Of a stretch of 64,000 bases of DNA, positions 1 to 64,000 are shown piece after piece. Position 1 is the first letter of the stretch; each line of letters opens with the position of its first letter. The translations under genes were made by a program, and so were the position numbers. The notes under the pieces were generated by a model that was not told the DNA's origin, searched no databases, and was given only the letters and a program-made list of their open reading frames with translations. The DNA is taken from NCBI RefSeq assembly GCF_027460265.1, contig NZ_JAPZBC010000001.1, forward strand, positions 6,870,001-6,934,000, in the 5' to 3' direction. Source of the DNA: Streptomyces sp. WMMC940. GTDB lineage: Bacteria > Actinomycetota > Actinomycetes > Streptomycetales > Streptomycetaceae.

Positions 1-463
1 GGTGGTGCGGGGGACGTTCTCAGGACCAGGCGACAGGCCGGGGAAGGCGCGCCCACCGGCAGCCGGCTGCCGTAGACGGCCTTGTGGCGGCGGGCGCTCC
101 GGCCCTGGCCGGAGCGCCCGCCGCGGCGTCCCACGGGGCGGTCGGCCGGATGCGGTGGGGCGCGGCTGCCGCGCGGAGGCGCGCCCGGCCGGCGCGCGCC
201 TCCGGCCGCCTCGTCCGGGCCTCGCTCGATCGCTCAGCGTGCCGGTTCGGCGGCACACGGTTAATGTGATCGGAAGGTGCGCTTCCGCGTAACGCGGTCC
301 GGATCGTCGACGGGTCGACGGCCGTGAGCAGCGCGGTCCTCCGGTGCGACCCGGGCGTCCGGGAACCGTCTCGCGTGCACACCTCCTCCGAACGGCTGCC
401 GCCGTTCCCGATCCGCCGCCCGCCCGCGGCCGTCGGAATACCGCCGAATCGACAGGCAGGCAG
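1..463. other. Intergenic region before the first gene
   Basis: No convincing gene is seen here. The open frames on both strands are low-complexity Arg/Pro/Ala shadows of GC-rich DNA and match no recognised family. The one clear structure is the perfect hairpin at 87-124. The right part should contain the promoter and leader of the methyltransferase that follows, but no confident -10/-35 pair was found. Confidence 0.6.
87..124. terminator. Strong perfect hairpin, probable terminator of a gene left of the window
   Basis: Positions 87-102 (GCGGCGGGCGCTCCGG) are the exact reverse complement of 109-124, giving a 16-bp perfect stem around CCCTGG. There is no U-tract, which is common for Streptomyces terminators. 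The strand it serves is unknown because the upstream gene is outside the window. Confidence 0.6.
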
Positions 464-1441
464 GTGATCGCGTTGATCGGGTCGAGAAGAACGTCCGCGT
501 ACAAGGGCACCTCGTCAGAGGCGATCCTTCATCAGTACGACTTCCTGGGCGAGTTCTACCGGCTGACGCTCGGCCCCGAACTCGTCTACTCCTACGGCAT
601 GTGGGAGGACGGCGACACGCTCGAATCGGCACAGCTCCGCAAGCTGGACCACCATGTGGCGGCGGCGCGGGCGACGGGCGCCGGCCGAGTCCTCGACGTC
701 GGCTGCGGATGGGGCAGCCTCATGCAGCGGCTCGTGGAGAACCATGACGTGCGCCATGCCGTCGGGCTCACGATGAGCCCGGGCCAGGCGGCATGGGTCC
801 GCCAGAAGGGCTGGCCCAACTGCGAGATCCTGGCCGAGAACTGGTTCGACCACGAGCCGGACGCCCCGTACGACGCGATCATCGCGATCGAGGCGATCGA
901 GCACTTCGCGGGCACGACCATGCTCCGGCGCAAGCGGGTGGCCAGTTACCGCACGTTCTTCGAGCGCTGTCACACCTGGCTGCGGCCCGGCGGGCGCGTC
1001 TCCCTCCAGGCCAACGCCTGGAACGGCGGCGGCTGGTTCACCTCCCTGGTGCTCCCGCCGCGCCGGCCCGCCGGGCACGAGGGGAACGGCGCCGGTCGGG
1101 TCCGAACGGCTCTGAAGGACGTCCGGGACGGTTTCGACAACGTCCGCGAGGGCATGCACGCCTCCCGCAAGGTCTTCCCCGAGGTGTTCCTCCCGACCCG
1201 GGGCGAGCTCACCGAGGCGGCCCGCGGCCTGTTCCGGATCCCGGAGGTGCGCAGCGACCCCGAAGACGGCGTGAAGACCGTGGCCAGCTGGCTGGAGCGG
1301 GCGCAGGCCAACCGGGCCAGGGGCGCCGAGCTCATCGGGGAGGACGCGGTCGCCGACATCATCAGGGAGCAGCGCACCGCGCTGAAGTTCCTGCGCGAGC
1401 GCCGCTACACCGCGCTGCGGATGGTCTTCGAGAAGGTCTGA
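464..1441 (+). CDS. SAM-dependent methyltransferase, cyclopropane-fatty-acid-synthase-like
   Basis: Class I methyltransferase of about 325 residues. It has the SAM-binding motif VLDVGCGWGSL and a later EAIEHF motif. The region before motif I (YSYGMW followed by LESAQLRK) resembles cyclopropane-fatty-acyl-phospholipid synthases, which transfer a methylene from SAM to lipid double bonds. Related actinobacterial enzymes also methylate small molecules, so the substrate is unknown. The GTG at 464 was chosen because conserved sequence begins shortly after it and the extension to 344 is low-complexity. A TTG at 473 is an alternative. It is a single gene followed by a clear terminator hairpin at 1474-1505, so it is probably monocistronic. 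Confidence 0.75.
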   Translation: MIALIGSRRTSAYKGTSSEAILHQYDFLGEFYRLTLGPELVYSYGMWEDGDTLESAQLRKLDHHVAAARATGAGRVLDVGCGWGSLMQRLVENHDVRHAVGLTMSPGQAAWVRQKGWPNCEILAENWFDHEPDAPYDAIIAIEAIEHFAGTTMLRRKRVASYRTFFERCHTWLRPGGRVSLQANAWNGGGWFTSLVLPPRRPAGHEGNGAGRVRTALKDVRDGFDNVREGMHASRKVFPEVFLPTRGELTEAARGLFRIPEVRSDPEDGVKTVASWLERAQANRARGAELIGEDAVADIIREQRTALKFLRERRYTALRMVFEKV

Positions 1442-1473
1442 GCCTCGGACGGCCCTCGGTGCGGTCCGATGTC

Positions 1474-1505
1474 GGGGCCGGGTCGCCGCACGGCGACCCG
1501 GCCCC
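1474..1505 (+). terminator. Factor-independent terminator-like hairpin after the methyltransferase
   Basis: Positions 1474-1488 (GGGGCCGGGTCGCCG) are exactly complementary to 1491-1505, a 15-bp stem with a minimal loop, 33 nt after the stop codon. There is no U-run. Confidence 0.7.
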
Positions 1506-1659
1506 ATCGTTTGCCGGTTCCGGTGCCTTGGATAGGGTGATTCCTGAGAAAATGCACCCAAAAGGCTGCACCGGTGCCGGGCGAACGGCGCTCATCCGGG
1601 AATCGCCGGGGAGTTCCCGGTCCGCGCTGCGCCCCCGCTCCCCGGGGTGAGGCGGTTGC

Positions 1660-3732
1660 GTGGACGTTCACGAGCCGATGAGCAAGGTGCCCGACCAGCC
1701 CCTGACAGTGGTCGGGTACGCGGGTGTGCTGCGCGATCTGCTGCCGGTCGCGCTGTGGCGGACGGACGCGGGCGGACGCATCGTCGAGTGGTCGCTGGCC
1801 GCCCAGGACGTCCTCGGGCATTCGCCGGAGGACCTGCTCGGCCGCGACGTCAACCAAGCACTCGTCCCGGAGGGCAACCGGGAGCTGGCCGAGCAGCTCG
1901 CCCAGCGCGTTCTGGCCGGTGAGACGGTCGTCGGCACCCTCCCCGTGCGCCATCGCGACGGCCACTTCGTGGCGATGGAGATGTGGATCTGCCCCGCGGC
2001 GGATCCGCAGGGCGAGACGGGCGTCATGGCGATCGCCGTCGAGACCTCCGCCGTCCTGCGCATGCGGGACTCACTCGCGGCCATGGAGGGCCTGTTCACC
2101 CAGTCGCCCATCGGGCTCGCGATGCTCGGCCCCGATCTGCGCTATCTGCGCGTCAACGAAGCGCTGGCCAGGATGAACGGCGTGCCCGCGGAAGACCATC
2201 TCGGCAAGCGGCCCACCGAGGTCGTCCCCGGGGTCAACGTCGAGGTCCTCGAATCGCTGATGCGGGAGGTCCTGCAGCGGGGCGAGGCGATGGTCGACGT
2301 ACGGGGCACCGCCCGAACCCCCGCCGAGCCCGGCCGCGACCGCATGTGGTCCTGCTCCTTCGCCCCGCTCCTCGACATCACGGGCCGCCGGCTGGGACTG
2401 ATCGCCTCGCTTCTCGACATCAGCGACCAGGAGGAGGCCCGGTCCCAGGCCCGCCGGGCCGAGGGGCGGTTCGCGCTGCTCGCGGACGCCGGCGCACGCA
2501 TCGGCACCACCCTGGACCTGCGCCGGACCGCCGAGGAGGTGGTGCAGATGCTGGTGCCGGAGATCGCCGACTCGGCCGACGTCCAGCTGCTGGAGGAGGT
2601 CCTCGGCCCCGACGAGGCCACGGAGTCCAGCAAGGGCATGGTGCGCCGGATGGCGGCCGTGTTCCCCGAGGCGGACGCCCCCACCGCGACGCTCGTCGCG
2701 GGCACCACCTACCAGGTGCCGCTCGGCTCGGTGTACGAACGGGTCATCGCCGACGGCCGGCCGATGGACCTCTTCCGCAGCGACCTGCCGACGCTGTTCC
2801 CCGGCCCCGGGGGCGAGCGGCTGCGCGAGTACTTCGGCTCCCGCATCCGCTCCGCGCGCCTGGTGCCGCTGGTCGCCCGGGGCAAGGCCCTCGGTGCCGT
2901 GGTGCTCACCCGTACCCGGGACCGCGAGCCGTTCGACGAACTGGACAAGGTGTTGATCGACGAGCTGGTCGCCCGGGCGGCGCTCAACATCGACAACGCG
3001 CGCATGTACACCGGCCAGCGGGAAGCGGCGCTCACCCTCCGGCGCAGCCTGTCGATCGCCGCGCTGCCGGAGGTGACCGGGCTGGAGCTCACCGGGCGCT
3101 ATCTGCCCGCCAGCGACCACGAGGTCGGTGGCGACTGGTTCGACGTGATCGCCCTCCCCGACGGCCGGACCGGACTCGTCATCGGCGACGTGATGGGGCA
3201 CGGCATCCACGCGGCGGCGGTCATGGGACAGCTGCGCACCGTGGTGCGGACGCTGGCGCGGCACCACGTCCCCCCGGCCCGGATGCTCCACTCCCTCGAC
3301 GCCGCCGTGGCCGATCTCGGGGAGAACGAGATGGCCACCTGCGTGTACGCCGTCCTCGACCCGGCGTCCGGGGACTGCCTGATCGCCCGGGCGGGCCATC
3401 CGCCCCCGGCCGTGGTCGCCGCGGACGGCGCGGTCGCCTTCCTCGACGGCTCTCCCGGCACGCCACTGGGCACCGGCTGCGCGGAGTTCCGTACCGAAAG
3501 GGTGCCGCTGGCACCCGGCGCCCTGCTGGTGCTCTACACGGACGGGCTGATCGAGGCCCGCGGCAGGGACCTGGACGAGGGCATGCGGGAGCTCGCCACG
3601 GCACTGCGGCACCTCGACCTGCCCCTGGAGGACACCTGCGACCGCGTTCTCTCCCGGCTGCTGCCCTCGGCGGCACGCGACGACGTGGCGGTACTGCTGG
3701 CCAGGCGCACCCGGCGGCGGGCGGCGCGGTGA
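1660..3732 (+). CDS. SpoIIE-type PP2C phosphatase with PAS and GAF domains, no kinase domain
   Basis: 690 residues. Order: PAS at about 25-130, a second PAS at about 140-255, GAF at about 270-445, and a SpoIIE/RsbU PP2C phosphatase domain from about 460 to the end. Metal-binding and catalytic motifs are visible: GGDWFDVI, GDVMGHG, YTDGLIE and DDVAVLL. These enzymes usually dephosphorylate anti-anti-sigma (STAS) proteins to release sigma factors, with PAS/GAF as sensors. Unlike the other four such proteins in the window it lacks a C-terminal HATPase_c domain and ends in a basic tail soon after the phosphatase domain. The GTG start at 1660 gives a full first PAS domain; an ATG at 1678 is possible. 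Its last codons overlap the next gene's GTG. Confidence 0.88.
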   Translation: MDVHEPMSKVPDQPLTVVGYAGVLRDLLPVALWRTDAGGRIVEWSLAAQDVLGHSPEDLLGRDVNQALVPEGNRELAEQLAQRVLAGETVVGTLPVRHRDGHFVAMEMWICPAADPQGETGVMAIAVETSAVLRMRDSLAAMEGLFTQSPIGLAMLGPDLRYLRVNEALARMNGVPAEDHLGKRPTEVVPGVNVEVLESLMREVLQRGEAMVDVRGTARTPAEPGRDRMWSCSFAPLLDITGRRLGLIASLLDISDQEEARSQARRAEGRFALLADAGARIGTTLDLRRTAEEVVQMLVPEIADSADVQLLEEVLGPDEATESSKGMVRRMAAVFPEADAPTATLVAGTTYQVPLGSVYERVIADGRPMDLFRSDLPTLFPGPGGERLREYFGSRIRSARLVPLVARGKALGAVVLTRTRDREPFDELDKVLIDELVARAALNIDNARMYTGQREAALTLRRSLSIAALPEVTGLELTGRYLPASDHEVGGDWFDVIALPDGRTGLVIGDVMGHGIHAAAVMGQLRTVVRTLARHHVPPARMLHSLDAAVADLGENEMATCVYAVLDPASGDCLIARAGHPPPAVVAADGAVAFLDGSPGTPLGTGCAEFRTERVPLAPGALLVLYTDGLIEARGRDLDEGMRELATALRHLDLPLEDTCDRVLSRLLPSAARDDVAVLLARRTRRRAAR

Positions 3733-6359
3733 CACCGGCGTCGTTCCCGGACATGTGGCCCCCCGCAGGCCCCGGAGGACCGGGAGAACGGCCGGTGCGG
3801 CGGGTGGACGACACCCGTGCGGACGTCACCGGGGCCGACCGCGACGACTACCCCTTCGCCGTCGCGGGCACGGCGGCGGCACTGCTGGACGGCGCCGGCA
3901 CCGTCGTGGCCCTGACTCCGGCGGCCGAGGTGCTGCTCGGCCGTCGCTCCGCGGACGTCTGCGGGAGGCCCGTACGGGAGCTGCTGGCGGACGCGGGCGC
4001 CTGGGAGGCCCTGCTCGCGCAGCGGGTGGGCGTGCCGCGGCGGGACGAGGTGCCGGACCCGGCCGGTACCAGGGCCGCCGGCCGGGGAGAGCAGGCTCCC
4101 CCGGATCCACCGGCGGGCTGGGAGGGCCGGGTGACGCTCCGACACGGCTCCGGACACGACCTGGACGTCGGCTTCGGCGTCCTTCCCCTCGACGAGGGCC
4201 GCGGTGACGGCACGGCCCGCTTCCTGGTCGTCGGTGCGCCCGCCGACGCGCTCGTGCGGTGGCGGCAGGACCGCGCCCTCACCCGGGAGCTGTTCCTCCA
4301 GGGCCGGGTGGGGCTCGCCCTCTTCGACGCCGGACTGCGGCTGCTGCGGACCAACTCCCACCTGCTGCCCTACACCGGGCTGCCCGTCGACCTCGGCGGC
4401 CGGCGCCTCGGGGACTTCCTCCGCGCCGAGGACGCCGACACCATCGACGCACAGCTGAGGGAGGTCCTGCGTACGGGCGCCCCGCTGATCGGCTTCAGCA
4501 CCGCGGTGCGCACCCTCGCCGACCCCATGGGCGGCCGGGAACTGTCCTTCTCGGCGTTCCGGCTGCTGGAGTCGGACGGCCGCGCGATGGGCGTGGCGAC
4601 GGTCTTCACCGACGTCACCGACCACCAGCGGGCCCGCGGCCGGCTGGAGCTCCTGTACCGCGCCACGGAGGCGCTGAGCGGATCGCTCTCGGTCATGCGC
4701 ACCGTCGAGGATCTGGCGGAGGTCCTGGCGCCCGCGCTCGGGGACCGCGCCGCCGTGGACCTCGCGGAGACCGTGCTGACGGGCGGCGAACCGCCGGCGG
4801 ACGGCCGGCACACGCTGGTGCTGCTGCGGATGGCCGTCGCCGGGGCCGAGGCCGGCGTGCCGCGGACCGGCACGGCCCATGTGGAACCCATCGCAGGCCC
4901 CGACGGGTGCGACCCCGAGGACCTCGCGGGCAACGGCCACGGTGCGCTGGTCACCGGACTCCGCCGGGACACGGCGTCCACGGGCGGTGCGCCGGAGTGG
5001 ACGGCCGCCGTGCCGGGCGCCCACTCGGCGATGGCCGCCCCGCTGCGCGCCCGGGGCATCATGTTCGGCCGGCTCCTGGTCTGGCGCACCGGGCACCGCC
5101 CGACCCTGGACCTGGACGATCTGGCGCTGCTGGAGGAGATCGCCGCACGGGCCGCGCTCGCGGTGGACAACGCCCGCCGCTACACGAAGGAGCGCCGCAC
5201 CGCCGTGGGCCTCCAGCGCAGCCTGCTGCCGCCCGCGACCTGCGAGCGGCCCGCGCTGGAGGCGGCCGGCGCCTATCTGCCGGCCGACGCCGACAGCGGC
5301 GTGGGCGGTGACTGGTTCGACGTCATCCCGCTGTCCTCGGCCCGGGTCGCCCTGGTCGTGGGTGACGTGGCCGGTCACGGACTGCACGCCACGGCCATGA
5401 TGGGGCGGCTGCGCAGCGCCGTGCGGGCGCTGGCCGATCTCGACCTGGAACCCGAGGAACTGCTGGCACACCTGGACGACCTGGTCCTCCAGGTCGCCGC
5501 CGAGGCCGAGAGCGAGGAGCCGGGCAACGGAGACACCGGCATCCCCCTTCCCGGCGGTCCGGCCGGTGCCACCTGCCTCTACGCCGTCTACGACCCGGTG
5601 GCCCGGAGTTGCGTCATGGCGAGCGCCGGGCATCCACCGCCCGCGGTCGTCACCCCGGACGGCACCGTGGACTGGGTCGACCTGAGCCCCGGCCCGCCGC
5701 TCGGTGTCGGCGGCTGGCCCTTCGAGGCCGTCGAGCGCGATCTGGCGCCGGGCAGCGTCCTGGCCCTCTACACCGACGGCCTGATCGAACGCGGGGACGG
5801 AGACGTCGACGAGGGCATGCGGGACCTGGCGGACCGGCTGAGACGTGCGGAGGTGCTGGATCGGCCGCTGCGCCACGCCCGCCACGACATCGTGGCGGAC
5901 CTCCCGCCGGGCCGGCTGAAGGACGACGTCACGCTGCTGCTGGCCCGTACCCGCGAGGTGCCCGCCGGTTCCACCGCCACCTGGCTGCTCGACGCCGACC
6001 CCGCCGTCGTCGCGGACGCGCGCCATCTGGTGCTGGAGCAGCTGAGCCGCTGGGACCTCGACGAACTGGGCTTCACCACCGAGCTGGTCGCCAGTGAGCT
6101 CGTCACCAACGCCATCCGCTACGCCGGCGGTCCCGTGCGCCTCCGGCTGATCCGAACCGACGCGCTGACCTGCGAGGTCTCCGATCCGAGCAACACCCAG
6201 CCCAGAATGCGCCGGGCCCGGACGTCGGAGGAGGGGGGACGCGGTCTCTACCTCGTCGCCCAGCTCTCGCGCCGCTGGGGCAGCCGCTACACCCGGGAGG
6301 GGAAGACCGTCTGGTCCGAGCAGCCCCTGCCCCTCGTTCCCGCCGGCCACTCACCGTGA
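3729..6359 (+). CDS. PAS/GAF/SpoIIE phosphatase with C-terminal HATPase_c kinase domain
   Basis: 876 residues. PAS-like segments at about 35-110 and 180-300, GAF at about 310-480, SpoIIE PP2C at about 490-725 (GGDWFDVI, GDVAGHG, YTDGLIE, DDVTLLL), then an RsbW/SpoIIAB-like ATPase domain with N-box ELVTNAIRYA and GGRGLYLV. The fusion puts the phosphatase and the anti-sigma kinase module in one chain, a common Streptomyces design for partner-switching control. The start chosen is the GTG at 3729, overlapping the upstream stop (GTGA); an ATG at 3753 is an alternative. The overlap implies co-translation with the preceding phosphatase, so the two may act as a pair on the same STAS protein. No STAS or sigma-factor gene is adjacent. 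Confidence 0.87.
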   Translation: MTPASFPDMWPPAGPGGPGERPVRRVDDTRADVTGADRDDYPFAVAGTAAALLDGAGTVVALTPAAEVLLGRRSADVCGRPVRELLADAGAWEALLAQRVGVPRRDEVPDPAGTRAAGRGEQAPPDPPAGWEGRVTLRHGSGHDLDVGFGVLPLDEGRGDGTARFLVVGAPADALVRWRQDRALTRELFLQGRVGLALFDAGLRLLRTNSHLLPYTGLPVDLGGRRLGDFLRAEDADTIDAQLREVLRTGAPLIGFSTAVRTLADPMGGRELSFSAFRLLESDGRAMGVATVFTDVTDHQRARGRLELLYRATEALSGSLSVMRTVEDLAEVLAPALGDRAAVDLAETVLTGGEPPADGRHTLVLLRMAVAGAEAGVPRTGTAHVEPIAGPDGCDPEDLAGNGHGALVTGLRRDTASTGGAPEWTAAVPGAHSAMAAPLRARGIMFGRLLVWRTGHRPTLDLDDLALLEEIAARAALAVDNARRYTKERRTAVGLQRSLLPPATCERPALEAAGAYLPADADSGVGGDWFDVIPLSSARVALVVGDVAGHGLHATAMMGRLRSAVRALADLDLEPEELLAHLDDLVLQVAAEAESEEPGNGDTGIPLPGGPAGATCLYAVYDPVARSCVMASAGHPPPAVVTPDGTVDWVDLSPGPPLGVGGWPFEAVERDLAPGSVLALYTDGLIERGDGDVDEGMRDLADRLRRAEVLDRPLRHARHDIVADLPPGRLKDDVTLLLARTREVPAGSTATWLLDADPAVVADARHLVLEQLSRWDLDELGFTTELVASELVTNAIRYAGGPVRLRLIRTDALTCEVSDPSNTQPRMRRARTSEEGGRGLYLVAQLSRRWGSRYTREGKTVWSEQPLPLVPAGHSP

Positions 6360-6424
6360 GACCGCGGGCCGGCGGTGTTCCGCCGGTTGTGGGGCAGGCC
6401 ACTGTCGAGAGGGGAGCCGCCCCG

Positions 6425-8694
<2,270 letters not shown>

Positions 8695-8703
8695 ACCCGG
8701 GGA

Positions 8704-8736
8704 GCAGGGGCGTCCTCCCGTGCGGGACGCCCCTGC
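8704..8736 (+). terminator. Terminator hairpin after icd
   Basis: GCAGGGGCGTCC (8704-8715) pairs with GGACGCCCCTGC (8725-8736), a 12-bp perfect stem starting 10 nt after the icd stop. Confidence 0.75.
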
Positions 8737-8753
8737 CGTCCCGGCAGCCCTCC

Positions 8754-8785
8754 GCCCCGTCCGGTGCACGATCACCGGACGGGGC
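8754..8785. terminator. Second hairpin, bidirectional terminator between convergent icd and betA
   Basis: GCCCCGTCCGGTG (8754-8766) pairs perfectly with 8773-8785, a 13-bp stem with a six-base loop. It lies between the convergent ends of icd and the GMC oxidoreductase gene, so it may stop transcription from both sides. Confidence 0.7.
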
Positions 8786-8823
8786 GCATCCGTCGGCGGC
8801 CCTGGAGCCGCAGCGAGGCCCGC

Positions 8824-10404
8824 TCAGCCGTTCCCCGCGTCCGCGTCGGCCTTGACCAGGTCGGCGCACTTCTCGCCGATCATCATCGTCGTGATGCAGG
8901 GATTGACGGTGGTGAGCAGCGGCATCACCGAGGCGTCGGCCACCCGCAGGCCCCGTACGCCCTTGACCCGCAGGCGCGCGTCGAGCGGCGACTCCGGATC
9001 GTCGTCGCCGCCCATCCGCACGGTACCCGCGGGGTGGTAGACGGTGTTGTGGGTCGCGCGCACATAGGCGAACAGCTCGTCGTCGCTCGTGGTGCCGGGC
9101 CCGGGGGCGAGCTCCGCACCGGCCCAGTCCGTCATCGGCGTGCGGGAGACGATGTCCCGTGCCAGCCGCAGCCCGTACGTCATCACGCGGATGTCGTGCT
9201 CGTCGGTGAAGTACCGGGGGTCGACCATCGGCTTGTCGCGGAAGTCCCGGCTGCGCAGCCGGACCGTCCCCCGCGAGCGGGCCCGGGTCACGTTCGGGGT
9301 CAGCGAGAAGGCGTTGTCGGACGTGGGATAACCCTGCCGGTAGGTGTTCAGGTCGAAGGGCACGGAACCGTAGTGGAACATCAGGTCCGGGCGGTCCAGG
9401 CCGGGCACGGTGTCCGCGAAGACACCGATCTCCCACCACTGGGTGGAGGTGGTCACCATGGGCTGCTTCGCCTCCCACATGATCACTCCCTCCGGGTGGT
9501 CCTGCAGGTGTGAGCCGACGCCGGGGGCGTCCACCCGGACGTCGACCCCGACGTCCCGCAGATGCCCTCCCGGCCCGATGCCCGACAGCATCAGCAGCTT
9601 GGGCGAGTCGATCGCCCCGCAGGCCACGACCACCTCACCACGGGCGGTCACCACCGAGGTGTGGACGGTGTCCGGCTCCAGGTACTCGACACCCGTGCAC
9701 CGGCCGTCGGCGGAGAACAAGAGACGCCGCGCCCGTACCCCGGTCCGCACCTCCAGATTCGGCCGGTTGCCGAGCACCGGGTGCAGATAGGACACCGAGG
9801 CGGACGAACGGGTCCCGTCCGGGCGGGCGTTGATCTGGAACCAGTTGGCGCCCCGTACCACCGTGGTGCCGGCGTTGAACGGGGTGGTCGGGATGCCCGC
9901 CTCGGCGCAGGCCTCCAACAGGGCCCGCCCGCAGGGGTCCCTCGGGGGTACCGTCCGCAGCCGCACCGGGCCGGAACGTCCGTGGTGCTCGCCGGGCGCG
10001 TCGTTGTTCTCCAGCCGCCGGTACAGCGGGTAGCACTCCGCGGCGCTCCAGCCGGTGCAGCCCCCCGCCGCCCACTCGTCCAGATCCTCCGCGGGCGCCC
10101 AGAACGCGATGCAGGAGTTGTGCGACGAACAGCCGCCGAGGACCCTCGCCCGGGCATGGCGGAGGAAACTGTTGCCGTTCACCTGCGGTTCGACCGGGTA
10201 GTCCCAGTCGTATCCCGACTCCAGCAGGGCCATCCAGCGCTCCAGCACCAGGATGTTGTCGTCGCCCACGTCCGAGGGACCGGCCTCCAGCAGGCAGACG
10301 CTGACGTCCGGGTCCTCGCTGAGCCGGGCGGCGACGACGGCGCCGGCCGTGCCGCCGCCCACGACGACGTGGTCGAACTCCGGCACGGACATGGGTGAAA
10401 CCAT
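8824..10404 (-). CDS. betA: GMC-family FAD oxidoreductase, probable choline dehydrogenase
   Basis: 526 residues, typical for choline dehydrogenase. The N-terminus has the FAD dinucleotide-binding motif [18 protein letters not shown] with LLEAG. The GMC signatures GGCSSHNS and the C-terminal [10 protein letters not shown], with the catalytic-region His, are present, and [12 protein letters not shown] follows as in the family. BetA oxidises choline to betaine aldehyde. The ATG at 10404 has GGAG five bases upstream. It lies 247 nt downstream of a betaine-aldehyde-dehydrogenase-like gene on the same strand, which supports a choline-to-glycine-betaine pathway for osmoprotection. Other GMC enzymes oxidise different alcohols, so the substrate rests mainly on this pairing. 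Confidence 0.8.
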
Positions 10405-10651
10405 GGCATCTCCAGGTCGTCGGGGAGCCGTCAGGTCGTGTCCGGACGCGTCCGGGCGTGCCTGGAGGGCTCGTCAGGAGCCGCCGGACCGCCGGTCGGC
10501 GCGGACTGGTACGCGTGCTCGGCGAGCACGCCCGTCCTTCGGCGCCGGACGAACGGGTTCCGGCCTGTGGCCCGGTTCCGCGAGCGACGGTCCGGCGTGG
10601 CGGCCGGGACCCGACGGGTCCTCCCGTACGGGGCCCGTTCCGCGTCGGCCG

Positions 10652-12121
10652 TCATGCGAACCACCTCTGTGGGCTCGGTGCGAGATTGCGCCAGATGTGC
10701 TTGGCCTCGAGGTACTCGCCCAGACCGGCCAGTCCGAGTTCGCGGCCGAACCCGGACTGCTTCATCCCTCCCCACTCCGCCTGCGGGACGTACGGATGGA
10801 AGTCGTTGATCCATACCGTGCCGGCCCGCATCCTCGAAGCCACCCGGTGGGCGCGCGCCGGATCCCCGGTCCAGACGGCTCCCGCGAGCCCGTAGACCGT
10901 GTCGTTGGCGAGCGCCACCGCCTCTTCCTCGTTGCGGAACCGCTCCACGGTCAGCACCGGGCCGAAGGACTCGTCGCGCACCACGGTCATGTCCGGGGTG
11001 CACTCGTCGAGCACCGTCGGGAGGTAGTAGAAGCCGTCGGCGAGCTCCGGGTCGTCCGGTCGGGAGCCGCCGCAGCGCAGGACCGCGCCCTCGGCGAGAC
11101 CGGCCGCGACGTACGCCTCGATCTTCTCCAGATGTCCGGCGGAGATCAGGGGGCCCGCGCGGGCGTTGTCGTCGAAGGGCCCGCCGAGCCTGATGGACTC
11201 CGCCTGCTTGACGACCTCCGCCACGAACGCGTCGTGCAGATCCTCCTGCACCAGTAGGCGTGCCCCGGCCGAGCAGACCTGGCCGGAGTGGAGGAAGACG
11301 GCGGTCGCCGCGTAGTCCACCGCCGCCTCGAACTCCGCGTCGGAGAACACCACGTTCGGGTTCTTGCCGCCGAGTTCGAGCGCCACCTTCTTCACCGTCG
11401 GCGCGGCGGCCGCCATGATGCGACGGCCGGTGACCAGGCCGCCGGTGAACGAGACCATGTCCACCCTGGGGTCCTCGGTGAGCGGGGCCCCGACCACACC
11501 GCCCGCGCCCAGCACCAGATTGGCGACGCCGTCGGGCAGCCCCGCCTCGGTGAGCAGCCGCATCAGCATCACCGCGGTGTGCGGGGTCAGTTCACTCGGC
11601 TTGAGGACGAAGGTGTTGCCGGCGCCGAGGGCCGGGGCGACCTTCCACGAGGTCTGGAGCAGTGGGTAGTTCCACGGAGTGATCAGCGTGCAGACCCCGA
11701 CGGGCTCATGGACGACCCGGCTGTCCACGTCCGGCTGTCCGGCGTCGACGACGCGGTCGTGACCGCCCGCCGCCACGAGATGGCCGAACCAGCGGAAGCA
11801 CCTGGCGATGTCGTCCATGTCGTACGCGCTCTCCACCATCCGCTTGCCCGTGTCCAGTGACTCGGCGCGGGCGAGTTCGGCCTTGTCACGCTCCAGGAGG
11901 GCGGCGGTGCGCAGCAGCAGCCGGCCGCGTTCGGCCGCCGGGGTGCGGGGCCAGGGCCCGCTGTCGTAGGCGTCCCGGGCGGCGGCGAGGGCGGCGGAGA
12001 CGTCCTCCGGTCCCGCCTCGTCGACGGTCGCCACCAGTGTGCCGTCGGCCGGACAGCGGATCTCCCGCTTCCTCCCGCCGGCCGCGGCGGTCCAGGTACC
12101 GCCGATGAAGAGCTCGGGCAT
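10652..12121 (-). CDS. betB: NAD(P)-dependent aldehyde dehydrogenase, probable betaine aldehyde dehydrogenase
   Basis: 489 residues, the standard aldehyde dehydrogenase length. The catalytic Glu is in [12 protein letters not shown] and the catalytic Cys in [25 protein letters not shown] and [23 protein letters not shown] C-terminal family blocks are recognisable. It would oxidise betaine aldehyde to glycine betaine. The gene lies upstream of the choline-dehydrogenase-like gene and is probably its first operon partner. The 247-nt gap between the two is wide for a tight operon and shows no recognised gene. The start is the ATG at 12121, just before the conserved LFIGGTW beginning. Confidence 0.82.
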
Positions 12122-12470
12122 GTGGGGCCACCTCCGGGTTCGGACGGGCGGGCGTACCGGAGCGCCTTCCGAGTCGTGCGGTTTCTTCGTGTTTCTTCTG
12201 CTTCGAGGCTAGAGAGCCCGGGGCCGCTCTGCACCGCGAGCGGTGTCCGACGCCCGGAGTCCGCCACCTCGCGTGCCTCCGCGGCTACCCAGGGTGCGTG
12301 CCGGGTGTTCCTCCGCCCGTTCCCGTGGGTTCGTCCCGGTGACCGCTCGCCGCACGGGGCGGCTCGCCCAAGATCGGCGTTGTCAGTGCGCGCCGCTAGG
12401 TTCAGTCGTGTCCCGCCGGCCTCTCTCTTCCGGCAGGGACTTCCCCTGCTGTGCAAAGGAGATGGGTGCG
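12122..12470. other. Divergent intergenic region between betB and the SWIM/MoxR locus
   Basis: Both flanking transcription units should start here. Weakly AT-richer patches occur near 12180-12215, but no confident promoter or operator was identified. The one well-supported site is the ribosome binding sequence AAAGGAG at 12455-12461, which decides the start of the next gene. Confidence 0.5.
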
Positions 12471-12974
12471 TTGTCCGACTGGGAGAAGCGGAGCGCGGCA
12501 CGCGTGGTGGCGCCCGCGCGACCGCGAAAGCTGGCCAAGGTCCCGTTCGTCGAGCTGGCCGACGGACGCCTGCAGGGCGTGGTGTCCAGCGGCTCGGACA
12601 TCGAGCGGGTCTATGTGTCGTCGGTCGAGGCGGGCACGTACGCGTTCGCCTGCAGCACGAACAACAACCGGCCCTGCGGCGGTGCGCGCGGCTCGTTCTG
12701 CAACCACATCCGGACCCTGGTCGGCGAAGCCGTGCTGCAGTACGGTGCCGAGCGCGTCGCCCGATGGCTGCGGGTCGACACGGGGGACGGGGAGCCGACG
12801 GCGGCCGGCGTCACCGCCGCCATGACCGCCACCCGCCCCGCCCAGGCGGAGACGAAGACCGCCGCTCCCGTGTTCAGCCGGTTCCTGCGCCACCTGGCCT
12901 ACCTCGAACTGACCCCCGACACGGCTCCGTTGCCGGAGATGCAGTGGTTCCCGCAGACCAGGGCGGTGGCGTGA
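12471..12974 (+). CDS. SWIM-like zinc finger protein, first gene of a MoxR-vWA locus
   Basis: About 167 residues. A cysteine/histidine cluster, with C61, C69 and CNH at 77-79 (TTG numbering), resembles the CxC...CxH SWIM zinc-binding module but is loosely spaced. SWIM domains bind DNA or proteins. The start is a choice: AAAGGAG at 12455-12461 abuts the in-frame ATG at 12462 but stands nine bases from the TTG at 12471, so TTG fits ribosome spacing better. The stop overlaps the next ATG (TGATG), implying translational coupling. The context recalls E. coli YehQ, a SWIM protein next to YehL, YehM and YehP. That role is inference; its molecular function is unknown. Confidence 0.7.
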   Translation: MSDWEKRSAARVVAPARPRKLAKVPFVELADGRLQGVVSSGSDIERVYVSSVEAGTYAFACSTNNNRPCGGARGSFCNHIRTLVGEAVLQYGAERVARWLRVDTGDGEPTAAGVTAAMTATRPAQAETKTAAPVFSRFLRHLAYLELTPDTAPLPEMQWFPQTRAVA

Positions 12975-14377
12975 TGCGCACCGCCCTGCTCACCGATCCG
13001 GTCGACGGGCTCGACGAGGCCCTGGGCGCCGTGGACGCCTTCGACCGCGTCCTGGTCGGTGGACTCCTGCGTCCCCAGCCCGCCCAGGCCGCGGGTCTGG
13101 CCGCACTCGCCGACGCCGTGGCGGGCACGCCGCTGGCCTCCCGGACCGCCGAGGCGGCAGCGAGGGCCGCGGCCGGAGCCGCCGGCGAGGACCACTTCGT
13201 CGCCCTGGCCTCCGCCCGGACGGCGCTCCTCGGCTCCGTCCACGACGCGCTCATCACCCGGATCGACGAGGTGACCGGCCGTCCGCGCATCGAGGAGGCC
13301 GCGCCGCCGCCCGCCCGGCGACAGCCGGCGAACCTGTCGGCCGCCGCGCGCTCCTGGCTCTCCGACCTGGCGCGCGCCGGATGGCAGGGCATCGACCTCG
13401 AACTGGTCTCAGGGGCCGCCCAGGTGGTCTCCGCGATGCTTCCCGACCCGGCACTGCGCCGGTCCGCGACGCTCCTGGACGGCTTCGCAGCCGAACTCGC
13501 CGCCTCCTCCTCCTCCTGCCCGGGGGCGACGCTCGAAGGCGTCCCCGTGCGCCGCTGGGCCGACCTCTGGTCGCGGGCGATGCTCCTGACGCTGCCCGGT
13601 GCGGCCGCGGTGTCCGCACCCGGCACGGCCACCGGCCGTCTGCTGCCGCTCGGCGTCGACGTCCACGAGCACGCGACAGCCGCGCAGGCCCAGGTCCACG
13701 CGGTGTTCGAGCCCGCGGACGGCACCGCGCCCCGGCTGGTGCGCGCCGCCGTGTCCGTGCCGAAACCGGACACGGTCGTGGGGGCAGGCGTCTGGCAGCT
13801 GTTCCGTCCGCGCATGGCGCTGCTGGCGGCGGTGAGCGAAGGGAGCTCGATGGATCTGTCCGATGTGCCGATCACCGCGGAGGGCGACCTGATCTGGGAC
13901 GACGAGCGAGCGCGCCCGGGCGGGCCCGCCGATGCCTTCGCCACCGCCCGCGTCGCCCTGGCCGCGGCCGCGGCCACGGCCGCGGCAGCCGCACCGCTGG
14001 ACCGCCACCCGGCGCGTATCGCCGAGCCGGTGTTCCTGGAGGGCTACACCGCACGCAGGGATGACGGCGTACTGCTGTTCGAGGTCGCCGGGCATCCCGT
14101 GGTCGTCGACGCCGACCGCGTTCCGGTCGCGGGCCCGCTGACGCCGGAGGCCGTCGAGGCGTCGGGCGCGTGCATAGGACTGCTCCGTTGGGACGCCGGC
14201 GTGTTCAGGCTCCAGCCGCTCGCCGTCGAGACGACCGTGCGGAAGAGGACCACGGCGGTGCACGGCGGGGCCTGGGCCGGCGGCACGACCGACAAGGCCG
14301 GCCTCAGGGCGGAGAAGGCCGCCACCGATGCCGTGAAGGTGCTGCGCGAGAGGGCGGGGAGGCTGCTGCGGAAATGA
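12974..14377 (+). CDS. Unrecognised protein of the MoxR-vWA locus
   Basis: 467 residues, alanine-rich, with no catalytic motif I recognise and no signal peptide or membrane segment. The C-terminal third is more structured-looking (EPVFLEGYTARRDDGVLLF, then VVRKR-type basic residues). It starts at the ATG overlapping the upstream stop and ends overlapping the next ATG, so it is embedded in a tightly coupled operon. Such proteins accompany SWIM-zinc-finger, AAA and vWA genes in actinobacteria; one possibility is that this and the preceding SWIM protein together correspond to a single longer YehQ-type protein. It should be treated as a conserved partner of unknown function. Confidence 0.75.
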   Translation: MRTALLTDPVDGLDEALGAVDAFDRVLVGGLLRPQPAQAAGLAALADAVAGTPLASRTAEAAARAAAGAAGEDHFVALASARTALLGSVHDALITRIDEVTGRPRIEEAAPPPARRQPANLSAAARSWLSDLARAGWQGIDLELVSGAAQVVSAMLPDPALRRSATLLDGFAAELAASSSSCPGATLEGVPVRRWADLWSRAMLLTLPGAAAVSAPGTATGRLLPLGVDVHEHATAAQAQVHAVFEPADGTAPRLVRAAVSVPKPDTVVGAGVWQLFRPRMALLAAVSEGSSMDLSDVPITAEGDLIWDDERARPGGPADAFATARVALAAAAATAAAAAPLDRHPARIAEPVFLEGYTARRDDGVLLFEVAGHPVVVDADRVPVAGPLTPEAVEASGACIGLLRWDAGVFRLQPLAVETTVRKRTTAVHGGAWAGGTTDKAGLRAEKAATDAVKVLRERAGRLLRK

Positions 14378-16140
14378 CCGAGCAGACGACCGCACCCGAG
14401 CAGAAGGACCGGCACCCCGGGGTGGACTCCCACGACAACCGCCGCCAGGTCCTGTACTGGCGGCTCCTCGCCCGCCTCTTCGACCGTGAGGAGCAGACGA
14501 CGCTGGAATCGGCGAGCCTCGCCGTCGTCGAGGACATCGGGCTGCCACCCGCGCTGCTGGATCCGCTGGCGTCCGTCGACTCCGTCGTGCAGCGCCATCC
14601 GGAGCTGGCCGCCGAGTTCGACGGCCTGATGGTGCCCCGACCCGATGACGGGACCGGCCGTGGATCCGTTCACCGGCCCGGTGCCGGCGCGGGGCCCGTC
14701 GACCGGCCCGACGGCGGGTCCGCCGCCGAACCCGGGTCCCGGTCCGCGGCCGGGTCCGCACCCGAGCCGGAGGCCCCACCCGTGCCGGCACCTGTCACCG
14801 GCAGCGGTTCCGCGGCGACCGGAGCCGCAGCCGTACCCGAGGCGGGGTCCCCGGCGGCATCCGGAAGCGGTATGGCATCCGTGGCAGGGCCCGGTACCGG
14901 AACCGATCCCGGAGCCGCGGTGGCCGGGACCACCACGGGATCCGCAGCCGAGCCCGATGACGTACCCGAGGCGGACGTCGCCGGCGGGGGCGGTCGCGAC
15001 CGCGCCGCCGAACTGCGCCGCGCCGCACTGGTGTCGAAGGTGCTGCTCAACGTCTTCTCTCCCGGATCCGGCACGGTCACCGCCGGGCAGCTCTCGCGCT
15101 GGCAGTCCGACGCGGGCTGGCTGGAGCGTGCGCTCGGCTGCCGCCCCGGTGAACTGCGCGGCGGCCGGACCGGCGGCGGCGCGGCCGGCCGGGGCGTCAG
15201 CCCCATCGGCACCGGTGGCGGTGGGGCGCCCGACCTCGGCGCGCTGGTCCCGGCGATCGGCCCGGAACTCGGCGCCATCGAGGCCGACCTCGTGCGGCGG
15301 ATGCATCTGCGCGAAGTCCTCGCCGACCCCCGGCTCGCCTCGCAGCTCACCCCGAGCATGTCGCTGATCGAGCAGCTGCTGCGTGACAAGAACAATCTGT
15401 CCGGTGTGGCGCTGGCCAATGCCAAGGCCCTGATCCGCCGCTTCGTCGACGAGGTCGCCGAGGTGCTGCGGACCCAGGTGGAGAAGGCCACGGTCGGTGC
15501 CCTGGACCGCTCCGTGCCGCCCAAGCGCGTCTTCCGCAACCTGGACCTCGACCGCACGATCTGGAAGAACCTCACCAACTGGAGCCCGGAGGAGGAGCGG
15601 TTGTACGTCGACCGCCTCTACTACCGGCACACCGTGCGCAGGACGACGCCGCAGCGGCTCGTCGTGGTCGTGGACCAGTCCGGATCCATGGTCGACTCGA
15701 TGGTCAACTGCACCATCCTCGCCTCGATCTTCACCGGGCTGCCGAAGGTGGACGTCCATCTGATCGCCTACGACACCCAGGCCCTCGACCTCACCCCCTG
15801 GGTGCACGACCCCTTCGAGACCCTGCTGCGCACCAACCTCGGCGGCGGCACCGACGGCACGGTCGCCATGGCGCTCGCCCAGCCGAAGATCGCCGAACCC
15901 AGCAACACCGTCGTGGTGTGGATCTCGGACTTCTACGAGTGGCGGAGCGAACAGCTCTTCGAGTCCATGGCCGCCGTGCATCGGTCGGGAGCCAAGTTCA
16001 TCCCCGTCGGTTCGGTGACCAGCTCCGGCCGCGGCAGCGTCAACCCCTGGTTCCGGGAACGCTTCAAGGACCTCGGCACACCCGTGATATCCGGTCACAT
16101 ACGCAAGCTGGTCCACGAACTCAAGACGTTTCTCGCCTAG
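14374..16140 (+). CDS. vWA (MIDAS) domain protein, YehP-like, with long disordered linker
   Basis: 588 residues. A helical N-terminal part (1-88) is followed by about 120 residues of Ala/Gly/Pro/Ser/Thr low-complexity sequence (89-207), a second helical region, then a C-terminal von Willebrand A domain at about 425-580. The MIDAS motif DQSGS begins at D434, with a threonine in GGGTDG and an aspartate in WISDFYEW completing the metal site. vWA proteins of this type pair with MoxR AAA+ ATPases as chaperone-like complexes. The ATG at 14374 overlaps the upstream stop (ATGA). The gene resembles E. coli yehP in context. The linker is unusual for the family and may vary between strains. Confidence 0.85.
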   Translation: MTEQTTAPEQKDRHPGVDSHDNRRQVLYWRLLARLFDREEQTTLESASLAVVEDIGLPPALLDPLASVDSVVQRHPELAAEFDGLMVPRPDDGTGRGSVHRPGAGAGPVDRPDGGSAAEPGSRSAAGSAPEPEAPPVPAPVTGSGSAATGAAAVPEAGSPAASGSGMASVAGPGTGTDPGAAVAGTTTGSAAEPDDVPEADVAGGGGRDRAAELRRAALVSKVLLNVFSPGSGTVTAGQLSRWQSDAGWLERALGCRPGELRGGRTGGGAAGRGVSPIGTGGGGAPDLGALVPAIGPELGAIEADLVRRMHLREVLADPRLASQLTPSMSLIEQLLRDKNNLSGVALANAKALIRRFVDEVAEVLRTQVEKATVGALDRSVPPKRVFRNLDLDRTIWKNLTNWSPEEERLYVDRLYYRHTVRRTTPQRLVVVVDQSGSMVDSMVNCTILASIFTGLPKVDVHLIAYDTQALDLTPWVHDPFETLLRTNLGGGTDGTVAMALAQPKIAEPSNTVVVWISDFYEWRSEQLFESMAAVHRSGAKFIPVGSVTSSGRGSVNPWFRERFKDLGTPVISGHIRKLVHELKTFLA

Positions 16141-16260
16141 TTCTCCACGAGAGGCTCGGCCGGCGACCGCCCCGCAGCCGTCACTCCCGGGCCCTGCCCG
16201 TCCGTCCGTGTCGCCCTCTGCCAGGGCACCGCGGCCACGACGACCTCTCCTCAGGCTGAG

Positions 16261-16292
16261 ACGTCCTCACGCTCACACGTCCTCACGCTCAC
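16261..16292 (+). repeat. Two tandem copies of a 16-bp unit upstream of the MoxR gene
   Basis: ACGTCCTCACGCTCAC occurs exactly twice (16261-16276 and 16277-16292), followed by the start of a third copy (ACGT). It lies in the 172-nt gap between the vWA and MoxR genes, 20 nt before the MoxR ATG. Confidence 0.9.
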
Positions 16293-16312
16293 ACGTTCAG
16301 AAAGGCCCTGAC

Positions 16313-17425
16313 ATGTCCGAACTGCTGCGCGCCCCTGCCGAGATCAAGTACGCCGAGGAACTCGACTGGCTGGAGTCGATCGACGACGGCCCCAAGCCCT
16401 TCTCCTGGCGGCTCTCCCCGAAGATGGTCCGGCTGTTCGTCCTGGGATCGGAGCGCTCCGACGGTCTCGAGAGGGAGATCTCCCAGAAGTGGTTCGGCGA
16501 CCGCAGCTTCGTCGAGCGTGCCATCGTCACCCTGGCCTCCGACCGCGGTCTGCTGCTCATAGGCGACCCCGGCACCGGGAAGAGCTGGCTCGCCGAGCTG
16601 CTGTCCGCGGCGATCTGCCGCAACTCCACCCTGGTGGTGCAGGGCACGGCCGGCACCACCGAGGACCACATCAAGTACTCGTGGAACGTGTCCATGGTCA
16701 TCGCCAAGGGCCAGTCCCGCGAGTCGATGATCCCCTCGCCGATCATGACCGCGATGGAGACCGGTGCGATCGGCCGCTTCGAGGAGCTCACCCGCTCCAC
16801 CAGCGACGTCCAGGACGCCCTGATCTCCATCCTGTCGGAGAAGTACATCTCGGTCCCCGAACTGGACAGCGACGGAATCGTCTTCGCCAAGCCCGGCTTC
16901 TCCGTCATCGCCACCGCCAACAGCCGTGACCGGGGTGTCAACGACCTGTCCTCGGCGCTCAAGCGGCGCTTCAACTTCGTGCGCATCCCGGTGGTGACGA
17001 ACAAGAAGAGCGAGGCGGAGATCGTTCGTTTCCGCACCGAGGAACTGCTGCGCCGCCACCAGATCGACCTGGACGTGCCGCCGACGCTGCTGGACGTACT
17101 GCTGCAGAGCTTCGCCGATCTGCGGGCCTCCGCGGCCTCGGCCGGCAGCGACGACGAGAAGCTGGAGTCCGCGCTGTCGACGGCCGAGCAGATCGGCGTG
17201 CTGGAGGACGCGATCCTGCACAGCAACTTCTTCGGAGAGCGCGCGCTGACCGCCCACACCCTCGCCTCCTCCCTCGTCGGGTCGCTGGCGCGGCGCGAGC
17301 CCGAGGACCTGGCCATCCTCAACAAGTATCTGCACGGCGTCGTCGAGCCGCGCAGCAAGGACGAGGGCGGCTCGTGGCCGGAGTTCCTGGAGGGCGGCCG
17401 CGACGCGATCGCCACCCTGTCATGA
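16313..17425 (+). CDS. MoxR-type AAA+ ATPase, YehL-like
   Basis: 370 residues. Walker A GDPGTGKS is at 84-91. The Walker B position reads RFEELTR, around residues 155-161, instead of the usual hydrophobic-DE sequence, which deserves comparison with YehL-type relatives. ATANSRDRG (200-208) is sensor 1, followed by a conserved RR near the arginine-finger region. MoxR ATPases remodel or load proteins together with vWA partners. The ATG at 16313 was chosen because it is preceded by AAAGG and begins the conserved sequence; the frame upstream is unconserved. It follows the vWA gene after 172 nt and overlaps the next gene by four bases. Confidence 0.88.
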   Translation: MSELLRAPAEIKYAEELDWLESIDDGPKPFSWRLSPKMVRLFVLGSERSDGLEREISQKWFGDRSFVERAIVTLASDRGLLLIGDPGTGKSWLAELLSAAICRNSTLVVQGTAGTTEDHIKYSWNVSMVIAKGQSRESMIPSPIMTAMETGAIGRFEELTRSTSDVQDALISILSEKYISVPELDSDGIVFAKPGFSVIATANSRDRGVNDLSSALKRRFNFVRIPVVTNKKSEAEIVRFRTEELLRRHQIDLDVPPTLLDVLLQSFADLRASAASAGSDDEKLESALSTAEQIGVLEDAILHSNFFGERALTAHTLASSLVGSLARREPEDLAILNKYLHGVVEPRSKDEGGSWPEFLEGGRDAIATLS

Positions 17426-20241
17426 GCGCCGCCCAGGAGGGGACGTTCACCGGCCTGCGGTCCCAACTGCAGGCAGCGGCGACGGCCTTCGCCGACGGCC
17501 CGGACGCGCTCGAGGGCATTCTGCTCGGCATCGTCGACGACGTGGACCGCGCTGTGCGGGAGCCCCTGGAGATCTTCCCGGTCTGCCACCACTCACCAGC
17601 CTCGGCGCTCGCGATGGCGCGGCGGCTGAGGGAGAAGCAGCCGAAGGTGGTGTACCTCGAACTGTGCGAGGACATGGCCCCGCTCCTGACCGAACTGCGC
17701 AACTGCAGACTCCCGGTCGCGGTCCAGGCGTTCGCCACCGAGATCGAGGGGTTCCCGGCCGACTGGTCGCCCCTCTCGGTGGTCGCTCCCATCACCGAGG
17801 CGTCGGCCGAGTACCAGGCGATCGCCTATGCACTCGACACCCCGGGTGTCGAACTCGTTCTCGTCGACCGCTCCTCCGACCACGTGTTCCAGTGGGACGC
17901 GCGCGGAGCGGACCCCTCGGAACCCTCCGAACCGGCCGGTCCGGGCGCGCCGGGCGAGGAGGAGGCAGCCCTGCACGGGGACGCGGTCGGCGTCGAGATC
18001 GGGGACCTCCGGCCCCGCTTCGCCGAACTGGAGGAACATCTGCTGCGCCATGGCCGGGTCCGGCACTGGTCGGAGTGGTGGCACCAGTACGTGGAACTGC
18101 CGCTCGGGGACAGCGACCACGACACCTACCGGCAGGTCATGCTGCTGATCGGCAGTCTGTTCCGCCGCCTCGCGCCGGGTGACCTCCGGCGGGTGCGCGT
18201 GGACGAGGACCGCGAGCGCTACATGTGGACCCGGATGCGCGAGCACCTGGCCGCCACCGGCACGGACCCCGCTGACTGCCTGTACGTCTGCGGCGCGTTC
18301 CACGCGGCCAGCCGTGTCGCCGAGTTCGGCGTGGACGGTGCCGACGGCTTCGAGATCGGACCCCGGACCGCGACCAGGTGGCAGCACGGTCTGATTCCGT
18401 CCAGCCACGCCGCGATCGAGGCGCAGTTCGGCCTCGCCTCGGGTTCGGTGTCCATCGCCTCGACGGTGTGGGCGAAGAACGTCAGGCGCACCCGCGTCGA
18501 GCCCTTCCGGCTGGCCGGACAGGCGGGCACGAAGAAGCGCGCGAGTGCGGCGAAAGCGGGCCCGGCAGCCGCCGACGCGGCGGTGCCGGCCTCCGACAGG
18601 CTCTCCGGCTTTCTGCAGCGGCCGCCCGTCCTCGACCGGCTCGACGAGGCCGAACTGCTCGGCTGGTCGGTAGAGATCGTGCGGGCGGCGCGTCGTAACG
18701 GCTATCTCGCCTCCACCGCCGACGCCATCGCCGTCTTCGAGACGTCGATCCTGCTCGCCGGGATGCGTGACCGCGCCAAGCCCACCCCGTACGACTTCCA
18801 GGACGCGGCCGTCACCTGCATCGAGAAGGACACCGTGCCGGGCCGGCGCGATGTGCGCCGGCTCGTGGAGATCATGATGGGCGGCGACCGGACCGGCCAG
18901 GTCGGCTACGACGCGCTGCCGCCCCTGGCGCGCGACGTGCACGACCGGCTCGCGCCGCTCGGGCTGAAGCTCCAGCAGCGCGGGGTGCGGCGTGCGTTGC
19001 TGGACATCGCTTCCCGGCCGGAGCTGGAGAAGTGCTCCGACGTGCTGTGGATGCTGCGGTACCTGATGCCGCAGGGCGCCGCGCGCCCGATCATGGGTGA
19101 GCGGCGGCTCGGCGAGCGCCCCATCCAGGAGTCCTGGGACCTCGCCCTGGGCACCCACCAGCGTGCGCTGATCGAGCTCGGCTACGAGGGCGTCAGCATC
19201 GAGCAGGTGCTGGAGCAGCGGCTGCGGCGCACGGCGTACGACCCTCGGGCGACGACGGCCGTCGTCCTCGAGGCCGTCGAGGACGCGACGCTCCATCTGC
19301 GCAGCCGGCGCCTCGCCGACGAGCTGGGCACCCGTGCCCTGGAGGTGCTGGCCACCGAGCGCAGCGTCGACGGCGCCCCCGAGGTGCTGCGTCGGGTGCG
19401 CGGACTGCTGGCGTACTACCGGACCAGCGAGCCGGTGCTGCCGCCGTGGATCGAGTCCTTCGTCAGGACGGGGTACGCGCACTACTGCACCCTGCTGCCG
19501 ACGGCGTTCACCGACGAGGACGCGACCGTGCGCCAGGTCGCCGCGATGCTGGGGTTCCTGTTCAGCATGGAGGGCCTGGCGCTGTCCCTGGGCTGCGACC
19601 GGATGCAACTGGAGCTGGCGGTCGCCCAGTCGCACCCCGAGGAGCCGGCGAAGGTCGCGCTGCTCTGGGCGGCGCGGATCCAGCTCGGCAGCCTGTCCCG
19701 GGCGGAGCTGCGGGCACGCTGCGACGAACTCCTCGGCAATCCCTTGGTGGTTCCGGCCTATCCGCGTTACCTCAGCGGATTCCTCCACGCGCTGGAGCCG
19801 GTGCCCGCCCTGGCCGAATTCGTCGTGGAGGCGGTGTCCAACGCCTTCGCCCGGCTGCCGGACCCGGTGCTGCTGCCGTGGCTGCCGAATCTGATCGGCA
19901 CCCTGAGGTCCGGCGGTGCGGAGCAGGTGCCGCTGCTGATCCGTGAGGCCGGCCGGATCTTTCCCGGGCGGCTCCGGGCCCTGGACACATGGGTGCCGCC
20001 GTGGCGCGTGGAGCCGGACCCGAGGATGGGGCGTTCCGCCCGGCCGGGGGGCGCCGGCCGCTCCGTCCCGCTGCTCGCCGCCCACCCCGCCACCTGCGAC
20101 GCGGCGGCGGAGCTGCTGGGTTGCGACGTCGTGTGGGAGACGACGGACCCGGGCCCGCGCGGCGCGGCACTCGTCCATGCCCATCCGGCTACGGCGGCGG
20201 CGCTGCAGGCTCTGCCGGCGCCTGAGCCCGTTGGACGGTGA
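17422..20241 (+). CDS. DUF5682-like protein, YehM-like partner of the MoxR-vWA pair
   Basis: 939 residues, cytoplasmic. The N-terminal part has FPVCHHSPASA (52-62), then YLELCEDM, and later CGAFHAA. This arrangement of His, Glu and distant His recalls the EreA/ChaN-type fold, though that is a tentative reading. A basic Ala-rich linker near 370-395 separates it from a long helical C-terminal region. The ATG at 17422 overlaps the MoxR stop (ATGA), so the two are translationally coupled. Its size and neighbours match E. coli YehM. Function is unknown; association with AAA and vWA partners suggests it is the effector or client of the complex. Confidence 0.8.
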   Translation: MSAAQEGTFTGLRSQLQAAATAFADGPDALEGILLGIVDDVDRAVREPLEIFPVCHHSPASALAMARRLREKQPKVVYLELCEDMAPLLTELRNCRLPVAVQAFATEIEGFPADWSPLSVVAPITEASAEYQAIAYALDTPGVELVLVDRSSDHVFQWDARGADPSEPSEPAGPGAPGEEEAALHGDAVGVEIGDLRPRFAELEEHLLRHGRVRHWSEWWHQYVELPLGDSDHDTYRQVMLLIGSLFRRLAPGDLRRVRVDEDRERYMWTRMREHLAATGTDPADCLYVCGAFHAASRVAEFGVDGADGFEIGPRTATRWQHGLIPSSHAAIEAQFGLASGSVSIASTVWAKNVRRTRVEPFRLAGQAGTKKRASAAKAGPAAADAAVPASDRLSGFLQRPPVLDRLDEAELLGWSVEIVRAARRNGYLASTADAIAVFETSILLAGMRDRAKPTPYDFQDAAVTCIEKDTVPGRRDVRRLVEIMMGGDRTGQVGYDALPPLARDVHDRLAPLGLKLQQRGVRRALLDIASRPELEKCSDVLWMLRYLMPQGAARPIMGERRLGERPIQESWDLALGTHQRALIELGYEGVSIEQVLEQRLRRTAYDPRATTAVVLEAVEDATLHLRSRRLADELGTRALEVLATERSVDGAPEVLRRVRGLLAYYRTSEPVLPPWIESFVRTGYAHYCTLLPTAFTDEDATVRQVAAMLGFLFSMEGLALSLGCDRMQLELAVAQSHPEEPAKVALLWAARIQLGSLSRAELRARCDELLGNPLVVPAYPRYLSGFLHALEPVPALAEFVVEAVSNAFARLPDPVLLPWLPNLIGTLRSGGAEQVPLLIREAGRIFPGRLRALDTWVPPWRVEPDPRMGRSARPGGAGRSVPLLAAHPATCDAAAELLGCDVVWETTDPGPRGAALVHAHPATAAALQALPAPEPVGR

Positions 20242-20672
20242 GCCCGGTCCGCCCCGGCCGCAGGGTGGCGCACCGGGTTCCCCGCGACCACCTCGCGACC
20301 GGCTCGGACGGCGGCCGTCGGGGCACGGGACGGGACGCCGTGACGGGCGGCCGTCCGTGATGGGCACGCGGTGTCCGTACGGGGCGGGGGGAGCAGGGCC
20401 CAGGCCCAGGCCCAGGCCGTTGCCGGAGAACTCCGTTCCGGTGCCGGCGGCGGAACACTCGGCGCACGCGGCGCCTTCCTCGGGCGGTGTTCTCCGCCGT
20501 CCGCCGGCCGCGTGTGCGCCCCGTACGGTGCGGGTCCGGGATGCGGGCGGTGGTCGTCCCGTGCGGACGGGTGCGGCGGAACAGCGGGTGCCGGACCCCG
20601 ACGGGTGATGCGCCCGCACCGCATTATGCGTTAAGTTAGGTGTGCCTAACCTAACTAGTCGAGGGGTGCGGA
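20242..20672. other. Intergenic region with short repeats and an iron box
   Basis: The region between the DUF5682-like gene and the DUF2470 gene contains a run of three CAGGCC units (20401-20418), no recognisable gene, and at its right end the iron box described separately. Open frames here look like GC-driven shadows. Confidence 0.6.
20634..20656 (+). promoter_or_regulatory. Iron box (DmdR/IdeR-type operator) before the DUF2470 gene
   Basis: TTAGGTGTGCCTAACCTAA at 20636-20654 matches 16 of 19 positions of the IdeR/DmdR consensus TTAGGTTAGGCTAACCTAA. The outer arms AGTTAGGT and ACCTAACT (20634-20641, 20649-20656) are perfectly palindromic. It ends 16 nt before the ATG, so a bound repressor would block transcription when iron is plentiful. 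Confidence 0.88.
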
Positions 20673-21416
20673 ATGACTGCTGACGACGTCTGCGCGGGCG
20701 AGGGGGCGAGCGCGGCCGAACAGGTGCGTACGGTGCTGGCCGCCGCCGAATCGTTCACGGTGGTCACCGACGCGCACACCTGTGACCTGGTCGGCGGCGG
20801 TCTGCACAGCGTCGGCGGCGACGGCCGACTGCTGCTGAGGGTGCCGGCCGACTGCCGACTGGCCGGTGAGGTCGCCCTCGCACCACGCGGCACGCTCGCC
20901 GTCGTGCTCAAGTTCACCGATGTCGCGCCGGTCGCGGTCCGCGACCGGGTGCGCTCCCGCGTCACCGTCGCCGGTTGGCTTGCCCAGGCCCCGCCGGAGC
21001 GCGAGGAGTCCGGCACCGTCACGTTCCGGATGGTCACGGCACACGTCGCCCTGGAGACCCCCACCGGGCCGGTCACCGTCGGCCTCGACGAACTGGCCCT
21101 GGCCCGGCCGGACGTGCTCGCCCTCCATGAGGCCGCCATGCTCACCCACCTCGTCGACGACCACCCCGATGTGGTGGCCCAGCTCACACGACTGGTGGAC
21201 CCGCGGCTGCTCCAGGGCGTGGTCCGGGTGTGGCCGCTGGCCATGGACCGGCGGGGGATCACCCTCCGCCTCGAACACCCGCACAGCCAACGGGACGTCC
21301 TGCTGCCCTTCCCCGCGCCCGTGCGCGACCCGGGGCATGCGGGCGACCGGGTCCGGGAACTCCTGGCGGAGGCCCGCGCCTGCCGTCGCGGAAGCCGACT
21401 GCCGAGCCGGCCGTGA
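20673..21416 (+). CDS. Iron-regulated DUF2470 domain protein
   Basis: 247 residues, no signal peptide. The C-terminal half contains a DUF2470-like block: MLTHLVDDHPDVVAQLTRLV followed by a segment leading to GITLRLEHP. DUF2470 occurs at the end of HugZ-type haem-degrading split-barrel proteins and in related iron-linked proteins. The N-terminal half (VLAAAESFTVVTDA through FRMVTAHVALET) may be a degenerate flavin/haem split barrel. The iron box immediately upstream and the siderophore genes converging from the right argue for a role in iron acquisition, perhaps intracellular haem or siderophore handling. The exact reaction is not known. The ATG at 20673 has GAGGGG upstream. Confidence 0.75.
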   Translation: MTADDVCAGEGASAAEQVRTVLAAAESFTVVTDAHTCDLVGGGLHSVGGDGRLLLRVPADCRLAGEVALAPRGTLAVVLKFTDVAPVAVRDRVRSRVTVAGWLAQAPPEREESGTVTFRMVTAHVALETPTGPVTVGLDELALARPDVLALHEAAMLTHLVDDHPDVVAQLTRLVDPRLLQGVVRVWPLAMDRRGITLRLEHPHSQRDVLLPFPAPVRDPGHAGDRVRELLAEARACRRGSRLPSRP

Positions 21417-21862
21417 GCGGCGGACGCCCCGAGCGGTTCCCCGCCCGCCGCAGCGCGCGTCCCGCCGCGCAGTGCCCGGGTCGGACCACCGGGGAACCCT
21501 CACCGGAGCCCGGCGCCGACCTGGTCGGCGCGATCATCCGCGCCGCCCCTCGCGCGGCAGCGATCTGCACACCGCCGGGACCTCCGCGTCCCCGAGGGCG
21601 CGAAGTGTCGCCCGGCCCGTAAGGCCCGGCACGCGCGCCCGCTGCGTCGTCGGACCCGTCCGGGTGCGCCCCGTACGAGGCCGGCCGGGACGTTCCGGGC
21701 AAGGACGTCGCGAACCCGCCTTCGGCGCGGGTTCCGCCCCTGTACGCCACGGACTTCCCTGGGCGACCGCCGGGACCGGAGCCCGGGGCGGACGGCCTCG
21801 ACACGACGAACGGGCCCGGGCGACCCGCGTGGCACGGGCCGTGTGGAGACCGTGTGCCTCCC
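21417..21862. other. Convergent intergenic region between DUF2470 and siderophore decarboxylase genes
   Basis: No gene is supported. A hairpin at 21712-21734 is the only clear structure. The frames here are Arg/Pro/Gly-rich and typical of noncoding high-GC sequence. Confidence 0.55.
21712..21734. terminator. Hairpin between convergent iron-regulated genes
   Basis: GAACCCGC (21712-21719) pairs with GCGGGTTC (21727-21734) around CTTCGGC, giving an 8-bp stem with a stable TTCG-type loop. It may terminate the siderophore operon or the DUF2470 transcript. The stem is short, so the call is tentative. Confidence 0.45.
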
Positions 21863-23125
21863 TCACCCGCCGGGGAGCCCACCGAGGAAGTGGAAGCCCG
21901 GCCGTGGGTGCATGAGGAAGTCGTGGTGCGAGATGTTCCAGGCGTACGCACCCGCGAGCGCGAACACCAGCCGGTCCCCGGCCCGCAGACCCGGCGCCGG
22001 CACCCCGCGGGCGAGTACGTCCTTCGGCGTGCACAGCTGCCCCGCCACGGTCACCCTGTCGCCCCGGGCCGCGGGACGCGGCCACGGGTGGGGCCAGCCG
22101 GTCACGGGCAGCACGGCACAGGGCTGGTCGTGGCCCTTCGTCGCCGGGGTGCGCAGATGGTGCGTTCCGCCTCGGACCACGGCGAAGTCCTCGCCGTGGC
22201 TGCGCTTCACGTCCAGCACCTCGGTGGCGTACCAGCCGCAGTACGCGGTCAGCGCGCGCCCCGGTTCGATGCGCAGCCTGAGGTCCGGGTGGCCCTCGGC
22301 GAGGCGCGCCAGTCCGGCTCCGTAGCCGGCCCAGTCGAACCGGGTGCCGGGATCCGCGTAGTCGACGGTCATGCCGCCCCCGACGTTCACCTCGTGGAGC
22401 GGTACGCCGTGGTGCTCGAAGAGCCGTACGGCCCATGACACCACGGACTCGGCGACGGCGAGCTGCGCCGCCGCCCCGAGCCCGCTCGCCAGATGGGCGT
22501 GGACCCCGCGCACCCGCAGCCGGGGGCAGGACCCGCCGGTGAGGAACCGCATCACGTCGTCGGCCTCGGACGGGTCCAGACCGAACGGTGTCGGCCGGCC
22601 GCCCATGGACAGCGCACTCGCCCTCAACGCCCCTTCGGACAGTGGCAGATTGAAGCGCAGCAGCACCGCGACCGGTGGGGCGGGCGCCGGACGCTCGGCG
22701 GCCAGGGCCGCCAGCATCCGCAGTTCGTGGGTGCTCTCGACATGGAACCGCGCCACACCGGCCGCCAGTGCCGCCGCCGTCTCGGCAGGCGTCTTCCCGG
22801 GACCGCCGAACGCCAGCGGACGATCCGGTACGGCCCTGGCCGTATGGGCCAGTTCGCCGCCCGAGGACACCTCGAAGCCGTCCACGTACGGCGAGAGGGC
22901 CGTCAGGACCTCCGGTTCGGGATTGGCCTTGGCGGCGTAGTAGAGCTCGACCCGCTCCGGCAGTGCCTCCCGTACCGCCGCGGCGTGCTCCCGCAGCGCG
23001 TCGAGGTCGTAGAGGTAGGCAGGGAGCCGGTCGACCGGGAGGGAGAGGGCCCGCTCGCGAACCGGTGCGGTGACGGCGGGGGAGACCGCGGCGGGTGCCG
23101 CGACGGCCGTCGGGGAGTCCGTCAT
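21863..23125 (-). CDS. PLP-dependent decarboxylase of siderophore biosynthesis (PvsE/SbnH-like)
   Basis: 420 residues, fold-type III PLP enzyme related to diaminopimelate/ornithine decarboxylases. The PLP lysine lies in YYAAKANPEPEVL; HAHLASG, GGGMTVDY and EPGRALTA are cofactor-binding segments, and CTPKDVLA carries the active-site Cys region. In vibrioferrin (PvsE) and staphyloferrin B (SbnH) pathways such enzymes decarboxylate a citryl-amino-acid intermediate, making for example O-citryl-ethanolamine from O-citryl-serine. Its ATG overlaps the stop of the preceding NIS synthetase (ATGA). It is the last gene of the four-gene operon running from 27842, matching pvsE's last position. The substrate is inferred from context. 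Confidence 0.85.
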   Translation of the reverse strand: MTDSPTAVAAPAAVSPAVTAPVRERALSLPVDRLPAYLYDLDALREHAAAVREALPERVELYYAAKANPEPEVLTALSPYVDGFEVSSGGELAHTARAVPDRPLAFGGPGKTPAETAAALAAGVARFHVESTHELRMLAALAAERPAPAPPVAVLLRFNLPLSEGALRASALSMGGRPTPFGLDPSEADDVMRFLTGGSCPRLRVRGVHAHLASGLGAAAQLAVAESVVSWAVRLFEHHGVPLHEVNVGGGMTVDYADPGTRFDWAGYGAGLARLAEGHPDLRLRIEPGRALTAYCGWYATEVLDVKRSHGEDFAVVRGGTHHLRTPATKGHDQPCAVLPVTGWPHPWPRPAARGDRVTVAGQLCTPKDVLARGVPAPGLRAGDRLVFALAGAYAWNISHHDFLMHPRPGFHFLGGLPGG

Positions 23126-24873
23126 CGTGCGCTCCGGATGTCGTCGTTGCGGGCCGCTCCGGACAGCACGTCCTCGGCGAGCGGGGAGGGCAGCCGCACA
23201 TAACCGGCCTCACGGTCGGCCGTGCGGGCCCAGCGGGTGAGCAGATTGGCCTTGGCGGGCAGCGGCGCGCCCGACAACAGCCCTTCGAGCCGCGGCTGCC
23301 GCCCGTGCTCGGCGGCGTGGCGGCGGAGCGTGTCCCGTACCTCGGCCCACAGTTCGGTCTCCACGCCCGGGTGCAGATCGGCGAGGGCCGCGAGCATCTC
23401 GGACACGTGGTTCACCAGGAGGCAGTAGACCACCCGGTCCCAGCCGCGCCCGGCGCCGTACGTCATGGGCCCGGCCACGGCCGCCGGCAGCACGGCGAGC
23501 GCGGCGGAGTGCCGGTCCGCGAGGAGCTTGGTGCCCTCCAGATCGCGGAACAGCACCTGCCGGGGACGGCCCTCGTCGTCCACGCACACGAGGACGTTCT
23601 GCAGATGCGGCTCCAGGACGAGGCCGTGGTCGAAGTACGCGGCGAGCACCGGCGGCACCAGCAGCGCGAGGTACGCGCGCCACCAGGACAGCGCCGTGCG
23701 CGGGTCCGTGTCCGCCAGGAGCCGGGAGATGTGGGCGGGCCCGGTGGCGTACTCGTCGGCGACCGCCGCGGCGAGCAGAGGGGTGAGTCCGGGCCGCAGC
23801 CTCCGGCCGAGCCCTTCGCGGACGATCACGCCGAAGCCCTCCAGCAGTCCCCGGACCGGCACTCCGTCCGGCCCGGGCAGGGCGAGGCTCCGGTACGCGG
23901 GTTCGCGCAGCACGTCGCTGCCGGGGAAGCGGGCCGCCAGTTCGGCGAGGACCGGCTCCAGCAGCCGGGTCAGCGCCACCGCGCCGGACAGTTCGTATTC
24001 CGCGTTCTTCCGGAGGCAGTTGGTGATGCGGACGTTGAGGCTGAACTTCAGGAAGCCGTTCCCGTCGAACAGGGTGCGGACGGAGGCCGTGGCGGCGAAG
24101 GGGGTGGTGCCGGGGCCGAGGTCGAGGACCTCACCGCGGGCGAGGGCCGTGCGCAGCCGGGGGTCGTCGCGCAGCAGTGCGTACTGCCACGGGTGGGCGG
24201 GCAGCAGCCGGTAGCCGTCCGGAGCGCGTCCCAGCCGGTCCAGCGCCGCGTCGGCACCCGGCTCCGCCGACTCCCCGGCGACCAGGTCCTCGCGTACCGC
24301 GAGCAGCCGCAGCGGGAACGACGCGCCGGCCTCGGGCGCGTACGCCGCCCAGGCCGCGGGGTCCCCGTCGCGGGCCTTGGGCGTCGGGTGGAAGCGGTGC
24401 CCGAGGGCGAGGGACTGCTCCGAGGCGAGATACGCGGCGGGCACGGCACGCGGGCCGGTGGCCCGCGCGGCCGGGCGGCCCTCGGCGAGCGCGGAGGCGA
24501 CGCCCCGGTGGCTGGAGGCGACCTGCTCCAGGAACTCCTCGTTGCGCACGCCCGTGCGCAGCGTCAGCTCCGCCTGGACGAGCTCGGCGAGCCGCTGCCA
24601 GCCGACGGGCGACCAGCCGCCGGACGTCTCCTCGGCGACGGGGCCGCCGAACCGGTGGGCGCCGAGCAGCGACGTACGGCGCAGCGCGACGCGCAGCAGC
24701 GCGCCGCGGCGGGGCAGCCGCAGCAGCAGGTGCCCGCCGATGACCGCGGTCTGGTGCTCGGGTCCGCACAGTTCACGCAGGAGGCAGTTGAGGAGGGTGT
24801 GGGCGACCGCAACGTCGGCCGAGGGCGGGGGCGCCAGCGCGGAGCGGTGCGCGGAAGGATGTGTGGAGGTCAT
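23122..24873 (-). CDS. IucA/IucC-family NIS siderophore synthetase (second copy, PvsD position)
   Basis: 583 residues, the usual size for NRPS-independent siderophore synthetases, which adenylate a carboxylate such as citrate and condense it with an amine or alcohol. Conserved features include HPWQYALL with the ATP-contacting His, the central KFSLNVRITNCLRKN segment, VLEPHLQNVLV and the FRDLEGTKLL block. It lies six bases after the upstream NIS gene's stop and overlaps the decarboxylase by four bases. In vibrioferrin the synthetase at this position condenses citrate with serine before decarboxylation. Which substrates this enzyme uses cannot be read from sequence. Confidence 0.92.
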   Translation of the reverse strand: MTSTHPSAHRSALAPPPSADVAVAHTLLNCLLRELCGPEHQTAVIGGHLLLRLPRRGALLRVALRRTSLLGAHRFGGPVAEETSGGWSPVGWQRLAELVQAELTLRTGVRNEEFLEQVASSHRGVASALAEGRPAARATGPRAVPAAYLASEQSLALGHRFHPTPKARDGDPAAWAAYAPEAGASFPLRLLAVREDLVAGESAEPGADAALDRLGRAPDGYRLLPAHPWQYALLRDDPRLRTALARGEVLDLGPGTTPFAATASVRTLFDGNGFLKFSLNVRITNCLRKNAEYELSGAVALTRLLEPVLAELAARFPGSDVLREPAYRSLALPGPDGVPVRGLLEGFGVIVREGLGRRLRPGLTPLLAAAVADEYATGPAHISRLLADTDPRTALSWWRAYLALLVPPVLAAYFDHGLVLEPHLQNVLVCVDDEGRPRQVLFRDLEGTKLLADRHSAALAVLPAAVAGPMTYGAGRGWDRVVYCLLVNHVSEMLAALADLHPGVETELWAEVRDTLRRHAAEHGRQPRLEGLLSGAPLPAKANLLTRWARTADREAGYVRLPSPLAEDVLSGAARNDDIRSAR

Positions 24874-24879
24874 CCCGGT

Positions 24880-26658
24880 TCACACTCCCCGCAGCAGGTA
24901 GTTGGGGCCGGTGGTGTAGTGCTTGTTGATGTCGGACGCTCCCGAACGTTCCTTGGCCAGCAGGGTTCCCGCGGTCACCATCGCCTTCACGGGCAGCTCG
25001 GGCGCGTCCAGCACCCGCGCCCGCAGCACGGCCCCGGGCTCACCCGGCCCGGTCCCGAGCCGCTCGACGGCCTCGGCCAGCCGATCCCGGACGAGCCGCA
25101 GCAGCCGGTCCAACGGGGCGCGTCCGTGGCGGGCGAGGTCGAAGGCGTAGGCCCCCGCGCACAGATGGACGGTGATGGTGGTGAAGAGGTCGGCGAGCGG
25201 ACCGTCGCCGTCGGTGAGTATGCGGCGGTCGTCGAAGTCCCCCGGCCCGGGCGCGTCCGGGCCGAGCGCCGTCCGCAGCCGGCCACCGTGGACCCGCGGG
25301 CCGTCGTTGTCCTTGAGGAGCAGCCGCAGCCGGGGGCCCCGGCCGGTCCCGTCCAGCACGAGGGACACGTTCTGCTGGTGGGACTCCAGGGCGATCCCGT
25401 ACCCGAAGAGCGTGGTCTGGAAGTCCAGCAGCAGCGTGAGAACGGCGTCCAGCAGCACGAGCGGGTCGCCGCCGTGGAAGCGGTCGGCCAGATGGTCGAC
25501 GACCAGCCGCCCTCCGGGTGCCCGGGCGAGCAGGGCCGCCATCGGCACGACGACGCAGCCGTCGAGCCCCGCGGGCTGGCGGCGCAGCAGCACCGCGAGC
25601 AGTTCGTGCCCGGCGTGGGCGAAACGGGTCTCGTCGGCGTGCAGGACGGTGTCCCGGAACCGTGGTTCGCGGGAGGTCACGGTCTGGAGCAGACGCTGGA
25701 CGGCGGCACCGTCGCGCAGGGTCCCGGGCTTGATGGTGCGCCGGTTGAGCCGGCCCAGTGTGGAGGTGGCGAGCGGCAGTTTCAGATGGATCCCGGGCCG
25801 GTCCGCGAGGGCGACCGTCCGCATGGACAGGGTGGGCACGACGTCCAGGTGGGCCCGCGGCGCGGGGAACGCCCGGCCACGGAGTCCCGCGGCGCGCACC
25901 GCCTTGCCGAGCGGGCCCGCTGCCGTGAGCGGGTGCACGGGCAGCGCGACATGGCTGCCGTCGAGGCCGGACAGCCCGAGGGCCGAGGGCGCCGGGCCGG
26001 GGAGCGGGCCCACGGCGGTCACGGCCTCGCGCGGTACGGCGAGCCAGCGCAGCGCGAACCGGGGGTGGAACTCGGGCGCGTACGCCCGCAGCGCCGCAAC
26101 GGCCAGGCCGGACCTGCCGCGGGCGGTGGGGTACACGGGGTGGTCGAGCCGGGCGGCGAGCGCGTCCAGGGCGAGGCCGCCCGACAGCCCGGTCCAGTGG
26201 GCGGGATCGGCGCCGTGGCGCTCCGCGAGTGTCCGCAGCACCTCCTCCTCCGTGGCCTCGTGCAGCCGTACGGCGGCGAGGGTCCGGCGGCACTCCTCGG
26301 CGAACGCCTCGAAACCGCCCCGGTCCACCGGCGCGGCGAGGGAACGGAGTTCGGCCAGGACCGTGTCGGTGTCCGTCAGCTCGGCGCCGTCGGACTCCCG
26401 GCGCAGCAGCGGTTCCCTGGCCGCCCACACGCACTGGAAGCCGTCCTCGCGCACCGGCAGCAGCAGCGCGTCGGGTCCGGGGGTCGCCAGCCGCAGCCAG
26501 GTCCCGTCCGCGCGCTCGACCGGGTGGCTGCGGCTGCGCAGCCCCGCGACGTCCTCGCGAAGCAGGGCGCTCAGCACCCGCAGCAGCAGTTCGTCTCCGG
26601 CAGTCGCCGGTCCGGCCGTCCGTGCCCGGGCGGCGGCGCCCGCCGGGGGGACCGTCAA
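24880..26658 (-). CDS. IucA/IucC-family NIS siderophore synthetase (first copy, PvsB position)
   Basis: About 592 residues. The family blocks are HPLTAAGPL, the HLKLPLATSTLGRLNRRTIK segment (equivalent of KFSLNVRITN), ALESHQQNVSLVLD and LLKDNDGPRV. It is clearly divergent from the neighbouring synthetase, so the two likely catalyse different condensations. The start is a TTG at 26658 inside TTGA, overlapping the ATP-grasp stop. GGGAG lies eight bases before it, no better ATG or GTG is available near the conserved beginning, and the upstream frame runs through the ATP-grasp gene. Translational coupling is therefore likely. Its order after the ATP-grasp gene matches pvsB after pvsA. Confidence 0.9.
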   Translation of the reverse strand: MTVPPAGAAARARTAGPATAGDELLLRVLSALLREDVAGLRSRSHPVERADGTWLRLATPGPDALLLPVREDGFQCVWAAREPLLRRESDGAELTDTDTVLAELRSLAAPVDRGGFEAFAEECRRTLAAVRLHEATEEEVLRTLAERHGADPAHWTGLSGGLALDALAARLDHPVYPTARGRSGLAVAALRAYAPEFHPRFALRWLAVPREAVTAVGPLPGPAPSALGLSGLDGSHVALPVHPLTAAGPLGKAVRAAGLRGRAFPAPRAHLDVVPTLSMRTVALADRPGIHLKLPLATSTLGRLNRRTIKPGTLRDGAAVQRLLQTVTSREPRFRDTVLHADETRFAHAGHELLAVLLRRQPAGLDGCVVVPMAALLARAPGGRLVVDHLADRFHGGDPLVLLDAVLTLLLDFQTTLFGYGIALESHQQNVSLVLDGTGRGPRLRLLLKDNDGPRVHGGRLRTALGPDAPGPGDFDDRRILTDGDGPLADLFTTITVHLCAGAYAFDLARHGRAPLDRLLRLVRDRLAEAVERLGTGPGEPGAVLRARVLDAPELPVKAMVTAGTLLAKERSGASDINKHYTTGPNYLLRGV

Positions 26659-27842
26659 GGTGCGATCTCCCAGCGCTGCGCGGCCAGGAACGCGGCCACG
26701 ACGCGGTCCACGGCCGACAGGTCGGTTCCGGTGGCCCGCACCACGCCGAGGAAGTCCCGGTTGGTGCCGTACACCGGGTGGCGCTCGCCGAGGCCGCGCA
26801 GCGGCCGGTACGTCAGTCTCACTCCGTCCGTCTCCACTTCGGTCGCCCCGGGGGCCGACGTCAGCGTCCCGGCACGGTCTGCGCACGGGTAGTCGAGCCT
26901 GGCCGCCCCGTCGGTCCGCGCGCCCAGCACCGGCGGGAGCGGCTCGCCGAGATGGGTGCGAAGGACGTGCTCGAAGAGCGGTATGTCCAGCAGCCCGGCG
27001 AGCAGCAGATCGCACTGGTCCCCGATGGCACGGTAGTTGACTTCGATGATCCGCGCGCGGCCTTCGTGCACCGTGAACTCGGTGTGGCAGGCTCCGAACC
27101 CCACGCCGAGCGCGTCGAGTTGGTCGAGCACCTGCGTCTCGATGTCCCTCGGGTGCCGGGGCACGTAGGTCAGCCGCTCCTCGATGAAGTACGGGGGAGG
27201 GGACAGCTCGGTGCGGAACCCGCCCAGCACATGGCGCACCCGCCCGTCGCCCAGGGTCTCCAGGGTGAACAGCTCGCCGGGCAGGTACTCCTCGACCACC
27301 AGCGCCGCCCCCGGCCGCCGTGCCCGGATCTCCTCGCAGCGCCGCACCAGTTCCGGCGCGTTCCCGGCCATGACGACGTCCTCGCTGGCCACGCCCTCGC
27401 GCGGTTTGACGACGCACGGGTACGGGACGTCGGCGGCGAGGGCGGCGGGGTCCTCCCCGGCGGTCAGTTCCACGGACCGCACGGTGTCGGCGCCCGAGGC
27501 GGCCAGCCGGCGGCGCATCTCGGCCTTGTCCTTCGTGCGCAGCGTCGCTCGCCAGTCCTTCGCGGCCAGCCCGAAGTAGTCGGCGGCGAGAGCGGCCTGG
27601 GTCTGCAGATGGTCGCTGTTGGTGAAGACCGCCTCGGGGGTGCCGTGGGCGGAGACACGGGAGACGACGGCCCGGAAGTCGCGCACGTCGCACTCCAGCA
27701 CCTCGACGTCCGGGTACACGGCTCGGTGTGCGGCGGGCCGGTCGGTGAGCAGAGTGACGTCCAGGCCGAGCCGGCGGGCGGCCGGGAGGAATCCCTCGGT
27801 GACCGAGTCGGTCGGGTTCAGGGCAAGCAGGTACAACCGCAT
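26655..27842 (-). CDS. ATP-grasp amino acid ligase of siderophore biosynthesis (PvsA-like)
   Basis: 395 residues with an ATP-grasp core: PCVVKPREGVASEDVV (nucleotide-binding loop region), VVEEYLPGELFTLE, and the metal-binding IIEVNYRAIGDQCD near the C-terminal side. The N-terminal domain begins MRLYLLALNPTDS. ATP-grasp ligases activate a carboxylate as acyl phosphate and join it to an amine. In vibrioferrin the pvsA product of this family is the first gene of the operon and is proposed to act on the alanine/2-oxoglutarate part. Here it also heads the operon, 62 nt downstream of an iron box, and its stop overlaps the next gene's TTG. The substrate is inferred from synteny only. Confidence 0.85.
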   Translation of the reverse strand: MRLYLLALNPTDSVTEGFLPAARRLGLDVTLLTDRPAAHRAVYPDVEVLECDVRDFRAVVSRVSAHGTPEAVFTNSDHLQTQAALAADYFGLAAKDWRATLRTKDKAEMRRRLAASGADTVRSVELTAGEDPAALAADVPYPCVVKPREGVASEDVVMAGNAPELVRRCEEIRARRPGAALVVEEYLPGELFTLETLGDGRVRHVLGGFRTELSPPPYFIEERLTYVPRHPRDIETQVLDQLDALGVGFGACHTEFTVHEGRARIIEVNYRAIGDQCDLLLAGLLDIPLFEHVLRTHLGEPLPPVLGARTDGAARLDYPCADRAGTLTSAPGATEVETDGVRLTYRPLRGLGERHPVYGTNRDFLGVVRATGTDLSAVDRVVAAFLAAQRWEIAP

Positions 27843-27903
27843 GAGGGGGCCACTCCGCGCTCGGATCCGGTGATCCGACCGTTCCGGATCACGGGACGTG
27901 AGC

Positions 27904-27922
27904 CTAGGTTAGGCACACCTAA
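27904..27922 (-). promoter_or_regulatory. Iron box before the siderophore biosynthetic operon
   Basis: Read on the minus strand, 27922-27904 is TTAGGTGTGCCTAACCTAG, identical in 18 of 19 bases to the box before the DUF2470 gene. It lies about 61 nt upstream of the ATP-grasp ATG, where it could overlap the operon's promoter. It is a DmdR/IdeR-type operator by consensus. Confidence 0.85.
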
Positions 27923-27978
27923 GTCTGTCAATTCGCCGCGACGCGGCCCCGGTTGGCGCATGAGATCCCCTCTGTGGT

Positions 27979-27997
27979 TAAGGTGAGGCTCGCCTTA
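27979..27997 (+). promoter_or_regulatory. Second, weaker iron box before the FhuF-like gene
   Basis: TAAGGTGAGGCTCGCCTTA at 27979-27997 is a near-perfect palindrome (eight of nine arm pairs around a central G) matching 14 of 19 bases of the IdeR/DmdR consensus. It ends 37 nt before the GTG of the FhuF-like gene. Together with the box at 27904-27922 it makes this a divergent iron-controlled promoter region. Confidence 0.72.
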
Positions 27998-28034
27998 CCT
28001 CATTCTGTCTCAGTCGTCGTGTCGAGGAGCGTCC

Positions 28035-28895
28035 GTGACCCTGGCTCCGGTGTACCCTCCTGCCGCCGCCGTGAGCTGCGCCACCCTGGCCGGCTCGGCG
28101 TTCCGCAGACTGGTGGCGCTCTGCCCCGCCCTCGACGCGGACGTCGCGGAGCCCGGTTCGCGGACCCCGCAGGGCTGGGCCGACGGTGCCGAGCTGGCCG
28201 GGCGCCCCGAGTTCCTGGACGCCCTGGTCGCCGCCGAGACCCTGCGGGTGGAGCGCGACCACGGCCGCACTCCGCGTCCCGACGTCGCGGCCTCCCGCGC
28301 GCTGCACGACTACCTCTGGTCCGTCGGTCTGCTGATGAGCGGTCCCTGGTGTCTGGAGCGTCGCGTCCCGCGGATCCGGCCCGAGGGCGTTCGCGTCAGC
28401 CTCACCACCGGGGCGTTCTCCGTCGTTCCCGGGGGCTTCGCGTGCCTCCCGGATGATCCGGCCGCCGGGATGCCGGGTGCGAGGGTGCTGCCGCACGAGG
28501 AGGCCCTGCGCGCGGAGCTGCGCGCCGGTTTCGCCGACCATGTGCGTCCGCTGCTCTCCGCGATCGCCCCGCGGGTGCGCCGCGGGCCCCGTGCCCTGTG
28601 GGGCATGGCCGGCGACGACCTGGTGTCCGGCGTCTGGTACCTCGGCCGGATGCTGGGGGAGGAGGAGCGCGGCGTGCGGGCCGCGACCGAGCTGCTGCCG
28701 GAGCCCGTCCCGCCGTTCCCCGGAGGCGCTGACTTCCGGAGGCTCGCCGGACGCGCGGGCCGGTCGTACCCGACCCGCACCCGCGCGGGCTGCTGCCTCT
28801 ACTACACCCTCCGCCCGGCCGAGGCGTGCGGCACCTGCCCGCGGACGAGTGACGCCGAGCGGCTGCGCCGGCTGGAGGGTGACGGCCCCTGCTGA
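28035..28895 (+). CDS. FhuF-like (2Fe-2S) ferric siderophore reductase
   Basis: 286 residues. The C-terminus has C253-C254, then C265 and C268 (CC-x10-C-x2-C), the [2Fe-2S] ligand motif typical of FhuF-type ferric-iron reductases that free iron from imported siderophores in the cytoplasm. The rest of the chain, including WSVGLLMSGPWCLE, fits the family. The GTG at 28035 is preceded by GAGGAG. The gene is divergent from the siderophore operon and has its own iron box. No uptake transporter gene is visible, so import of the ferric siderophore must use genes elsewhere. Confidence 0.85.
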   Translation: MTLAPVYPPAAAVSCATLAGSAFRRLVALCPALDADVAEPGSRTPQGWADGAELAGRPEFLDALVAAETLRVERDHGRTPRPDVAASRALHDYLWSVGLLMSGPWCLERRVPRIRPEGVRVSLTTGAFSVVPGGFACLPDDPAAGMPGARVLPHEEALRAELRAGFADHVRPLLSAIAPRVRRGPRALWGMAGDDLVSGVWYLGRMLGEEERGVRAATELLPEPVPPFPGGADFRRLAGRAGRSYPTRTRAGCCLYYTLRPAEACGTCPRTSDAERLRRLEGDGPC

Positions 28896-28943
28896 CGGGG
28901 CCCGCCCGGGAGGCCTCCACGACACGCTTCTGATGGGTGAGTC

Positions 28944-28971
28944 ATGTGGCGACTTGTCCTATTCGCCACAT
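28944..28971 (+). promoter_or_regulatory. Perfect 9-bp inverted repeat upstream of the beta-helix gene
   Basis: ATGTGGCGA (28944-28952) and TCGCCACAT (28963-28971) are exact reverse complements separated by ten bases in a locally AT-rich stretch, ending 11 nt before the ATG at 28983. The spacing, with arm centres 19 nt apart, suits a dimeric regulator. A leader hairpin is an alternative. Confidence 0.6.
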
Positions 28972-28982
28972 AATTTGAGCTC

Positions 28983-30044
28983 ATGACGAAACGACAGTTC
29001 ATGTACCTCGGCTGTGTCGCTCTGATGGTGACCTCGGGGCTGGGCGTGGCGGCACCGGCAGGCGCCCGCACCACCTACGACGTGGTCCCCGGCGAGTCGA
29101 TCCAGCTCGCGGTCGACCGGGCGCGCCCCGGCGACACCATCGACATCGCCCCCGGCGTCTACCGGGAGAGCGTCATCATCAGGAAGTCCGACCTGACGCT
29201 GCGGGGCGCGGGTGAGCGGACCGTCCTCGTGCCCTCCACGGCCAAGCCGACGCACGTCTGCGGACTGGGCGGCAACGGCATCTGCGTCATCGGCACCGAC
29301 GCGAAGCCCGCCACGAACGTCCGGGTCCACTCGTTGACGGTGTCGAAGTTCAGGAAGAACGGCATCTGGGCCTCACGCACCAACAAGCTGAGCATCCGCG
29401 GCGTCACGGCGGTGGGGAACGGCAACTGGGGCATCGCCCAGGAGCGCTCCCTGCGGTCCGAGATCCGCGGCAACGCGGCCCGTGACAACGCGGAGTCGGG
29501 CATCTTCGTGTCGAACACCATCGACACCGAGGCCGGCGCCGTCAACACCCGGCGCACCGTGGTCATGGACAACCTGCTGGCCGGGAACCGCATCGGCATC
29601 ACCGTCCGGCGCCTGCGGAACCTGTACGTGAACAACAACGTCGTCACCGGCAACTGCGCGGGCATGTTCATCGTGGGCGACGAGGGTGTCCCCCGGACGG
29701 GCGACCTGACCGTGCGCGGCAACCGGGTGCACCACAACAACAAGTCCTGCGCCAAGACCGCACGGCTCCCGAGGATCCAGGGCGCCGGCATCGTCCTCAC
29801 CGGCGTCGAGGGCGCCACCGTCGCGTCGAACGCCGTCTGGAGCAACGTCGGCACCTCCCCGTTCTCCGGCGGGATCGTGCTCTTCAAGAGCATCGTGGGC
29901 GCACCCAACAGCGGCAACGTCATCAAGGCCAACATGCTGGTGGCCAACCGTCCGGCGGACCTCGCCAACCGGGACACCGGCACCGGCAACACGTTCTCCG
30001 GCAACTACTGCCGCCTGTCCGAGAAGGCGGGGAAGTGCGCATGA
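28983..30044 (+). CDS. Secreted right-handed beta-helix repeat protein
   Basis: 353 residues. Residues 1-28 form a signal peptide (basic start MTKRQ, hydrophobic core, cleavage near AGAR). Next comes YDVVPGESIQLAVDRARPGD, a typical opening of NosD/pectate-lyase-like parallel beta-helix proteins, then repeating coils with GNG, NNNV and GNRI turns through the rest of the chain. Such proteins bind or process polysaccharides or act on the cell surface; no catalytic set is certain. The gene has only a weak ribosome binding site and a perfect inverted repeat just upstream. Its stop overlaps the following methyltransferase start (ATGA), an unusual pairing of a secreted protein and a small-molecule methyltransferase. 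Confidence 0.8.
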   Translation: MTKRQFMYLGCVALMVTSGLGVAAPAGARTTYDVVPGESIQLAVDRARPGDTIDIAPGVYRESVIIRKSDLTLRGAGERTVLVPSTAKPTHVCGLGGNGICVIGTDAKPATNVRVHSLTVSKFRKNGIWASRTNKLSIRGVTAVGNGNWGIAQERSLRSEIRGNAARDNAESGIFVSNTIDTEAGAVNTRRTVVMDNLLAGNRIGITVRRLRNLYVNNNVVTGNCAGMFIVGDEGVPRTGDLTVRGNRVHHNNKSCAKTARLPRIQGAGIVLTGVEGATVASNAVWSNVGTSPFSGGIVLFKSIVGAPNSGNVIKANMLVANRPADLANRDTGTGNTFSGNYCRLSEKAGKCA

Positions 30045-31111
30045 CGACCGGCACGACCGGCGCGGCCACGGACACCGCGGGTTCCACCGTCCGCACCGCC
30101 ACCCCGCCGTCCATGCGGCTGCGGGAACTCGTCTTCGGCGCGGCCCTGGCCGGTTCCGTACGGGCCGCCGCCCGCCTCGGCGTCGCGGACGCGCTGGGCG
30201 ATACCCCGGCCACCGCCGAGGACCTGGCGGCGGCCGTCGATGCCGACCCCCGGGCGCTGCGGCGGATGCTGCGTGCGCTGACCTGCTACGGCATCTTCAC
30301 CGAGCAGGCGGACGGCACGTTCGCCCACACCGAGATGTCACGGCTGTTGCGGGAGGACGACCCGCACAGCCTGAAGTACATCTCCCTGTGGTGCACCGAG
30401 CCGTGGACCTGGGACGCCTGGCCGCGCCTCGACGAGGCGGTACGGACGGGCCGGAGCGTCTTCGAGGGCCTGTACGGCAAGGGCTTCTTCGACCACCTCC
30501 ACGAGGACGCGCACGAGTCCGCGCACGTCTTCAACCAGGCCATGACCACCTCCAGCATGCAGTCCGCGCTGGACGTGGCGGAACTGCTCGACCTCACGGG
30601 AGCGGCCACCGTCGCGGACATCGGCGGCGGCCAGGGCCACGTCCTGGCGAGCCTGCTGGAGAAGAACCCCGGCCTCAGGGGCACGCTGCTGGACCTGCCC
30701 CGCGTCGTGGCCAACGCCGATCCCCGGCTGCGGGACGGCGGGGCCCTCGCCGACCGGGTCACCATCGTCCCCGGCGACTGCCGGGAGACCATCCCGGTCG
30801 AGGCCGACGTCTACATCATCAAGAACATCCTGGAATGGGACGACGACAGCACCCGCAGAACCCTCCGCAACGTCGTCTCGGCGGCCCGTCCGGGAGCCAG
30901 GGTGGTGGTCATCGAGAACCTCGTCGACGACACCCCGTCGATGAAGTTCACCACCTCGATGGACCTGCTGCTGCTCCTCAACGTGGGCGGTGCGAAGCAC
31001 ACCCGGCAGAGCATGACCACCAGGATGGCGGACGCCGGTCTCGTCGTCGGCGACGTCCGTCCGGTCAACGCGTACCTGCACGCCTTCGACAGCGTCACAC
31101 CCGGCGGCTGA
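30041..31111 (+). CDS. SAM-dependent O-methyltransferase (small-molecule, family 2)
   Basis: About 356 residues from the ATG at 30041; a GTG six bases upstream is less likely. The N-terminal helical dimerisation domain (about 20-110) is followed by a Rossmann domain with VADIGGGQGHVLASLLE (SAM motif I), DLPRVV (post-I acidic region), a later EWDDD and VVVIENLVDD. This is the plant-like O-methyltransferase type common in aromatic polyketide tailoring (TcmN, DnrK relatives). It overlaps the beta-helix gene and converges on the spore-pigment cluster, whose product is an aromatic polyketide. It may therefore methylate that pigment, but transcription is in the opposite direction and the link is inference. 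Confidence 0.85.
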   Translation: MTTGTTGAATDTAGSTVRTATPPSMRLRELVFGAALAGSVRAAARLGVADALGDTPATAEDLAAAVDADPRALRRMLRALTCYGIFTEQADGTFAHTEMSRLLREDDPHSLKYISLWCTEPWTWDAWPRLDEAVRTGRSVFEGLYGKGFFDHLHEDAHESAHVFNQAMTTSSMQSALDVAELLDLTGAATVADIGGGQGHVLASLLEKNPGLRGTLLDLPRVVANADPRLRDGGALADRVTIVPGDCRETIPVEADVYIIKNILEWDDDSTRRTLRNVVSAARPGARVVVIENLVDDTPSMKFTTSMDLLLLLNVGGAKHTRQSMTTRMADAGLVVGDVRPVNAYLHAFDSVTPGG

Positions 31112-31131
31112 CCGCCGGGCTCCCTCCCCCG

Positions 31132-31163
31132 CGCCGGCTCCGCGTCCGCACGCGGAGCCGGCG
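31132..31163. terminator. Bidirectional terminator hairpin between convergent methyltransferase and pigment genes
   Basis: CGCCGGCTCCGCG (31132-31144) pairs perfectly with 31151-31163, a 13-bp stem with a six-base loop. A smaller hairpin (CCCGGCGG/CCGCCGGG, 31100-31119) overlaps the methyltransferase stop. Confidence 0.7.
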
Positions 31164-31174
31164 ACTCGTCGTGC

Positions 31175-31507
31175 TCATCCCTTCGCCGGCCGCTCCCAGC
31201 GGTAGAACTCGTGGGCCATGGCGTCCTTCGGGCTGCGCCAGGTCTCCGGGTCGTACGCGCTGACGTAGGCGGAGAGCTTGTCGCTGATGTCACGGAACTC
31301 GGGGTGGCCCGCCACCTTGGCCACCGCCGGCCCCGGCGGCCGGTCGGCTTCGATCAGATGGAGGTAGACATCGCCGAACTGGAAGAGGCTGCGCCGGGTC
31401 ACCCCGACCAGGTCGGGCAGTTCGCCCCGGTCGGAGGCCTCGAACACCTTGGCGATGTCATGGGCCGAGTCCGGTGCCATTCGGGCGACGATGAGGGCGT
31501 GGTGCAT
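31175..31507 (-). CDS. whiE-ORFVII: TcmI-family type II polyketide cyclase of spore pigment synthesis
   Basis: 110 residues, the standard size of the ferredoxin-like TcmI polyketide cyclases that close later rings of aromatic polyketides. Recognisable features are the short N-terminus HHALIVARM, FGDVYLHLIE and the C-terminal FYRWERP. It is the last gene of the minus-strand pigment operon, 25 nt after the aromatase, matching the position of whiE-ORFVII in S. coelicolor. Confidence 0.9.
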   Translation of the reverse strand: MHHALIVARMAPDSAHDIAKVFEASDRGELPDLVGVTRRSLFQFGDVYLHLIEADRPPGPAVAKVAGHPEFRDISDKLSAYVSAYDPETWRSPKDAMAHEFYRWERPAKG

Positions 31508-31532
31508 CGAGGGGGATCCCTTCGCTGGACGG

Positions 31533-32283
<751 letters not shown>

Positions 32284-32306
32284 GAGGTCCTCCTTCTCAC
32301 GGTTCT

Positions 32307-33554
32307 TCACCGGGTGTTGGCGCCGTGCCGCAGCACGAGCGCCGCGTTCGAGCCCATGAGTCCTCGGCTCAGCACCAGGGCGGTGCGGAGCGCGGCAGGA
32401 CGGGGCCTGCCGGTGACCACCTCGAGCTCGTGGCACACGTCGAAGACGTTGGGCGTGGGCGGGACGACACCGTCCTGCAGGGCGAGCACGGCGGCGGCCG
32501 TGTCCAGCACGGGCGCGCCGCAGTACGCCCGGCCCGTACCGGCCTTGGGCGCCGTCACCGGCACCCGCCGGCCGTGGGTCCCCAGAGCGTCGGCGAGCGC
32601 CAGGGCCTCGGCGCGGTCCGCGTCCGGGATGCCGAGCGCGTCCGCGAAGACGACGTCGATCTCCTCGGGCGCGCACCTGGCCTCCGCCAGGGCTCCCCGG
32701 ATCGCCTGGGCCAGCCCCTCGCGCGACTCCTCCCACCGGGAGGCCCCGGTGAACGTCGCCGCGTGTCCGGCGACGACCGCGCGGACCGCGGCGCCCCGCC
32801 GGCGGGCGGCCGACTCCTCCTCGACGACGAGCATGGCCCCGCCCTCCGCGGGCACGAAGCCGCTCGCGGCCGAGGTGAAGGGCCGGTAGGCCCGCTCCGG
32901 GTCCTCGCTCGTGCTGAGTTCCCGGTATCCGAGCTGGCAGACCAGCGAGTACGGCGCGAGCGGCGCCTCCGCCGCCCCGATGACGACCGCGTCCGTGCCC
33001 CGGCCGATGGCCCGGGCCGCGTGCGCGAGGGCGTCGAGACCGCCCGCCTCGTCACTGGCCACCACGCCGCAGGGGCCCTTGAACCCGCCGCGGATGGAGA
33101 TCTGACCGGTGCTCGCCGCGTAGAACCAGGCGATGGACTGGTACGGGCCCACATAGCGCGAACCCTGTCCCCACAGCCGCTGCAGCTCCCGCTGGCCGAA
33201 CTCGCCGCCGCCCGAGCCGGCCGCCGTGACCACGCCCACCGCGAACGGGGACTCGCCGTAGTCGCCCGACGGGATCCGGGCGTCGGCCAGCGCCATGTCG
33301 GCGGCGGCCATCGCGAAGTGCGTGAACCGGTCGGTCTGGACGAGGTAGCGCTCCTCGACCAGGGATTCGGGGTCGAAGCCGCGGACCTCTCCCGCGACCC
33401 GGACCGGCATGTGGTCGCAGCCTTCACGTGTGATGTGGTCGAGGACGCTGATGCCCTCCCGTGTGGACTTCCAGAAGGCATCGGTACCGACCCCGTTGGG
33501 GGCGACGACACCGATTCCGGTGACGACCGGTCGCCGGTCCTGCCGAGGACTCAT
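32307..33554 (-). CDS. whiE-ORFIV: Ketosynthase beta subunit / chain length factor of spore pigment synthesis
   Basis: 415 residues, ketosynthase fold. At the position of the KS-alpha active-site cysteine ([11 protein letters not shown]) this protein reads [11 protein letters not shown], glutamate at 169, so it cannot condense and acts as the chain length factor. Antibiotic chain length factors usually have glutamine here. The ATG at 33554 overlaps the KS-alpha stop (ATGA), giving the usual equimolar coupling. The heterodimer with KS-alpha sets the number of malonyl extensions. Confidence 0.94.
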
Positions 33555-34819
33555 GGTGTCCTCCCTCCTGGCCGGGTCAGGACCACGGCGGACTGGAACC
33601 CGCCGAATCCGCTGCCGACCGAGAGCACGTTGCGCAGCTTGAGGGCGCGCGCCGTGCGCGGCACATAGTCGAGATCGCACTCGGGGTCGGGGGTCTCGTA
33701 GTTCGCCGTCGGCGGCACCACCTGGTTGGCCAGTGCCAGCACGCAGGCGACGACCTCGATCGCCCCGATCGCCCCGAGCGAGTGACCCACCATGGACTTG
33801 ATGGAACTCATCGGGACCTTGTACGCGTGGGAACCGAGCGACTGCTTCACCGCGGCCGTCTCGTGCCGGTCGTTCTGCTGCGTACCGGAACCGTGCGCGT
33901 TGACGTAGTCGATGTCCGACCCGTCGATCCGGGCGTGGTCCAGGGCGCTGTCGATGGCACGCGCCATCTCCAGGCCCTCACGGGTGAGTCCCGTCATGTG
34001 GTACGCGTTGCCGAACGTGGCGTAACCGCCGATCTCGCAGTACACCGTGGCACCGCGGGCCCGCGCGTGTTCGAGTTCCTCCAGGACGAGCACGGCTCCA
34101 CCCTCGCCCATGACGAACCCGTCGCGGCGCGCGTCGAAGGGGCGTGAGGCGTGGGCCGGATCGTCGTTGTTGGGCGATGTGGCCTTGATCGCGTCGAAGC
34201 ACGCCACGGTGATGGGGGAGATGGGCGAGTCCGACGCGCCGGCCACGCACACGTCGACCCTGCCCTCCTCTATCGCGTGGAAGGCGTACCCGATCGCGTC
34301 CAGGCCGGAGGTGCAGCCCGTGGACACGGTCTGCACCGGACCGTGGGCGCCCGTCTGCTCGGCGACCTCGGAGGCGAGGGCGCTGGGCGAGAACGCCCGG
34401 TGCAGATGCGGCTCCGCCTCGCTCGGATCCACGTCCCAGCGCCGGCCCGAACTGCTGACCTTGACGTAGTCGTGCTCCAGACGGGTGGTGCCGCCCACGG
34501 CGGTGCCGAGCGACACCCCGATCCGCCAGGGGTCCTCCTTCTCCGGGTCGAGACCGGCGTCCCGGAGCGCCTCCCGGGCGGCGACCATGGCGAACTGGAC
34601 GTATCTGTCCGCGCGCTGCACCTCCTCCGGACCCAGACCGTGCTCCTTCGGGTCGAAGTCGCACTCGGCGGCGATCCGCGAGCGGAAGCCGGTCGGGTCG
34701 AAGAGGGTGATGCCGCGCGTCGCCGTACGGCCGTCGGCCAGGAGGTCCCAGAACGCCGGTATCCCGACACCCCCCGGCGCGACTATGCCGACACCGGTGA
34801 CCGCCACGCGCCGGGTCAT
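33551..34819 (-). CDS. whiE-ORFIII: Ketosynthase alpha subunit of spore pigment type II polyketide synthase
   Basis: 422 residues. The active-site Cys169 is in [11 protein letters not shown], and catalytic histidines are in [11 protein letters not shown] and [11 protein letters not shown]. It catalyses decarboxylative condensation of malonyl units on the ACP. The ATG at 34819 overlaps the upstream cupin stop by four bases and begins exactly at the conserved [11 protein letters not shown]. Gene order KS-alpha, KS-beta, ACP, aromatase, cyclase is that of whiE and its relatives sch and cur. Confidence 0.96.
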
Positions 34820-35256
34820 GAAGCCGTCCCGGTGCGTTCCGGCGGCCGGTGGGCCGCCGTGGCCTCCGCCCCCGGTGTCTCCTCGGTGTCGACGTGGCCC
34901 AGCTCCGGCCGCGGGGCCAGCGGCCCGAGGTGGAAGACCATCCGGGCCTGGGTGCTGCCGACGTTGCGGAACCGGTGGCGCACGTAGGGCGGGATGAACA
35001 GTCCCTGGTCCGGCCGGATCGACAGCGTCTCGTCGTCGAGGTCGACTTCCATCTCGCCGCACACGACGTACACGAACTCCTCGGAGTACGGGTGGTAGTG
35101 CTCGCCGATGCGGTCGCCGGGCTCGACGGTCGCCAGGCCCATGAAGCCGCTCGTGGCGCCCACCGCGGTGGGCGTGAGCATGGCGCGCAGATCGCCGCCG
35201 CGTTTGGTGTTGTGCTGGGTCTCGCTGAGATCGACGATGCGATGGGGTGTGGTCAT
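34816..35256 (-). CDS. whiE-ORFII: Cupin protein of the spore pigment cluster (WhiE-ORFII/SchB/CurC-like)
   Basis: 146 residues with a cupin barrel. [21 protein letters not shown] carries the HxH...E metal ligands and [14 protein letters not shown] the second motif. Homologues sit just upstream of KS-alpha in whiE, sch and cur clusters; their role may be in polyketide release or oxidation and is not settled. The ATG at 35256 is preferred over the in-frame GTG at 35271 because GGAGG lies just upstream of it. Confidence 0.87.
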
Positions 35257-35336
35257 GACGGGTTCCTCCACGTGGCCGCGCGATGGGGCGCCGGCGGATC
35301 GGGGTGTGCGGGTGCCTGGGCGGCCGGTCGCACGGG

Positions 35337-36458
35337 TCAGGGGGCGTGGCGGTCGGTGATCGGACGCATGTCGGCGGACGACAGGAGCTTGGACATGTCC
35401 TCCTCCGTGGCCGGGGCGTCGATGCCCAGCGCCTCGCTGTCCAGCAGGCGGGACAGCATGGCCGCCTTGCGCGGGCCGTGCGCCCCGATCACCTGCAGCG
35501 GCGCCGCGTCACCGGAGCCGCGCACGTCGACCAGGCGTACGACGATGTCGTCCCGCTGGAAGATCGTGCTGCTGTCGATCGGGGTCGACGGGTCGCCCGC
35601 CGCCGCCTCGTCCTGTCCGGCGAGCAGCCGCGCCAGCGCCATGCCGCAACCGGGCTTGGCCGGGTAGTACAGCGCGTGCCGCTTGACGGCCTCGTCGTCG
35701 GGGCCCGCGGAGGCCAGGTGGTGCACCGCGGGGAGCGCGGCCCGGGTGAAGAACACCCGTGCGGAGTCCGGGTCGTTGAGGTCCCGGTCCTGCTCCAGAT
35801 AGGGGTTGATGGCCTCCTCGACGGCCCGCACCTCGGGCTGCCGGGCCACGTGGCGCAGCGCCGCCATCAGGTCGCCCTCCACCTCGACGGCCCGCACGAC
35901 ACGGTTGCCGTGCATGAACAGCGACGTCCGGCGCAGCCGGGTGTGCTCGTCGACCTTCGACTGCGGCGACTGGTAACCCGCGAGGATGTCGGCCACGAGC
36001 GCCTCGGTGCCCGGCTTCACGGTGAAGGTGAGGGCGTGGCGTACCACGTTGTCACCCACACGGGGGAATGGCTGCAGTCCGCCCTGAACGGCGTCGGCGG
36101 TCGCGGAGGTGTGCAGCTTGCCCGTCTCGCGCAGCACGCTGAAGCGAAGGGACCGGGTGTCCCGGACGCAGTTGTGGAGCGGCCGTACGGTCTCGACGTG
36201 CTCCTCGCTGTTCACCCAGGCGAGGAAGGGCGGTGCGCTCTCCCACTCGCTGGTGATCAGCCACTGCGAGGGATTCTCGATCGACTGGCACAGCTGGTCG
36301 CTGATGTGGCCCGGAACCGACGCGACCTGGTTGCGCATGTGCTCGTACGCCTTCAGGAAGTTCTGCTGAGCGCCGTCATGAAGGTCCAGCAGCAGTACGA
36401 CACGCAGCCTGGAGCCGTCAAAGGCCGACTGGGATATACGTTCGGAAAGCGTTGTCAT
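35337..36458 (-). CDS. whiE-ORFI: SchA/CurD-like spore pigment protein with monooxygenase-type domain
   Basis: 373 residues. The N-terminal ~100 residues ([20 protein letters not shown] through LITSEWES) look like an antibiotic-biosynthesis-monooxygenase (ABM) ferredoxin-like barrel. The rest contains SchA/CurD-like repeats, such as [19 protein letters not shown], with a similar [19 protein letters not shown] later. Such proteins lead spore pigment operons; the exact reaction is unknown. The ATG at 36458 (MTTLSERI) is preceded by AAGGAG. It is the first gene of the minus-strand operon and diverges from the FAD hydroxylase. Confidence 0.85.
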
Positions 36459-36661
36459 GATGCACGCATCTCCTTCGAGACGGTGGGGCCGCCGCGTGCG
36501 GTGCACGAAGCCGGCTCGGGGGTTTCAGGCTTCGATCCTGTGCCGGTACCACGGGTGGCGCGAGATGTGTGAACCAGGTGGGTGAACCGGGCGATCGAGC
36601 CCCTCCCGCCAGGGCATGGAAACTCCATTCCCCCTACCGGCGGCTGGAGCTGGAGCTACTG
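36459..36661. promoter_or_regulatory. Divergent promoter region of the spore pigment cluster
   Basis: This 203-nt gap separates the SchA/CurD-like operon from the divergent hydroxylase. In S. coelicolor the equivalent region holds whiEP1 and the late, sigma-F-dependent whiEP2. I see two GTGAACC-type direct repeats near 36568-36590 but cannot assign -10/-35 boxes with confidence. Control late in sporulation is expected from the family, not shown here. Confidence 0.5.
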
Positions 36662-38299
36662 ATGGAAGAACACATCGACGAGCGCGTACCGGTACTCATC
36701 GTGGGCGGCTCCCTGGTGGGGCTGTCCTCATCGCTGTTCCTCGGCAGGCTCGGCGTCGGGCACATGCTGGTGGAGAGACACGCGGGCACGTCGAGGCATC
36801 CGCGCGGCCGGGGCAACAACGTCCGCACCATGGAGCTGTTCCGGGTGGCGGGGGCCGAGCCGCTGATCCACGAGGCCGCGTCCCTCCTCGCCGACAACCA
36901 CGGCATCTTCCAGACCCCGTCGCTCCACGGCGACGCGGGGGAGTGGCTCCTCAAGGAGATCGACCCCGGGGGCGGGATCGCCCGCTTCAGCCCGTCCGGG
37001 TGGTGCGTGTGCAGCCAGAACGACCTCGAGCCCGTACTGCTGGACTGCGCGCGCGAGCTCGGCGGCGACCTGCGCTACTCCACCGAGATGGTCTCGTTCG
37101 AGCAGGACGCGGAGGGCGTCACCGCCGTCGTGCAGGAGCGCGGATCGGGACGGCGCAGGACCGTGCGCGCCGACTTCCTCATCGCGGCCGACGGCCCCCG
37201 CAGCCCGATCCGCCGGCACCTCGGCATCGGCCAGACGGGCCACGGGGACCTGTTCCACAACGTCAGCATCACCTTCCGCTCGCGCGGGCTCGCGGACATC
37301 GTCGGCGACCGGCGCTTCATCGTCTGCTACCTCACCGCCGAGGGTGCGGACGGCGCCCTGCTCCCCGTGGACAACACCGAGAACTGGGTGTTCCACGCCC
37401 CCTGGCAGCCGGACACCGGCGAGACGCTGGAGGACTTCACCGACGAGCGCTGCGCCGCCCACATCCGCCGCGCCGTCGGTGCCCCGGACATCGACGTGGA
37501 GATCACCGGAAAGGCCCCCTGGCACGCGGCCGAACGCGTCGCGGAACGGTACGGGCGGGGCCGGGTCTTCCTCGCCGGGGATTCCGCCCACGAGATGTCG
37601 CCCACCGGCGCGTTCGGCTCCAACACCGGCATCCAGGACGCCCACAACCTCGCCTGGAAGCTCGCCCTCGTCCTCGACGGGTCCGCGGGCCCCGGCCTGC
37701 TGAGCAGCTACGAGGCCGAGCGGCGGCCGGTGGCGGAGGCCACCAGCGAGCGCGCCTCTGCGCGGTCGGCGGAGCACAGCCACCCGGGCTACACCCCCGG
37801 ACCGGAGATGCTCGGCGGCCGGCAGCGTGGCATGCTCACCGTCGCCATGGGCTACCGCTACCCGCGCGGCGCCGTCGTCGGAGCCGATCCGGACATGGCG
37901 GTCGTACCCGATCGGATGGACCTCTCCGGGGATCCCGGCACCCGCGCCCCGCACATGTGGCTGCACCCGCAGGACGGCAAGCGGACGATCTCCACACTGG
38001 ACCTGTACGAGCGCAACTTCGTGCTGCTCACCGGCTCCGGCGGCACACCGTGGCACACGGCGGCCGCCAAGGTGGCCGAGAAGCTGTCCATCACCCTGGA
38101 CGCCTACCGGATCGGCGCGGAGCCGCACGCGGAACTCGTACCCGAATCGGGTGACTGGGCCGAACTGCACGGCACGACGGACGAGGGTGCCGTGGTGGTG
38201 CGCCCCGACGGCTTCGTCGCCTGGCGCGCGCCCGGTGCGGTCCGCGACCCGGAGACGGCCCTGCTCGACACCATGAAAGCCCTGCTCCACCGTGCCTGA
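36662..38299 (+). CDS. whiE-ORFVIII: FAD-dependent aromatic polyketide hydroxylase (WhiE-ORFVIII-like)
   Basis: 545 residues, class A flavin monooxygenase. The dinucleotide fold VLIVGGSLVGLSSSLFLGRL is at the start, then DFLIAADGPRSPIRRHLGI and the FAD ribityl motif GRVFLAGDSAHEMSP with GSNTGIQDAHNLAWKL. It would hydroxylate the pigment aromatic core using NAD(P)H and O2. The ATG at 36662 with GGAG upstream begins just before the conserved region. It is divergent from the rest of the cluster, as whiE-ORFVIII is. Confidence 0.92.
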   Translation: MEEHIDERVPVLIVGGSLVGLSSSLFLGRLGVGHMLVERHAGTSRHPRGRGNNVRTMELFRVAGAEPLIHEAASLLADNHGIFQTPSLHGDAGEWLLKEIDPGGGIARFSPSGWCVCSQNDLEPVLLDCARELGGDLRYSTEMVSFEQDAEGVTAVVQERGSGRRRTVRADFLIAADGPRSPIRRHLGIGQTGHGDLFHNVSITFRSRGLADIVGDRRFIVCYLTAEGADGALLPVDNTENWVFHAPWQPDTGETLEDFTDERCAAHIRRAVGAPDIDVEITGKAPWHAAERVAERYGRGRVFLAGDSAHEMSPTGAFGSNTGIQDAHNLAWKLALVLDGSAGPGLLSSYEAERRPVAEATSERASARSAEHSHPGYTPGPEMLGGRQRGMLTVAMGYRYPRGAVVGADPDMAVVPDRMDLSGDPGTRAPHMWLHPQDGKRTISTLDLYERNFVLLTGSGGTPWHTAAAKVAEKLSITLDAYRIGAEPHAELVPESGDWAELHGTTDEGAVVVRPDGFVAWRAPGAVRDPETALLDTMKALLHRA

Positions 38300-38315
38300 T
38301 CCGGCACGGACGCCC

Positions 38316-38822
38316 TCACGGCCGCCGTGGCGGCAGCCGGTGCAGTCCCACCTCGGTCAGCTGCCCGCGCGCCGCCACGGCGGTCATGTACGTGCAGTTC
38401 GGCTGCCGCCGCCGGTCCGTGGGCGAGCCGGGGTTCAGCAGCCGCAGCCCGCCCTCGGCGGTGGTGTCCCAGGGAATGTGGCTGTGGCCGAACACCAGGA
38501 CGTCCAGATCGGGGAACCGCTCCGCGCAGCGCCGTTCGCGGCCCTGCGCGGGGCCCGTCTCGTGCACGACGCCGAAACGCAGACCGCCCAGTTCCGCGCG
38601 CGCCACCTCCGGCAACCGGCCCCGCAGCGCCGGACCGTCGTTGTTTCCGTACACCGCGACGAGCCGCCGCGCACGGGCTTCCAGCAGATCCAGGGTGGCG
38701 GTGTCCACCCAGTCGCCGGCATGGATCACGACGTCGGCACGCTCGATCCGTCGGAGCAGCTCACCCGGTAGTTCCCGGGCCCGCACGGGGACATGGGTGT
38801 CCGACGTCAAGACCAGCCTCAT
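38316..38822 (-). CDS. YfcE-type metallophosphoesterase
   Basis: 168 residues. Metal-binding motifs in order: SDTH (7-10), GDWVD, GNND, and GHSH near 112, followed by LNPGSP. This matches YfcE/MJ0936 phosphodiesterases that cleave small phosphodiesters with two metal ions. It converges on the pigment hydroxylase with a 16-nt gap. The ATG at 38822 starts directly at MRLVLTSDTH; an upstream ATG at 38837 adds five residues. Confidence 0.88.
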   Translation of the reverse strand: MRLVLTSDTHVPVRARELPGELLRRIERADVVIHAGDWVDTATLDLLEARARRLVAVYGNNDGPALRGRLPEVARAELGGLRFGVVHETGPAQGRERRCAERFPDLDVLVFGHSHIPWDTTAEGGLRLLNPGSPTDRRRQPNCTYMTAVAARGQLTEVGLHRLPPRRP

Positions 38823-38988
38823 GAGCCCATTGTCCATCGGGCGGCCCCGGGCCGGCCGTCCGGAGGGGATCTCCGGGGGTGCGGACGCATGGCTCCCCGC
38901 AGGGCCTGCGGCAGGGCGCATGAAGCCCAAGGGGCGCGGGTATCCGGTGCGGGCACTGACGGGCCCACACGGCTGGGGAGAGGCGACC

Positions 38989-39552
38989 ATGAGGCGCAGC
39001 GGCGGCAACGACACGGCGGCGAAGGAGGCCGGTGCCCGGCCGGCACCTGGAGCGGAACCGATGGCACCGGTCCTGCGGGCACTCGCGGTGGTGGCGGCGT
39101 TCGTGGCGACCGTGGCCTTCAGCGTGGTCCTCGCCCGGCTCACCCTGGAGCCGTCGGCCGCGTCGGAACCGCTCACCCACAGCAACGTCCGGCCGGGCGC
39201 TTCCATCCGGGACTACCTGTCCCAGCCGGCCTTCCGCGACACCGTCAAGCAGCTCGGCGGCAACGTCCTGCTGGGAGTCCCGTTCGGCGTGCTGCTCCCG
39301 GTCCTGGTGCCCAAGGCCCGCGGCCTCGTACGGGTGCTGCTGGTGACGGCCCTGGTCATGGCGCTGGTGGAACTCGTCCAGGGCGCGCTGGTCACCGGCC
39401 GTGCGTTCGACGTCGACGACGTCATCCTGAACACCACGGGTGCCGTGCTGGGTTATCTCCTCGTCGGCCGCCGGCTCGGCCGCGCCGTGCACCCGCGGCG
39501 CCACCACTGGTGGCAGCGCCGGCCCCGCGGCGCGGCGGCGTCCGACGCCTGA
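38989..39552 (+). CDS. VanZ-like membrane protein
   Basis: 187 residues with about four transmembrane segments. The VanZ family pattern is clear: LGGNVLLGVPFGVLLPVL, then LVTALVMALVELVQGALVTGRAFDVDDVILNTTGAVLGYLL with the conserved E, Q, R, D and N residues. VanZ proteins contribute to low-level teicoplanin resistance, but most genomic homologues have unknown function. A GGGGAGAGG sequence precedes the ATG at 38989. The basic Trp/His-rich tail is cytoplasmic. Confidence 0.87.
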   Translation: MRRSGGNDTAAKEAGARPAPGAEPMAPVLRALAVVAAFVATVAFSVVLARLTLEPSAASEPLTHSNVRPGASIRDYLSQPAFRDTVKQLGGNVLLGVPFGVLLPVLVPKARGLVRVLLVTALVMALVELVQGALVTGRAFDVDDVILNTTGAVLGYLLVGRRLGRAVHPRRHHWWQRRPRGAAASDA

Positions 39553-39838
39553 CGCCCTCGGCGGGAGGTCCCGGTCACCCCGGCCGCGGCCGGACCGTAC
39601 CGATGTCCGCCCGCTCGATCAGGACGGGAACCGGCACCCGGACCGTGCGTGCGGCGTCTGCGTCGAGGCGCCCGGCACGGACGATCCGCCGGTGGTACGA
39701 GTCCGGGAACGTCCGCGTCATCACCCCCGCACCACGGCCGCGAGGGGGACCCCGCGCGGCGGCACGCAGCCTCGCAACCGTGCGCTGCGGCGGGCCGACG
39801 CGGTCGCCCGCCGTAGCGGCCCGGTGTTAGATAGGACC

Positions 39839-42505
39839 ATGGCCGGACCTCTCGGCCGCCTCCGCTCCATGATGAGCGCACGCACCGTCGCCAGTCAGGT
39901 GTTCGTCCTGCAGGTGACGGTGGCTTTGCTGCTCGTCGCCGCCGCCGTCGCCGCGGTGCTCCTGCAGGCCCGGTCGGACGGCGAGCGGGAGGCGCGCAAC
40001 CGGTCGGTCGCCGTCGCCCAGACGTACGCCACCGCACCGGGCGTCAAGGAAGCGCTGCGCGGCCCCGACCCGAGCGCGGCACTACAGCCCAAGGCCGAGG
40101 CCGCGAGGAAGACCTCCGGCGTCGACTTCGTCGTGGTGATGGCCCCGGACGGCACTCGGTACACCCACCCGAATCCGGAAGAGATCGGCAAGAAGTACCA
40201 CGGCACCATCGCCCCGGCGGCGGCCGGCGGCACGGTGACCGAGACCGTCACCGGCACCCCCGGTCCGTCGATCCGCAGCGTCGCGCCCGTCGAGGACGCG
40301 AACGGCGAGGTGATCGGCCTCGTGGCGGCCGGCACCACGGTCGAGCGGGTCGGCGGAGCCGCCGAGGACCAGCTTCCCCTCCTGCTCGGCGCCGCGGCGT
40401 TCGCCCTGATCGTCGCCACCTCCGGGGCCGCGCTGATCAGCAGGCGGCTGCGGCATCAGACCCACGGCCTGGGGCCCACCGAGATGACCCGGATGTACGA
40501 GCACCACGACGCGGTCCTGCACGCCGTGCGGGAGGGCGTGCTGATCGTCGACGAGGACCGCAGGCTGGTGCTCGTCAACGACGAGGCGCGACGGCTGCTC
40601 GCGTTGCCCCCGGAGGCCCAGGGACGCCCCGTGCGCGACATCGCCATGGCCCCCGAGATCGCCCGGCTGCTGGAGTCCGGCCGACCGGCGAGCGACGAGG
40701 TGCACGTCATCGAGGACCAACTGGTCGCCGTCAACCAGCGCGCCATGGGCCCGCGGTCGGACTGCTCGGGGCCCTGCGGCACCGTCGCCACCCTGCGGGA
40801 CACCACCGAGCTGCGGGCCCTCAGCGGCCGTGCCGACACCGCACAGGGCCGTCTGCGACTCGTCTACGACGCCGGCATGCGGATCGGCACCACCCTCGAC
40901 GTGGTCCGGACCTCGCAGGAACTGGCCGACTTCGCCGTACCCCGGTTCGCCGACTTCGTCACCGTCGACCTCCCCGATCCCGTGCTCAGCGGGGACGAGC
41001 CTGCGGAGACCGGCACGGACATGCGCCGCATCGCCTTCACGGGCATCCGCCACGACACCCCGCTCTACCCGTCCGGCCGGCTGATCCACTTCGTGACCAC
41101 CACCCCCCAGGCCGTCGCGTACGCCCGGGGCAAGACCATCCTGGAGGCCGACCTGGCCGCGTTCTCCGGATGGCAGGATCAGGAACCGGCCCGGGCCCGC
41201 AGACTCGTCGGCTACGGGATCCACTCCATGATCGCCGCTCCGCTGCGGGCCCGCGGGGTGACGATGGGCGTGGCCACGTTCTGGCGCTCCCGGAAGCCGG
41301 AGCCCTTCGACGACGACGACGTCTCGCTCGCGGAGGAGCTGGTCGCCCGCGCCGCGGTGAACATCGACAACGCCCGCCGGTACACCCGTGAGCACTCGAT
41401 GGCGGTCGCCCTCCAGCGCAGCCTGCTGCCGCGGGTCCTGCCCGAACAGACCGCCCTGGACGTGGCCTACCACTACCTCCCCGCCCAGGCCGGACTCGGC
41501 GGGGTCGGCGGGGACTGGTTCGACGTGATCCCGCTTCCGGGTGCCAGGGTCGCCCTCGTGGTCGGGGACGTCGTCGGCCACGGCCTCCACGCCGCGGCGA
41601 CCATGGGGCGGCTGCGCACCGCCGTCCACAACTTCGCCACCCTCGACCTGCCGCCGGACGAGCTGCTGTGGCACATGGACGAACTGGTCTCGCGCATCGA
41701 CCAGGACGAGGACACCGACGGCTCGGTCACGGCGCTCACCGGCGCCACCTGTCTGTACGCGATCTACGACCCCACATCACGGCTGTGCACCGTGGCCCGC
41801 GCGGGGCATCTGGAGCCGGCCATCGTCCACCCCGACGGCCAGGTCGAGTTCCCCGGGGTACCGGCCGGGCCGCCCCTCGGCCTCGGCGGACTCCCCTTCG
41901 AGTCCAGCGAGCTGCATCTCTCCGAGGGCAGCAGCCTGGTGCTCTACACCGACGGCCTGGTGGAGGACCGGCACCGCGACATCGACGAGGGGCTGGACCT
42001 GCTGCGCCGCACGCTCGCCCAGGCCGGCGGGACGCCGGAGGAGACCTGCCGTGCGGTGCTGGACGCGCTGCTGCCGGAGCGCCCCCGTGACGACGTGGCC
42101 CTGGTCGTCGCGCGTACCCGGGTGCTGGGCGGCAACCGCGCCGTCACCTGGGACGTGCCGGCGGACCCGGCCGAAGTGGCCCGGGTACGTGCCGAAGCCG
42201 CCCGGACCCTGGAGGAGTGGGGGCTCGAGGAGGAGGCGTTCACCACCGAACTGATCCTCAGCGAACTGGTCACCAACGCCATTCGACACGCCGGCGGACC
42301 GATCGGGGTGCGGTTGATCCGCGACCGCTCCCTGATCTGCGAGGTCTCCGACGGCAGCAGCACCGCCCCCCATCTGCGCCGGGCCACCACCACCGACGAG
42401 GGCGGCCGCGGGCTGTTCCTCGTCTCCCAGTTCGCCGAGCGCTGGGGCACTCGCTACACGGGCAGCGGCAAGGTCATCTGGACCGAGCAGCCGTTGCCCT
42501 GGTAG
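39839..42505 (+). CDS. Membrane sensor PAS/GAF/SpoIIE phosphatase with kinase domain
   Basis: 888 residues. A transmembrane helix at about 18-43 and another at about 178-200 flank an extracytoplasmic sensor resembling CitA/DcuS-type domains (VAQTYATAPGVKEALRGPDP, VVVMAPDGTRYTHP). Then come PAS (about 215-325), GAF (about 340-505), SpoIIE PP2C (about 515-740; GGDWFDVI, GDVVGHG, YTDGLVE, DDVALVV) and HATPase_c (ELVTNAIRHAGG, GGRGLFLV). It would sense an external ligand and switch an anti-sigma/anti-anti-sigma partner. The ATG at 39839 was chosen for the signal-anchor start. It converges on two related genes. Confidence 0.9.
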   Translation: MAGPLGRLRSMMSARTVASQVFVLQVTVALLLVAAAVAAVLLQARSDGEREARNRSVAVAQTYATAPGVKEALRGPDPSAALQPKAEAARKTSGVDFVVVMAPDGTRYTHPNPEEIGKKYHGTIAPAAAGGTVTETVTGTPGPSIRSVAPVEDANGEVIGLVAAGTTVERVGGAAEDQLPLLLGAAAFALIVATSGAALISRRLRHQTHGLGPTEMTRMYEHHDAVLHAVREGVLIVDEDRRLVLVNDEARRLLALPPEAQGRPVRDIAMAPEIARLLESGRPASDEVHVIEDQLVAVNQRAMGPRSDCSGPCGTVATLRDTTELRALSGRADTAQGRLRLVYDAGMRIGTTLDVVRTSQELADFAVPRFADFVTVDLPDPVLSGDEPAETGTDMRRIAFTGIRHDTPLYPSGRLIHFVTTTPQAVAYARGKTILEADLAAFSGWQDQEPARARRLVGYGIHSMIAAPLRARGVTMGVATFWRSRKPEPFDDDDVSLAEELVARAAVNIDNARRYTREHSMAVALQRSLLPRVLPEQTALDVAYHYLPAQAGLGGVGGDWFDVIPLPGARVALVVGDVVGHGLHAAATMGRLRTAVHNFATLDLPPDELLWHMDELVSRIDQDEDTDGSVTALTGATCLYAIYDPTSRLCTVARAGHLEPAIVHPDGQVEFPGVPAGPPLGLGGLPFESSELHLSEGSSLVLYTDGLVEDRHRDIDEGLDLLRRTLAQAGGTPEETCRAVLDALLPERPRDDVALVVARTRVLGGNRAVTWDVPADPAEVARVRAEAARTLEEWGLEEEAFTTELILSELVTNAIRHAGGPIGVRLIRDRSLICEVSDGSSTAPHLRRATTTDEGGRGLFLVSQFAERWGTRYTGSGKVIWTEQPLPW

Positions 42506-42681
42506 TCCGCGCGGACGCGGCAGCACAGCACCGTCGATCAGTTCGGAAGCGGGGATTCCGGGGCGAGGACGCGGAGCACCCGTGCCGATCCGCCCTCCGC
42601 CTTGCCCGCACCTGCTCCATCTGCTCCTTCGTCCGCTCGTCCGCTCGTCCGCACCGCCACCGGCGCTACCCGGCTCCGTGC

Positions 42682-45129
42682 TCAGCGCGCCTTGGCCAGC
42701 CGCTCGCGCGGCGCCAGCGGAATCTCCGCCCACACCTGCTTGCCACCGCTGAGCGGCACCGCGCCCCACGACGCCGTCGTGGCCTCGACGATCAGCAGTC
42801 CGCGGCCGCCCGTCGCCTCCCAACCCTGGTCGGCGGGCTTGACGGGGCTGCGGGGAGAGGCGTCGTTCACCGCGATCCGCAACCGGTCCGCGGACAGTGT
42901 CAGATCGAGCCGCACCTCGCCCTGCGTGTGGGCGATGGCATTGGTGACCAGTTCGGACACCACCAGCAGGGCCCCCTCCAGCTCCTCCTCCGCGCCCCAG
43001 GAACGCAGGGTCCGCGCCGTGAAACGCCGGGCGTGCATCACGGCGTTGGGCAGCCGCCACACCGTCCAGTGGGTCCGCATCGGCCGCACCCGGGTGCCGT
43101 CGTACCGGAGCAGCAGCAACGCCACGTCGTCGTCGCGCCGGTTCACCGCCACCACCAGCTCGTCGGCCACCCGACCGGCGTCGGCGGGGTCCGCCGTGGC
43201 GAGCGTGTCGCACACCCGCCGCATGCCCTCCTCCAAGGTGAGGGCCGCCGACTCGACCAGCCCGTCCGTCAGCAGCATCAGCAGGGTGCCGGGCACCAGG
43301 CCCGCCTCCGTCATCGGGTACTCCTCGTCGGCGAGGACGCCCAGCGGGGGGCCGCCCTCGACCATCAGCTCCTCGGTGCTCCCGTCGGGATGCCGGATCA
43401 CCGGATGCAGATGGCCCGCCCGTACCAGCCGGGCGATGCCCTCCTCCATGTCGAGGTCCACGTAGAGGCAGGTGGCGAACAGATCGGTCTCCATACCGAC
43501 CAGCAGCCTGTTGGCACGGGCGACGACCACGTCCGGAGGGTGCCCCTCCACCGCGTACGCCCTGACCGCCGTGCGCATCTGCCCCATGATGGTCGCCGCT
43601 CCCGCGCTGTGCCCCTGCACGTCCCCGATGACCAGGGCCACATGGCCGTCGCCGAGCGGGATCACGTCGTACCAGTCGCCGCCGACCTCGAGCCCCGCCG
43701 TGGCCGGGAGGTAACGGGCGACGGCCTCACCACCGGGCAGCTCGGGGAGCTTCCTCGGCAACAGGCTGCGCTGGAGCATCGTGGCCAGTTCGTGCCCGGC
43801 GTCCATGGCGTGGGCCCGCATCAGGGCCTGCCCGACCAGGGCCGCGGCGGCGGTCAGCAGCGACCGCTCCTCCGGGTCGAACCGGTGCTCGTCGTCCCAC
43901 CCCACCAGGCACACCCCCACCATCCGGCCGTCCGCCCGGAGCGGCAGCACCGCGAGACCCCCGCGCCCGATCTCGGCCAGAGGGGGTTCGAGGTCCGCGC
44001 CCGCCGGCCACAGGCTCACATGCCCCTCGCGCAGCGCACCCTCGAGGGTCGGCATGTCGTGGATGGAGAGGTCCGGCCACTCGGAGCGCCATTCGGCGCG
44101 CCAGACCGCGGGCCAGGCGTCGGGCTCCGGCGGGTCCAGGATCGTGACCACCAGCCGGTCCCCCTCCCGCTCGGCCACCGCGACCCGGCTCGCCTCCAGC
44201 GGACCGCGGAGCGAGGCCACCACCAGCCTGCTGACCTCCCGGATGGTGCTCGCCCCGGCCAGTTTGGCCGACATCCGCTGCACCACCGAGACCTCGTCGG
44301 CGCTGGGCCGCAGATAGGCGGCGTCGGCCACCACGCCCAGCACCCGCTCGGGCGTGCCGTCGGCGTCCACCTCGACCCGGCAGCGCAGCCCCAGCCAGCG
44401 CAGCTCACCGCCGGGCCGGCGGATCCGGAACGCCAGCTGCTCGGTGGCCGCGGACATCCGCCCCGGTTCGACGATCTCCATCAGGGCCGGGATGTCGTCG
44501 GGGACCGCGCAGGCCAGCAGGGTCTCCACCCGGCCGTCGAACTCCTCGGCAGGGACGCCGAGAAGCTCCAGGACGTACTCGTGGGCCTCCATGCGACCGG
44601 TGCTCAGCTCCAGTATGAACGCGCCGCCCTGCAGCGGTACCAGGGTGGTCTGCGCCAGGTGCGGCTGCGGCGGCGTACGGCCCGGGATCCGGGCGGCGGC
44701 CGATTCCAGCCCGGCGGCGACCTGGTCGGCGTAGAGCTCCAGCAGCGCGCGGCGGTCGGGGCTGAAGCCGTCGGTGACGTCACCCGCCACTATCAGACAG
44801 CCCAGTTCGTTGGCGCCCCGCCCGAGCGGCAGCGCCCCGAGCGAGAGCCGGGCGGTCGTCTCCGGCCCCTCCCCGCGGCGGCCGGGGAAGTGGTGGGGGT
44901 CGAGCTCGACGTACGCCGCCAGCTCCTTCGGGTTCAGCCAGAGCGGGCGGCCGGCGCGGAATGCCTCGGCCGCGGGGGAGTGGCCCTCCACGGCGATGAT
45001 CGCGGGCAGCCCGTACAGCATCCTGCGGTCACCGGTCAGCTCGGCCAGGTGGAGCTCGCGGCCCCCGCCCGCGAGGACGTAGACAGCTGCCAGCTCAGCC
45101 CCGCAGAACGCAAAGCGTTGCCTGGTCAC
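42682..45129 (-). CDS. GAF/PAS/GAF/SpoIIE phosphatase with kinase domain
   Basis: About 815 residues: GAF at 1-145, PAS with PAC at about 170-275, a second GAF at about 285-430, SpoIIE PP2C at about 445-665 (GGDWYDVI, GDVQGHS, LTDGLVE, DDDVALL), HATPase_c at about 680-805 (SELVTNAIAHTQG, GGRGLLIV). The last domain would bind ATP and act as the anti-sigma-type kinase. The GTG at 45129 is preceded by GAGGAGG; the upstream extension is unlike a domain and overlaps the neighbour's promoter. It lies 131 nt downstream of another phosphatase gene on the same strand and converges with the membrane-bound one. Confidence 0.87.
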   Translation of the reverse strand: MTRQRFAFCGAELAAVYVLAGGGRELHLAELTGDRRMLYGLPAIIAVEGHSPAAEAFRAGRPLWLNPKELAAYVELDPHHFPGRRGEGPETTARLSLGALPLGRGANELGCLIVAGDVTDGFSPDRRALLELYADQVAAGLESAAARIPGRTPPQPHLAQTTLVPLQGGAFILELSTGRMEAHEYVLELLGVPAEEFDGRVETLLACAVPDDIPALMEIVEPGRMSAATEQLAFRIRRPGGELRWLGLRCRVEVDADGTPERVLGVVADAAYLRPSADEVSVVQRMSAKLAGASTIREVSRLVVASLRGPLEASRVAVAEREGDRLVVTILDPPEPDAWPAVWRAEWRSEWPDLSIHDMPTLEGALREGHVSLWPAGADLEPPLAEIGRGGLAVLPLRADGRMVGVCLVGWDDEHRFDPEERSLLTAAAALVGQALMRAHAMDAGHELATMLQRSLLPRKLPELPGGEAVARYLPATAGLEVGGDWYDVIPLGDGHVALVIGDVQGHSAGAATIMGQMRTAVRAYAVEGHPPDVVVARANRLLVGMETDLFATCLYVDLDMEEGIARLVRAGHLHPVIRHPDGSTEELMVEGGPPLGVLADEEYPMTEAGLVPGTLLMLLTDGLVESAALTLEEGMRRVCDTLATADPADAGRVADELVVAVNRRDDDVALLLLRYDGTRVRPMRTHWTVWRLPNAVMHARRFTARTLRSWGAEEELEGALLVVSELVTNAIAHTQGEVRLDLTLSADRLRIAVNDASPRSPVKPADQGWEATGGRGLLIVEATTASWGAVPLSGGKQVWAEIPLAPRERLAKAR

Positions 45130-45260
45130 CGTCTGTTCCGCCTCCTCGCGCGGGCAGCCGCCGAGTGCCGTCCTTCCTCCATGCTGTCGCGTCCGGGACC
45201 CTCCGGGCGAGTCAGGACGGAGGGCGGTCCGTGCCCCCGGCGCTCTGGTGTGCGTGGACC

Positions 45261-47336
45261 CTACCGGGCCGCGCCGTGCTGGATCGCCTGTTCCGACCAG
45301 ATGGTCTTGCCCTCTCCGGTGGTCCTGGTGCCCCATCGGTCACTGAGCTGCATGACGATGAACAGTCCACGGCCTCCTTCGTCCGTTGCGGTGGCATGGC
45401 GCATGTGCGGCGAGGTACTGCTGGCGTCCGAGACCTCGCAGATCAGGGTGCGGTCGAGGATCACCCGCAGTTCGATCGGGCCCTGCCCGTGGCGGATCGC
45501 GTTGGTGACCAGCTCGCTGACGATCAGTTCGGTGGTGAAGACGGCGTCCGGCATGTCCCATGCCTGGAGCTGGTGCTCGATCAGCCGGCGGGCCGTGGCG
45601 ACGACCGAGTCGTCCCGGGGCAGGGTCCAGCTGGTGACGCGGTCCGCGTGTAGGGCTCGGGTGCGGGCGAGCAGCAGCACCGCGTCGTCCCGGGGGCGGC
45701 GGGGCATGAGCTCGTAGATGGCGGAGTCGCAGAGCCGGCCGAGGGACTCCTCGGGCTGGGCGAGGATCTGGTGGAGCCGGGCACGGGCCTTCCCGGCGTC
45801 CCTGCCGGGAGTGCTGACCAGGCCGTTCGTGTAGAGCGCCAGCAGGGTGGACTCCGGGAGGGTGACGGTGGCGGACGCGTAGCCGGTGCCCTCCGCGCCC
45901 AACGGGGGACCCTCCGGTACGTCGAACTCCATCGCCGAGCCGTCGGGCCCCAGCACCAGGGGGAGCGGATGGCCGGCCCGCGCGGCGGCGCAGACGCGGG
46001 ACACCGGGTCGTAGACCACGCACACACAGGTGGCGAGGTGGTCCAGGGGCGCCTCGTCGCCGTGTCCGACGGGTGAGCGCGTCCGGCTGAGGAAGGCGGC
46101 CGTCTCGTTGAGCCGGTCGAGCAGTTCACCCGGCTCCAGGTCCTGCAGGGCGAGCGTGCGCAGGGCCGTGCGCAGTTGGCCCATGGTGGCGGCGGACTCG
46201 ATGCCGTGCCCGGCGACATCGCCCACCACCAGGGCGGCCCTGGCGCCGGACAGCGGGATGACGTCGTACCAGTCACCTCCCGCGCCCTCGGGGAGATAGG
46301 CGTACGCGGTGTCGACCGCGGTCAGCTCGGGTGGCCGGCCCGGCATCAGCCCTTGCTGCAGCGTCGTCGCCACGGTGCGCTCACGGGCGAAACTGCAGGC
46401 GTTGTTGAGGTGCAGGGCGGTCTTGGTCACCAGTTCCGTCGAGAGGGCGAGATCCGCGTCGTCGAACAGTTCGGGGCGTTCGAAACGGTAGAGGGCGGCC
46501 ACACCCAGCACCGTCTCCCGCAGCGTCAGCGGCACCACCACGAGGGAGTGGACGCCCGCGGACACGATGCGTTCGCCGCGTTCGGGGTCCGCGCCCAGCC
46601 AGGCGTCGTTCGCGTCGACGTCGGTGATGAGCCGCGGTGTGAGGTCGTTCAGGGCCTGGGAGTACGGAGTATGGGCGCCGAAGGTGTTGAGTTCGCCCTT
46701 CCGCGGCCCCCGCTCACGACCGAGGACGGACCTGAACGCGGCCCGGCGCAACGGCGTGTCCGCCGGTACGGGGCCGGGGCGCAGCGGCCGCCCGCGCAGC
46801 GCGTCGTCGAGCAGGTCCACCGCCGCCGCGTCGGCGAGCCGGGGCACGAGGACCTCCACGAGCTCCTCCGCCGTTCCGTACGCGTCCAGGCTCGTGCCGA
46901 TGGACTGGCGGGCCTGGTGGAGCAGGTCCAGCCGGCCGAGGGCCGCCTCGCGTTCGGTGACGTCGTCGGCGATGACGGCCAGGCCGAGTATCTCCCCGTC
47001 GGTCCCCTCCAGCCGGAAGATCGACAGCGAGACGGTCATGTCCCGGTCGGGATCGGACAGGGGCCTGCCGGTGATCAGGCGGTCGCGGACCACCGTGCCG
47101 GTGCGGAGCGCGTCCTCCGCCAGGGCGACGACGGGGTCACCCGTGAAGCCGTCGGTCAGTTCGGCGACGGTCTTGCCCAGCACCTCCTCGGGAGGGATGC
47201 CGCGCACCCCGGGCGCCGCGCTGTTGAACCTGACGACCCGCAGCTCGTTGTCGCACAGGAAGAGGCCGTGCGGTGCCTGTGTGAACAGGGCATCGAGGAT
47301 GGCCGACTCCCGCCGCCGTGCGTCGTCTGCGTCCAC
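45261..47336 (-). CDS. PAS/GAF/SpoIIE phosphatase with kinase domain
   Basis: About 691 residues: PAS at about 20-125 (FTQAPHGLFLCDNELRVVRF), GAF at about 140-305, SpoIIE PP2C at about 325-545 (GGDWYDVI, GDVAGHG, YTNGLVS in place of the usual YTDGLVE, DDAVLLL), HATPase_c at about 555-690 (SELVTNAIRHGQG, GGRGLFIV). The YTDGL motif's aspartate, normally a metal ligand, is replaced by asparagine, so phosphatase activity may be weakened. The GTG at 47336 was chosen because the PAS domain begins just after it; its ribosome binding site is weak. Confidence 0.86.
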   Translation of the reverse strand: MDADDARRRESAILDALFTQAPHGLFLCDNELRVVRFNSAAPGVRGIPPEEVLGKTVAELTDGFTGDPVVALAEDALRTGTVVRDRLITGRPLSDPDRDMTVSLSIFRLEGTDGEILGLAVIADDVTEREAALGRLDLLHQARQSIGTSLDAYGTAEELVEVLVPRLADAAAVDLLDDALRGRPLRPGPVPADTPLRRAAFRSVLGRERGPRKGELNTFGAHTPYSQALNDLTPRLITDVDANDAWLGADPERGERIVSAGVHSLVVVPLTLRETVLGVAALYRFERPELFDDADLALSTELVTKTALHLNNACSFARERTVATTLQQGLMPGRPPELTAVDTAYAYLPEGAGGDWYDVIPLSGARAALVVGDVAGHGIESAATMGQLRTALRTLALQDLEPGELLDRLNETAAFLSRTRSPVGHGDEAPLDHLATCVCVVYDPVSRVCAAARAGHPLPLVLGPDGSAMEFDVPEGPPLGAEGTGYASATVTLPESTLLALYTNGLVSTPGRDAGKARARLHQILAQPEESLGRLCDSAIYELMPRRPRDDAVLLLARTRALHADRVTSWTLPRDDSVVATARRLIEHQLQAWDMPDAVFTTELIVSELVTNAIRHGQGPIELRVILDRTLICEVSDASSTSPHMRHATATDEGGRGLFIVMQLSDRWGTRTTGEGKTIWSEQAIQHGAAR

Positions 47337-47733
47337 AGTTCCACGATGGCCTTCGGCGTGCCGGGGGCAACTCGGCGTTGTCCGGCGGCCCGGCGGCCCG
47401 GCGGCCCGGCGGCCCGCGGTCCGGGGCTCCCCGGTGCGCCCCTCCCCGGTCCGCGGTGGCGCCGGGAAGGGGCGCACCGGGCGCTGCCCCTGCCGTGACC
47501 GCCCCCTGCACACACTCCGGCGCCCTCGGCCGTCCGGTCGTCCCCCTGGGGGCGGCCGGAGCCGTCGCGCTGCCGCGGCCGTACCTCTGCGTCCGGGGCG
47601 GCCCTGTCCGCCCGGGCCGGCACCTCTTCGGGCGGCTCCGTCGGGCCCTCACCTGAGCGGCCCTTCCCGGCTCGCGCGCCCGCGGGCCCCGGGTTCTGCT
47701 GTTGTCAGCCTGCCCACCAGCGGAGGAGTACGC
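47337..47733. other. Divergent intergenic region with a short tandem repeat
   Basis: It separates a phosphatase gene and a membrane-protein gene transcribed away from each other. It holds four copies of an 8-bp unit (47383-47414) and low-complexity GC sequence. No gene is supported. A strong GGAGGAG ribosome site precedes the membrane-protein ATG at 47734. Confidence 0.6.
47383..47414. repeat. Four tandem copies of an 8-bp GC unit
   Basis: CGGCGGCC repeats four times without change between 47383 and 47414 and is followed by CGCGG. Such tracts are prone to slippage; the position is intergenic. Confidence 0.85.
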
Positions 47734-49074
47734 ATGCCGGACGGAAACACCGGCTCCGAGGGACGTGACCTGGAGCAGTTGCGTGCCCGGATCGCGGCAC
47801 TGGAGGCCCGGGAGCAGCCCCCGGCCCGGCCCCCCCGGCACCGCATGCGCTCCGCGCTCGCCGCGGTGCTGATCGTGATCGGCTGCGTGCTCGCCCCGCT
47901 CAGCGCGGTCGCGACCTGGGCCGAGAGCGAGGTGGGCGACACCGACCGCTACGTCGCCACCGTCGCTCCGCTCGCCTCCGACCCCGATGTCCAGGCAGCC
48001 GTCGCGACCCGGGTCACGAACGTCGTGATGGAGCACATCGACCTCCCCGCGCTGCTGGAGGACGTGGCCCCGGCCGACCGTCCGCGGCTCGACGCCCTGA
48101 TCGGCCGGCTCGGAGGCGCCCTGGAGAACGCCGTCCGCAGCTTTGTGCAGGCCCGTACCCAGGACATCGTCGCCTCCGAAGCCTTCCAGCGGATCTGGAC
48201 CGACGCGAACCGCCGGATCCACGCCGCGGTCGACAAAGCCCTCACCGGCAGCGGGGGCGGAGCCATCGAGCTCACCGACAACGCCGTCAAGATCGACCTC
48301 GCGCCCGTCATCGAGCAGGTCAAGCAGCGCCTGGTGAACGAGGGCCTCACCATCGCCGAGAAGATCCCGGAGATCCACACCGACTTCACCGTGCTCCAGT
48401 CCGAGGACGTCGGCCGCGTCAAGACCGGGTTCCGGCTGCTCCAGCTCGCGGGCACCTGGTTGCCGATCGTGGCCGTCGTGCTGATCGCCGCCGGAGTGCT
48501 GCTCTCCGCCCATCGGAGAAAGGCCCTGGTGGCGGCCGCGCTCGGGGTCGCGGTCGCCACAGCGCTGCTCGGCGCGGGTCTCACGGTGTTCCGACTGATC
48601 TATCTGGACTCCCTGCCCAAGGGCGTGTCCCAGCCCGCGGCGGAGTCCGTGTTCGACGCCCTCGTCCGCTTCCTGCGCACCACGATCCGCAACATCGTGA
48701 TGCTCGGCGTCGTCGTCGCCCTCGCCGCCTGGCTCACCGGACCCGGCCGCTACGCCGGTCTCGCCCGGCAGCTGTGGACGTCCGGCATCGCCGCAACCCG
48801 CGCCACGGCGAACCGCGCGGGCCTGCGCACCGGGCCTGTCGGCCCGTGGGTGCGCCGCTACCGGACGTGGATCATCTGGGTGCTGGTCGCCGCCGCCGTG
48901 CTGGCGTACGTCCTCTGGTCGTACCCCACCGCCTGGGTCGTCGTCGGACTGGCCCTCGCCCTGCTCTTCGCCCTCGCGATCGTCGAGTTCCTGGCGCAGG
49001 ACGACGAGGGGGCGCCCCCGGAGCCGCCGGCCCGCGAACCCGCGGCCACCGGTGGCCCACCCGGCGCCCCGTGA
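47734..49074 (+). CDS. Polytopic membrane protein of unknown function
   Basis: 446 residues. A short coiled-coil-like N-terminus (LEQLRARIAALEAREQ) precedes a transmembrane helix at about 42-62. An extracytoplasmic domain of about 180 residues follows (TDRYVATVAPLASDPDVQAA through VLQSEDVGRVKTGFRL). Four or five more membrane helices make up the C-terminal half, ending in a Pro/Glu-rich tail. The exported domain resembles a family of actinobacterial membrane proteins that I cannot name. The ATG at 47734 has GGAGGAG upstream. A hairpin at 49077-49107 follows the stop. Confidence 0.75.
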   Translation: MPDGNTGSEGRDLEQLRARIAALEAREQPPARPPRHRMRSALAAVLIVIGCVLAPLSAVATWAESEVGDTDRYVATVAPLASDPDVQAAVATRVTNVVMEHIDLPALLEDVAPADRPRLDALIGRLGGALENAVRSFVQARTQDIVASEAFQRIWTDANRRIHAAVDKALTGSGGGAIELTDNAVKIDLAPVIEQVKQRLVNEGLTIAEKIPEIHTDFTVLQSEDVGRVKTGFRLLQLAGTWLPIVAVVLIAAGVLLSAHRRKALVAAALGVAVATALLGAGLTVFRLIYLDSLPKGVSQPAAESVFDALVRFLRTTIRNIVMLGVVVALAAWLTGPGRYAGLARQLWTSGIAATRATANRAGLRTGPVGPWVRRYRTWIIWVLVAAAVLAYVLWSYPTAWVVVGLALALLFALAIVEFLAQDDEGAPPEPPAREPAATGGPPGAP

Positions 49075-49076
49075 GA

Positions 49077-49107
49077 CCCCGGCCTCCCGGGCCCCCGGAG
49101 GCCGGGG
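49077..49107 (+). terminator. Terminator-like hairpin between the membrane protein gene and polX
   Basis: CCCCGGCCTCC (49077-49087) pairs with GGAGGCCGGGG (49097-49107), an 11-bp stem that starts two bases after the stop codon. polX follows 41 nt later. Confidence 0.6.
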
Positions 49108-49148
49108 CCCGCACGGCGCCCGCCGGTCCGCCGTGTGACGCTGGATCC

Positions 49149-50870
49149 ATGGCCAGGGCCAACGACGAGATAGAGGCGATCCTCCAGGAGTACGCCGACC
49201 TCATCGCCATCACCGGCGGCGACGCCTTCCGGGCCCGTTCCTACGAGAAGGCCGCCCGCGCGATCGGCGGCTACCCCGCCGACGTGGCCACCCTCGACCC
49301 CAAGGGACTGCGCGAGATTCCCCATGTCGGCAAGTCCATCGCCGACAAGATCGTGGAGTACCTGGCGTCCGGGCGGATCACCGCCGTGGAGGACCGGCGG
49401 CAGTCCGTACCGGCCGGGGTGCGGGAGCTCATCGCCATCCCCATGCTCGGCCCGAAGAAGGCGCTGCTCCTCTACGAGGAGCTGGGCATCTCCTCCGTGG
49501 ACCAGCTGCTCGACGCGGTCCACGAGGAGCGGCTGCGCGATCTGAGGGGCTTCGGCGAGAAGACGGAGGCGAACATCCTCCACGGCATCGCGCTCATGCA
49601 GAAGGCCGGTTCCCGGATCCTCCTCAACGCCGCCATGGACGCGGCCGAGCAGATCGTCGACGAACTGTCGGGCGTCGAGGGCTGCGAGAGGTGCGCCTAC
49701 GCAGGATCGCTGCGCAGGATGTGCGAGACCATCGGCGACATCGACATCCTCGTCGCCGCGGACGCCTCGGCTCCCTTCATGGACGCGCTCGCCGCACTTC
49801 CGTACACGGCCGAGGTGATCGCCCACGGCGCCAAGAAGACGTCCATCCGCACGACCAAGGGACTGCAGGTCGATCTGAGGGTGCTGCCGCCCGAGTCCTG
49901 GGGCGCGGGACTGCAGTACTTCACCGGGGCCAAGGCGCACAACATCCGCACCCGTGAGATCGCGGTGCGCCAGGGGCTCAAACTGTCCGAGTACGGGCTC
50001 TTCGACGCCGAGAGCGGCGAGAGGATCGTCTCCTCGACCGAGGAGGAGATCTACGCACGCCTGGGCCTGCCCTGGATCCCCCCGACCCTGCGCGAGGACC
50101 GGGGCGAGATCGAGGCCGCGCTCCGTGGTGAACTGCCCGTGCTGGTCACGGAGGAGGACATCCGCGGCGATCTGCACACCCACACCGATCTCACCGACGG
50201 TCTGGCCCCGCTGGAGGAGATGGTCGCCGCGGCCGCGGCGCGCGGATACTCCTACTACGCGGTGACCGACCATGCCCCGGACCTCGCCATGCAGCGCATG
50301 ACGAAGGAGAAGGCGCTCGCCCAGCGGGAACGGGTCCGTGAACTCGACCGCCGGCGCACGGGCATGCGCCTGCTGCACGGCACCGAGCTCAACATCGGTC
50401 CCGACGGGGACGTGGACTGGCCCGACGACTTCCTCGCGGGCTTCGACATCTGTGTGGCCTCGATCCACTCCCACTTCAACCAGAGCCGGGACGACCTCAC
50501 CCGCCGCCTCGTCCGGGCCTGCGAGAACCCGTACGTCTCCGTCATCGGCCACCCCACGACCCGCAAGATCGGCAAACGGCCCCCCGTCGACGCCGACTTC
50601 GACGCGGTCTTCGCGGCCTGCGCCCGCACGGGCACGGCCCTGGAGATCAACGCCCACCCCGAGCGGCTCGACCTCGGTGACGAGGACATCCTGCGCGCCA
50701 AGCGCCACGGCGTGCGCTTCGCGATCGACTCGGACGCGCACTCCACCACCCATCTGCCCTACATGAGGTACGGGGTGGCGACGGCCCAGCGCGGCCGGCT
50801 CACCAAGGACGACGTCGTCAACACCTGGCCGCCGGCGAGACTCAGGCGCTTCCTGCGCCCCTCGGCCTGA
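49149..50870 (+). CDS. polX: PolX-type DNA polymerase/3'-5' exonuclease (Pol X + PHP)
   Basis: 573 residues, the same architecture and size as B. subtilis PolX. N-terminal helix-hairpin-helix motifs (LREIPHVGKSIADKIVEYL) are followed by the Pol X palm with GSLRR and GDIDIL metal-binding aspartates and QVDLRV. The C-terminal PHP domain has DLHTHTDLTDG, VTDHAPDL and IHSHFN metal ligands. Such enzymes fill short gaps and remove 3' ends in base-excision repair. The ATG at 49149 begins at MARANDEIEAIL, typical of the family. Confidence 0.93.
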   Translation: MARANDEIEAILQEYADLIAITGGDAFRARSYEKAARAIGGYPADVATLDPKGLREIPHVGKSIADKIVEYLASGRITAVEDRRQSVPAGVRELIAIPMLGPKKALLLYEELGISSVDQLLDAVHEERLRDLRGFGEKTEANILHGIALMQKAGSRILLNAAMDAAEQIVDELSGVEGCERCAYAGSLRRMCETIGDIDILVAADASAPFMDALAALPYTAEVIAHGAKKTSIRTTKGLQVDLRVLPPESWGAGLQYFTGAKAHNIRTREIAVRQGLKLSEYGLFDAESGERIVSSTEEEIYARLGLPWIPPTLREDRGEIEAALRGELPVLVTEEDIRGDLHTHTDLTDGLAPLEEMVAAAAARGYSYYAVTDHAPDLAMQRMTKEKALAQRERVRELDRRRTGMRLLHGTELNIGPDGDVDWPDDFLAGFDICVASIHSHFNQSRDDLTRRLVRACENPYVSVIGHPTTRKIGKRPPVDADFDAVFAACARTGTALEINAHPERLDLGDEDILRAKRHGVRFAIDSDAHSTTHLPYMRYGVATAQRGRLTKDDVVNTWPPARLRRFLRPSA

Positions 50871-50916
50871 CCGCCGGTCCCGGCGCGCCCGTCGATCCGG
50901 CCGCCCGGCCCACCGC

Positions 50917-51711
50917 TCAGCACGGCAGGCGCCATGCGTCCAGCTCCAGCCGCTTGCGCATGGAGGACAGTCCCAGCCGTCGGGACTCCGCGCAGAACTC
51001 CCGGTTGGGCAGCGCGTACTCGACGTGGAAGACGGCCTTCCCCGCCGCGACGAACGGGGTGAGCTTCGCGCACTCGCCGTACTGGGCGCATTCCTCGTTG
51101 ACCGCGAAGTCGAAGTACCCGACCAGCTCCGCCACCTGGGGCAGGTCGTTCTTCAGCCCGACGGACAGCCCGCGTTCATGGGCGATACGGGCGATCATGC
51201 GGTTGTAGGCGAGCTGGTGGGCGGCGGTCAGCGGGAAACCGGTGTCGTTCAGATGGGCGTCCAGCAGGTCGGGTTCGACCGCGTCGAAGCCCTTCTCCCG
51301 GCACATGTCGAAGCGCTTCTCCATGAGGGGCCCCAGTACGTCCAGCCGGCGGATGTCGAGCCACCGCTCGCCGTCCCAGCCGTTCGGCCGGCCGCGCACG
51401 GAGACCGGGAAGTCCGCCTGGTCGGGACGGAAACTCTCCCAGGCACCGGCGTTGATGTAGCAGATGACCCGGCGTCCGTCCCGGTGCAGCCGCGCGACGT
51501 CGTCGGCGCTGTTCTCGAAGCCGTCGATGTCGTACACGGGCACATCCGCCGCCGAGGGGTCCGCGCGGCCGTCGAGCTGCCACTGCCACGCCGTGCCGGG
51601 CCGGGGCTGCCAGCGGGCCCCGTCCGGGTCCGGTGGGGCGCCGCCGGAGCAGCCCGCCACCAGCAGCACGGCGAACAGCAGGCACAGCCCGGGGACACTA
51701 CGGCGGTTCAA
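50917..51711 (-). CDS. GH114-like endo-alpha-1,4-polygalactosaminidase lipoprotein
   Basis: 264 residues. The N-terminus is a lipoprotein signal, CLLFAVLLVAGC, with a lipobox Cys near residue 21. The mature part has YDIDGFENSADDVARLH, ICYINAGAWESFRPD, then GFDAVEPDLLDAH and AVNEECAQYGEC, the pattern of GH114 glycosidases that cut alpha-1,4-linked galactosamine polymers. The TTG at 51711, within TTGA overlapping the upstream stop, was chosen because GGGAGG lies just before it and the signal begins there. It is the last gene of the exopolysaccharide operon and may trim or recycle the polymer at the cell surface. Confidence 0.82.
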   Translation of the reverse strand: MNRRSVPGLCLLFAVLLVAGCSGGAPPDPDGARWQPRPGTAWQWQLDGRADPSAADVPVYDIDGFENSADDVARLHRDGRRVICYINAGAWESFRPDQADFPVSVRGRPNGWDGERWLDIRRLDVLGPLMEKRFDMCREKGFDAVEPDLLDAHLNDTGFPLTAAHQLAYNRMIARIAHERGLSVGLKNDLPQVAELVGYFDFAVNEECAQYGECAKLTPFVAAGKAVFHVEYALPNREFCAESRRLGLSSMRKRLELDAWRLPC

Positions 51712-52370
51712 GGAGCCTCCCGGTACAGGGCGGGGGGCGGTGCGCCCCAGGGATTGGGCAGCGAGTCGGCGACCGCGCAGTACACCGCGGCCCCGCGCTC
51801 GCCGGCCGCCCGGGCCGCGACGTCCGCCAGTGCCGTGGGCACCTCGTACACCAGGTGGCAGAACCGCTCCGGCGGATGCCGGGCCGTCCAGCGGGGCCGG
51901 GAGAAGGTGGAGAGATAGACCGGCCAGGGGCCCTCGAACGTCACCAGCAGATCGGCGATCCGGGCGTAGCCCGGCGCCGGGTGCACCCCGTGGTTGAGGA
52001 CGACCGTGCGACAGCCCCGCTGCCGTGCCGCGCGGACGAGACGGCGGCACCCGGGCAGGGCTGACCGGTCCGCGGGCACCTGGTCGAAGAAGCAACCGTC
52101 CGTGTCGTACCACTCGCGATGGCGGTCCAGGTCACCGGTCACCGCCGTGTCCGGGCGCACCCCGTAGTCCAGGTCGACATAGCCCAGGACGCGCGTGCCC
52201 GCCTCCCGCAGGGCGCGGGCGGCGGAGACGAACGCGGGATCGGGCGCCGAGCCGGGGCCGTCGGCCGGGTTCAGCACCACCCCGTGGACCCGGTCCCCGG
52301 CGGCCGTGACCAGCCGCCAGGCTTCCGGGTCCTCCGCGGGATGCACATAGAGCGGGACCAGCAGCGTCAT
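51708..52370 (-). CDS. Spherulation-specific family 4 (Sph3-like) protein
   Basis: 220 residues without a signal peptide. The segments LVPLYVHPAEDP, VHGVVLNPADGPG, VLGYVDLDYGVR and the acidic YDTDGCFFDQVP are typical of spherulin-4-type proteins. Aspergillus Sph3 of this family (GH135) is an endo-galactosaminidase for galactosaminogalactan. The ATG at 52370 overlaps the upstream epimerase stop, and its stop overlaps the TTG of the GH114-like gene. Adjacency of two hydrolases of galactosamine-polymer families is notable. Lack of a signal peptide is odd for a polymer hydrolase, and its activity here is inferred. Confidence 0.78.
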   Translation of the reverse strand: MTLLVPLYVHPAEDPEAWRLVTAAGDRVHGVVLNPADGPGSAPDPAFVSAARALREAGTRVLGYVDLDYGVRPDTAVTGDLDRHREWYDTDGCFFDQVPADRSALPGCRRLVRAARQRGCRTVVLNHGVHPAPGYARIADLLVTFEGPWPVYLSTFSRPRWTARHPPERFCHLVYEVPTALADVAARAAGERGAAVYCAVADSLPNPWGAPPPALYREAP

Positions 52371-53281
52371 GCCACCGGGTCCGCTTCCCCGTCGGCGCCG
52401 AGCGACGCCCACAGCGAGGTGAGGGAATCGGTCAGGGTGAACCGCGGCTCCCAGCCGAGGGCATCCCGTGCCGCCGTGATGTCCGAGCACTGCCAGGCCA
52501 CGCCGGCGGAGCGCGCCGATCCGATGCCGGCCTCGTCGACGCGGCCCCGGAACCCGGCGACGGCCACCAGCCCCTGCACCAGCTCCCGGATCGGAACGGC
52601 CCGGCCGCCGCCGATGTTGAGGATGCGCGGGAGCGGCCCGGAGGCGGTCGCCGCCAGCACGACCGCCCGGGCCAGGTCCCGCGCGTCGACGAAGTCGCGG
52701 TGGGCGGACAGATCACCGAACCGCACGACCGCGTCATGGTCCCCGCCCGCCCGGCGCAGCCGCAGGGCGGTGCCGCCCGGCAGGCTCATCGGCGCGGCGC
52801 CCGGACCGACCGGGTTGCCCACGCGCAGTACGACGGCGTCGAGGCCCGACGAGGCGACGGCCACCGTCCCGGCCAGTTTGGTGGCGCCGTACGAGCCCAC
52901 CGGCCGCGTCGGTGCCTCCTCCGTGACCGGTACACCGGGCTCACCCGCCCCGTACTCGGCCGCCGAACCGAGGTGTACCAGCCGGGCGGTCGGCGCGGCC
53001 TTGCGGAGTGCCGCGCACAGCACGGCCGGGCCGCGCGCGTTGACCTCGGCGTCGGTCACCGGGTCGGCGCCGAGCGACCCGGCGCAGTTGACCACCGCGT
53101 CGGGGGAGAGGTCCGCGAGCTTCTCGGCCAGCCGCCCCGTGTCGACCGTGGCGAGGTCGACGCGGAGGTCGGCGTCCGGGGACCGGCCGCCGCCGAAGAG
53201 CCGCACGCCCCCCAGCGCGCTGAGCTGTGCGGCGACATGGCGGCCCAGGTACCCGGTGTGGCCCAGGACGAGGATGTGCAT
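52367..53281 (-). CDS. NAD(P)-dependent sugar epimerase/reductase (SDR)
   Basis: 304 residues, extended short-chain dehydrogenase. The nucleotide-binding motif is LGHTGYLGRHVA at the start, AEYGA and SYGATKLAG give the catalytic YxxxK, and NIGGGRAVPI follows. It resembles RmlD/GDP-fucose-synthase-like reductases or epimerases of nucleotide sugars, probably using NADP. The gene starts seven bases after the nucleotidyltransferase gene stops and overlaps the spherulin-like gene. The sugar substrate is unknown. Confidence 0.83.
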   Translation of the reverse strand: MHILVLGHTGYLGRHVAAQLSALGGVRLFGGGRSPDADLRVDLATVDTGRLAEKLADLSPDAVVNCAGSLGADPVTDAEVNARGPAVLCAALRKAAPTARLVHLGSAAEYGAGEPGVPVTEEAPTRPVGSYGATKLAGTVAVASSGLDAVVLRVGNPVGPGAAPMSLPGGTALRLRRAGGDHDAVVRFGDLSAHRDFVDARDLARAVVLAATASGPLPRILNIGGGRAVPIRELVQGLVAVAGFRGRVDEAGIGSARSAGVAWQCSDITAARDALGWEPRFTLTDSLTSLWASLGADGEADPVA

Positions 53282-53288
53282 GGGGTGT

Positions 53289-54002
53289 TCAGGCTCCCTT
53301 GAGCAGCAGTGACTGATGGGTGGTGAACTCGGCGTTGGCCCGGTCGTAGTCGTCCGGCCGGCCGATGTCGAGCCAGTAGCCTTCGAACTCGTAGGCCTGC
53401 GGCGGGTTCCCGGCCTTCAGCAGGTCCAGGACGAGTTCGTCGAAGCCGAGCGGCAGCCCGGCGGTGTATCCGTCGAGCGTGTCCCGGGAGAGCCCGTACA
53501 CGCCCATCGAGACGCGGTAGTCCATGGACGGCTTCTCGGCGAAGCCGACCACCTTCCCTGCGTCCGTGGTGAGCACGCCGAAGTCGATGTGCACCTTGCG
53601 GGCGTACGTGGCGATGGTCAGCGCCGACCCGCTCGCGCGGTGCCGGCCCAGGACGTCGGCGAAGTCGAGGTCGGTGAGGATGTCCCCGTTCATGACGAGG
53701 AACGACTCGGGCAGCCGGTCGCGCATCGTCAGCAGCGGGCCCATGGTGCCCAGCGGGTTCTCCTCGGTCGCGTAGTCGATGCTCAGCCCCCATCGTGAAC
53801 CGCTGCCGACGTAGGCGCGGATGATGTGGCCGAGATGGCCGACCGCGATGGTGCAGCTCGTGAAGCCGCTCGCCGCCAGCTGACGCAGCACGATCTCCAG
53901 GATCGCGTGCCGGTCGCCGATCGGGACGAGCGGCTTGGGCAGCGCGGTGGTGTACGGGCGCAGCCGGATGCCCTTGCCTCCGGCGAGAATCACTGCGTGC
54001 AC
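53289..54002 (-). CDS. Sugar-1-phosphate nucleotidyltransferase
   Basis: 237 residues, RmlA/GalU-like. AVILAGGKGIRLRPYT with the catalytic G-x-G-x-R-L-x-P and LPKPLVPIGDRH is at the N-terminus; VMNGDIL, a metal-binding Asp, follows in the middle. It transfers a nucleotidyl group from an NTP to a sugar-1-phosphate to supply activated sugar. It lies between the two SDR genes, 40 nt downstream of one. Which nucleotide and sugar it uses cannot be told. Confidence 0.88.
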   Translation of the reverse strand: MHAVILAGGKGIRLRPYTTALPKPLVPIGDRHAILEIVLRQLAASGFTSCTIAVGHLGHIIRAYVGSGSRWGLSIDYATEENPLGTMGPLLTMRDRLPESFLVMNGDILTDLDFADVLGRHRASGSALTIATYARKVHIDFGVLTTDAGKVVGFAEKPSMDYRVSMGVYGLSRDTLDGYTAGLPLGFDELVLDLLKAGNPPQAYEFEGYWLDIGRPDDYDRANAEFTTHQSLLLKGA

Positions 54003-54042
54003 GGTAGCCCCCTGTGAGTACGGTGGTCGGTGGTCCGCCGGG

Positions 54043-55044
54043 TCAGATGTTGTAGATGCCGGTCTTGTAGCGGGAGAGGTTGGCGGGGTCGCGGAAGAAC
54101 TCCACCGTCCGTGCCAGTCCCTGCTCCAGGTCGAGGGCGGGAGCCCACCCGGTCGCCTCCCGCAGTCGGGTCGCGTCCGCGACCAGCCGCATCACCTCGG
54201 AGTTCGCGGGCCGGATGCGTTGTTCGTCCTCCCGGACGTCGAGGTCGGTGTCCATCACCTTGCCGACGAGCCGCACCAGGTCGCCGACCGAGATCTCGCC
54301 GCCGGTACCGGCGTTGAGGGTGCGTCCCACGACCGCCTCGGCCGGTGCGGTGCCCACGGCCAGGAACGCCGCGGCCGTGTCCGTGACGTAGGTGAAGTCG
54401 CGTGTGGGCCGGAGGTCGCCGAGGGTGATCGTCCGCTCCCCGGCGGCGACCTGCCCGATGACGGTCGGGATGACGGCCCGCATCGACTGGCGGGGGCCGA
54501 AGGTGTTGAAGGGCCGCAGGGTGACCACCGGTGTGCCGAAACTGGCGTGGTAGCTGTCGGCCAGCCGGTCCCCGCCGGCCTTCGAAGCAGCGTACGGGGA
54601 CTGGGTGTTGATGGGATGGTCCTCGGTGATCGGCACGGTCTGCGCGGTCCCGTACGTCTCGCTGGTGGAGGTGTGCACCAGCCGCGGGGTCCCAAGGGTC
54701 CGCACGGCCTCCAGCACATTGAGCGTGCCCGTGACATTGGTGTCCACATAGCTGTGGGGGGCGCGGTACGAGTAGGGGATCGCGATCAGAGCCGCCAAGT
54801 GGTAGACGGCCTCGGCCCCTTCGGCGAGCCCGCGGACCGAGCCGGGGTCGCGGACGTCACCGAGCACGATCTCGACCTGGTCGAGGACGTCCTGCGGCAG
54901 TGTCTCCAGCCAGCCGTAGGAGGAGAAGGAGTTGTACTGCGCCATCGCGCGGACCCGGTGTCCCGAGGCGACGAGGGCCTCGGTCAGATGGGAGCCGATG
55001 AAGCCCTCGGCTCCGGTGACGGCGGCGAGCGGTGCGGATGTCAA
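54043..55044 (-). CDS. NAD-dependent nucleotide-sugar 4,6-dehydratase/epimerase (LegB-like)
   Basis: 333 residues. The Rossmann motif is AVTGAEGFIGSHLTEAL, catalytic Thr/Tyr/Lys are in STSETYG and SPYAASKAGGD, followed by RPFNTFGPRQSMRAVIPT. The last block and the NTQSPYAASK pattern recall LegB-type and related hexose 4,6-dehydratases. Product and donor nucleotide are unknown. It supplies sugar for the nearby glycosyltransferase. It lies 148 nt downstream of the polytopic membrane protein gene, the largest gap within the operon. Confidence 0.86.
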   Translation of the reverse strand: MTSAPLAAVTGAEGFIGSHLTEALVASGHRVRAMAQYNSFSSYGWLETLPQDVLDQVEIVLGDVRDPGSVRGLAEGAEAVYHLAALIAIPYSYRAPHSYVDTNVTGTLNVLEAVRTLGTPRLVHTSTSETYGTAQTVPITEDHPINTQSPYAASKAGGDRLADSYHASFGTPVVTLRPFNTFGPRQSMRAVIPTVIGQVAAGERTITLGDLRPTRDFTYVTDTAAAFLAVGTAPAEAVVGRTLNAGTGGEISVGDLVRLVGKVMDTDLDVREDEQRIRPANSEVMRLVADATRLREATGWAPALDLEQGLARTVEFFRDPANLSRYKTGIYNI

Positions 55045-55192
55045 CTTTCTTTCCTTTCGGGGAGGTTCGCTGCAAGGAGCGGTGGTGTGCGGGCGGTGGA
55101 CGGGAGCGGTCCGGACACGGGGGCCGGAACCCGCGCGATTCGGCGGGCGGTTGCCGCGAGCGGCAACGAGCGGCGGGCGGCGGACGACGGGG

Positions 55193-56575
55193 TCAGGAGT
55201 GCGCAGTGGGTCTGCCCAGACACCACAGGACGGCGGTGACGAGCACCCCGGCGGCGGTGCCGCAGCAGATCAGCAGCGGGGCGGCGATCGTTGGGCCGCC
55301 GAGCAGGGTGACGGCGGCCACCCCGGCGGCCGCGGTGAGCGTGACCGCGGCCGGGAGCCATGCCAGTCCGAAGGCCTGGAGCAGCAGCGCGGTCCACAGC
55401 AGCGCGGCGAGGGCCAGCAGGGGTGCCGGTTCGGCGCCGGTGAGCAGCGCCGCCGGGACGAGCGGCAGCAGATAGCCGCCCAGACACAGCGCCAGCGTCC
55501 GGGCGGACCTCAGCCGGAACCCGACCTCGTCCGCCGAGGCCCGCAGTGCCGCCACCGACAGCCCCCGGTAGCGGTACAGCAGCCATTCCGCGGGGCCCAT
55601 ACTGACGGTGAGCACGACCACCGCCCAGGGCTGACGCTGCCCCACGGACATCACCAGCGTGCCCGCGGCCAGACCGAACAGCCCGTACGGCAACGAGTCG
55701 AGAAGCCGCGGCCGGGTGCCACCGGACGCCCTCTCGGCAGCGAGCATCCCCCGGATCTCCCGGCCGGCGACGGCGACGGCGAGCACCACCGTCAGCACCG
55801 GCAGTGCGATCCGCGGCAGTGGGCCCGGGTCCCACCACGGCAGCACCGCCGCGCCCGCGGCCAAGGGGGCGAGCGTGCCGAGCAGCAGCCGTTCCCGGCC
55901 GCGGACCAGGAGCACTCCGGCCGCCGCGAGATACAGCGACTGCCCGGCGCCGAACAGGGCGACGGGCCCCGGTCCCGCCACCGCAAGGGCAGCCGCCGTG
56001 GCGAGCAGGGCACCCGAGGGAGCGCCCACGAGCAGCGTCCGGCCCGCCCCTCGAGGCCCCGCGGCCAGCCGCAGATACGCCCGGTGGCTGAGCGCCTGGC
56101 CCCAGGCCCACGACAACAGGCCCGCGGCCACGAGCGCGTACACCCCGCCTGGCGAGCGCCACATGCCGGCCGTCAGCAGATAGGCCAGTCCCGGCAGGGC
56201 GAACAGCGCCCCGCGCAGGGCGCACCGGACGTGGTCCGGCGCCCAGGGATCCGGCCCGCGCGGGGGCTCGGGGAAGCTGCGCGGCACCCGCCCGTACAGG
56301 TCGGCGGCGAGCGAGAACAGATCGGGACGCCCGTAGCGCTCCTGGATCTGCTCACCCGTCAGGCCCTCCGACTCCAGCAGGGCCGCGACCTCGTACGCGT
56401 GCACCGCGGGTCCGATGCGATCGGCGAGTTCGGCGGCGAGGACGTCCACCGGGTCGTCCGGCACCCGTCTGCGCCGGGGCAGGCGCAGCGACAGCGTGGC
56501 GTCCGGCGCGGCGAGCCGCAGGGCCAGCGTGTCGCCCTGCCCGCCGTCGGGTTCGAGAGCCATCGGCCCGCTCAT
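55193..56575 (-). CDS. Polytopic membrane protein, candidate polymer exporter (PelG position)
   Basis: 460 residues. A soluble N-terminal part of about 130 residues (DPVDVLAAELADRIG, LTGEQIQERYGRPDLF) is followed by ten or more hydrophobic segments from about 135 to the end. In Pel operons, pelF (glycosyltransferase) is followed by pelG (polytopic transporter), and here the gene overlaps the PelF-like gene (ATG at 56575 in ATGA). Direct sequence resemblance to PelG is not evident to me, and the N-terminal domain is unlike it, so the exporter role is a positional inference. Confidence 0.68.
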   Translation of the reverse strand: MSGPMALEPDGGQGDTLALRLAAPDATLSLRLPRRRRVPDDPVDVLAAELADRIGPAVHAYEVAALLESEGLTGEQIQERYGRPDLFSLAADLYGRVPRSFPEPPRGPDPWAPDHVRCALRGALFALPGLAYLLTAGMWRSPGGVYALVAAGLLSWAWGQALSHRAYLRLAAGPRGAGRTLLVGAPSGALLATAAALAVAGPGPVALFGAGQSLYLAAAGVLLVRGRERLLLGTLAPLAAGAAVLPWWDPGPLPRIALPVLTVVLAVAVAGREIRGMLAAERASGGTRPRLLDSLPYGLFGLAAGTLVMSVGQRQPWAVVVLTVSMGPAEWLLYRYRGLSVAALRASADEVGFRLRSARTLALCLGGYLLPLVPAALLTGAEPAPLLALAALLWTALLLQAFGLAWLPAAVTLTAAAGVAAVTLLGGPTIAAPLLICCGTAAGVLVTAVLWCLGRPTAHS

Positions 56576-58083
56576 CCGGCCACGCTCCCCAGCGGTGCCT
56601 CGTCGCTGAGGGGCGTGCCCCAGGGATCGGCCAGCCGCACCCCCCGGACGGAGAGTTCCAGGTAGATGGCGCGGAAGGTGTCGATGGTCTGCCGGAGCGT
56701 GAACTGCTCGATCACCCGCAGTCTCGCGGCCTCGCCCATCGCCGCCCGGCGCGGGGGATCGGCCAGCAGCTCCAGCGCGGCCGCGGCCATGGCCCCGGGA
56801 TCGCGGGGCGGGACGACCAGCCCGGCGTCGCCGACCGCCTCCCGGACGCCGCCGACGTCGGTGGAGACGGTGGCCCTGCCGCACGACATGGCCTCGATCA
56901 GGGTGAAGGGGAATCCCTCGCTGATGCTGGACAGCATCACGACGTTGCCCGCGGCGTAGGCGTCCTTGATGTCGTCGACCCGGCCCTCGAAGGTGACGGC
57001 GTCGCCGTGGCCGAGCGATGCCGCGAGTGCCTCGCACCGCTCGCGGTACGCCTCGCCGCCCCGGGGCGTGCCGCCGAACAGCCTCAGGGTGGCGGCGGGA
57101 AGCGCCCCGCGGACCTCGGCGAACGCCCGGATCAGGGTCTCCAGGTCCTTGATGGGGTCGACGCGCCCCGCCCAGCTGAGCGTCGGGCCCTGCGGTTCGG
57201 GGCCGGCGGGCGGGAAGGCGGACGGGTCCACCCCGTTGTAGACGGTGCGGATGAGTCGGGGATCGGCGCCACCCTGCTCCTCCCACAGCCGGTTGTAGCG
57301 GTTTCCGGGCGTGATGAGGGCGGCGCGGCGGTAACTCTCCTCGGCCAGCAGCCGGAAGAAGCCGAGCAGCAACGCCTTGACCGGCCAGCGGTACGGAGCG
57401 GTCCGGTAGCCGAGATAGCGTTCGCGCAGATAGACCCCGTGCTCGGTGAGCAGCAGGGGGACGCCGTGGAGTTCGAGGGCGGCCAGCCCCGGCAGCACCG
57501 CCACGCCGCCGCTGACCGCGTGCGCCACTCCGCGCTCCGGCGGCGGCGCCGCGAGCGGCCGCAGGGCGTGCTCCAGCAGCGCGGTCGCGGTGACCGCGTC
57601 GTGGAGGCTGGGCCGCGCCTCCCGGACGGTCAGGCCCCGGCGGTTCCACACCGCGGTCAGGACGCGCAGTGCCCGGTCCCCGCGCAGCGCGGGACCGAGC
57701 ACCCCGTCCCGGGCGGCGTGGGCCATTTCGTACAGGGCGGGGGAGAACCCCTCCTCGGCGGTGGGGTCCACCAGCGCCGTGAGGAAGCGCTCGTACGCCG
57801 CCATCAGCCGGCGTTCACGCCGGCCGCGCGGCGGTGAACCGGGGGGTGCGGGGCCCCACATGGGGACCGTGACCGGCTCGGCCACGTGCGGGGGCAGTTC
57901 CCATACGACGGATTCCCGTCCGGTGCCGGTCACCGCGATGACGTCGAAGTCGATGTCGGGCATGCCGCCGACGAGCTGGTCGCACCAGACGCTGACCCCG
58001 CCGTGACTGTGCGGGTAGGTGCCTTCGGTGAGGAGGGTGACGCGTGCCGCGTCTCGGCGCGGCGCACGAGGCGATACGTGCAT
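56572..58083 (-). CDS. PelF-like family 4 glycosyltransferase
   Basis: 503 residues, cytosolic GT-B fold. GTYPHSHGGVSVWCDQLV near residue 20, LTEHGVYLRERYL in the middle and ITPGNRYNRLWEEQGG are hallmarks of PelF. The C-terminal GT4 motif reads SSISEGFPFTLIEAMSCGRA with the E-x7-E pattern. PelF uses a UDP-activated hexosamine to build the Pel backbone. The ATG at 58083 is 127 nt after the deacetylase gene stop; the gene overlaps the membrane-protein gene. No PelD (c-di-GMP receptor) or PelE homologue was seen. Confidence 0.87.
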   Translation of the reverse strand: MHVSPRAPRRDAARVTLLTEGTYPHSHGGVSVWCDQLVGGMPDIDFDVIAVTGTGRESVVWELPPHVAEPVTVPMWGPAPPGSPPRGRRERRLMAAYERFLTALVDPTAEEGFSPALYEMAHAARDGVLGPALRGDRALRVLTAVWNRRGLTVREARPSLHDAVTATALLEHALRPLAAPPPERGVAHAVSGGVAVLPGLAALELHGVPLLLTEHGVYLRERYLGYRTAPYRWPVKALLLGFFRLLAEESYRRAALITPGNRYNRLWEEQGGADPRLIRTVYNGVDPSAFPPAGPEPQGPTLSWAGRVDPIKDLETLIRAFAEVRGALPAATLRLFGGTPRGGEAYRERCEALAASLGHGDAVTFEGRVDDIKDAYAAGNVVMLSSISEGFPFTLIEAMSCGRATVSTDVGGVREAVGDAGLVVPPRDPGAMAAAALELLADPPRRAAMGEAARLRVIEQFTLRQTIDTFRAIYLELSVRGVRLADPWGTPLSDEAPLGSVAG

Positions 58084-58210
58084 GGATGGGCTCCACGGCA
58101 GGAGGGCGGGCGGGGCGGGTTCCGGGCGTTCCCGGCGGGACGCTCTGCACGGCGTGCGGCGTCCGGAACCCGCGTCCTCGCGGTGAGCTGGTGCGGCCGG
58201 TGCGTACGGG

Positions 58211-60370
58211 TCAGCGCTCGACGCCCGGGACCACGGGGCGAGCGACGCCCGTGGGCACGGGACCGTCGGGCGCCGGCGCCGAGGCCCGTCCGGGGCCGGC
58301 GGCCGGGCTCCCGGAAGCGGGGGCCGACGGCAGCGAGAGGGCCAAGCCCTCCTGACCGGGACCCGGCGGCACGCTGCCGGAGACCGTGCCCGCGTACGGC
58401 TCCCCGAAGGCCGCCGGTCCGCCCGGGAGCACCCGGGTGGTTCCCGTCGGCATGGTGGCGCGGACGGCCGTGCCGGCCGGAGCCGTGACGGTGACCGTGT
58501 CGCCGATCCGGTACGCCGTGACCTGACCGGCCTTCACCGCGCGGTCCCAGGCGGCCCGTTCGCTCAGCTCCGCCCCGACGTCCTTCATCCTGGGGTTCAC
58601 CAGCGGGGTGTCGTCCGCGTACAGCGTCGCGTACTGGTCGAGGATCCGGTCCAGGACCGGGTAGGCGAGGCGGTCCTCGGCCAGGTTCGACTGGTGGATG
58701 AAATGCGGCCGGGGGTCGTTGGCCAGGACGTGGCCCATGGCGATCCGTGCCTCGAGCGGCACGATGTGCTCCGCGTAGCCCGTCGCGGGGTCGAGCGGCG
58801 CGTCGAGACAGGTGGTCGTGGCCGAGTCCTCGCAGATGCCGCTGCCGCCCTGGGCCCTGCTGGTGTAGATCCAGTTGTACTCGTCGACCTGCTCCGCGGC
58901 CCGGCCCACGTTGTAGAACACGTTCATCGGGTGGCGCGAGACGGTGAGCGCGGGGCCGACCTGCCGCTGCACCGGGTCACGGGAGTTGTCCGAGGCGAGC
59001 CAGGTGACGCCGTTGTCCGCGAGCGCAGGGGCGAGGTGGGGATTGTCCTCGGGCTGTTGCGGCAGCAGCTTCAGGCCGGAGTGCTCCCCGGTGACCAACT
59101 CACCGCTCTCCAGAGGCAGTCCGGCCCGCTCGGCCCACTGCCGGTTGTCGGAGATCTGCCGTGATATCTCGTCCCGCCCGACGTAGCGGACGCTGCCGTC
59201 AGGATTCGTGGCGCACCTCCACGGAACGACGCTCACGTCCTGCTCGCAGCCCAGGTACGGGTGGTCGTAGGTGTGGTTGATCCAGCGGAAGGCATCGCGG
59301 TCCACGGTGAGCCGGTCCGCCAGTGGATCGGCCCCGCCGTGCTCCTCCCGGTGCTCGACGCTGCCACCGCCGTTGTACGCGAGGTCGAGGGTGAAGTCCC
59401 GGGAACGCGACCACTCGACCGCCCGGCCGACGTCGTCGGGCGTCATCCGGATCGGGTTCGGTGTGCCCTGACCGGGCAGGCAGTCGACGTCCCCCGGTGT
59501 GCAGTTGAGCTCGGTGTCCCAGCGGTCGTCGGCGGCGAAGACGTCGTCGACGTGGACCGAGAACCAGTTGCGCGAGCTGCCCAGCCGTGTCCCCTGTGTC
59601 ATCCAGTCGACGATGCCCCGGGCGAGCAGGCGGAACTGCTGCTGGTGCTGGTTGGCCACGAAGGTGACCACCAGTTCGCGGCGGCCGTCGTGCCGGTACT
59701 CCCCGACGAGCGAGCCCCTGGCGGTTCCTCCGGGGAGGGGCGCGTCGACATAGGTGGTGAAGTCGGCGCCCGCCCGTGGCCGGGAGAGGAAGCCCCAGCT
59801 CTCGTCCACCGCGGGGTCGTTGTCCTCGAAGGTGAAGACGCCGTCGAGGTAGCCGAAGGGTCCGGCCTTCCCGGCCGCGGTCACCGTTGCGGTGATGCCG
59901 TCCACGGGCCCCGCGTACCCGCCGTTCACGGGGTACTCCAGCCCCGCCTGCGGCCGGGCGTAGGTGTACGCGTCGACCTGCGGGATCGCGTAGGTCCGCT
60001 CGTAGTCCGCCAGGGCGGCCATCTCCTGCGAACCGGTGGGGAACGGCTGGTCGTTGGGCAGTACCACGGCCTGGTACCTGGCGCGGGGACGGCCGTCGAC
60101 CTCGTCCGCGAGGAAGGCGGCGTCGATGACGGGCCGGCCCTCGTCCGCGAGGTCGACCACGGTGTACGGGGTGCCCGCGCTGTCGAGTTCGGCGGCGATC
60201 GCGGCCGTCGCCGGGCCCCCGTCGGAGACCACCAGCACCCGGAGGTCGATCCTCGGTGCCGGTTCGGCCGCCTGCGCCGGCGCCGCCGGCAGTCCGCCGA
60301 GCGAGATGATGAGCGCTCCTGCGGCGAGTGCGGTCGTGCGTATGGTCCGCCGGACGCGGATCCGCTTCAT
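58211..60370 (-). CDS. Secreted CE4-like polysaccharide deacetylase (PelA-deacetylase-like)
   Basis: 719 residues. The signal peptide is at 1-34 (basic KRIRVRRT, hydrophobic core, APAQAA). The middle has VHVDDVFAADDRWD with the metal/catalytic aspartates and later NHTYDHPYLGC carrying the H-x3-H metal site of CE4 deacetylases. An upstream N-terminal region (VLVVSDGG to AALADYERTY) is glycosidase- or Rossmann-like and unassigned. The C-terminus ends in an Ala/Gly/Pro-rich tail. In Pel systems PelA deacetylates the polymer after export. It is the first gene of the operon; the ATG at 60370 has GGGAGGG upstream. Confidence 0.82.
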   Translation of the reverse strand: MKRIRVRRTIRTTALAAGALIISLGGLPAAPAQAAEPAPRIDLRVLVVSDGGPATAAIAAELDSAGTPYTVVDLADEGRPVIDAAFLADEVDGRPRARYQAVVLPNDQPFPTGSQEMAALADYERTYAIPQVDAYTYARPQAGLEYPVNGGYAGPVDGITATVTAAGKAGPFGYLDGVFTFEDNDPAVDESWGFLSRPRAGADFTTYVDAPLPGGTARGSLVGEYRHDGRRELVVTFVANQHQQQFRLLARGIVDWMTQGTRLGSSRNWFSVHVDDVFAADDRWDTELNCTPGDVDCLPGQGTPNPIRMTPDDVGRAVEWSRSRDFTLDLAYNGGGSVEHREEHGGADPLADRLTVDRDAFRWINHTYDHPYLGCEQDVSVVPWRCATNPDGSVRYVGRDEISRQISDNRQWAERAGLPLESGELVTGEHSGLKLLPQQPEDNPHLAPALADNGVTWLASDNSRDPVQRQVGPALTVSRHPMNVFYNVGRAAEQVDEYNWIYTSRAQGGSGICEDSATTTCLDAPLDPATGYAEHIVPLEARIAMGHVLANDPRPHFIHQSNLAEDRLAYPVLDRILDQYATLYADDTPLVNPRMKDVGAELSERAAWDRAVKAGQVTAYRIGDTVTVTAPAGTAVRATMPTGTTRVLPGGPAAFGEPYAGTVSGSVPPGPGQEGLALSLPSAPASGSPAAGPGRASAPAPDGPVPTGVARPVVPGVER

Positions 60371-60914
60371 GCGGTGTTGTCCCTCCCCCTGACCCCCCGG
60401 CACAACGACGCGGCGGCTCCCCCCGGAAACGCCGTGCCGTTGTGCCCTGTCCCGAGACATATTGGAGGCTGCGTGTGGGTTGTGTGCGCCTACCGTGAAA
60501 ATTGACGTGAAAGCGCAGGTGTCGCACGGAAGTCGGCGACGGGCGGGAGCAGTTCCTGCGCCAGGGGGCCGGGCGGGCGCGGCGGGTAAACGCTTGCAGT
60601 CGCGGGCCGGGCGGACAAGGTGACGGCCGGGGCGATGAGTGTTTTCGGCCAGAGGCGCGCCGGCTCCGGTCGCGGGTGCCCGCGCGGGAGCGTGGCCGCA
60701 CCGACCGGGTGCCGGTGCGCGCGGGGCGCGCCCGTGCCGGCCGGCTGCCGCCGCTCGAAGCCGGGCCCGTACGGCCGACGGCGGCCACCGTCGCGAGTGC
60801 GTCCGGCGGCCGCCGCGGTGTTGCGGGGAGGTCGGGAAGGTCAGTGGGCCGGGGAGGTGGAGCCGGTAGGGGAGGTGGGGGAGGCCCGGCGGGGGCACCG
60901 GGTCGCCCGGGCCG
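60371..60914. other. Intergenic region upstream of the exopolysaccharide operon
   Basis: This 544-nt region holds no supported gene. It must contain the promoter of the operon, reading left. An AT-richer patch, including ACATATTGG near 60458-60466, lies about 90 nt before the start and is a plausible promoter site, unproven. The right part lies downstream of the small secreted-protein gene. Confidence 0.5.
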
Positions 60915-61442
60915 TCAGGAGGCGGCGGGCTCCGCGGGGGCGCAGGCCACCCGGGTCTCCGGCGTGTTGTGGATGCCGTCCTTGGTGCGCTGCCCGTTCT
61001 CGTACTCGTAGTACAGGTACGAGTAGAAGCCGATGGTCCCGTTGCAGCCCGAGTCGGCCGCCACCTGGTACGTCAGGGTGACGGTCCGGGAGGTGCCGGG
61101 GGCCAGCGGGATGTCGTAGTTGACGCCGAGGGCGGTCGAGCCGGTGCCCGAGCAGGCGGCGCCCTGGGCGGTGCACGAGACGAAGCTGTACTTGAGGTCC
61201 TTGCGCTGGGTCGTCGCCCAGGTCGGCTGCACCGACTGGTACACGAACCGGATGTCCGTCGACTGGTTGTTGGTCAGGGTCATCGTCAGCGACACGGTCG
61301 AGCCCGGTGTGGTCACCGGCTGGTCGACGGTGAAGGCCAGGTCCGGGGTGTCGGCCGCGGCGGGCTGTGCCGCGCCGAGGCAGACGAGGGCAGTGGCGAG
61401 AGCGGCTGACTGTCCGAGGCGTCTCAGGTGTGTGATGCGCAT
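60915..61442 (-). CDS. Small secreted protein of unknown function
   Basis: 175 residues with a signal peptide (MRITHLRRLGQ, hydrophobic core, AQPAAA cleavage near 30). The mature part is Thr/Ser-rich and beta-strand-like (FTVDQPVTTPGSTVSLTMTLTNNQSTDIRF), resembling a single Ig-like or DUF11-type fold. Four cysteines (SCTAQGAAC, SGC, VAC) could form two disulfides. The aromatic stretch YSYLYYEYENG is notable. The ATG at 61442 begins the signal peptide. It is divergent from the glutamate transporter and its function is unknown. Confidence 0.75.
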   Translation of the reverse strand: MRITHLRRLGQSAALATALVCLGAAQPAAADTPDLAFTVDQPVTTPGSTVSLTMTLTNNQSTDIRFVYQSVQPTWATTQRKDLKYSFVSCTAQGAACSGTGSTALGVNYDIPLAPGTSRTVTLTYQVAADSGCNGTIGFYSYLYYEYENGQRTKDGIHNTPETRVACAPAEPAAS

Positions 61443-61766
61443 GGGCCGGGAGGCTAGGAGAGCGCCGCCGAACCCGTCTGCCCCGCTCCGTGCCGGGCGG
61501 GTGTCGCCCGGCGCGAAACCGCCGTGGACCTGCGCGGGTCCGGAGGCCCGCGCAGCGCGTCCGTCTGGGCGCATATGCGCCGGACATTGCCGGTGCTCCC
61601 ACCCTCCGCATCCGGTCGCTCACCGTGTGCGCGATGTCACTCAGCGGAAGTACGACAATGGCCGGTTCCGCGGCGCGGCGTTCCGACACCGGGCCCCGGA
61701 GGACTGCGGACCGGGGCGCGCCGGCGGGGCGCTCCCGGAGTGCGGCCCGGCCGGAGTGGAAGGACG
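61443..61766. other. Divergent promoter region of the secreted protein and glutamate uptake genes
   Basis: This 324-nt region contains no supported gene. It should hold divergent promoters. A stretch near 61640-61665 with ACGACAATGG is less GC-rich than its surroundings, but no confident -10/-35 pair is proposed. Confidence 0.5.
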
Positions 61767-62561
61767 ATGAAGCCGATGAGCGGAGCGGCCGTGAGCAACG
61801 AACCCTTCAACCCGGGCATGAGCAGTCGTGCGCTGGTCGAGCTGCACCACGTCGACAAGCACTTCGGCCCGCTGCACGTCCTGCGGGACATCAATCTGAC
61901 CGTCGACCGCGGTGAGGTGGTCGTCGTCATCGGCCCCTCCGGCGGAGGCAAGTCCACGCTCTGCCGCGCCATCAACCGCCTGGAGGCCGTCGACTCCGGC
62001 GAGATCGCCATCGACGGCCGCCCCCTGCCCGCCGAGGGCAGGGAACTCGCCAGGCTTCGCGCCGACGTCGGCATGGTCTTCCAGTCCTTCAACCTCTTCG
62101 CGCACAAGACCGTCCTGCAGAACGTGACCCTCGGCCAGATCAAGGTCCGCGGGAAGGACCGAAGGAGTGCCGAGGAGCGGGCCCGCACCCTTCTGGACCG
62201 CGTGGGCGTGGGGACGCAGGCCGACAAGTACCCCGCCCAGCTCTCCGGCGGACAGCAGCAGCGGGTGGCGATCGCCAGAGCGCTCGCCATGGACCCGAAG
62301 ATCATGCTGTTCGACGAGCCGACCTCGGCCCTGGACCCGGAAATGATCAACGAGGTGCTGGAGGTCATGCGGCAGCTCGCCAGGGACGGGATGACCATGG
62401 TGGTCGTCACCCATGAGATGGGGTTCGCCCGTTCGGCCGCCAACCGCGTGGTGTTCATGGCCGACGGCAGGATCGTGGAGGAGAGCACACCCGAAGAGTT
62501 CTTCACCAACCCCCGTACCGACCGAGCCAAGGACTTCCTCTCGAAGATCCTCCACCACTGA
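61767..62561 (+). CDS. gluA: Glutamate ABC transporter ATP-binding protein
   Basis: 264 residues from the ATG at 61767; ATG 61776 and GTG 61791 are possible starts too. Walker [10 protein letters not shown], signature [16 protein letters not shown], Walker [15 protein letters not shown] and switch His in [12 protein letters not shown] are all present. It powers uptake of polar amino acids and forms the usual gluA-gluB-gluC order with the next two genes, as in Corynebacterium gluABCD. Confidence 0.93.
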
Positions 62562-62638
62562 GGCCCCGGCGCCCGCGGGCGCCCGCGCGTGACGTGCCGG
62601 GACCACGCACCACCCAGCGATCCCCAGGGATGATCACC

Positions 62639-63472
62639 ATGATGCCTCGCAAGCTCTCCGCCGCGGCAGCCGCGGTGCTCGCGCTCGCACTCGCCGCCAC
62701 GGCCTGCGGTTCGGACGGCGGCGGCGGTTCGGACGACGGGAAGAAGATCACCGTCGGAATCAAGTTCGACCAGCCCGGGGTCGGCCTGAAGACGCCGGAC
62801 GGCGACTACGAGGGATTCGACGTCGACGTGGCCCGGTACGTGGCCGGGCAGCTCGGCTACGCCCCGTCCGACATCGTCTTCAAGGAGGCCAAGAGCGCCG
62901 ACCGCGAGACGCTGCTCCAGCGCGGCGACGTCGACTTCATCGCGGCCTCGTACTCGATCAACGACGAGCGCCGCAAGAAGGTCGACTTCGCCGGGCCGTA
63001 CTTCCTGGCGCACCAGGACGTGCTCGTCCGGGCCGGCGACGCCTCCATCGCCAAGCCGTCCGACCTGAACGACAAGAAGCTCTGCTCGGTCACCGGCTCC
63101 ACCTCGGCGCAGAACGTCAAGACGAGGATCGCGCCACAGGCCCAGTTGCAGGAGTACGGCGGCTACTCCGAATGCCTGACTGGCCTGGAGAACAAGACCA
63201 TCGACGCGCTGACGACCGACGACGCGATCCTCGCCGGTTATGCCGCGCAGGACCAGTTCAAGGGCAAGTTCCGGCTGGGCGGTTTCAAGCTGAGCGACGA
63301 GTTCTACGGGATCGGGGTGAAGAAGGGCGACACCGAACTCAAGAACAAGATCAATGCTGCGCTGCAGAAGATGGTCCAGGACGGCTCCTGGAAGAAGGCG
63401 GTGGAGGCCAACTTCGGACCGGCCGGCTATCGGAGCGAACCCCCGCCGCGGATCGGTGTCCTCGCCGGCTGA
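62639..63472 (+). CDS. gluB: Glutamate ABC transporter substrate-binding lipoprotein
   Basis: 277 residues. The lipoprotein signal ends in LAATAC, so the mature Cys is near residue 21. The mature protein has the polar-amino-acid-binding pattern: VGIKFDQPGVG, GFDVDVARYVA, then IAASYSINDERRKKVDFAGP. It captures glutamate outside the membrane. Three in-frame ATGs (62630, 62639, 62642) occur; the one at 62639 has the better spacing to CAGGGA. It follows gluA by 77 nt. Confidence 0.92.
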   Translation: MMPRKLSAAAAAVLALALAATACGSDGGGGSDDGKKITVGIKFDQPGVGLKTPDGDYEGFDVDVARYVAGQLGYAPSDIVFKEAKSADRETLLQRGDVDFIAASYSINDERRKKVDFAGPYFLAHQDVLVRAGDASIAKPSDLNDKKLCSVTGSTSAQNVKTRIAPQAQLQEYGGYSECLTGLENKTIDALTTDDAILAGYAAQDQFKGKFRLGGFKLSDEFYGIGVKKGDTELKNKINAALQKMVQDGSWKKAVEANFGPAGYRSEPPPRIGVLAG

Positions 63473-63478
63473 CCCGGG

Positions 63479-63526
63479 CCACCGGGACCGCTCAGACCAC
63501 CGGGACCGCTCAGGCCACCGAGACCA
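63479..63526 (+). repeat. 18-bp tandem repeat between gluB and gluC
   Basis: CCACCGGGACCGCTCAGA (63479-63496) is repeated with one change at 63497-63514, and a partial third copy follows to 63526. It fills most of the 72-nt gap between gluB and gluC. Confidence 0.85.
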
Positions 63527-63544
63527 CGTCACCGAGGCGCAATC

Positions 63545-64000
63545 GTGTTCGACTTCCTGCAGGGGTACGACGTGCTGGGGGCGTTCTGGGCGACCATCCG
63601 GCTCACCCTCTGGTCCGCGATCGGATCCCTGGTCTGGGGCACCGTGCTGGCCGCGATGCGGGTCAGCCCGGTGCCCGTGATGCGCGGCTTCGGCACCGGG
63701 TACGTCAACGTGCTCCGGAACATCCCGCTCACCGTGATCATCGTCTTCACGTCACTCGGGCTGTTCCAGACCCTGGGCGTCAGTCTCGGCGCCGACACCT
63801 TCGATGTGATCAACTTCCGGCTCGCCGTGCTCGGGCTGATCGCCTACACGTCGGCATTCGTCTGCGAGGCACTGCGGTCCGGCATCAACACCGTGCCCGT
63901 GGGCCAGGCGGAGGCGGCGCGTGCCCTCGGACTGAGCTTCGTCCAGGTGCTCACGCTCGTCGTCCTTCCCCAGGCCTTCCGCTCGGTCGTCGGCCCGCTC
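63545..64000 (+). CDS. gluC: Glutamate ABC transporter permease, cut by the window end
   Basis: The first 152 codons are present and the gene continues past position 64000. It starts at GTG 63545 (FDFLQGYDVLGAF). Hydrophobic helices follow, and EAARALGLSFVQVLTLVVLP is the EAA loop that contacts the ATPase. With gluA and gluB it forms the transporter; gluD would be expected just outside the window. Confidence 0.92.
   Translation, partial: MFDFLQGYDVLGAFWATIRLTLWSAIGSLVWGTVLAAMRVSPVPVMRGFGTGYVNVLRNIPLTVIIVFTSLGLFQTLGVSLGADTFDVINFRLAVLGLIAYTSAFVCEALRSGINTVPVGQAEAARALGLSFVQVLTLVVLPQAFRSVVGPL

Follow-up and report, generated by a model that had tools for sequence, protein, structure and literature searches.

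A conserved Streptomyces gene cluster predicted to make a partly deacetylated hexosamine polymer of mixed Pel and galactosaminogalactan character

Overview of the locus

Eight genes of Streptomyces sp. WMMC940 were identified as a putative locus for building, exporting and remodelling a secreted hexosamine polymer made cationic by partial de-N-acetylation, a hybrid of the Pel and galactosaminogalactan (GAG) systems; we give this reading a probability of about 0.7. The analysis itself showed the order of the genes and its conservation, the family relations of the deacetylase, the glycosyltransferase and the GH114 protein, the retention of catalytic residues, a predicted fold for the exporter and the co-occurrence of PelF and exporter. 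Fungal biofilms and Pel are known sources of galactosamine polymers, and a galactosamine-containing polysaccharide has been reported at low levels in Streptomyces walls (cited in PMC7229062). The locus represents a concrete, conserved and testable gene set. A preliminary description had proposed a Pel- or GAG-like exopolysaccharide locus; its PelF, GH114 and GH135 parts were retained, while a CE4/PelA-type deacetylase and a PelG were not found.

Gene organization and conservation

All eight genes lie on the minus strand, at the coordinates first given, from the GH114 stop at 50917 to the deacetylase ATG at 60370 of the window, which is the whole stretch of 64,000 nucleotides that was analysed. 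Six of the eight frames showed third-position GC as in coding sequence; the other two, those of the membrane protein and of GH114, are absent from the third-position GC listing because their longest ORFs enter overlapping frames, and their placement relies on start position and homology. Starts and stops overlap by 4 bases, as in an operon, at three junctions: glycosyltransferase/membrane protein (56572-56575), SDR2/Sph, the spherulin-4-like protein (52367-52370), and Sph/GH114 (51708-51711).

The survey of gene order covered 80 loci, 65 of which extend 8.3 kb or more beyond the deacetylase. Through tblastn (E 1e-8), all eight genes were found colinear and on one strand in 54 of these 65 loci; at the same threshold, Sph was not found in two and GH114 in nine. 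The conservation of the gene set across loci rules out chance clustering. SDR1, taken as the marker of the locus, was present in 26 of the 101 sampled Streptomyces genomes. One genome (G182) contained the locus without the deacetylase and GH114, and there was also a separate four-gene copy without the sugar-nucleotide genes, so such polymers would not strictly depend on these genes.

Upstream of the deacetylase, a small conserved protein of 175 aa with a secretion-type N-terminus is encoded (60915..61442, minus strand). It existed in 61 of the 73 loci with room for it, at a median of 411 bp before the deacetylase, and gave one match only in this genome. Its gene belongs to the conserved neighbourhood and is probably its own transcription unit. 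Sigma-70 promoter and terminator scans revealed nothing within the locus. With regard to c-di-GMP control, no Rfam match was found across 50500-62500. The BldD box, in the form which we take to be its consensus, had no exact match within the locus and one match in the whole window (27889), against a chance mean of 4.18.

Predicted polymerization and export

The glycosyltransferase (56572..58083, minus strand, 503 aa) is a PelF-type GT4 enzyme with a DUF3492 domain, scoring 164.5 bits with NF038011 (cut-off 100) and 202.2 bits with PF11997. In an unrooted tree of 31 rows, a 98/96 split has it on one side, together with the PelF proteins adjoining true PelG, and 16 other GT4 rows on the opposite side, which agrees with the earlier PelF-like assignment. 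Considering this position together with the PF03537 and PF12138 matches of the two hydrolases (below), neither does the PelF-like protein group with non-Pel GT4 enzymes nor do the hydrolases fall outside GH114 and GH135, the outcome named in the preliminary description as one that would refute it.

A polytopic membrane protein of 460 aa (55193..56575, minus strand), also noticed before, occupies the PelG position. Its predicted structure has the MOP/MATE fold, with Foldseek TM-scores of only about 0.4, and includes an extra N-terminal helical stretch at about residues 42-105. PelG (PF16933) had no match in this protein or in the genome, and the control was positive in Thermotoga. The hhalign probability between the exporter candidate and PelG was 0.1%, with two sequences only on the PelG side, and the comparison through distant homologues (profile A6) was also negative (0.4%). 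The homology of exporter profile A3 with A6 is clear (98.2%, E 3.2e-14), and one of the four A6 members (L152) had a sub-threshold PelG match of 20.6 bits (cut-off 29). Co-occurrence of PelF and exporter was observed across genomes, where four of the 11 genomes for the exporter (G000, G128, G161 and G204) themselves supplied rows of profile A3. PelD (PF16963) showed no match, though its control likewise matched nowhere.

By sequence, then, no PelG can be recognised, and its place seems to be filled by a different protein of predicted MOP fold. The chain seems to be exported via a previously unrecognised transporter, whose family is a candidate for export in PelF systems without PelG, and this may explain why the locus is missing from PelG-keyed surveys.

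Deacetylase and glycoside hydrolases

The 719 aa deacetylase (58211..60370, minus strand) is secreted and, as predicted from its profile matches, is of the Agd3 type, a CE18 enzyme with CBM87. Profile A5, composed of four Streptomyces rows and four bridging relatives, matched the Agd3 structure 6nwz with E 1.3e-46 in two stretches, spanning the CBM and the catalytic domain; the match leans on the bridging relatives, and the PDB match to Agd3 was obtained solely with a profile containing distant relatives. PDB searches with the single sequence (phmmer) and with the same-genus profile A1 gave nothing at E up to 1, and the window deacetylase alone scored 13.2 bits, under the Agd3_CE cut-off of 27.6. 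The four bridging relatives were above the cut-offs of PF25115 and PF25116 and were recovered by the Streptomyces profile A1. All six positions of the catalytic motifs CM1-CM4 (D, D, HxxxH, R, H; defined in PMC7229062) are kept in 80 of 80 rows, and one bridging relative (L099) is without the CM3 arginine. The predicted model of the deacetylase was weak (pLDDT 66), so we gave little weight to its Foldseek result, in which 6nwz was absent among the best 50 and a GH27 enzyme came first with a TM-score of 0.21.

The enzyme had been called CE4-like and linked to PelA; it is CE18-like instead. PelA belongs to a different family, CE21 (PMC12022489), and the locus deacetylase departs from this type, which is without the CM3 arginine. 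A CE4 or PelA assignment was rejected in view of the CM3 arginine, the CBM87 and the best match, which is Agd3. With an Agd3-type deacetylase, the locus leans toward the GAG side.

Both hydrolases agreed with the families proposed for them. The GH114 endo-galactosaminidase-like lipoprotein (50917..51711, minus strand, 264 aa) has a TTG start and the lipobox LVAGC, and matched PF03537 with 279.4 bits and Ega3 (6oj1) with E 3.5e-50. The equivalents of the Ega3 nucleophile Asp189 and acid/base Glu247 (PMC12054363) are present in 58 of 58 rows and in 57 of 58 rows (one gap), respectively. The spherulin-4/GH135-like protein (51708..52370, minus strand, 220 aa) matched PF12138 with 106.5 bits and Sph3 (5c5g) with E 4.2e-9. 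In the catalytic site, for which we take the Sph3 numbering to be 166/167/222, the Asp/Glu pair equivalent to D166 and E222 is kept in 64 of 64 rows, and the E167 equivalent is R in 45 rows and Q in the other 19. These Sph3 residues are printed as Asp196/Glu222 in PMC12054363.

No signal peptide was seen on reading the N-terminus of the GH135-like protein, which is fixed by a start overlapping the SDR2 stop; the N-termini of relatives were also compared. A leaderless GH135-like protein is at odds with the known extracellular role of Sph3.

Sugar-nucleotide genes and the proposed polymer

A nucleotidyltransferase and two SDRs were present as previously noted. The sugar-1-phosphate nucleotidyltransferase (53289..54002, minus strand, 237 aa) matched PF00483 with 136.7 bits, and its best NCBIfam model was mannose-1-P guanylyltransferase (134.3 bits, below the cut-off of 440). 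SDR1 (54043..55044, minus strand, 333 aa) is a candidate LegB-like NDP-hexosamine 4,6-dehydratase, with 453.7 bits for TIGR04180 (LegB), under the cut-off of 475, and 166 for the next model; its TSTSETYG is kept in 70 of 70 rows. SDR2 (52367..53281, minus strand, 304 aa), a reductase/epimerase-type SDR and candidate 4-ketoreductase, has 2pk3, a GDP-6-deoxy-D-lyxo-4-hexulose reductase, as its best solved relative (E 5.1e-21), and SAAEYG in 67 of 68 rows. Set beside a Uge3-type C4-epimerase, SDR1 carries the TSE motif and SDR2 the SAA motif. The pair looks like a dehydratase plus a reductase, so the polymer sugar may differ from galactosamine and could be one that is new for such polymers. The statement that the hydrolase families act on galactosamine polymers holds in fungi, and the substrate here may be another one.

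All enzyme activities and the polymer itself we infer as follows. Hexosamine 1-phosphate would be activated by the nucleotidyltransferase and, in the least certain step, converted by SDR1 and SDR2 to an NDP-activated 6-deoxyhexosamine, for example FucNAc or QuiNAc. The activated sugar would be polymerised in the cytosol by PelF, and the chain exported by the MOP-fold protein as a stand-in for PelG and deacetylated by the secreted CE18/CBM87 enzyme. Deacetylated stretches would be cut outside by the GH114 lipoprotein, and acetylated chain on the cytosolic side by the leaderless GH135-like protein.

The same machine might handle an ordinary sugar, for which we see somewhat less than an even chance: SDR1 and SDR2 would be C4-epimerases supplying UDP-GalNAc/UDP-Gal for a normal Pel-/GAG-like alpha-1,4-GalNAc/GalN chain. 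This differs from our best explanation in the SDR step only, and the two confidences are not exclusive. Fungal CE18, GH114 and GH135 enzymes act on GalNAc/GalN polymers (PMC7229062, PMC12054363, PMC11356417), UDP-glucose 4-epimerase is present in the fungal clusters, the best solved matches of SDR1 are titled merely epimerase/dehydratase family proteins, and GalE models match both SDRs below cut-off. However, the S-A-A of 6wjb is T-S-E in SDR1 (70 of 70 rows), LegB beats GalE by 309 bits for SDR1, and UDP-GlcNAc would presumably require no dedicated nucleotidyltransferase. Improbably, the product of PelF might be a short, lipid-linked glycan, flipped by the MOP protein in a Wzx-like way, to decorate the cell wall or proteins instead of forming a matrix polymer; but initiating phosphoglycosyltransferase, polymerase and ligase are all absent among the eight genes, and the presence of two endo-hydrolase families and of a deacetylase with a CBM points to a long homopolymer. 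The secreted deacetylase and GH114 lipoprotein could also attack foreign GAG or Pel, and an endogalactosaminidase from Streptomyces griseus was described in 1975 (cited in PMC7229062); yet a locus for degrading or scavenging galactosamine polymers made by fungi or by other bacteria is very improbable, considering the polymerising glycosyltransferase, exporter and nucleotide-sugar module in the same operon and the absence of a sugar importer and catabolic kinase among the eight genes.

Returning to the Pel/GAG hybrid, we might speculate, with considerable doubt, that Streptomyces makes an alpha-linked poly-(6-deoxy-N-acetylhexosamine), e.g. poly-FucNAc/FucN, from a GDP- or other NDP-sugar, with polymerisation by PelF and export by a second, unrecognised Pel exporter family that replaces PelG and has a cytosolic stretch of its own. 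Outside the cell, the chain would undergo Agd3-type deacetylation, and trimming of the GH135-like kind would take place inside. If so, Pel and GAG would form one family of cationic polymers that vary in their sugar, with an Actinobacteria branch missed by PelG-based surveys.

Comparison with known systems

Among the matches listed, from open-licence literature only, we recognised no study of the locus beyond the survey PMC7229062. SDR1 is closest among NCBIfam models to TIGR04180, that is LegB, the NDP-GlcNAc 4,6-dehydratase of legionaminic acid synthesis. Its score is just under the cut-off of that model. A legionaminic acid pathway was rejected, since aminotransferase and NeuB-type genes are absent among the eight; a NeuC homologue is likewise absent there.

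Features in common with the Gram-positive pelDEADAFG operon (Whitfield et al. 2020, PMC7112168) are a deacetylase and a PelF-type glycosyltransferase gene with that of a membrane exporter next after it. Unlike that operon, the locus contains no PF16933 PelG and no recognised PelD, and its deacetylase is CE18-type and not PelA-type. The bacterial agd3-like operons of Bamford et al. 2020 (PMC7229062) share the deacetylase, a cytoplasmic glycosyltransferase, a multi-spanning membrane protein and GH114, with spherulin-4 in some Actinobacteria; the excerpted main-text operon description names no PelF type, no MOP fold or PelG relation of the membrane protein, no 4,6-dehydratase module and no leaderless GH135.

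The locus appears, from family matches, to carry much of the Aspergillus biofilm-polymer enzyme set. With the Aspergillus GAG cluster (uge3, gtb3, agd3, ega3, sph3) it has in common the Agd3-type CE18/CBM87 deacetylase, Ega3-type GH114, spherulin-4/GH135, an SDR and a clustered glycosyltransferase. It differs in having separate glycosyltransferase and MOP-fold exporter genes, whereas Gtb3 is one transmembrane glycosyltransferase (PMC4817252), in the additional nucleotidyltransferase and second SDR, in the dehydratase type of SDR1, and in a GH135-like protein without visible signal peptide. For the fungal GAG cluster a bacterial origin has been proposed, and the locus adds a parallel to this from the bacterial side.

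Locus organization and glycosyltransferase

In this 7.67 Mb genome the locus spans 60370 to 50917 of the minus strand, its eight genes following in the order deacetylase, PelF-type glycosyltransferase, polytopic protein, SDR1, nucleotidyltransferase, SDR2, spherulin-4-like protein (Sph) and GH114 lipoprotein. The gene after the GH114 end (48774-50870, labelled polX) is convergent and encodes polymerase-beta and PHP domains. The operon is preceded, 5' of the deacetylase gene, by a small conserved protein with a secretion-type N-terminus (60915-61442, minus strand), possibly a matrix protein, and beyond it a divergent gene reads as an ABC-transporter ATPase (61524-62561, plus strand, labelled glnQ).

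In a 31-row GT4 tree (IQ-TREE, midpoint root for drawing only), a 98/96 split placed the window glycosyltransferase and PelG-linked PelF within a 15-row side against 16 other rows. The window protein scored 164.5 bits with NF038011 (cut-off 100) and 202.2 bits with DUF3492, whereas PelF adjoining true PelG reached about 500 bits; it is therefore a divergent PelF branch.

Hydrolases

The GH114 protein was close to Ega3 (E 3.5e-50), with the nucleophile kept in 58 of 58 rows, the acid/base in 57 and a lipobox-like cysteine in 47. Sph matched Sph3 (E 4.2e-9) and its Asp/Glu pair was kept in all 64 rows. Its N-terminus begins right at the first barrel strand and its ATG overlaps the SDR2 stop; by reading, its relatives start in the same way, with masked bases spoiling one locus (L035). 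Sph3 is described, in PMC12054363, as working where the chain leaves the membrane, whereas the GH135-like protein of the window is predicted, by reading, to be cytosolic and leaderless.

Conservation and modular clusters

Among one-genome-per-species contigs 162 deacetylase relatives were found, and the 80 loci kept were all from Streptomyces, with deacetylase identity up to 92% (highest in S. wuyuanensis). At least 8.3 kb of downstream sequence was available in 65 of the 80; here the full set was colinear on the same strand in 54, Sph was not found in two and GH114 was not found in nine. Strong conservation of both flanks, glnQ and polX, was confined to L004 and L006, with glnQ alone conserved in L005, suggesting that the eight-gene block sits in differing genomic places.

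Among 101 sampled genomes of the genus, a deacetylase match occurred in 53 and SDR1 at 82% identity or more in 26, 24 of which carried both on one contig, at most 7 kb apart. The deacetylase match was only partial in G260 and G311, the G311 locus being decayed. Neither deacetylase nor GH114 was seen at the SDR1-bearing locus of G182, and G338 had SDR1 and deacetylase on separate contigs. A decayed copy (L147, about 7200-10960) retained fragments of deacetylase, PelF, exporter, SDR2 and Sph, and SDR1 still 84% identical over 323 residues; no nucleotidyltransferase match was found there.

The strain's genome contains three related clusters. Cluster B (L084) has only deacetylase, PelF, exporter and GH114. 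Cluster C, the third PelF cluster (L085, G000:C1:2482000-2501500, at 6577-11476), has PelF, a divergent exporter, an SDR2-like and a Sph-like gene, without deacetylase or GH114, and a neighbour which we take to be moeZ-like. These compositions pair deacetylase with GH114 and SDR2 with Sph; cluster A, in the window, joins both pairings and adds SDR1 and the nucleotidyltransferase. The Sph-like protein of cluster C has a longer, polar N-terminus and Ser at the acid/base (Glu222) position, so that it may be inactive.

Outside the genus, L099 had deacetylase, PelF, exporter, nucleotidyltransferase and SDR2, then a UDP-glucose-dehydrogenase-like gene and a further SDR. L098 and L100 (about 3490-11175) carried a true PelF-PelG pair followed by a CE18/CBM87 deacetylase rather than PelA; in L098 a GAF-GGDEF protein (Pfam) lay upstream, in the slot expected for PelD. 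L100 has an ORF resembling it, a putative counterpart. In a distant actinobacterium (L152, 4609-13086), genes for two membrane-type proteins (714 and 727 aa), which may be additional subunits, are interspersed with those for a PelF-like glycosyltransferase and an exporter homologue.

Sugar-nucleotide module

SDR1 scored 453.7 bits against the LegB model, under its cut-off of 475, with the next model at 166 and GalE at 144. Its motif TSTSETYG (70 of 70 rows) resembles STCEVYG of 3vps, which we take to be the tunicamycin enzyme TunA, while 6wjb has SSAAVYG there; a T-x-E motif is a mark of dehydratases. The closest solved relative of SDR2 was 2pk3, a GDP-6-deoxy-4-hexulose reductase (E 5.1e-21), and the nearest model of the nucleotidyltransferase was mannose-1-P guanylyltransferase, with a score far under cut-off. 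LegB dehydrates GDP-GlcNAc according to PMC7439481. Taken together, these matches fit an NDP-6-deoxyhexosamine. That the module instead performs plain C4-epimerisation is given slightly less than an even chance.

At L146 (8710-10919) a 56% identical SDR1 relative adjoins a gene for a different putative glycosyltransferase, so members of this dehydratase family may serve other purposes within the genus.

Comparison with known operons

In PMC7229062, 45 bacterial species are listed as having Agd3 homologues, their operons encoding a cytoplasmic glycosyltransferase, a multi-spanning protein and, very consistently, GH114, with spherulin-4 in some Actinobacteria; on that survey, this kind of locus is already known. 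Horizontal exchange of genes linking bacteria with fungi is suggested by its authors and likewise in PMC4817252. The present analysis adds the PelF identity indicated by the tree, the predicted MOP fold of the exporter with the PelF/PelG/exporter pattern, the candidate dehydratase-type sugar module, the GH135 protein read as leaderless, the three modular clusters and the small upstream protein.
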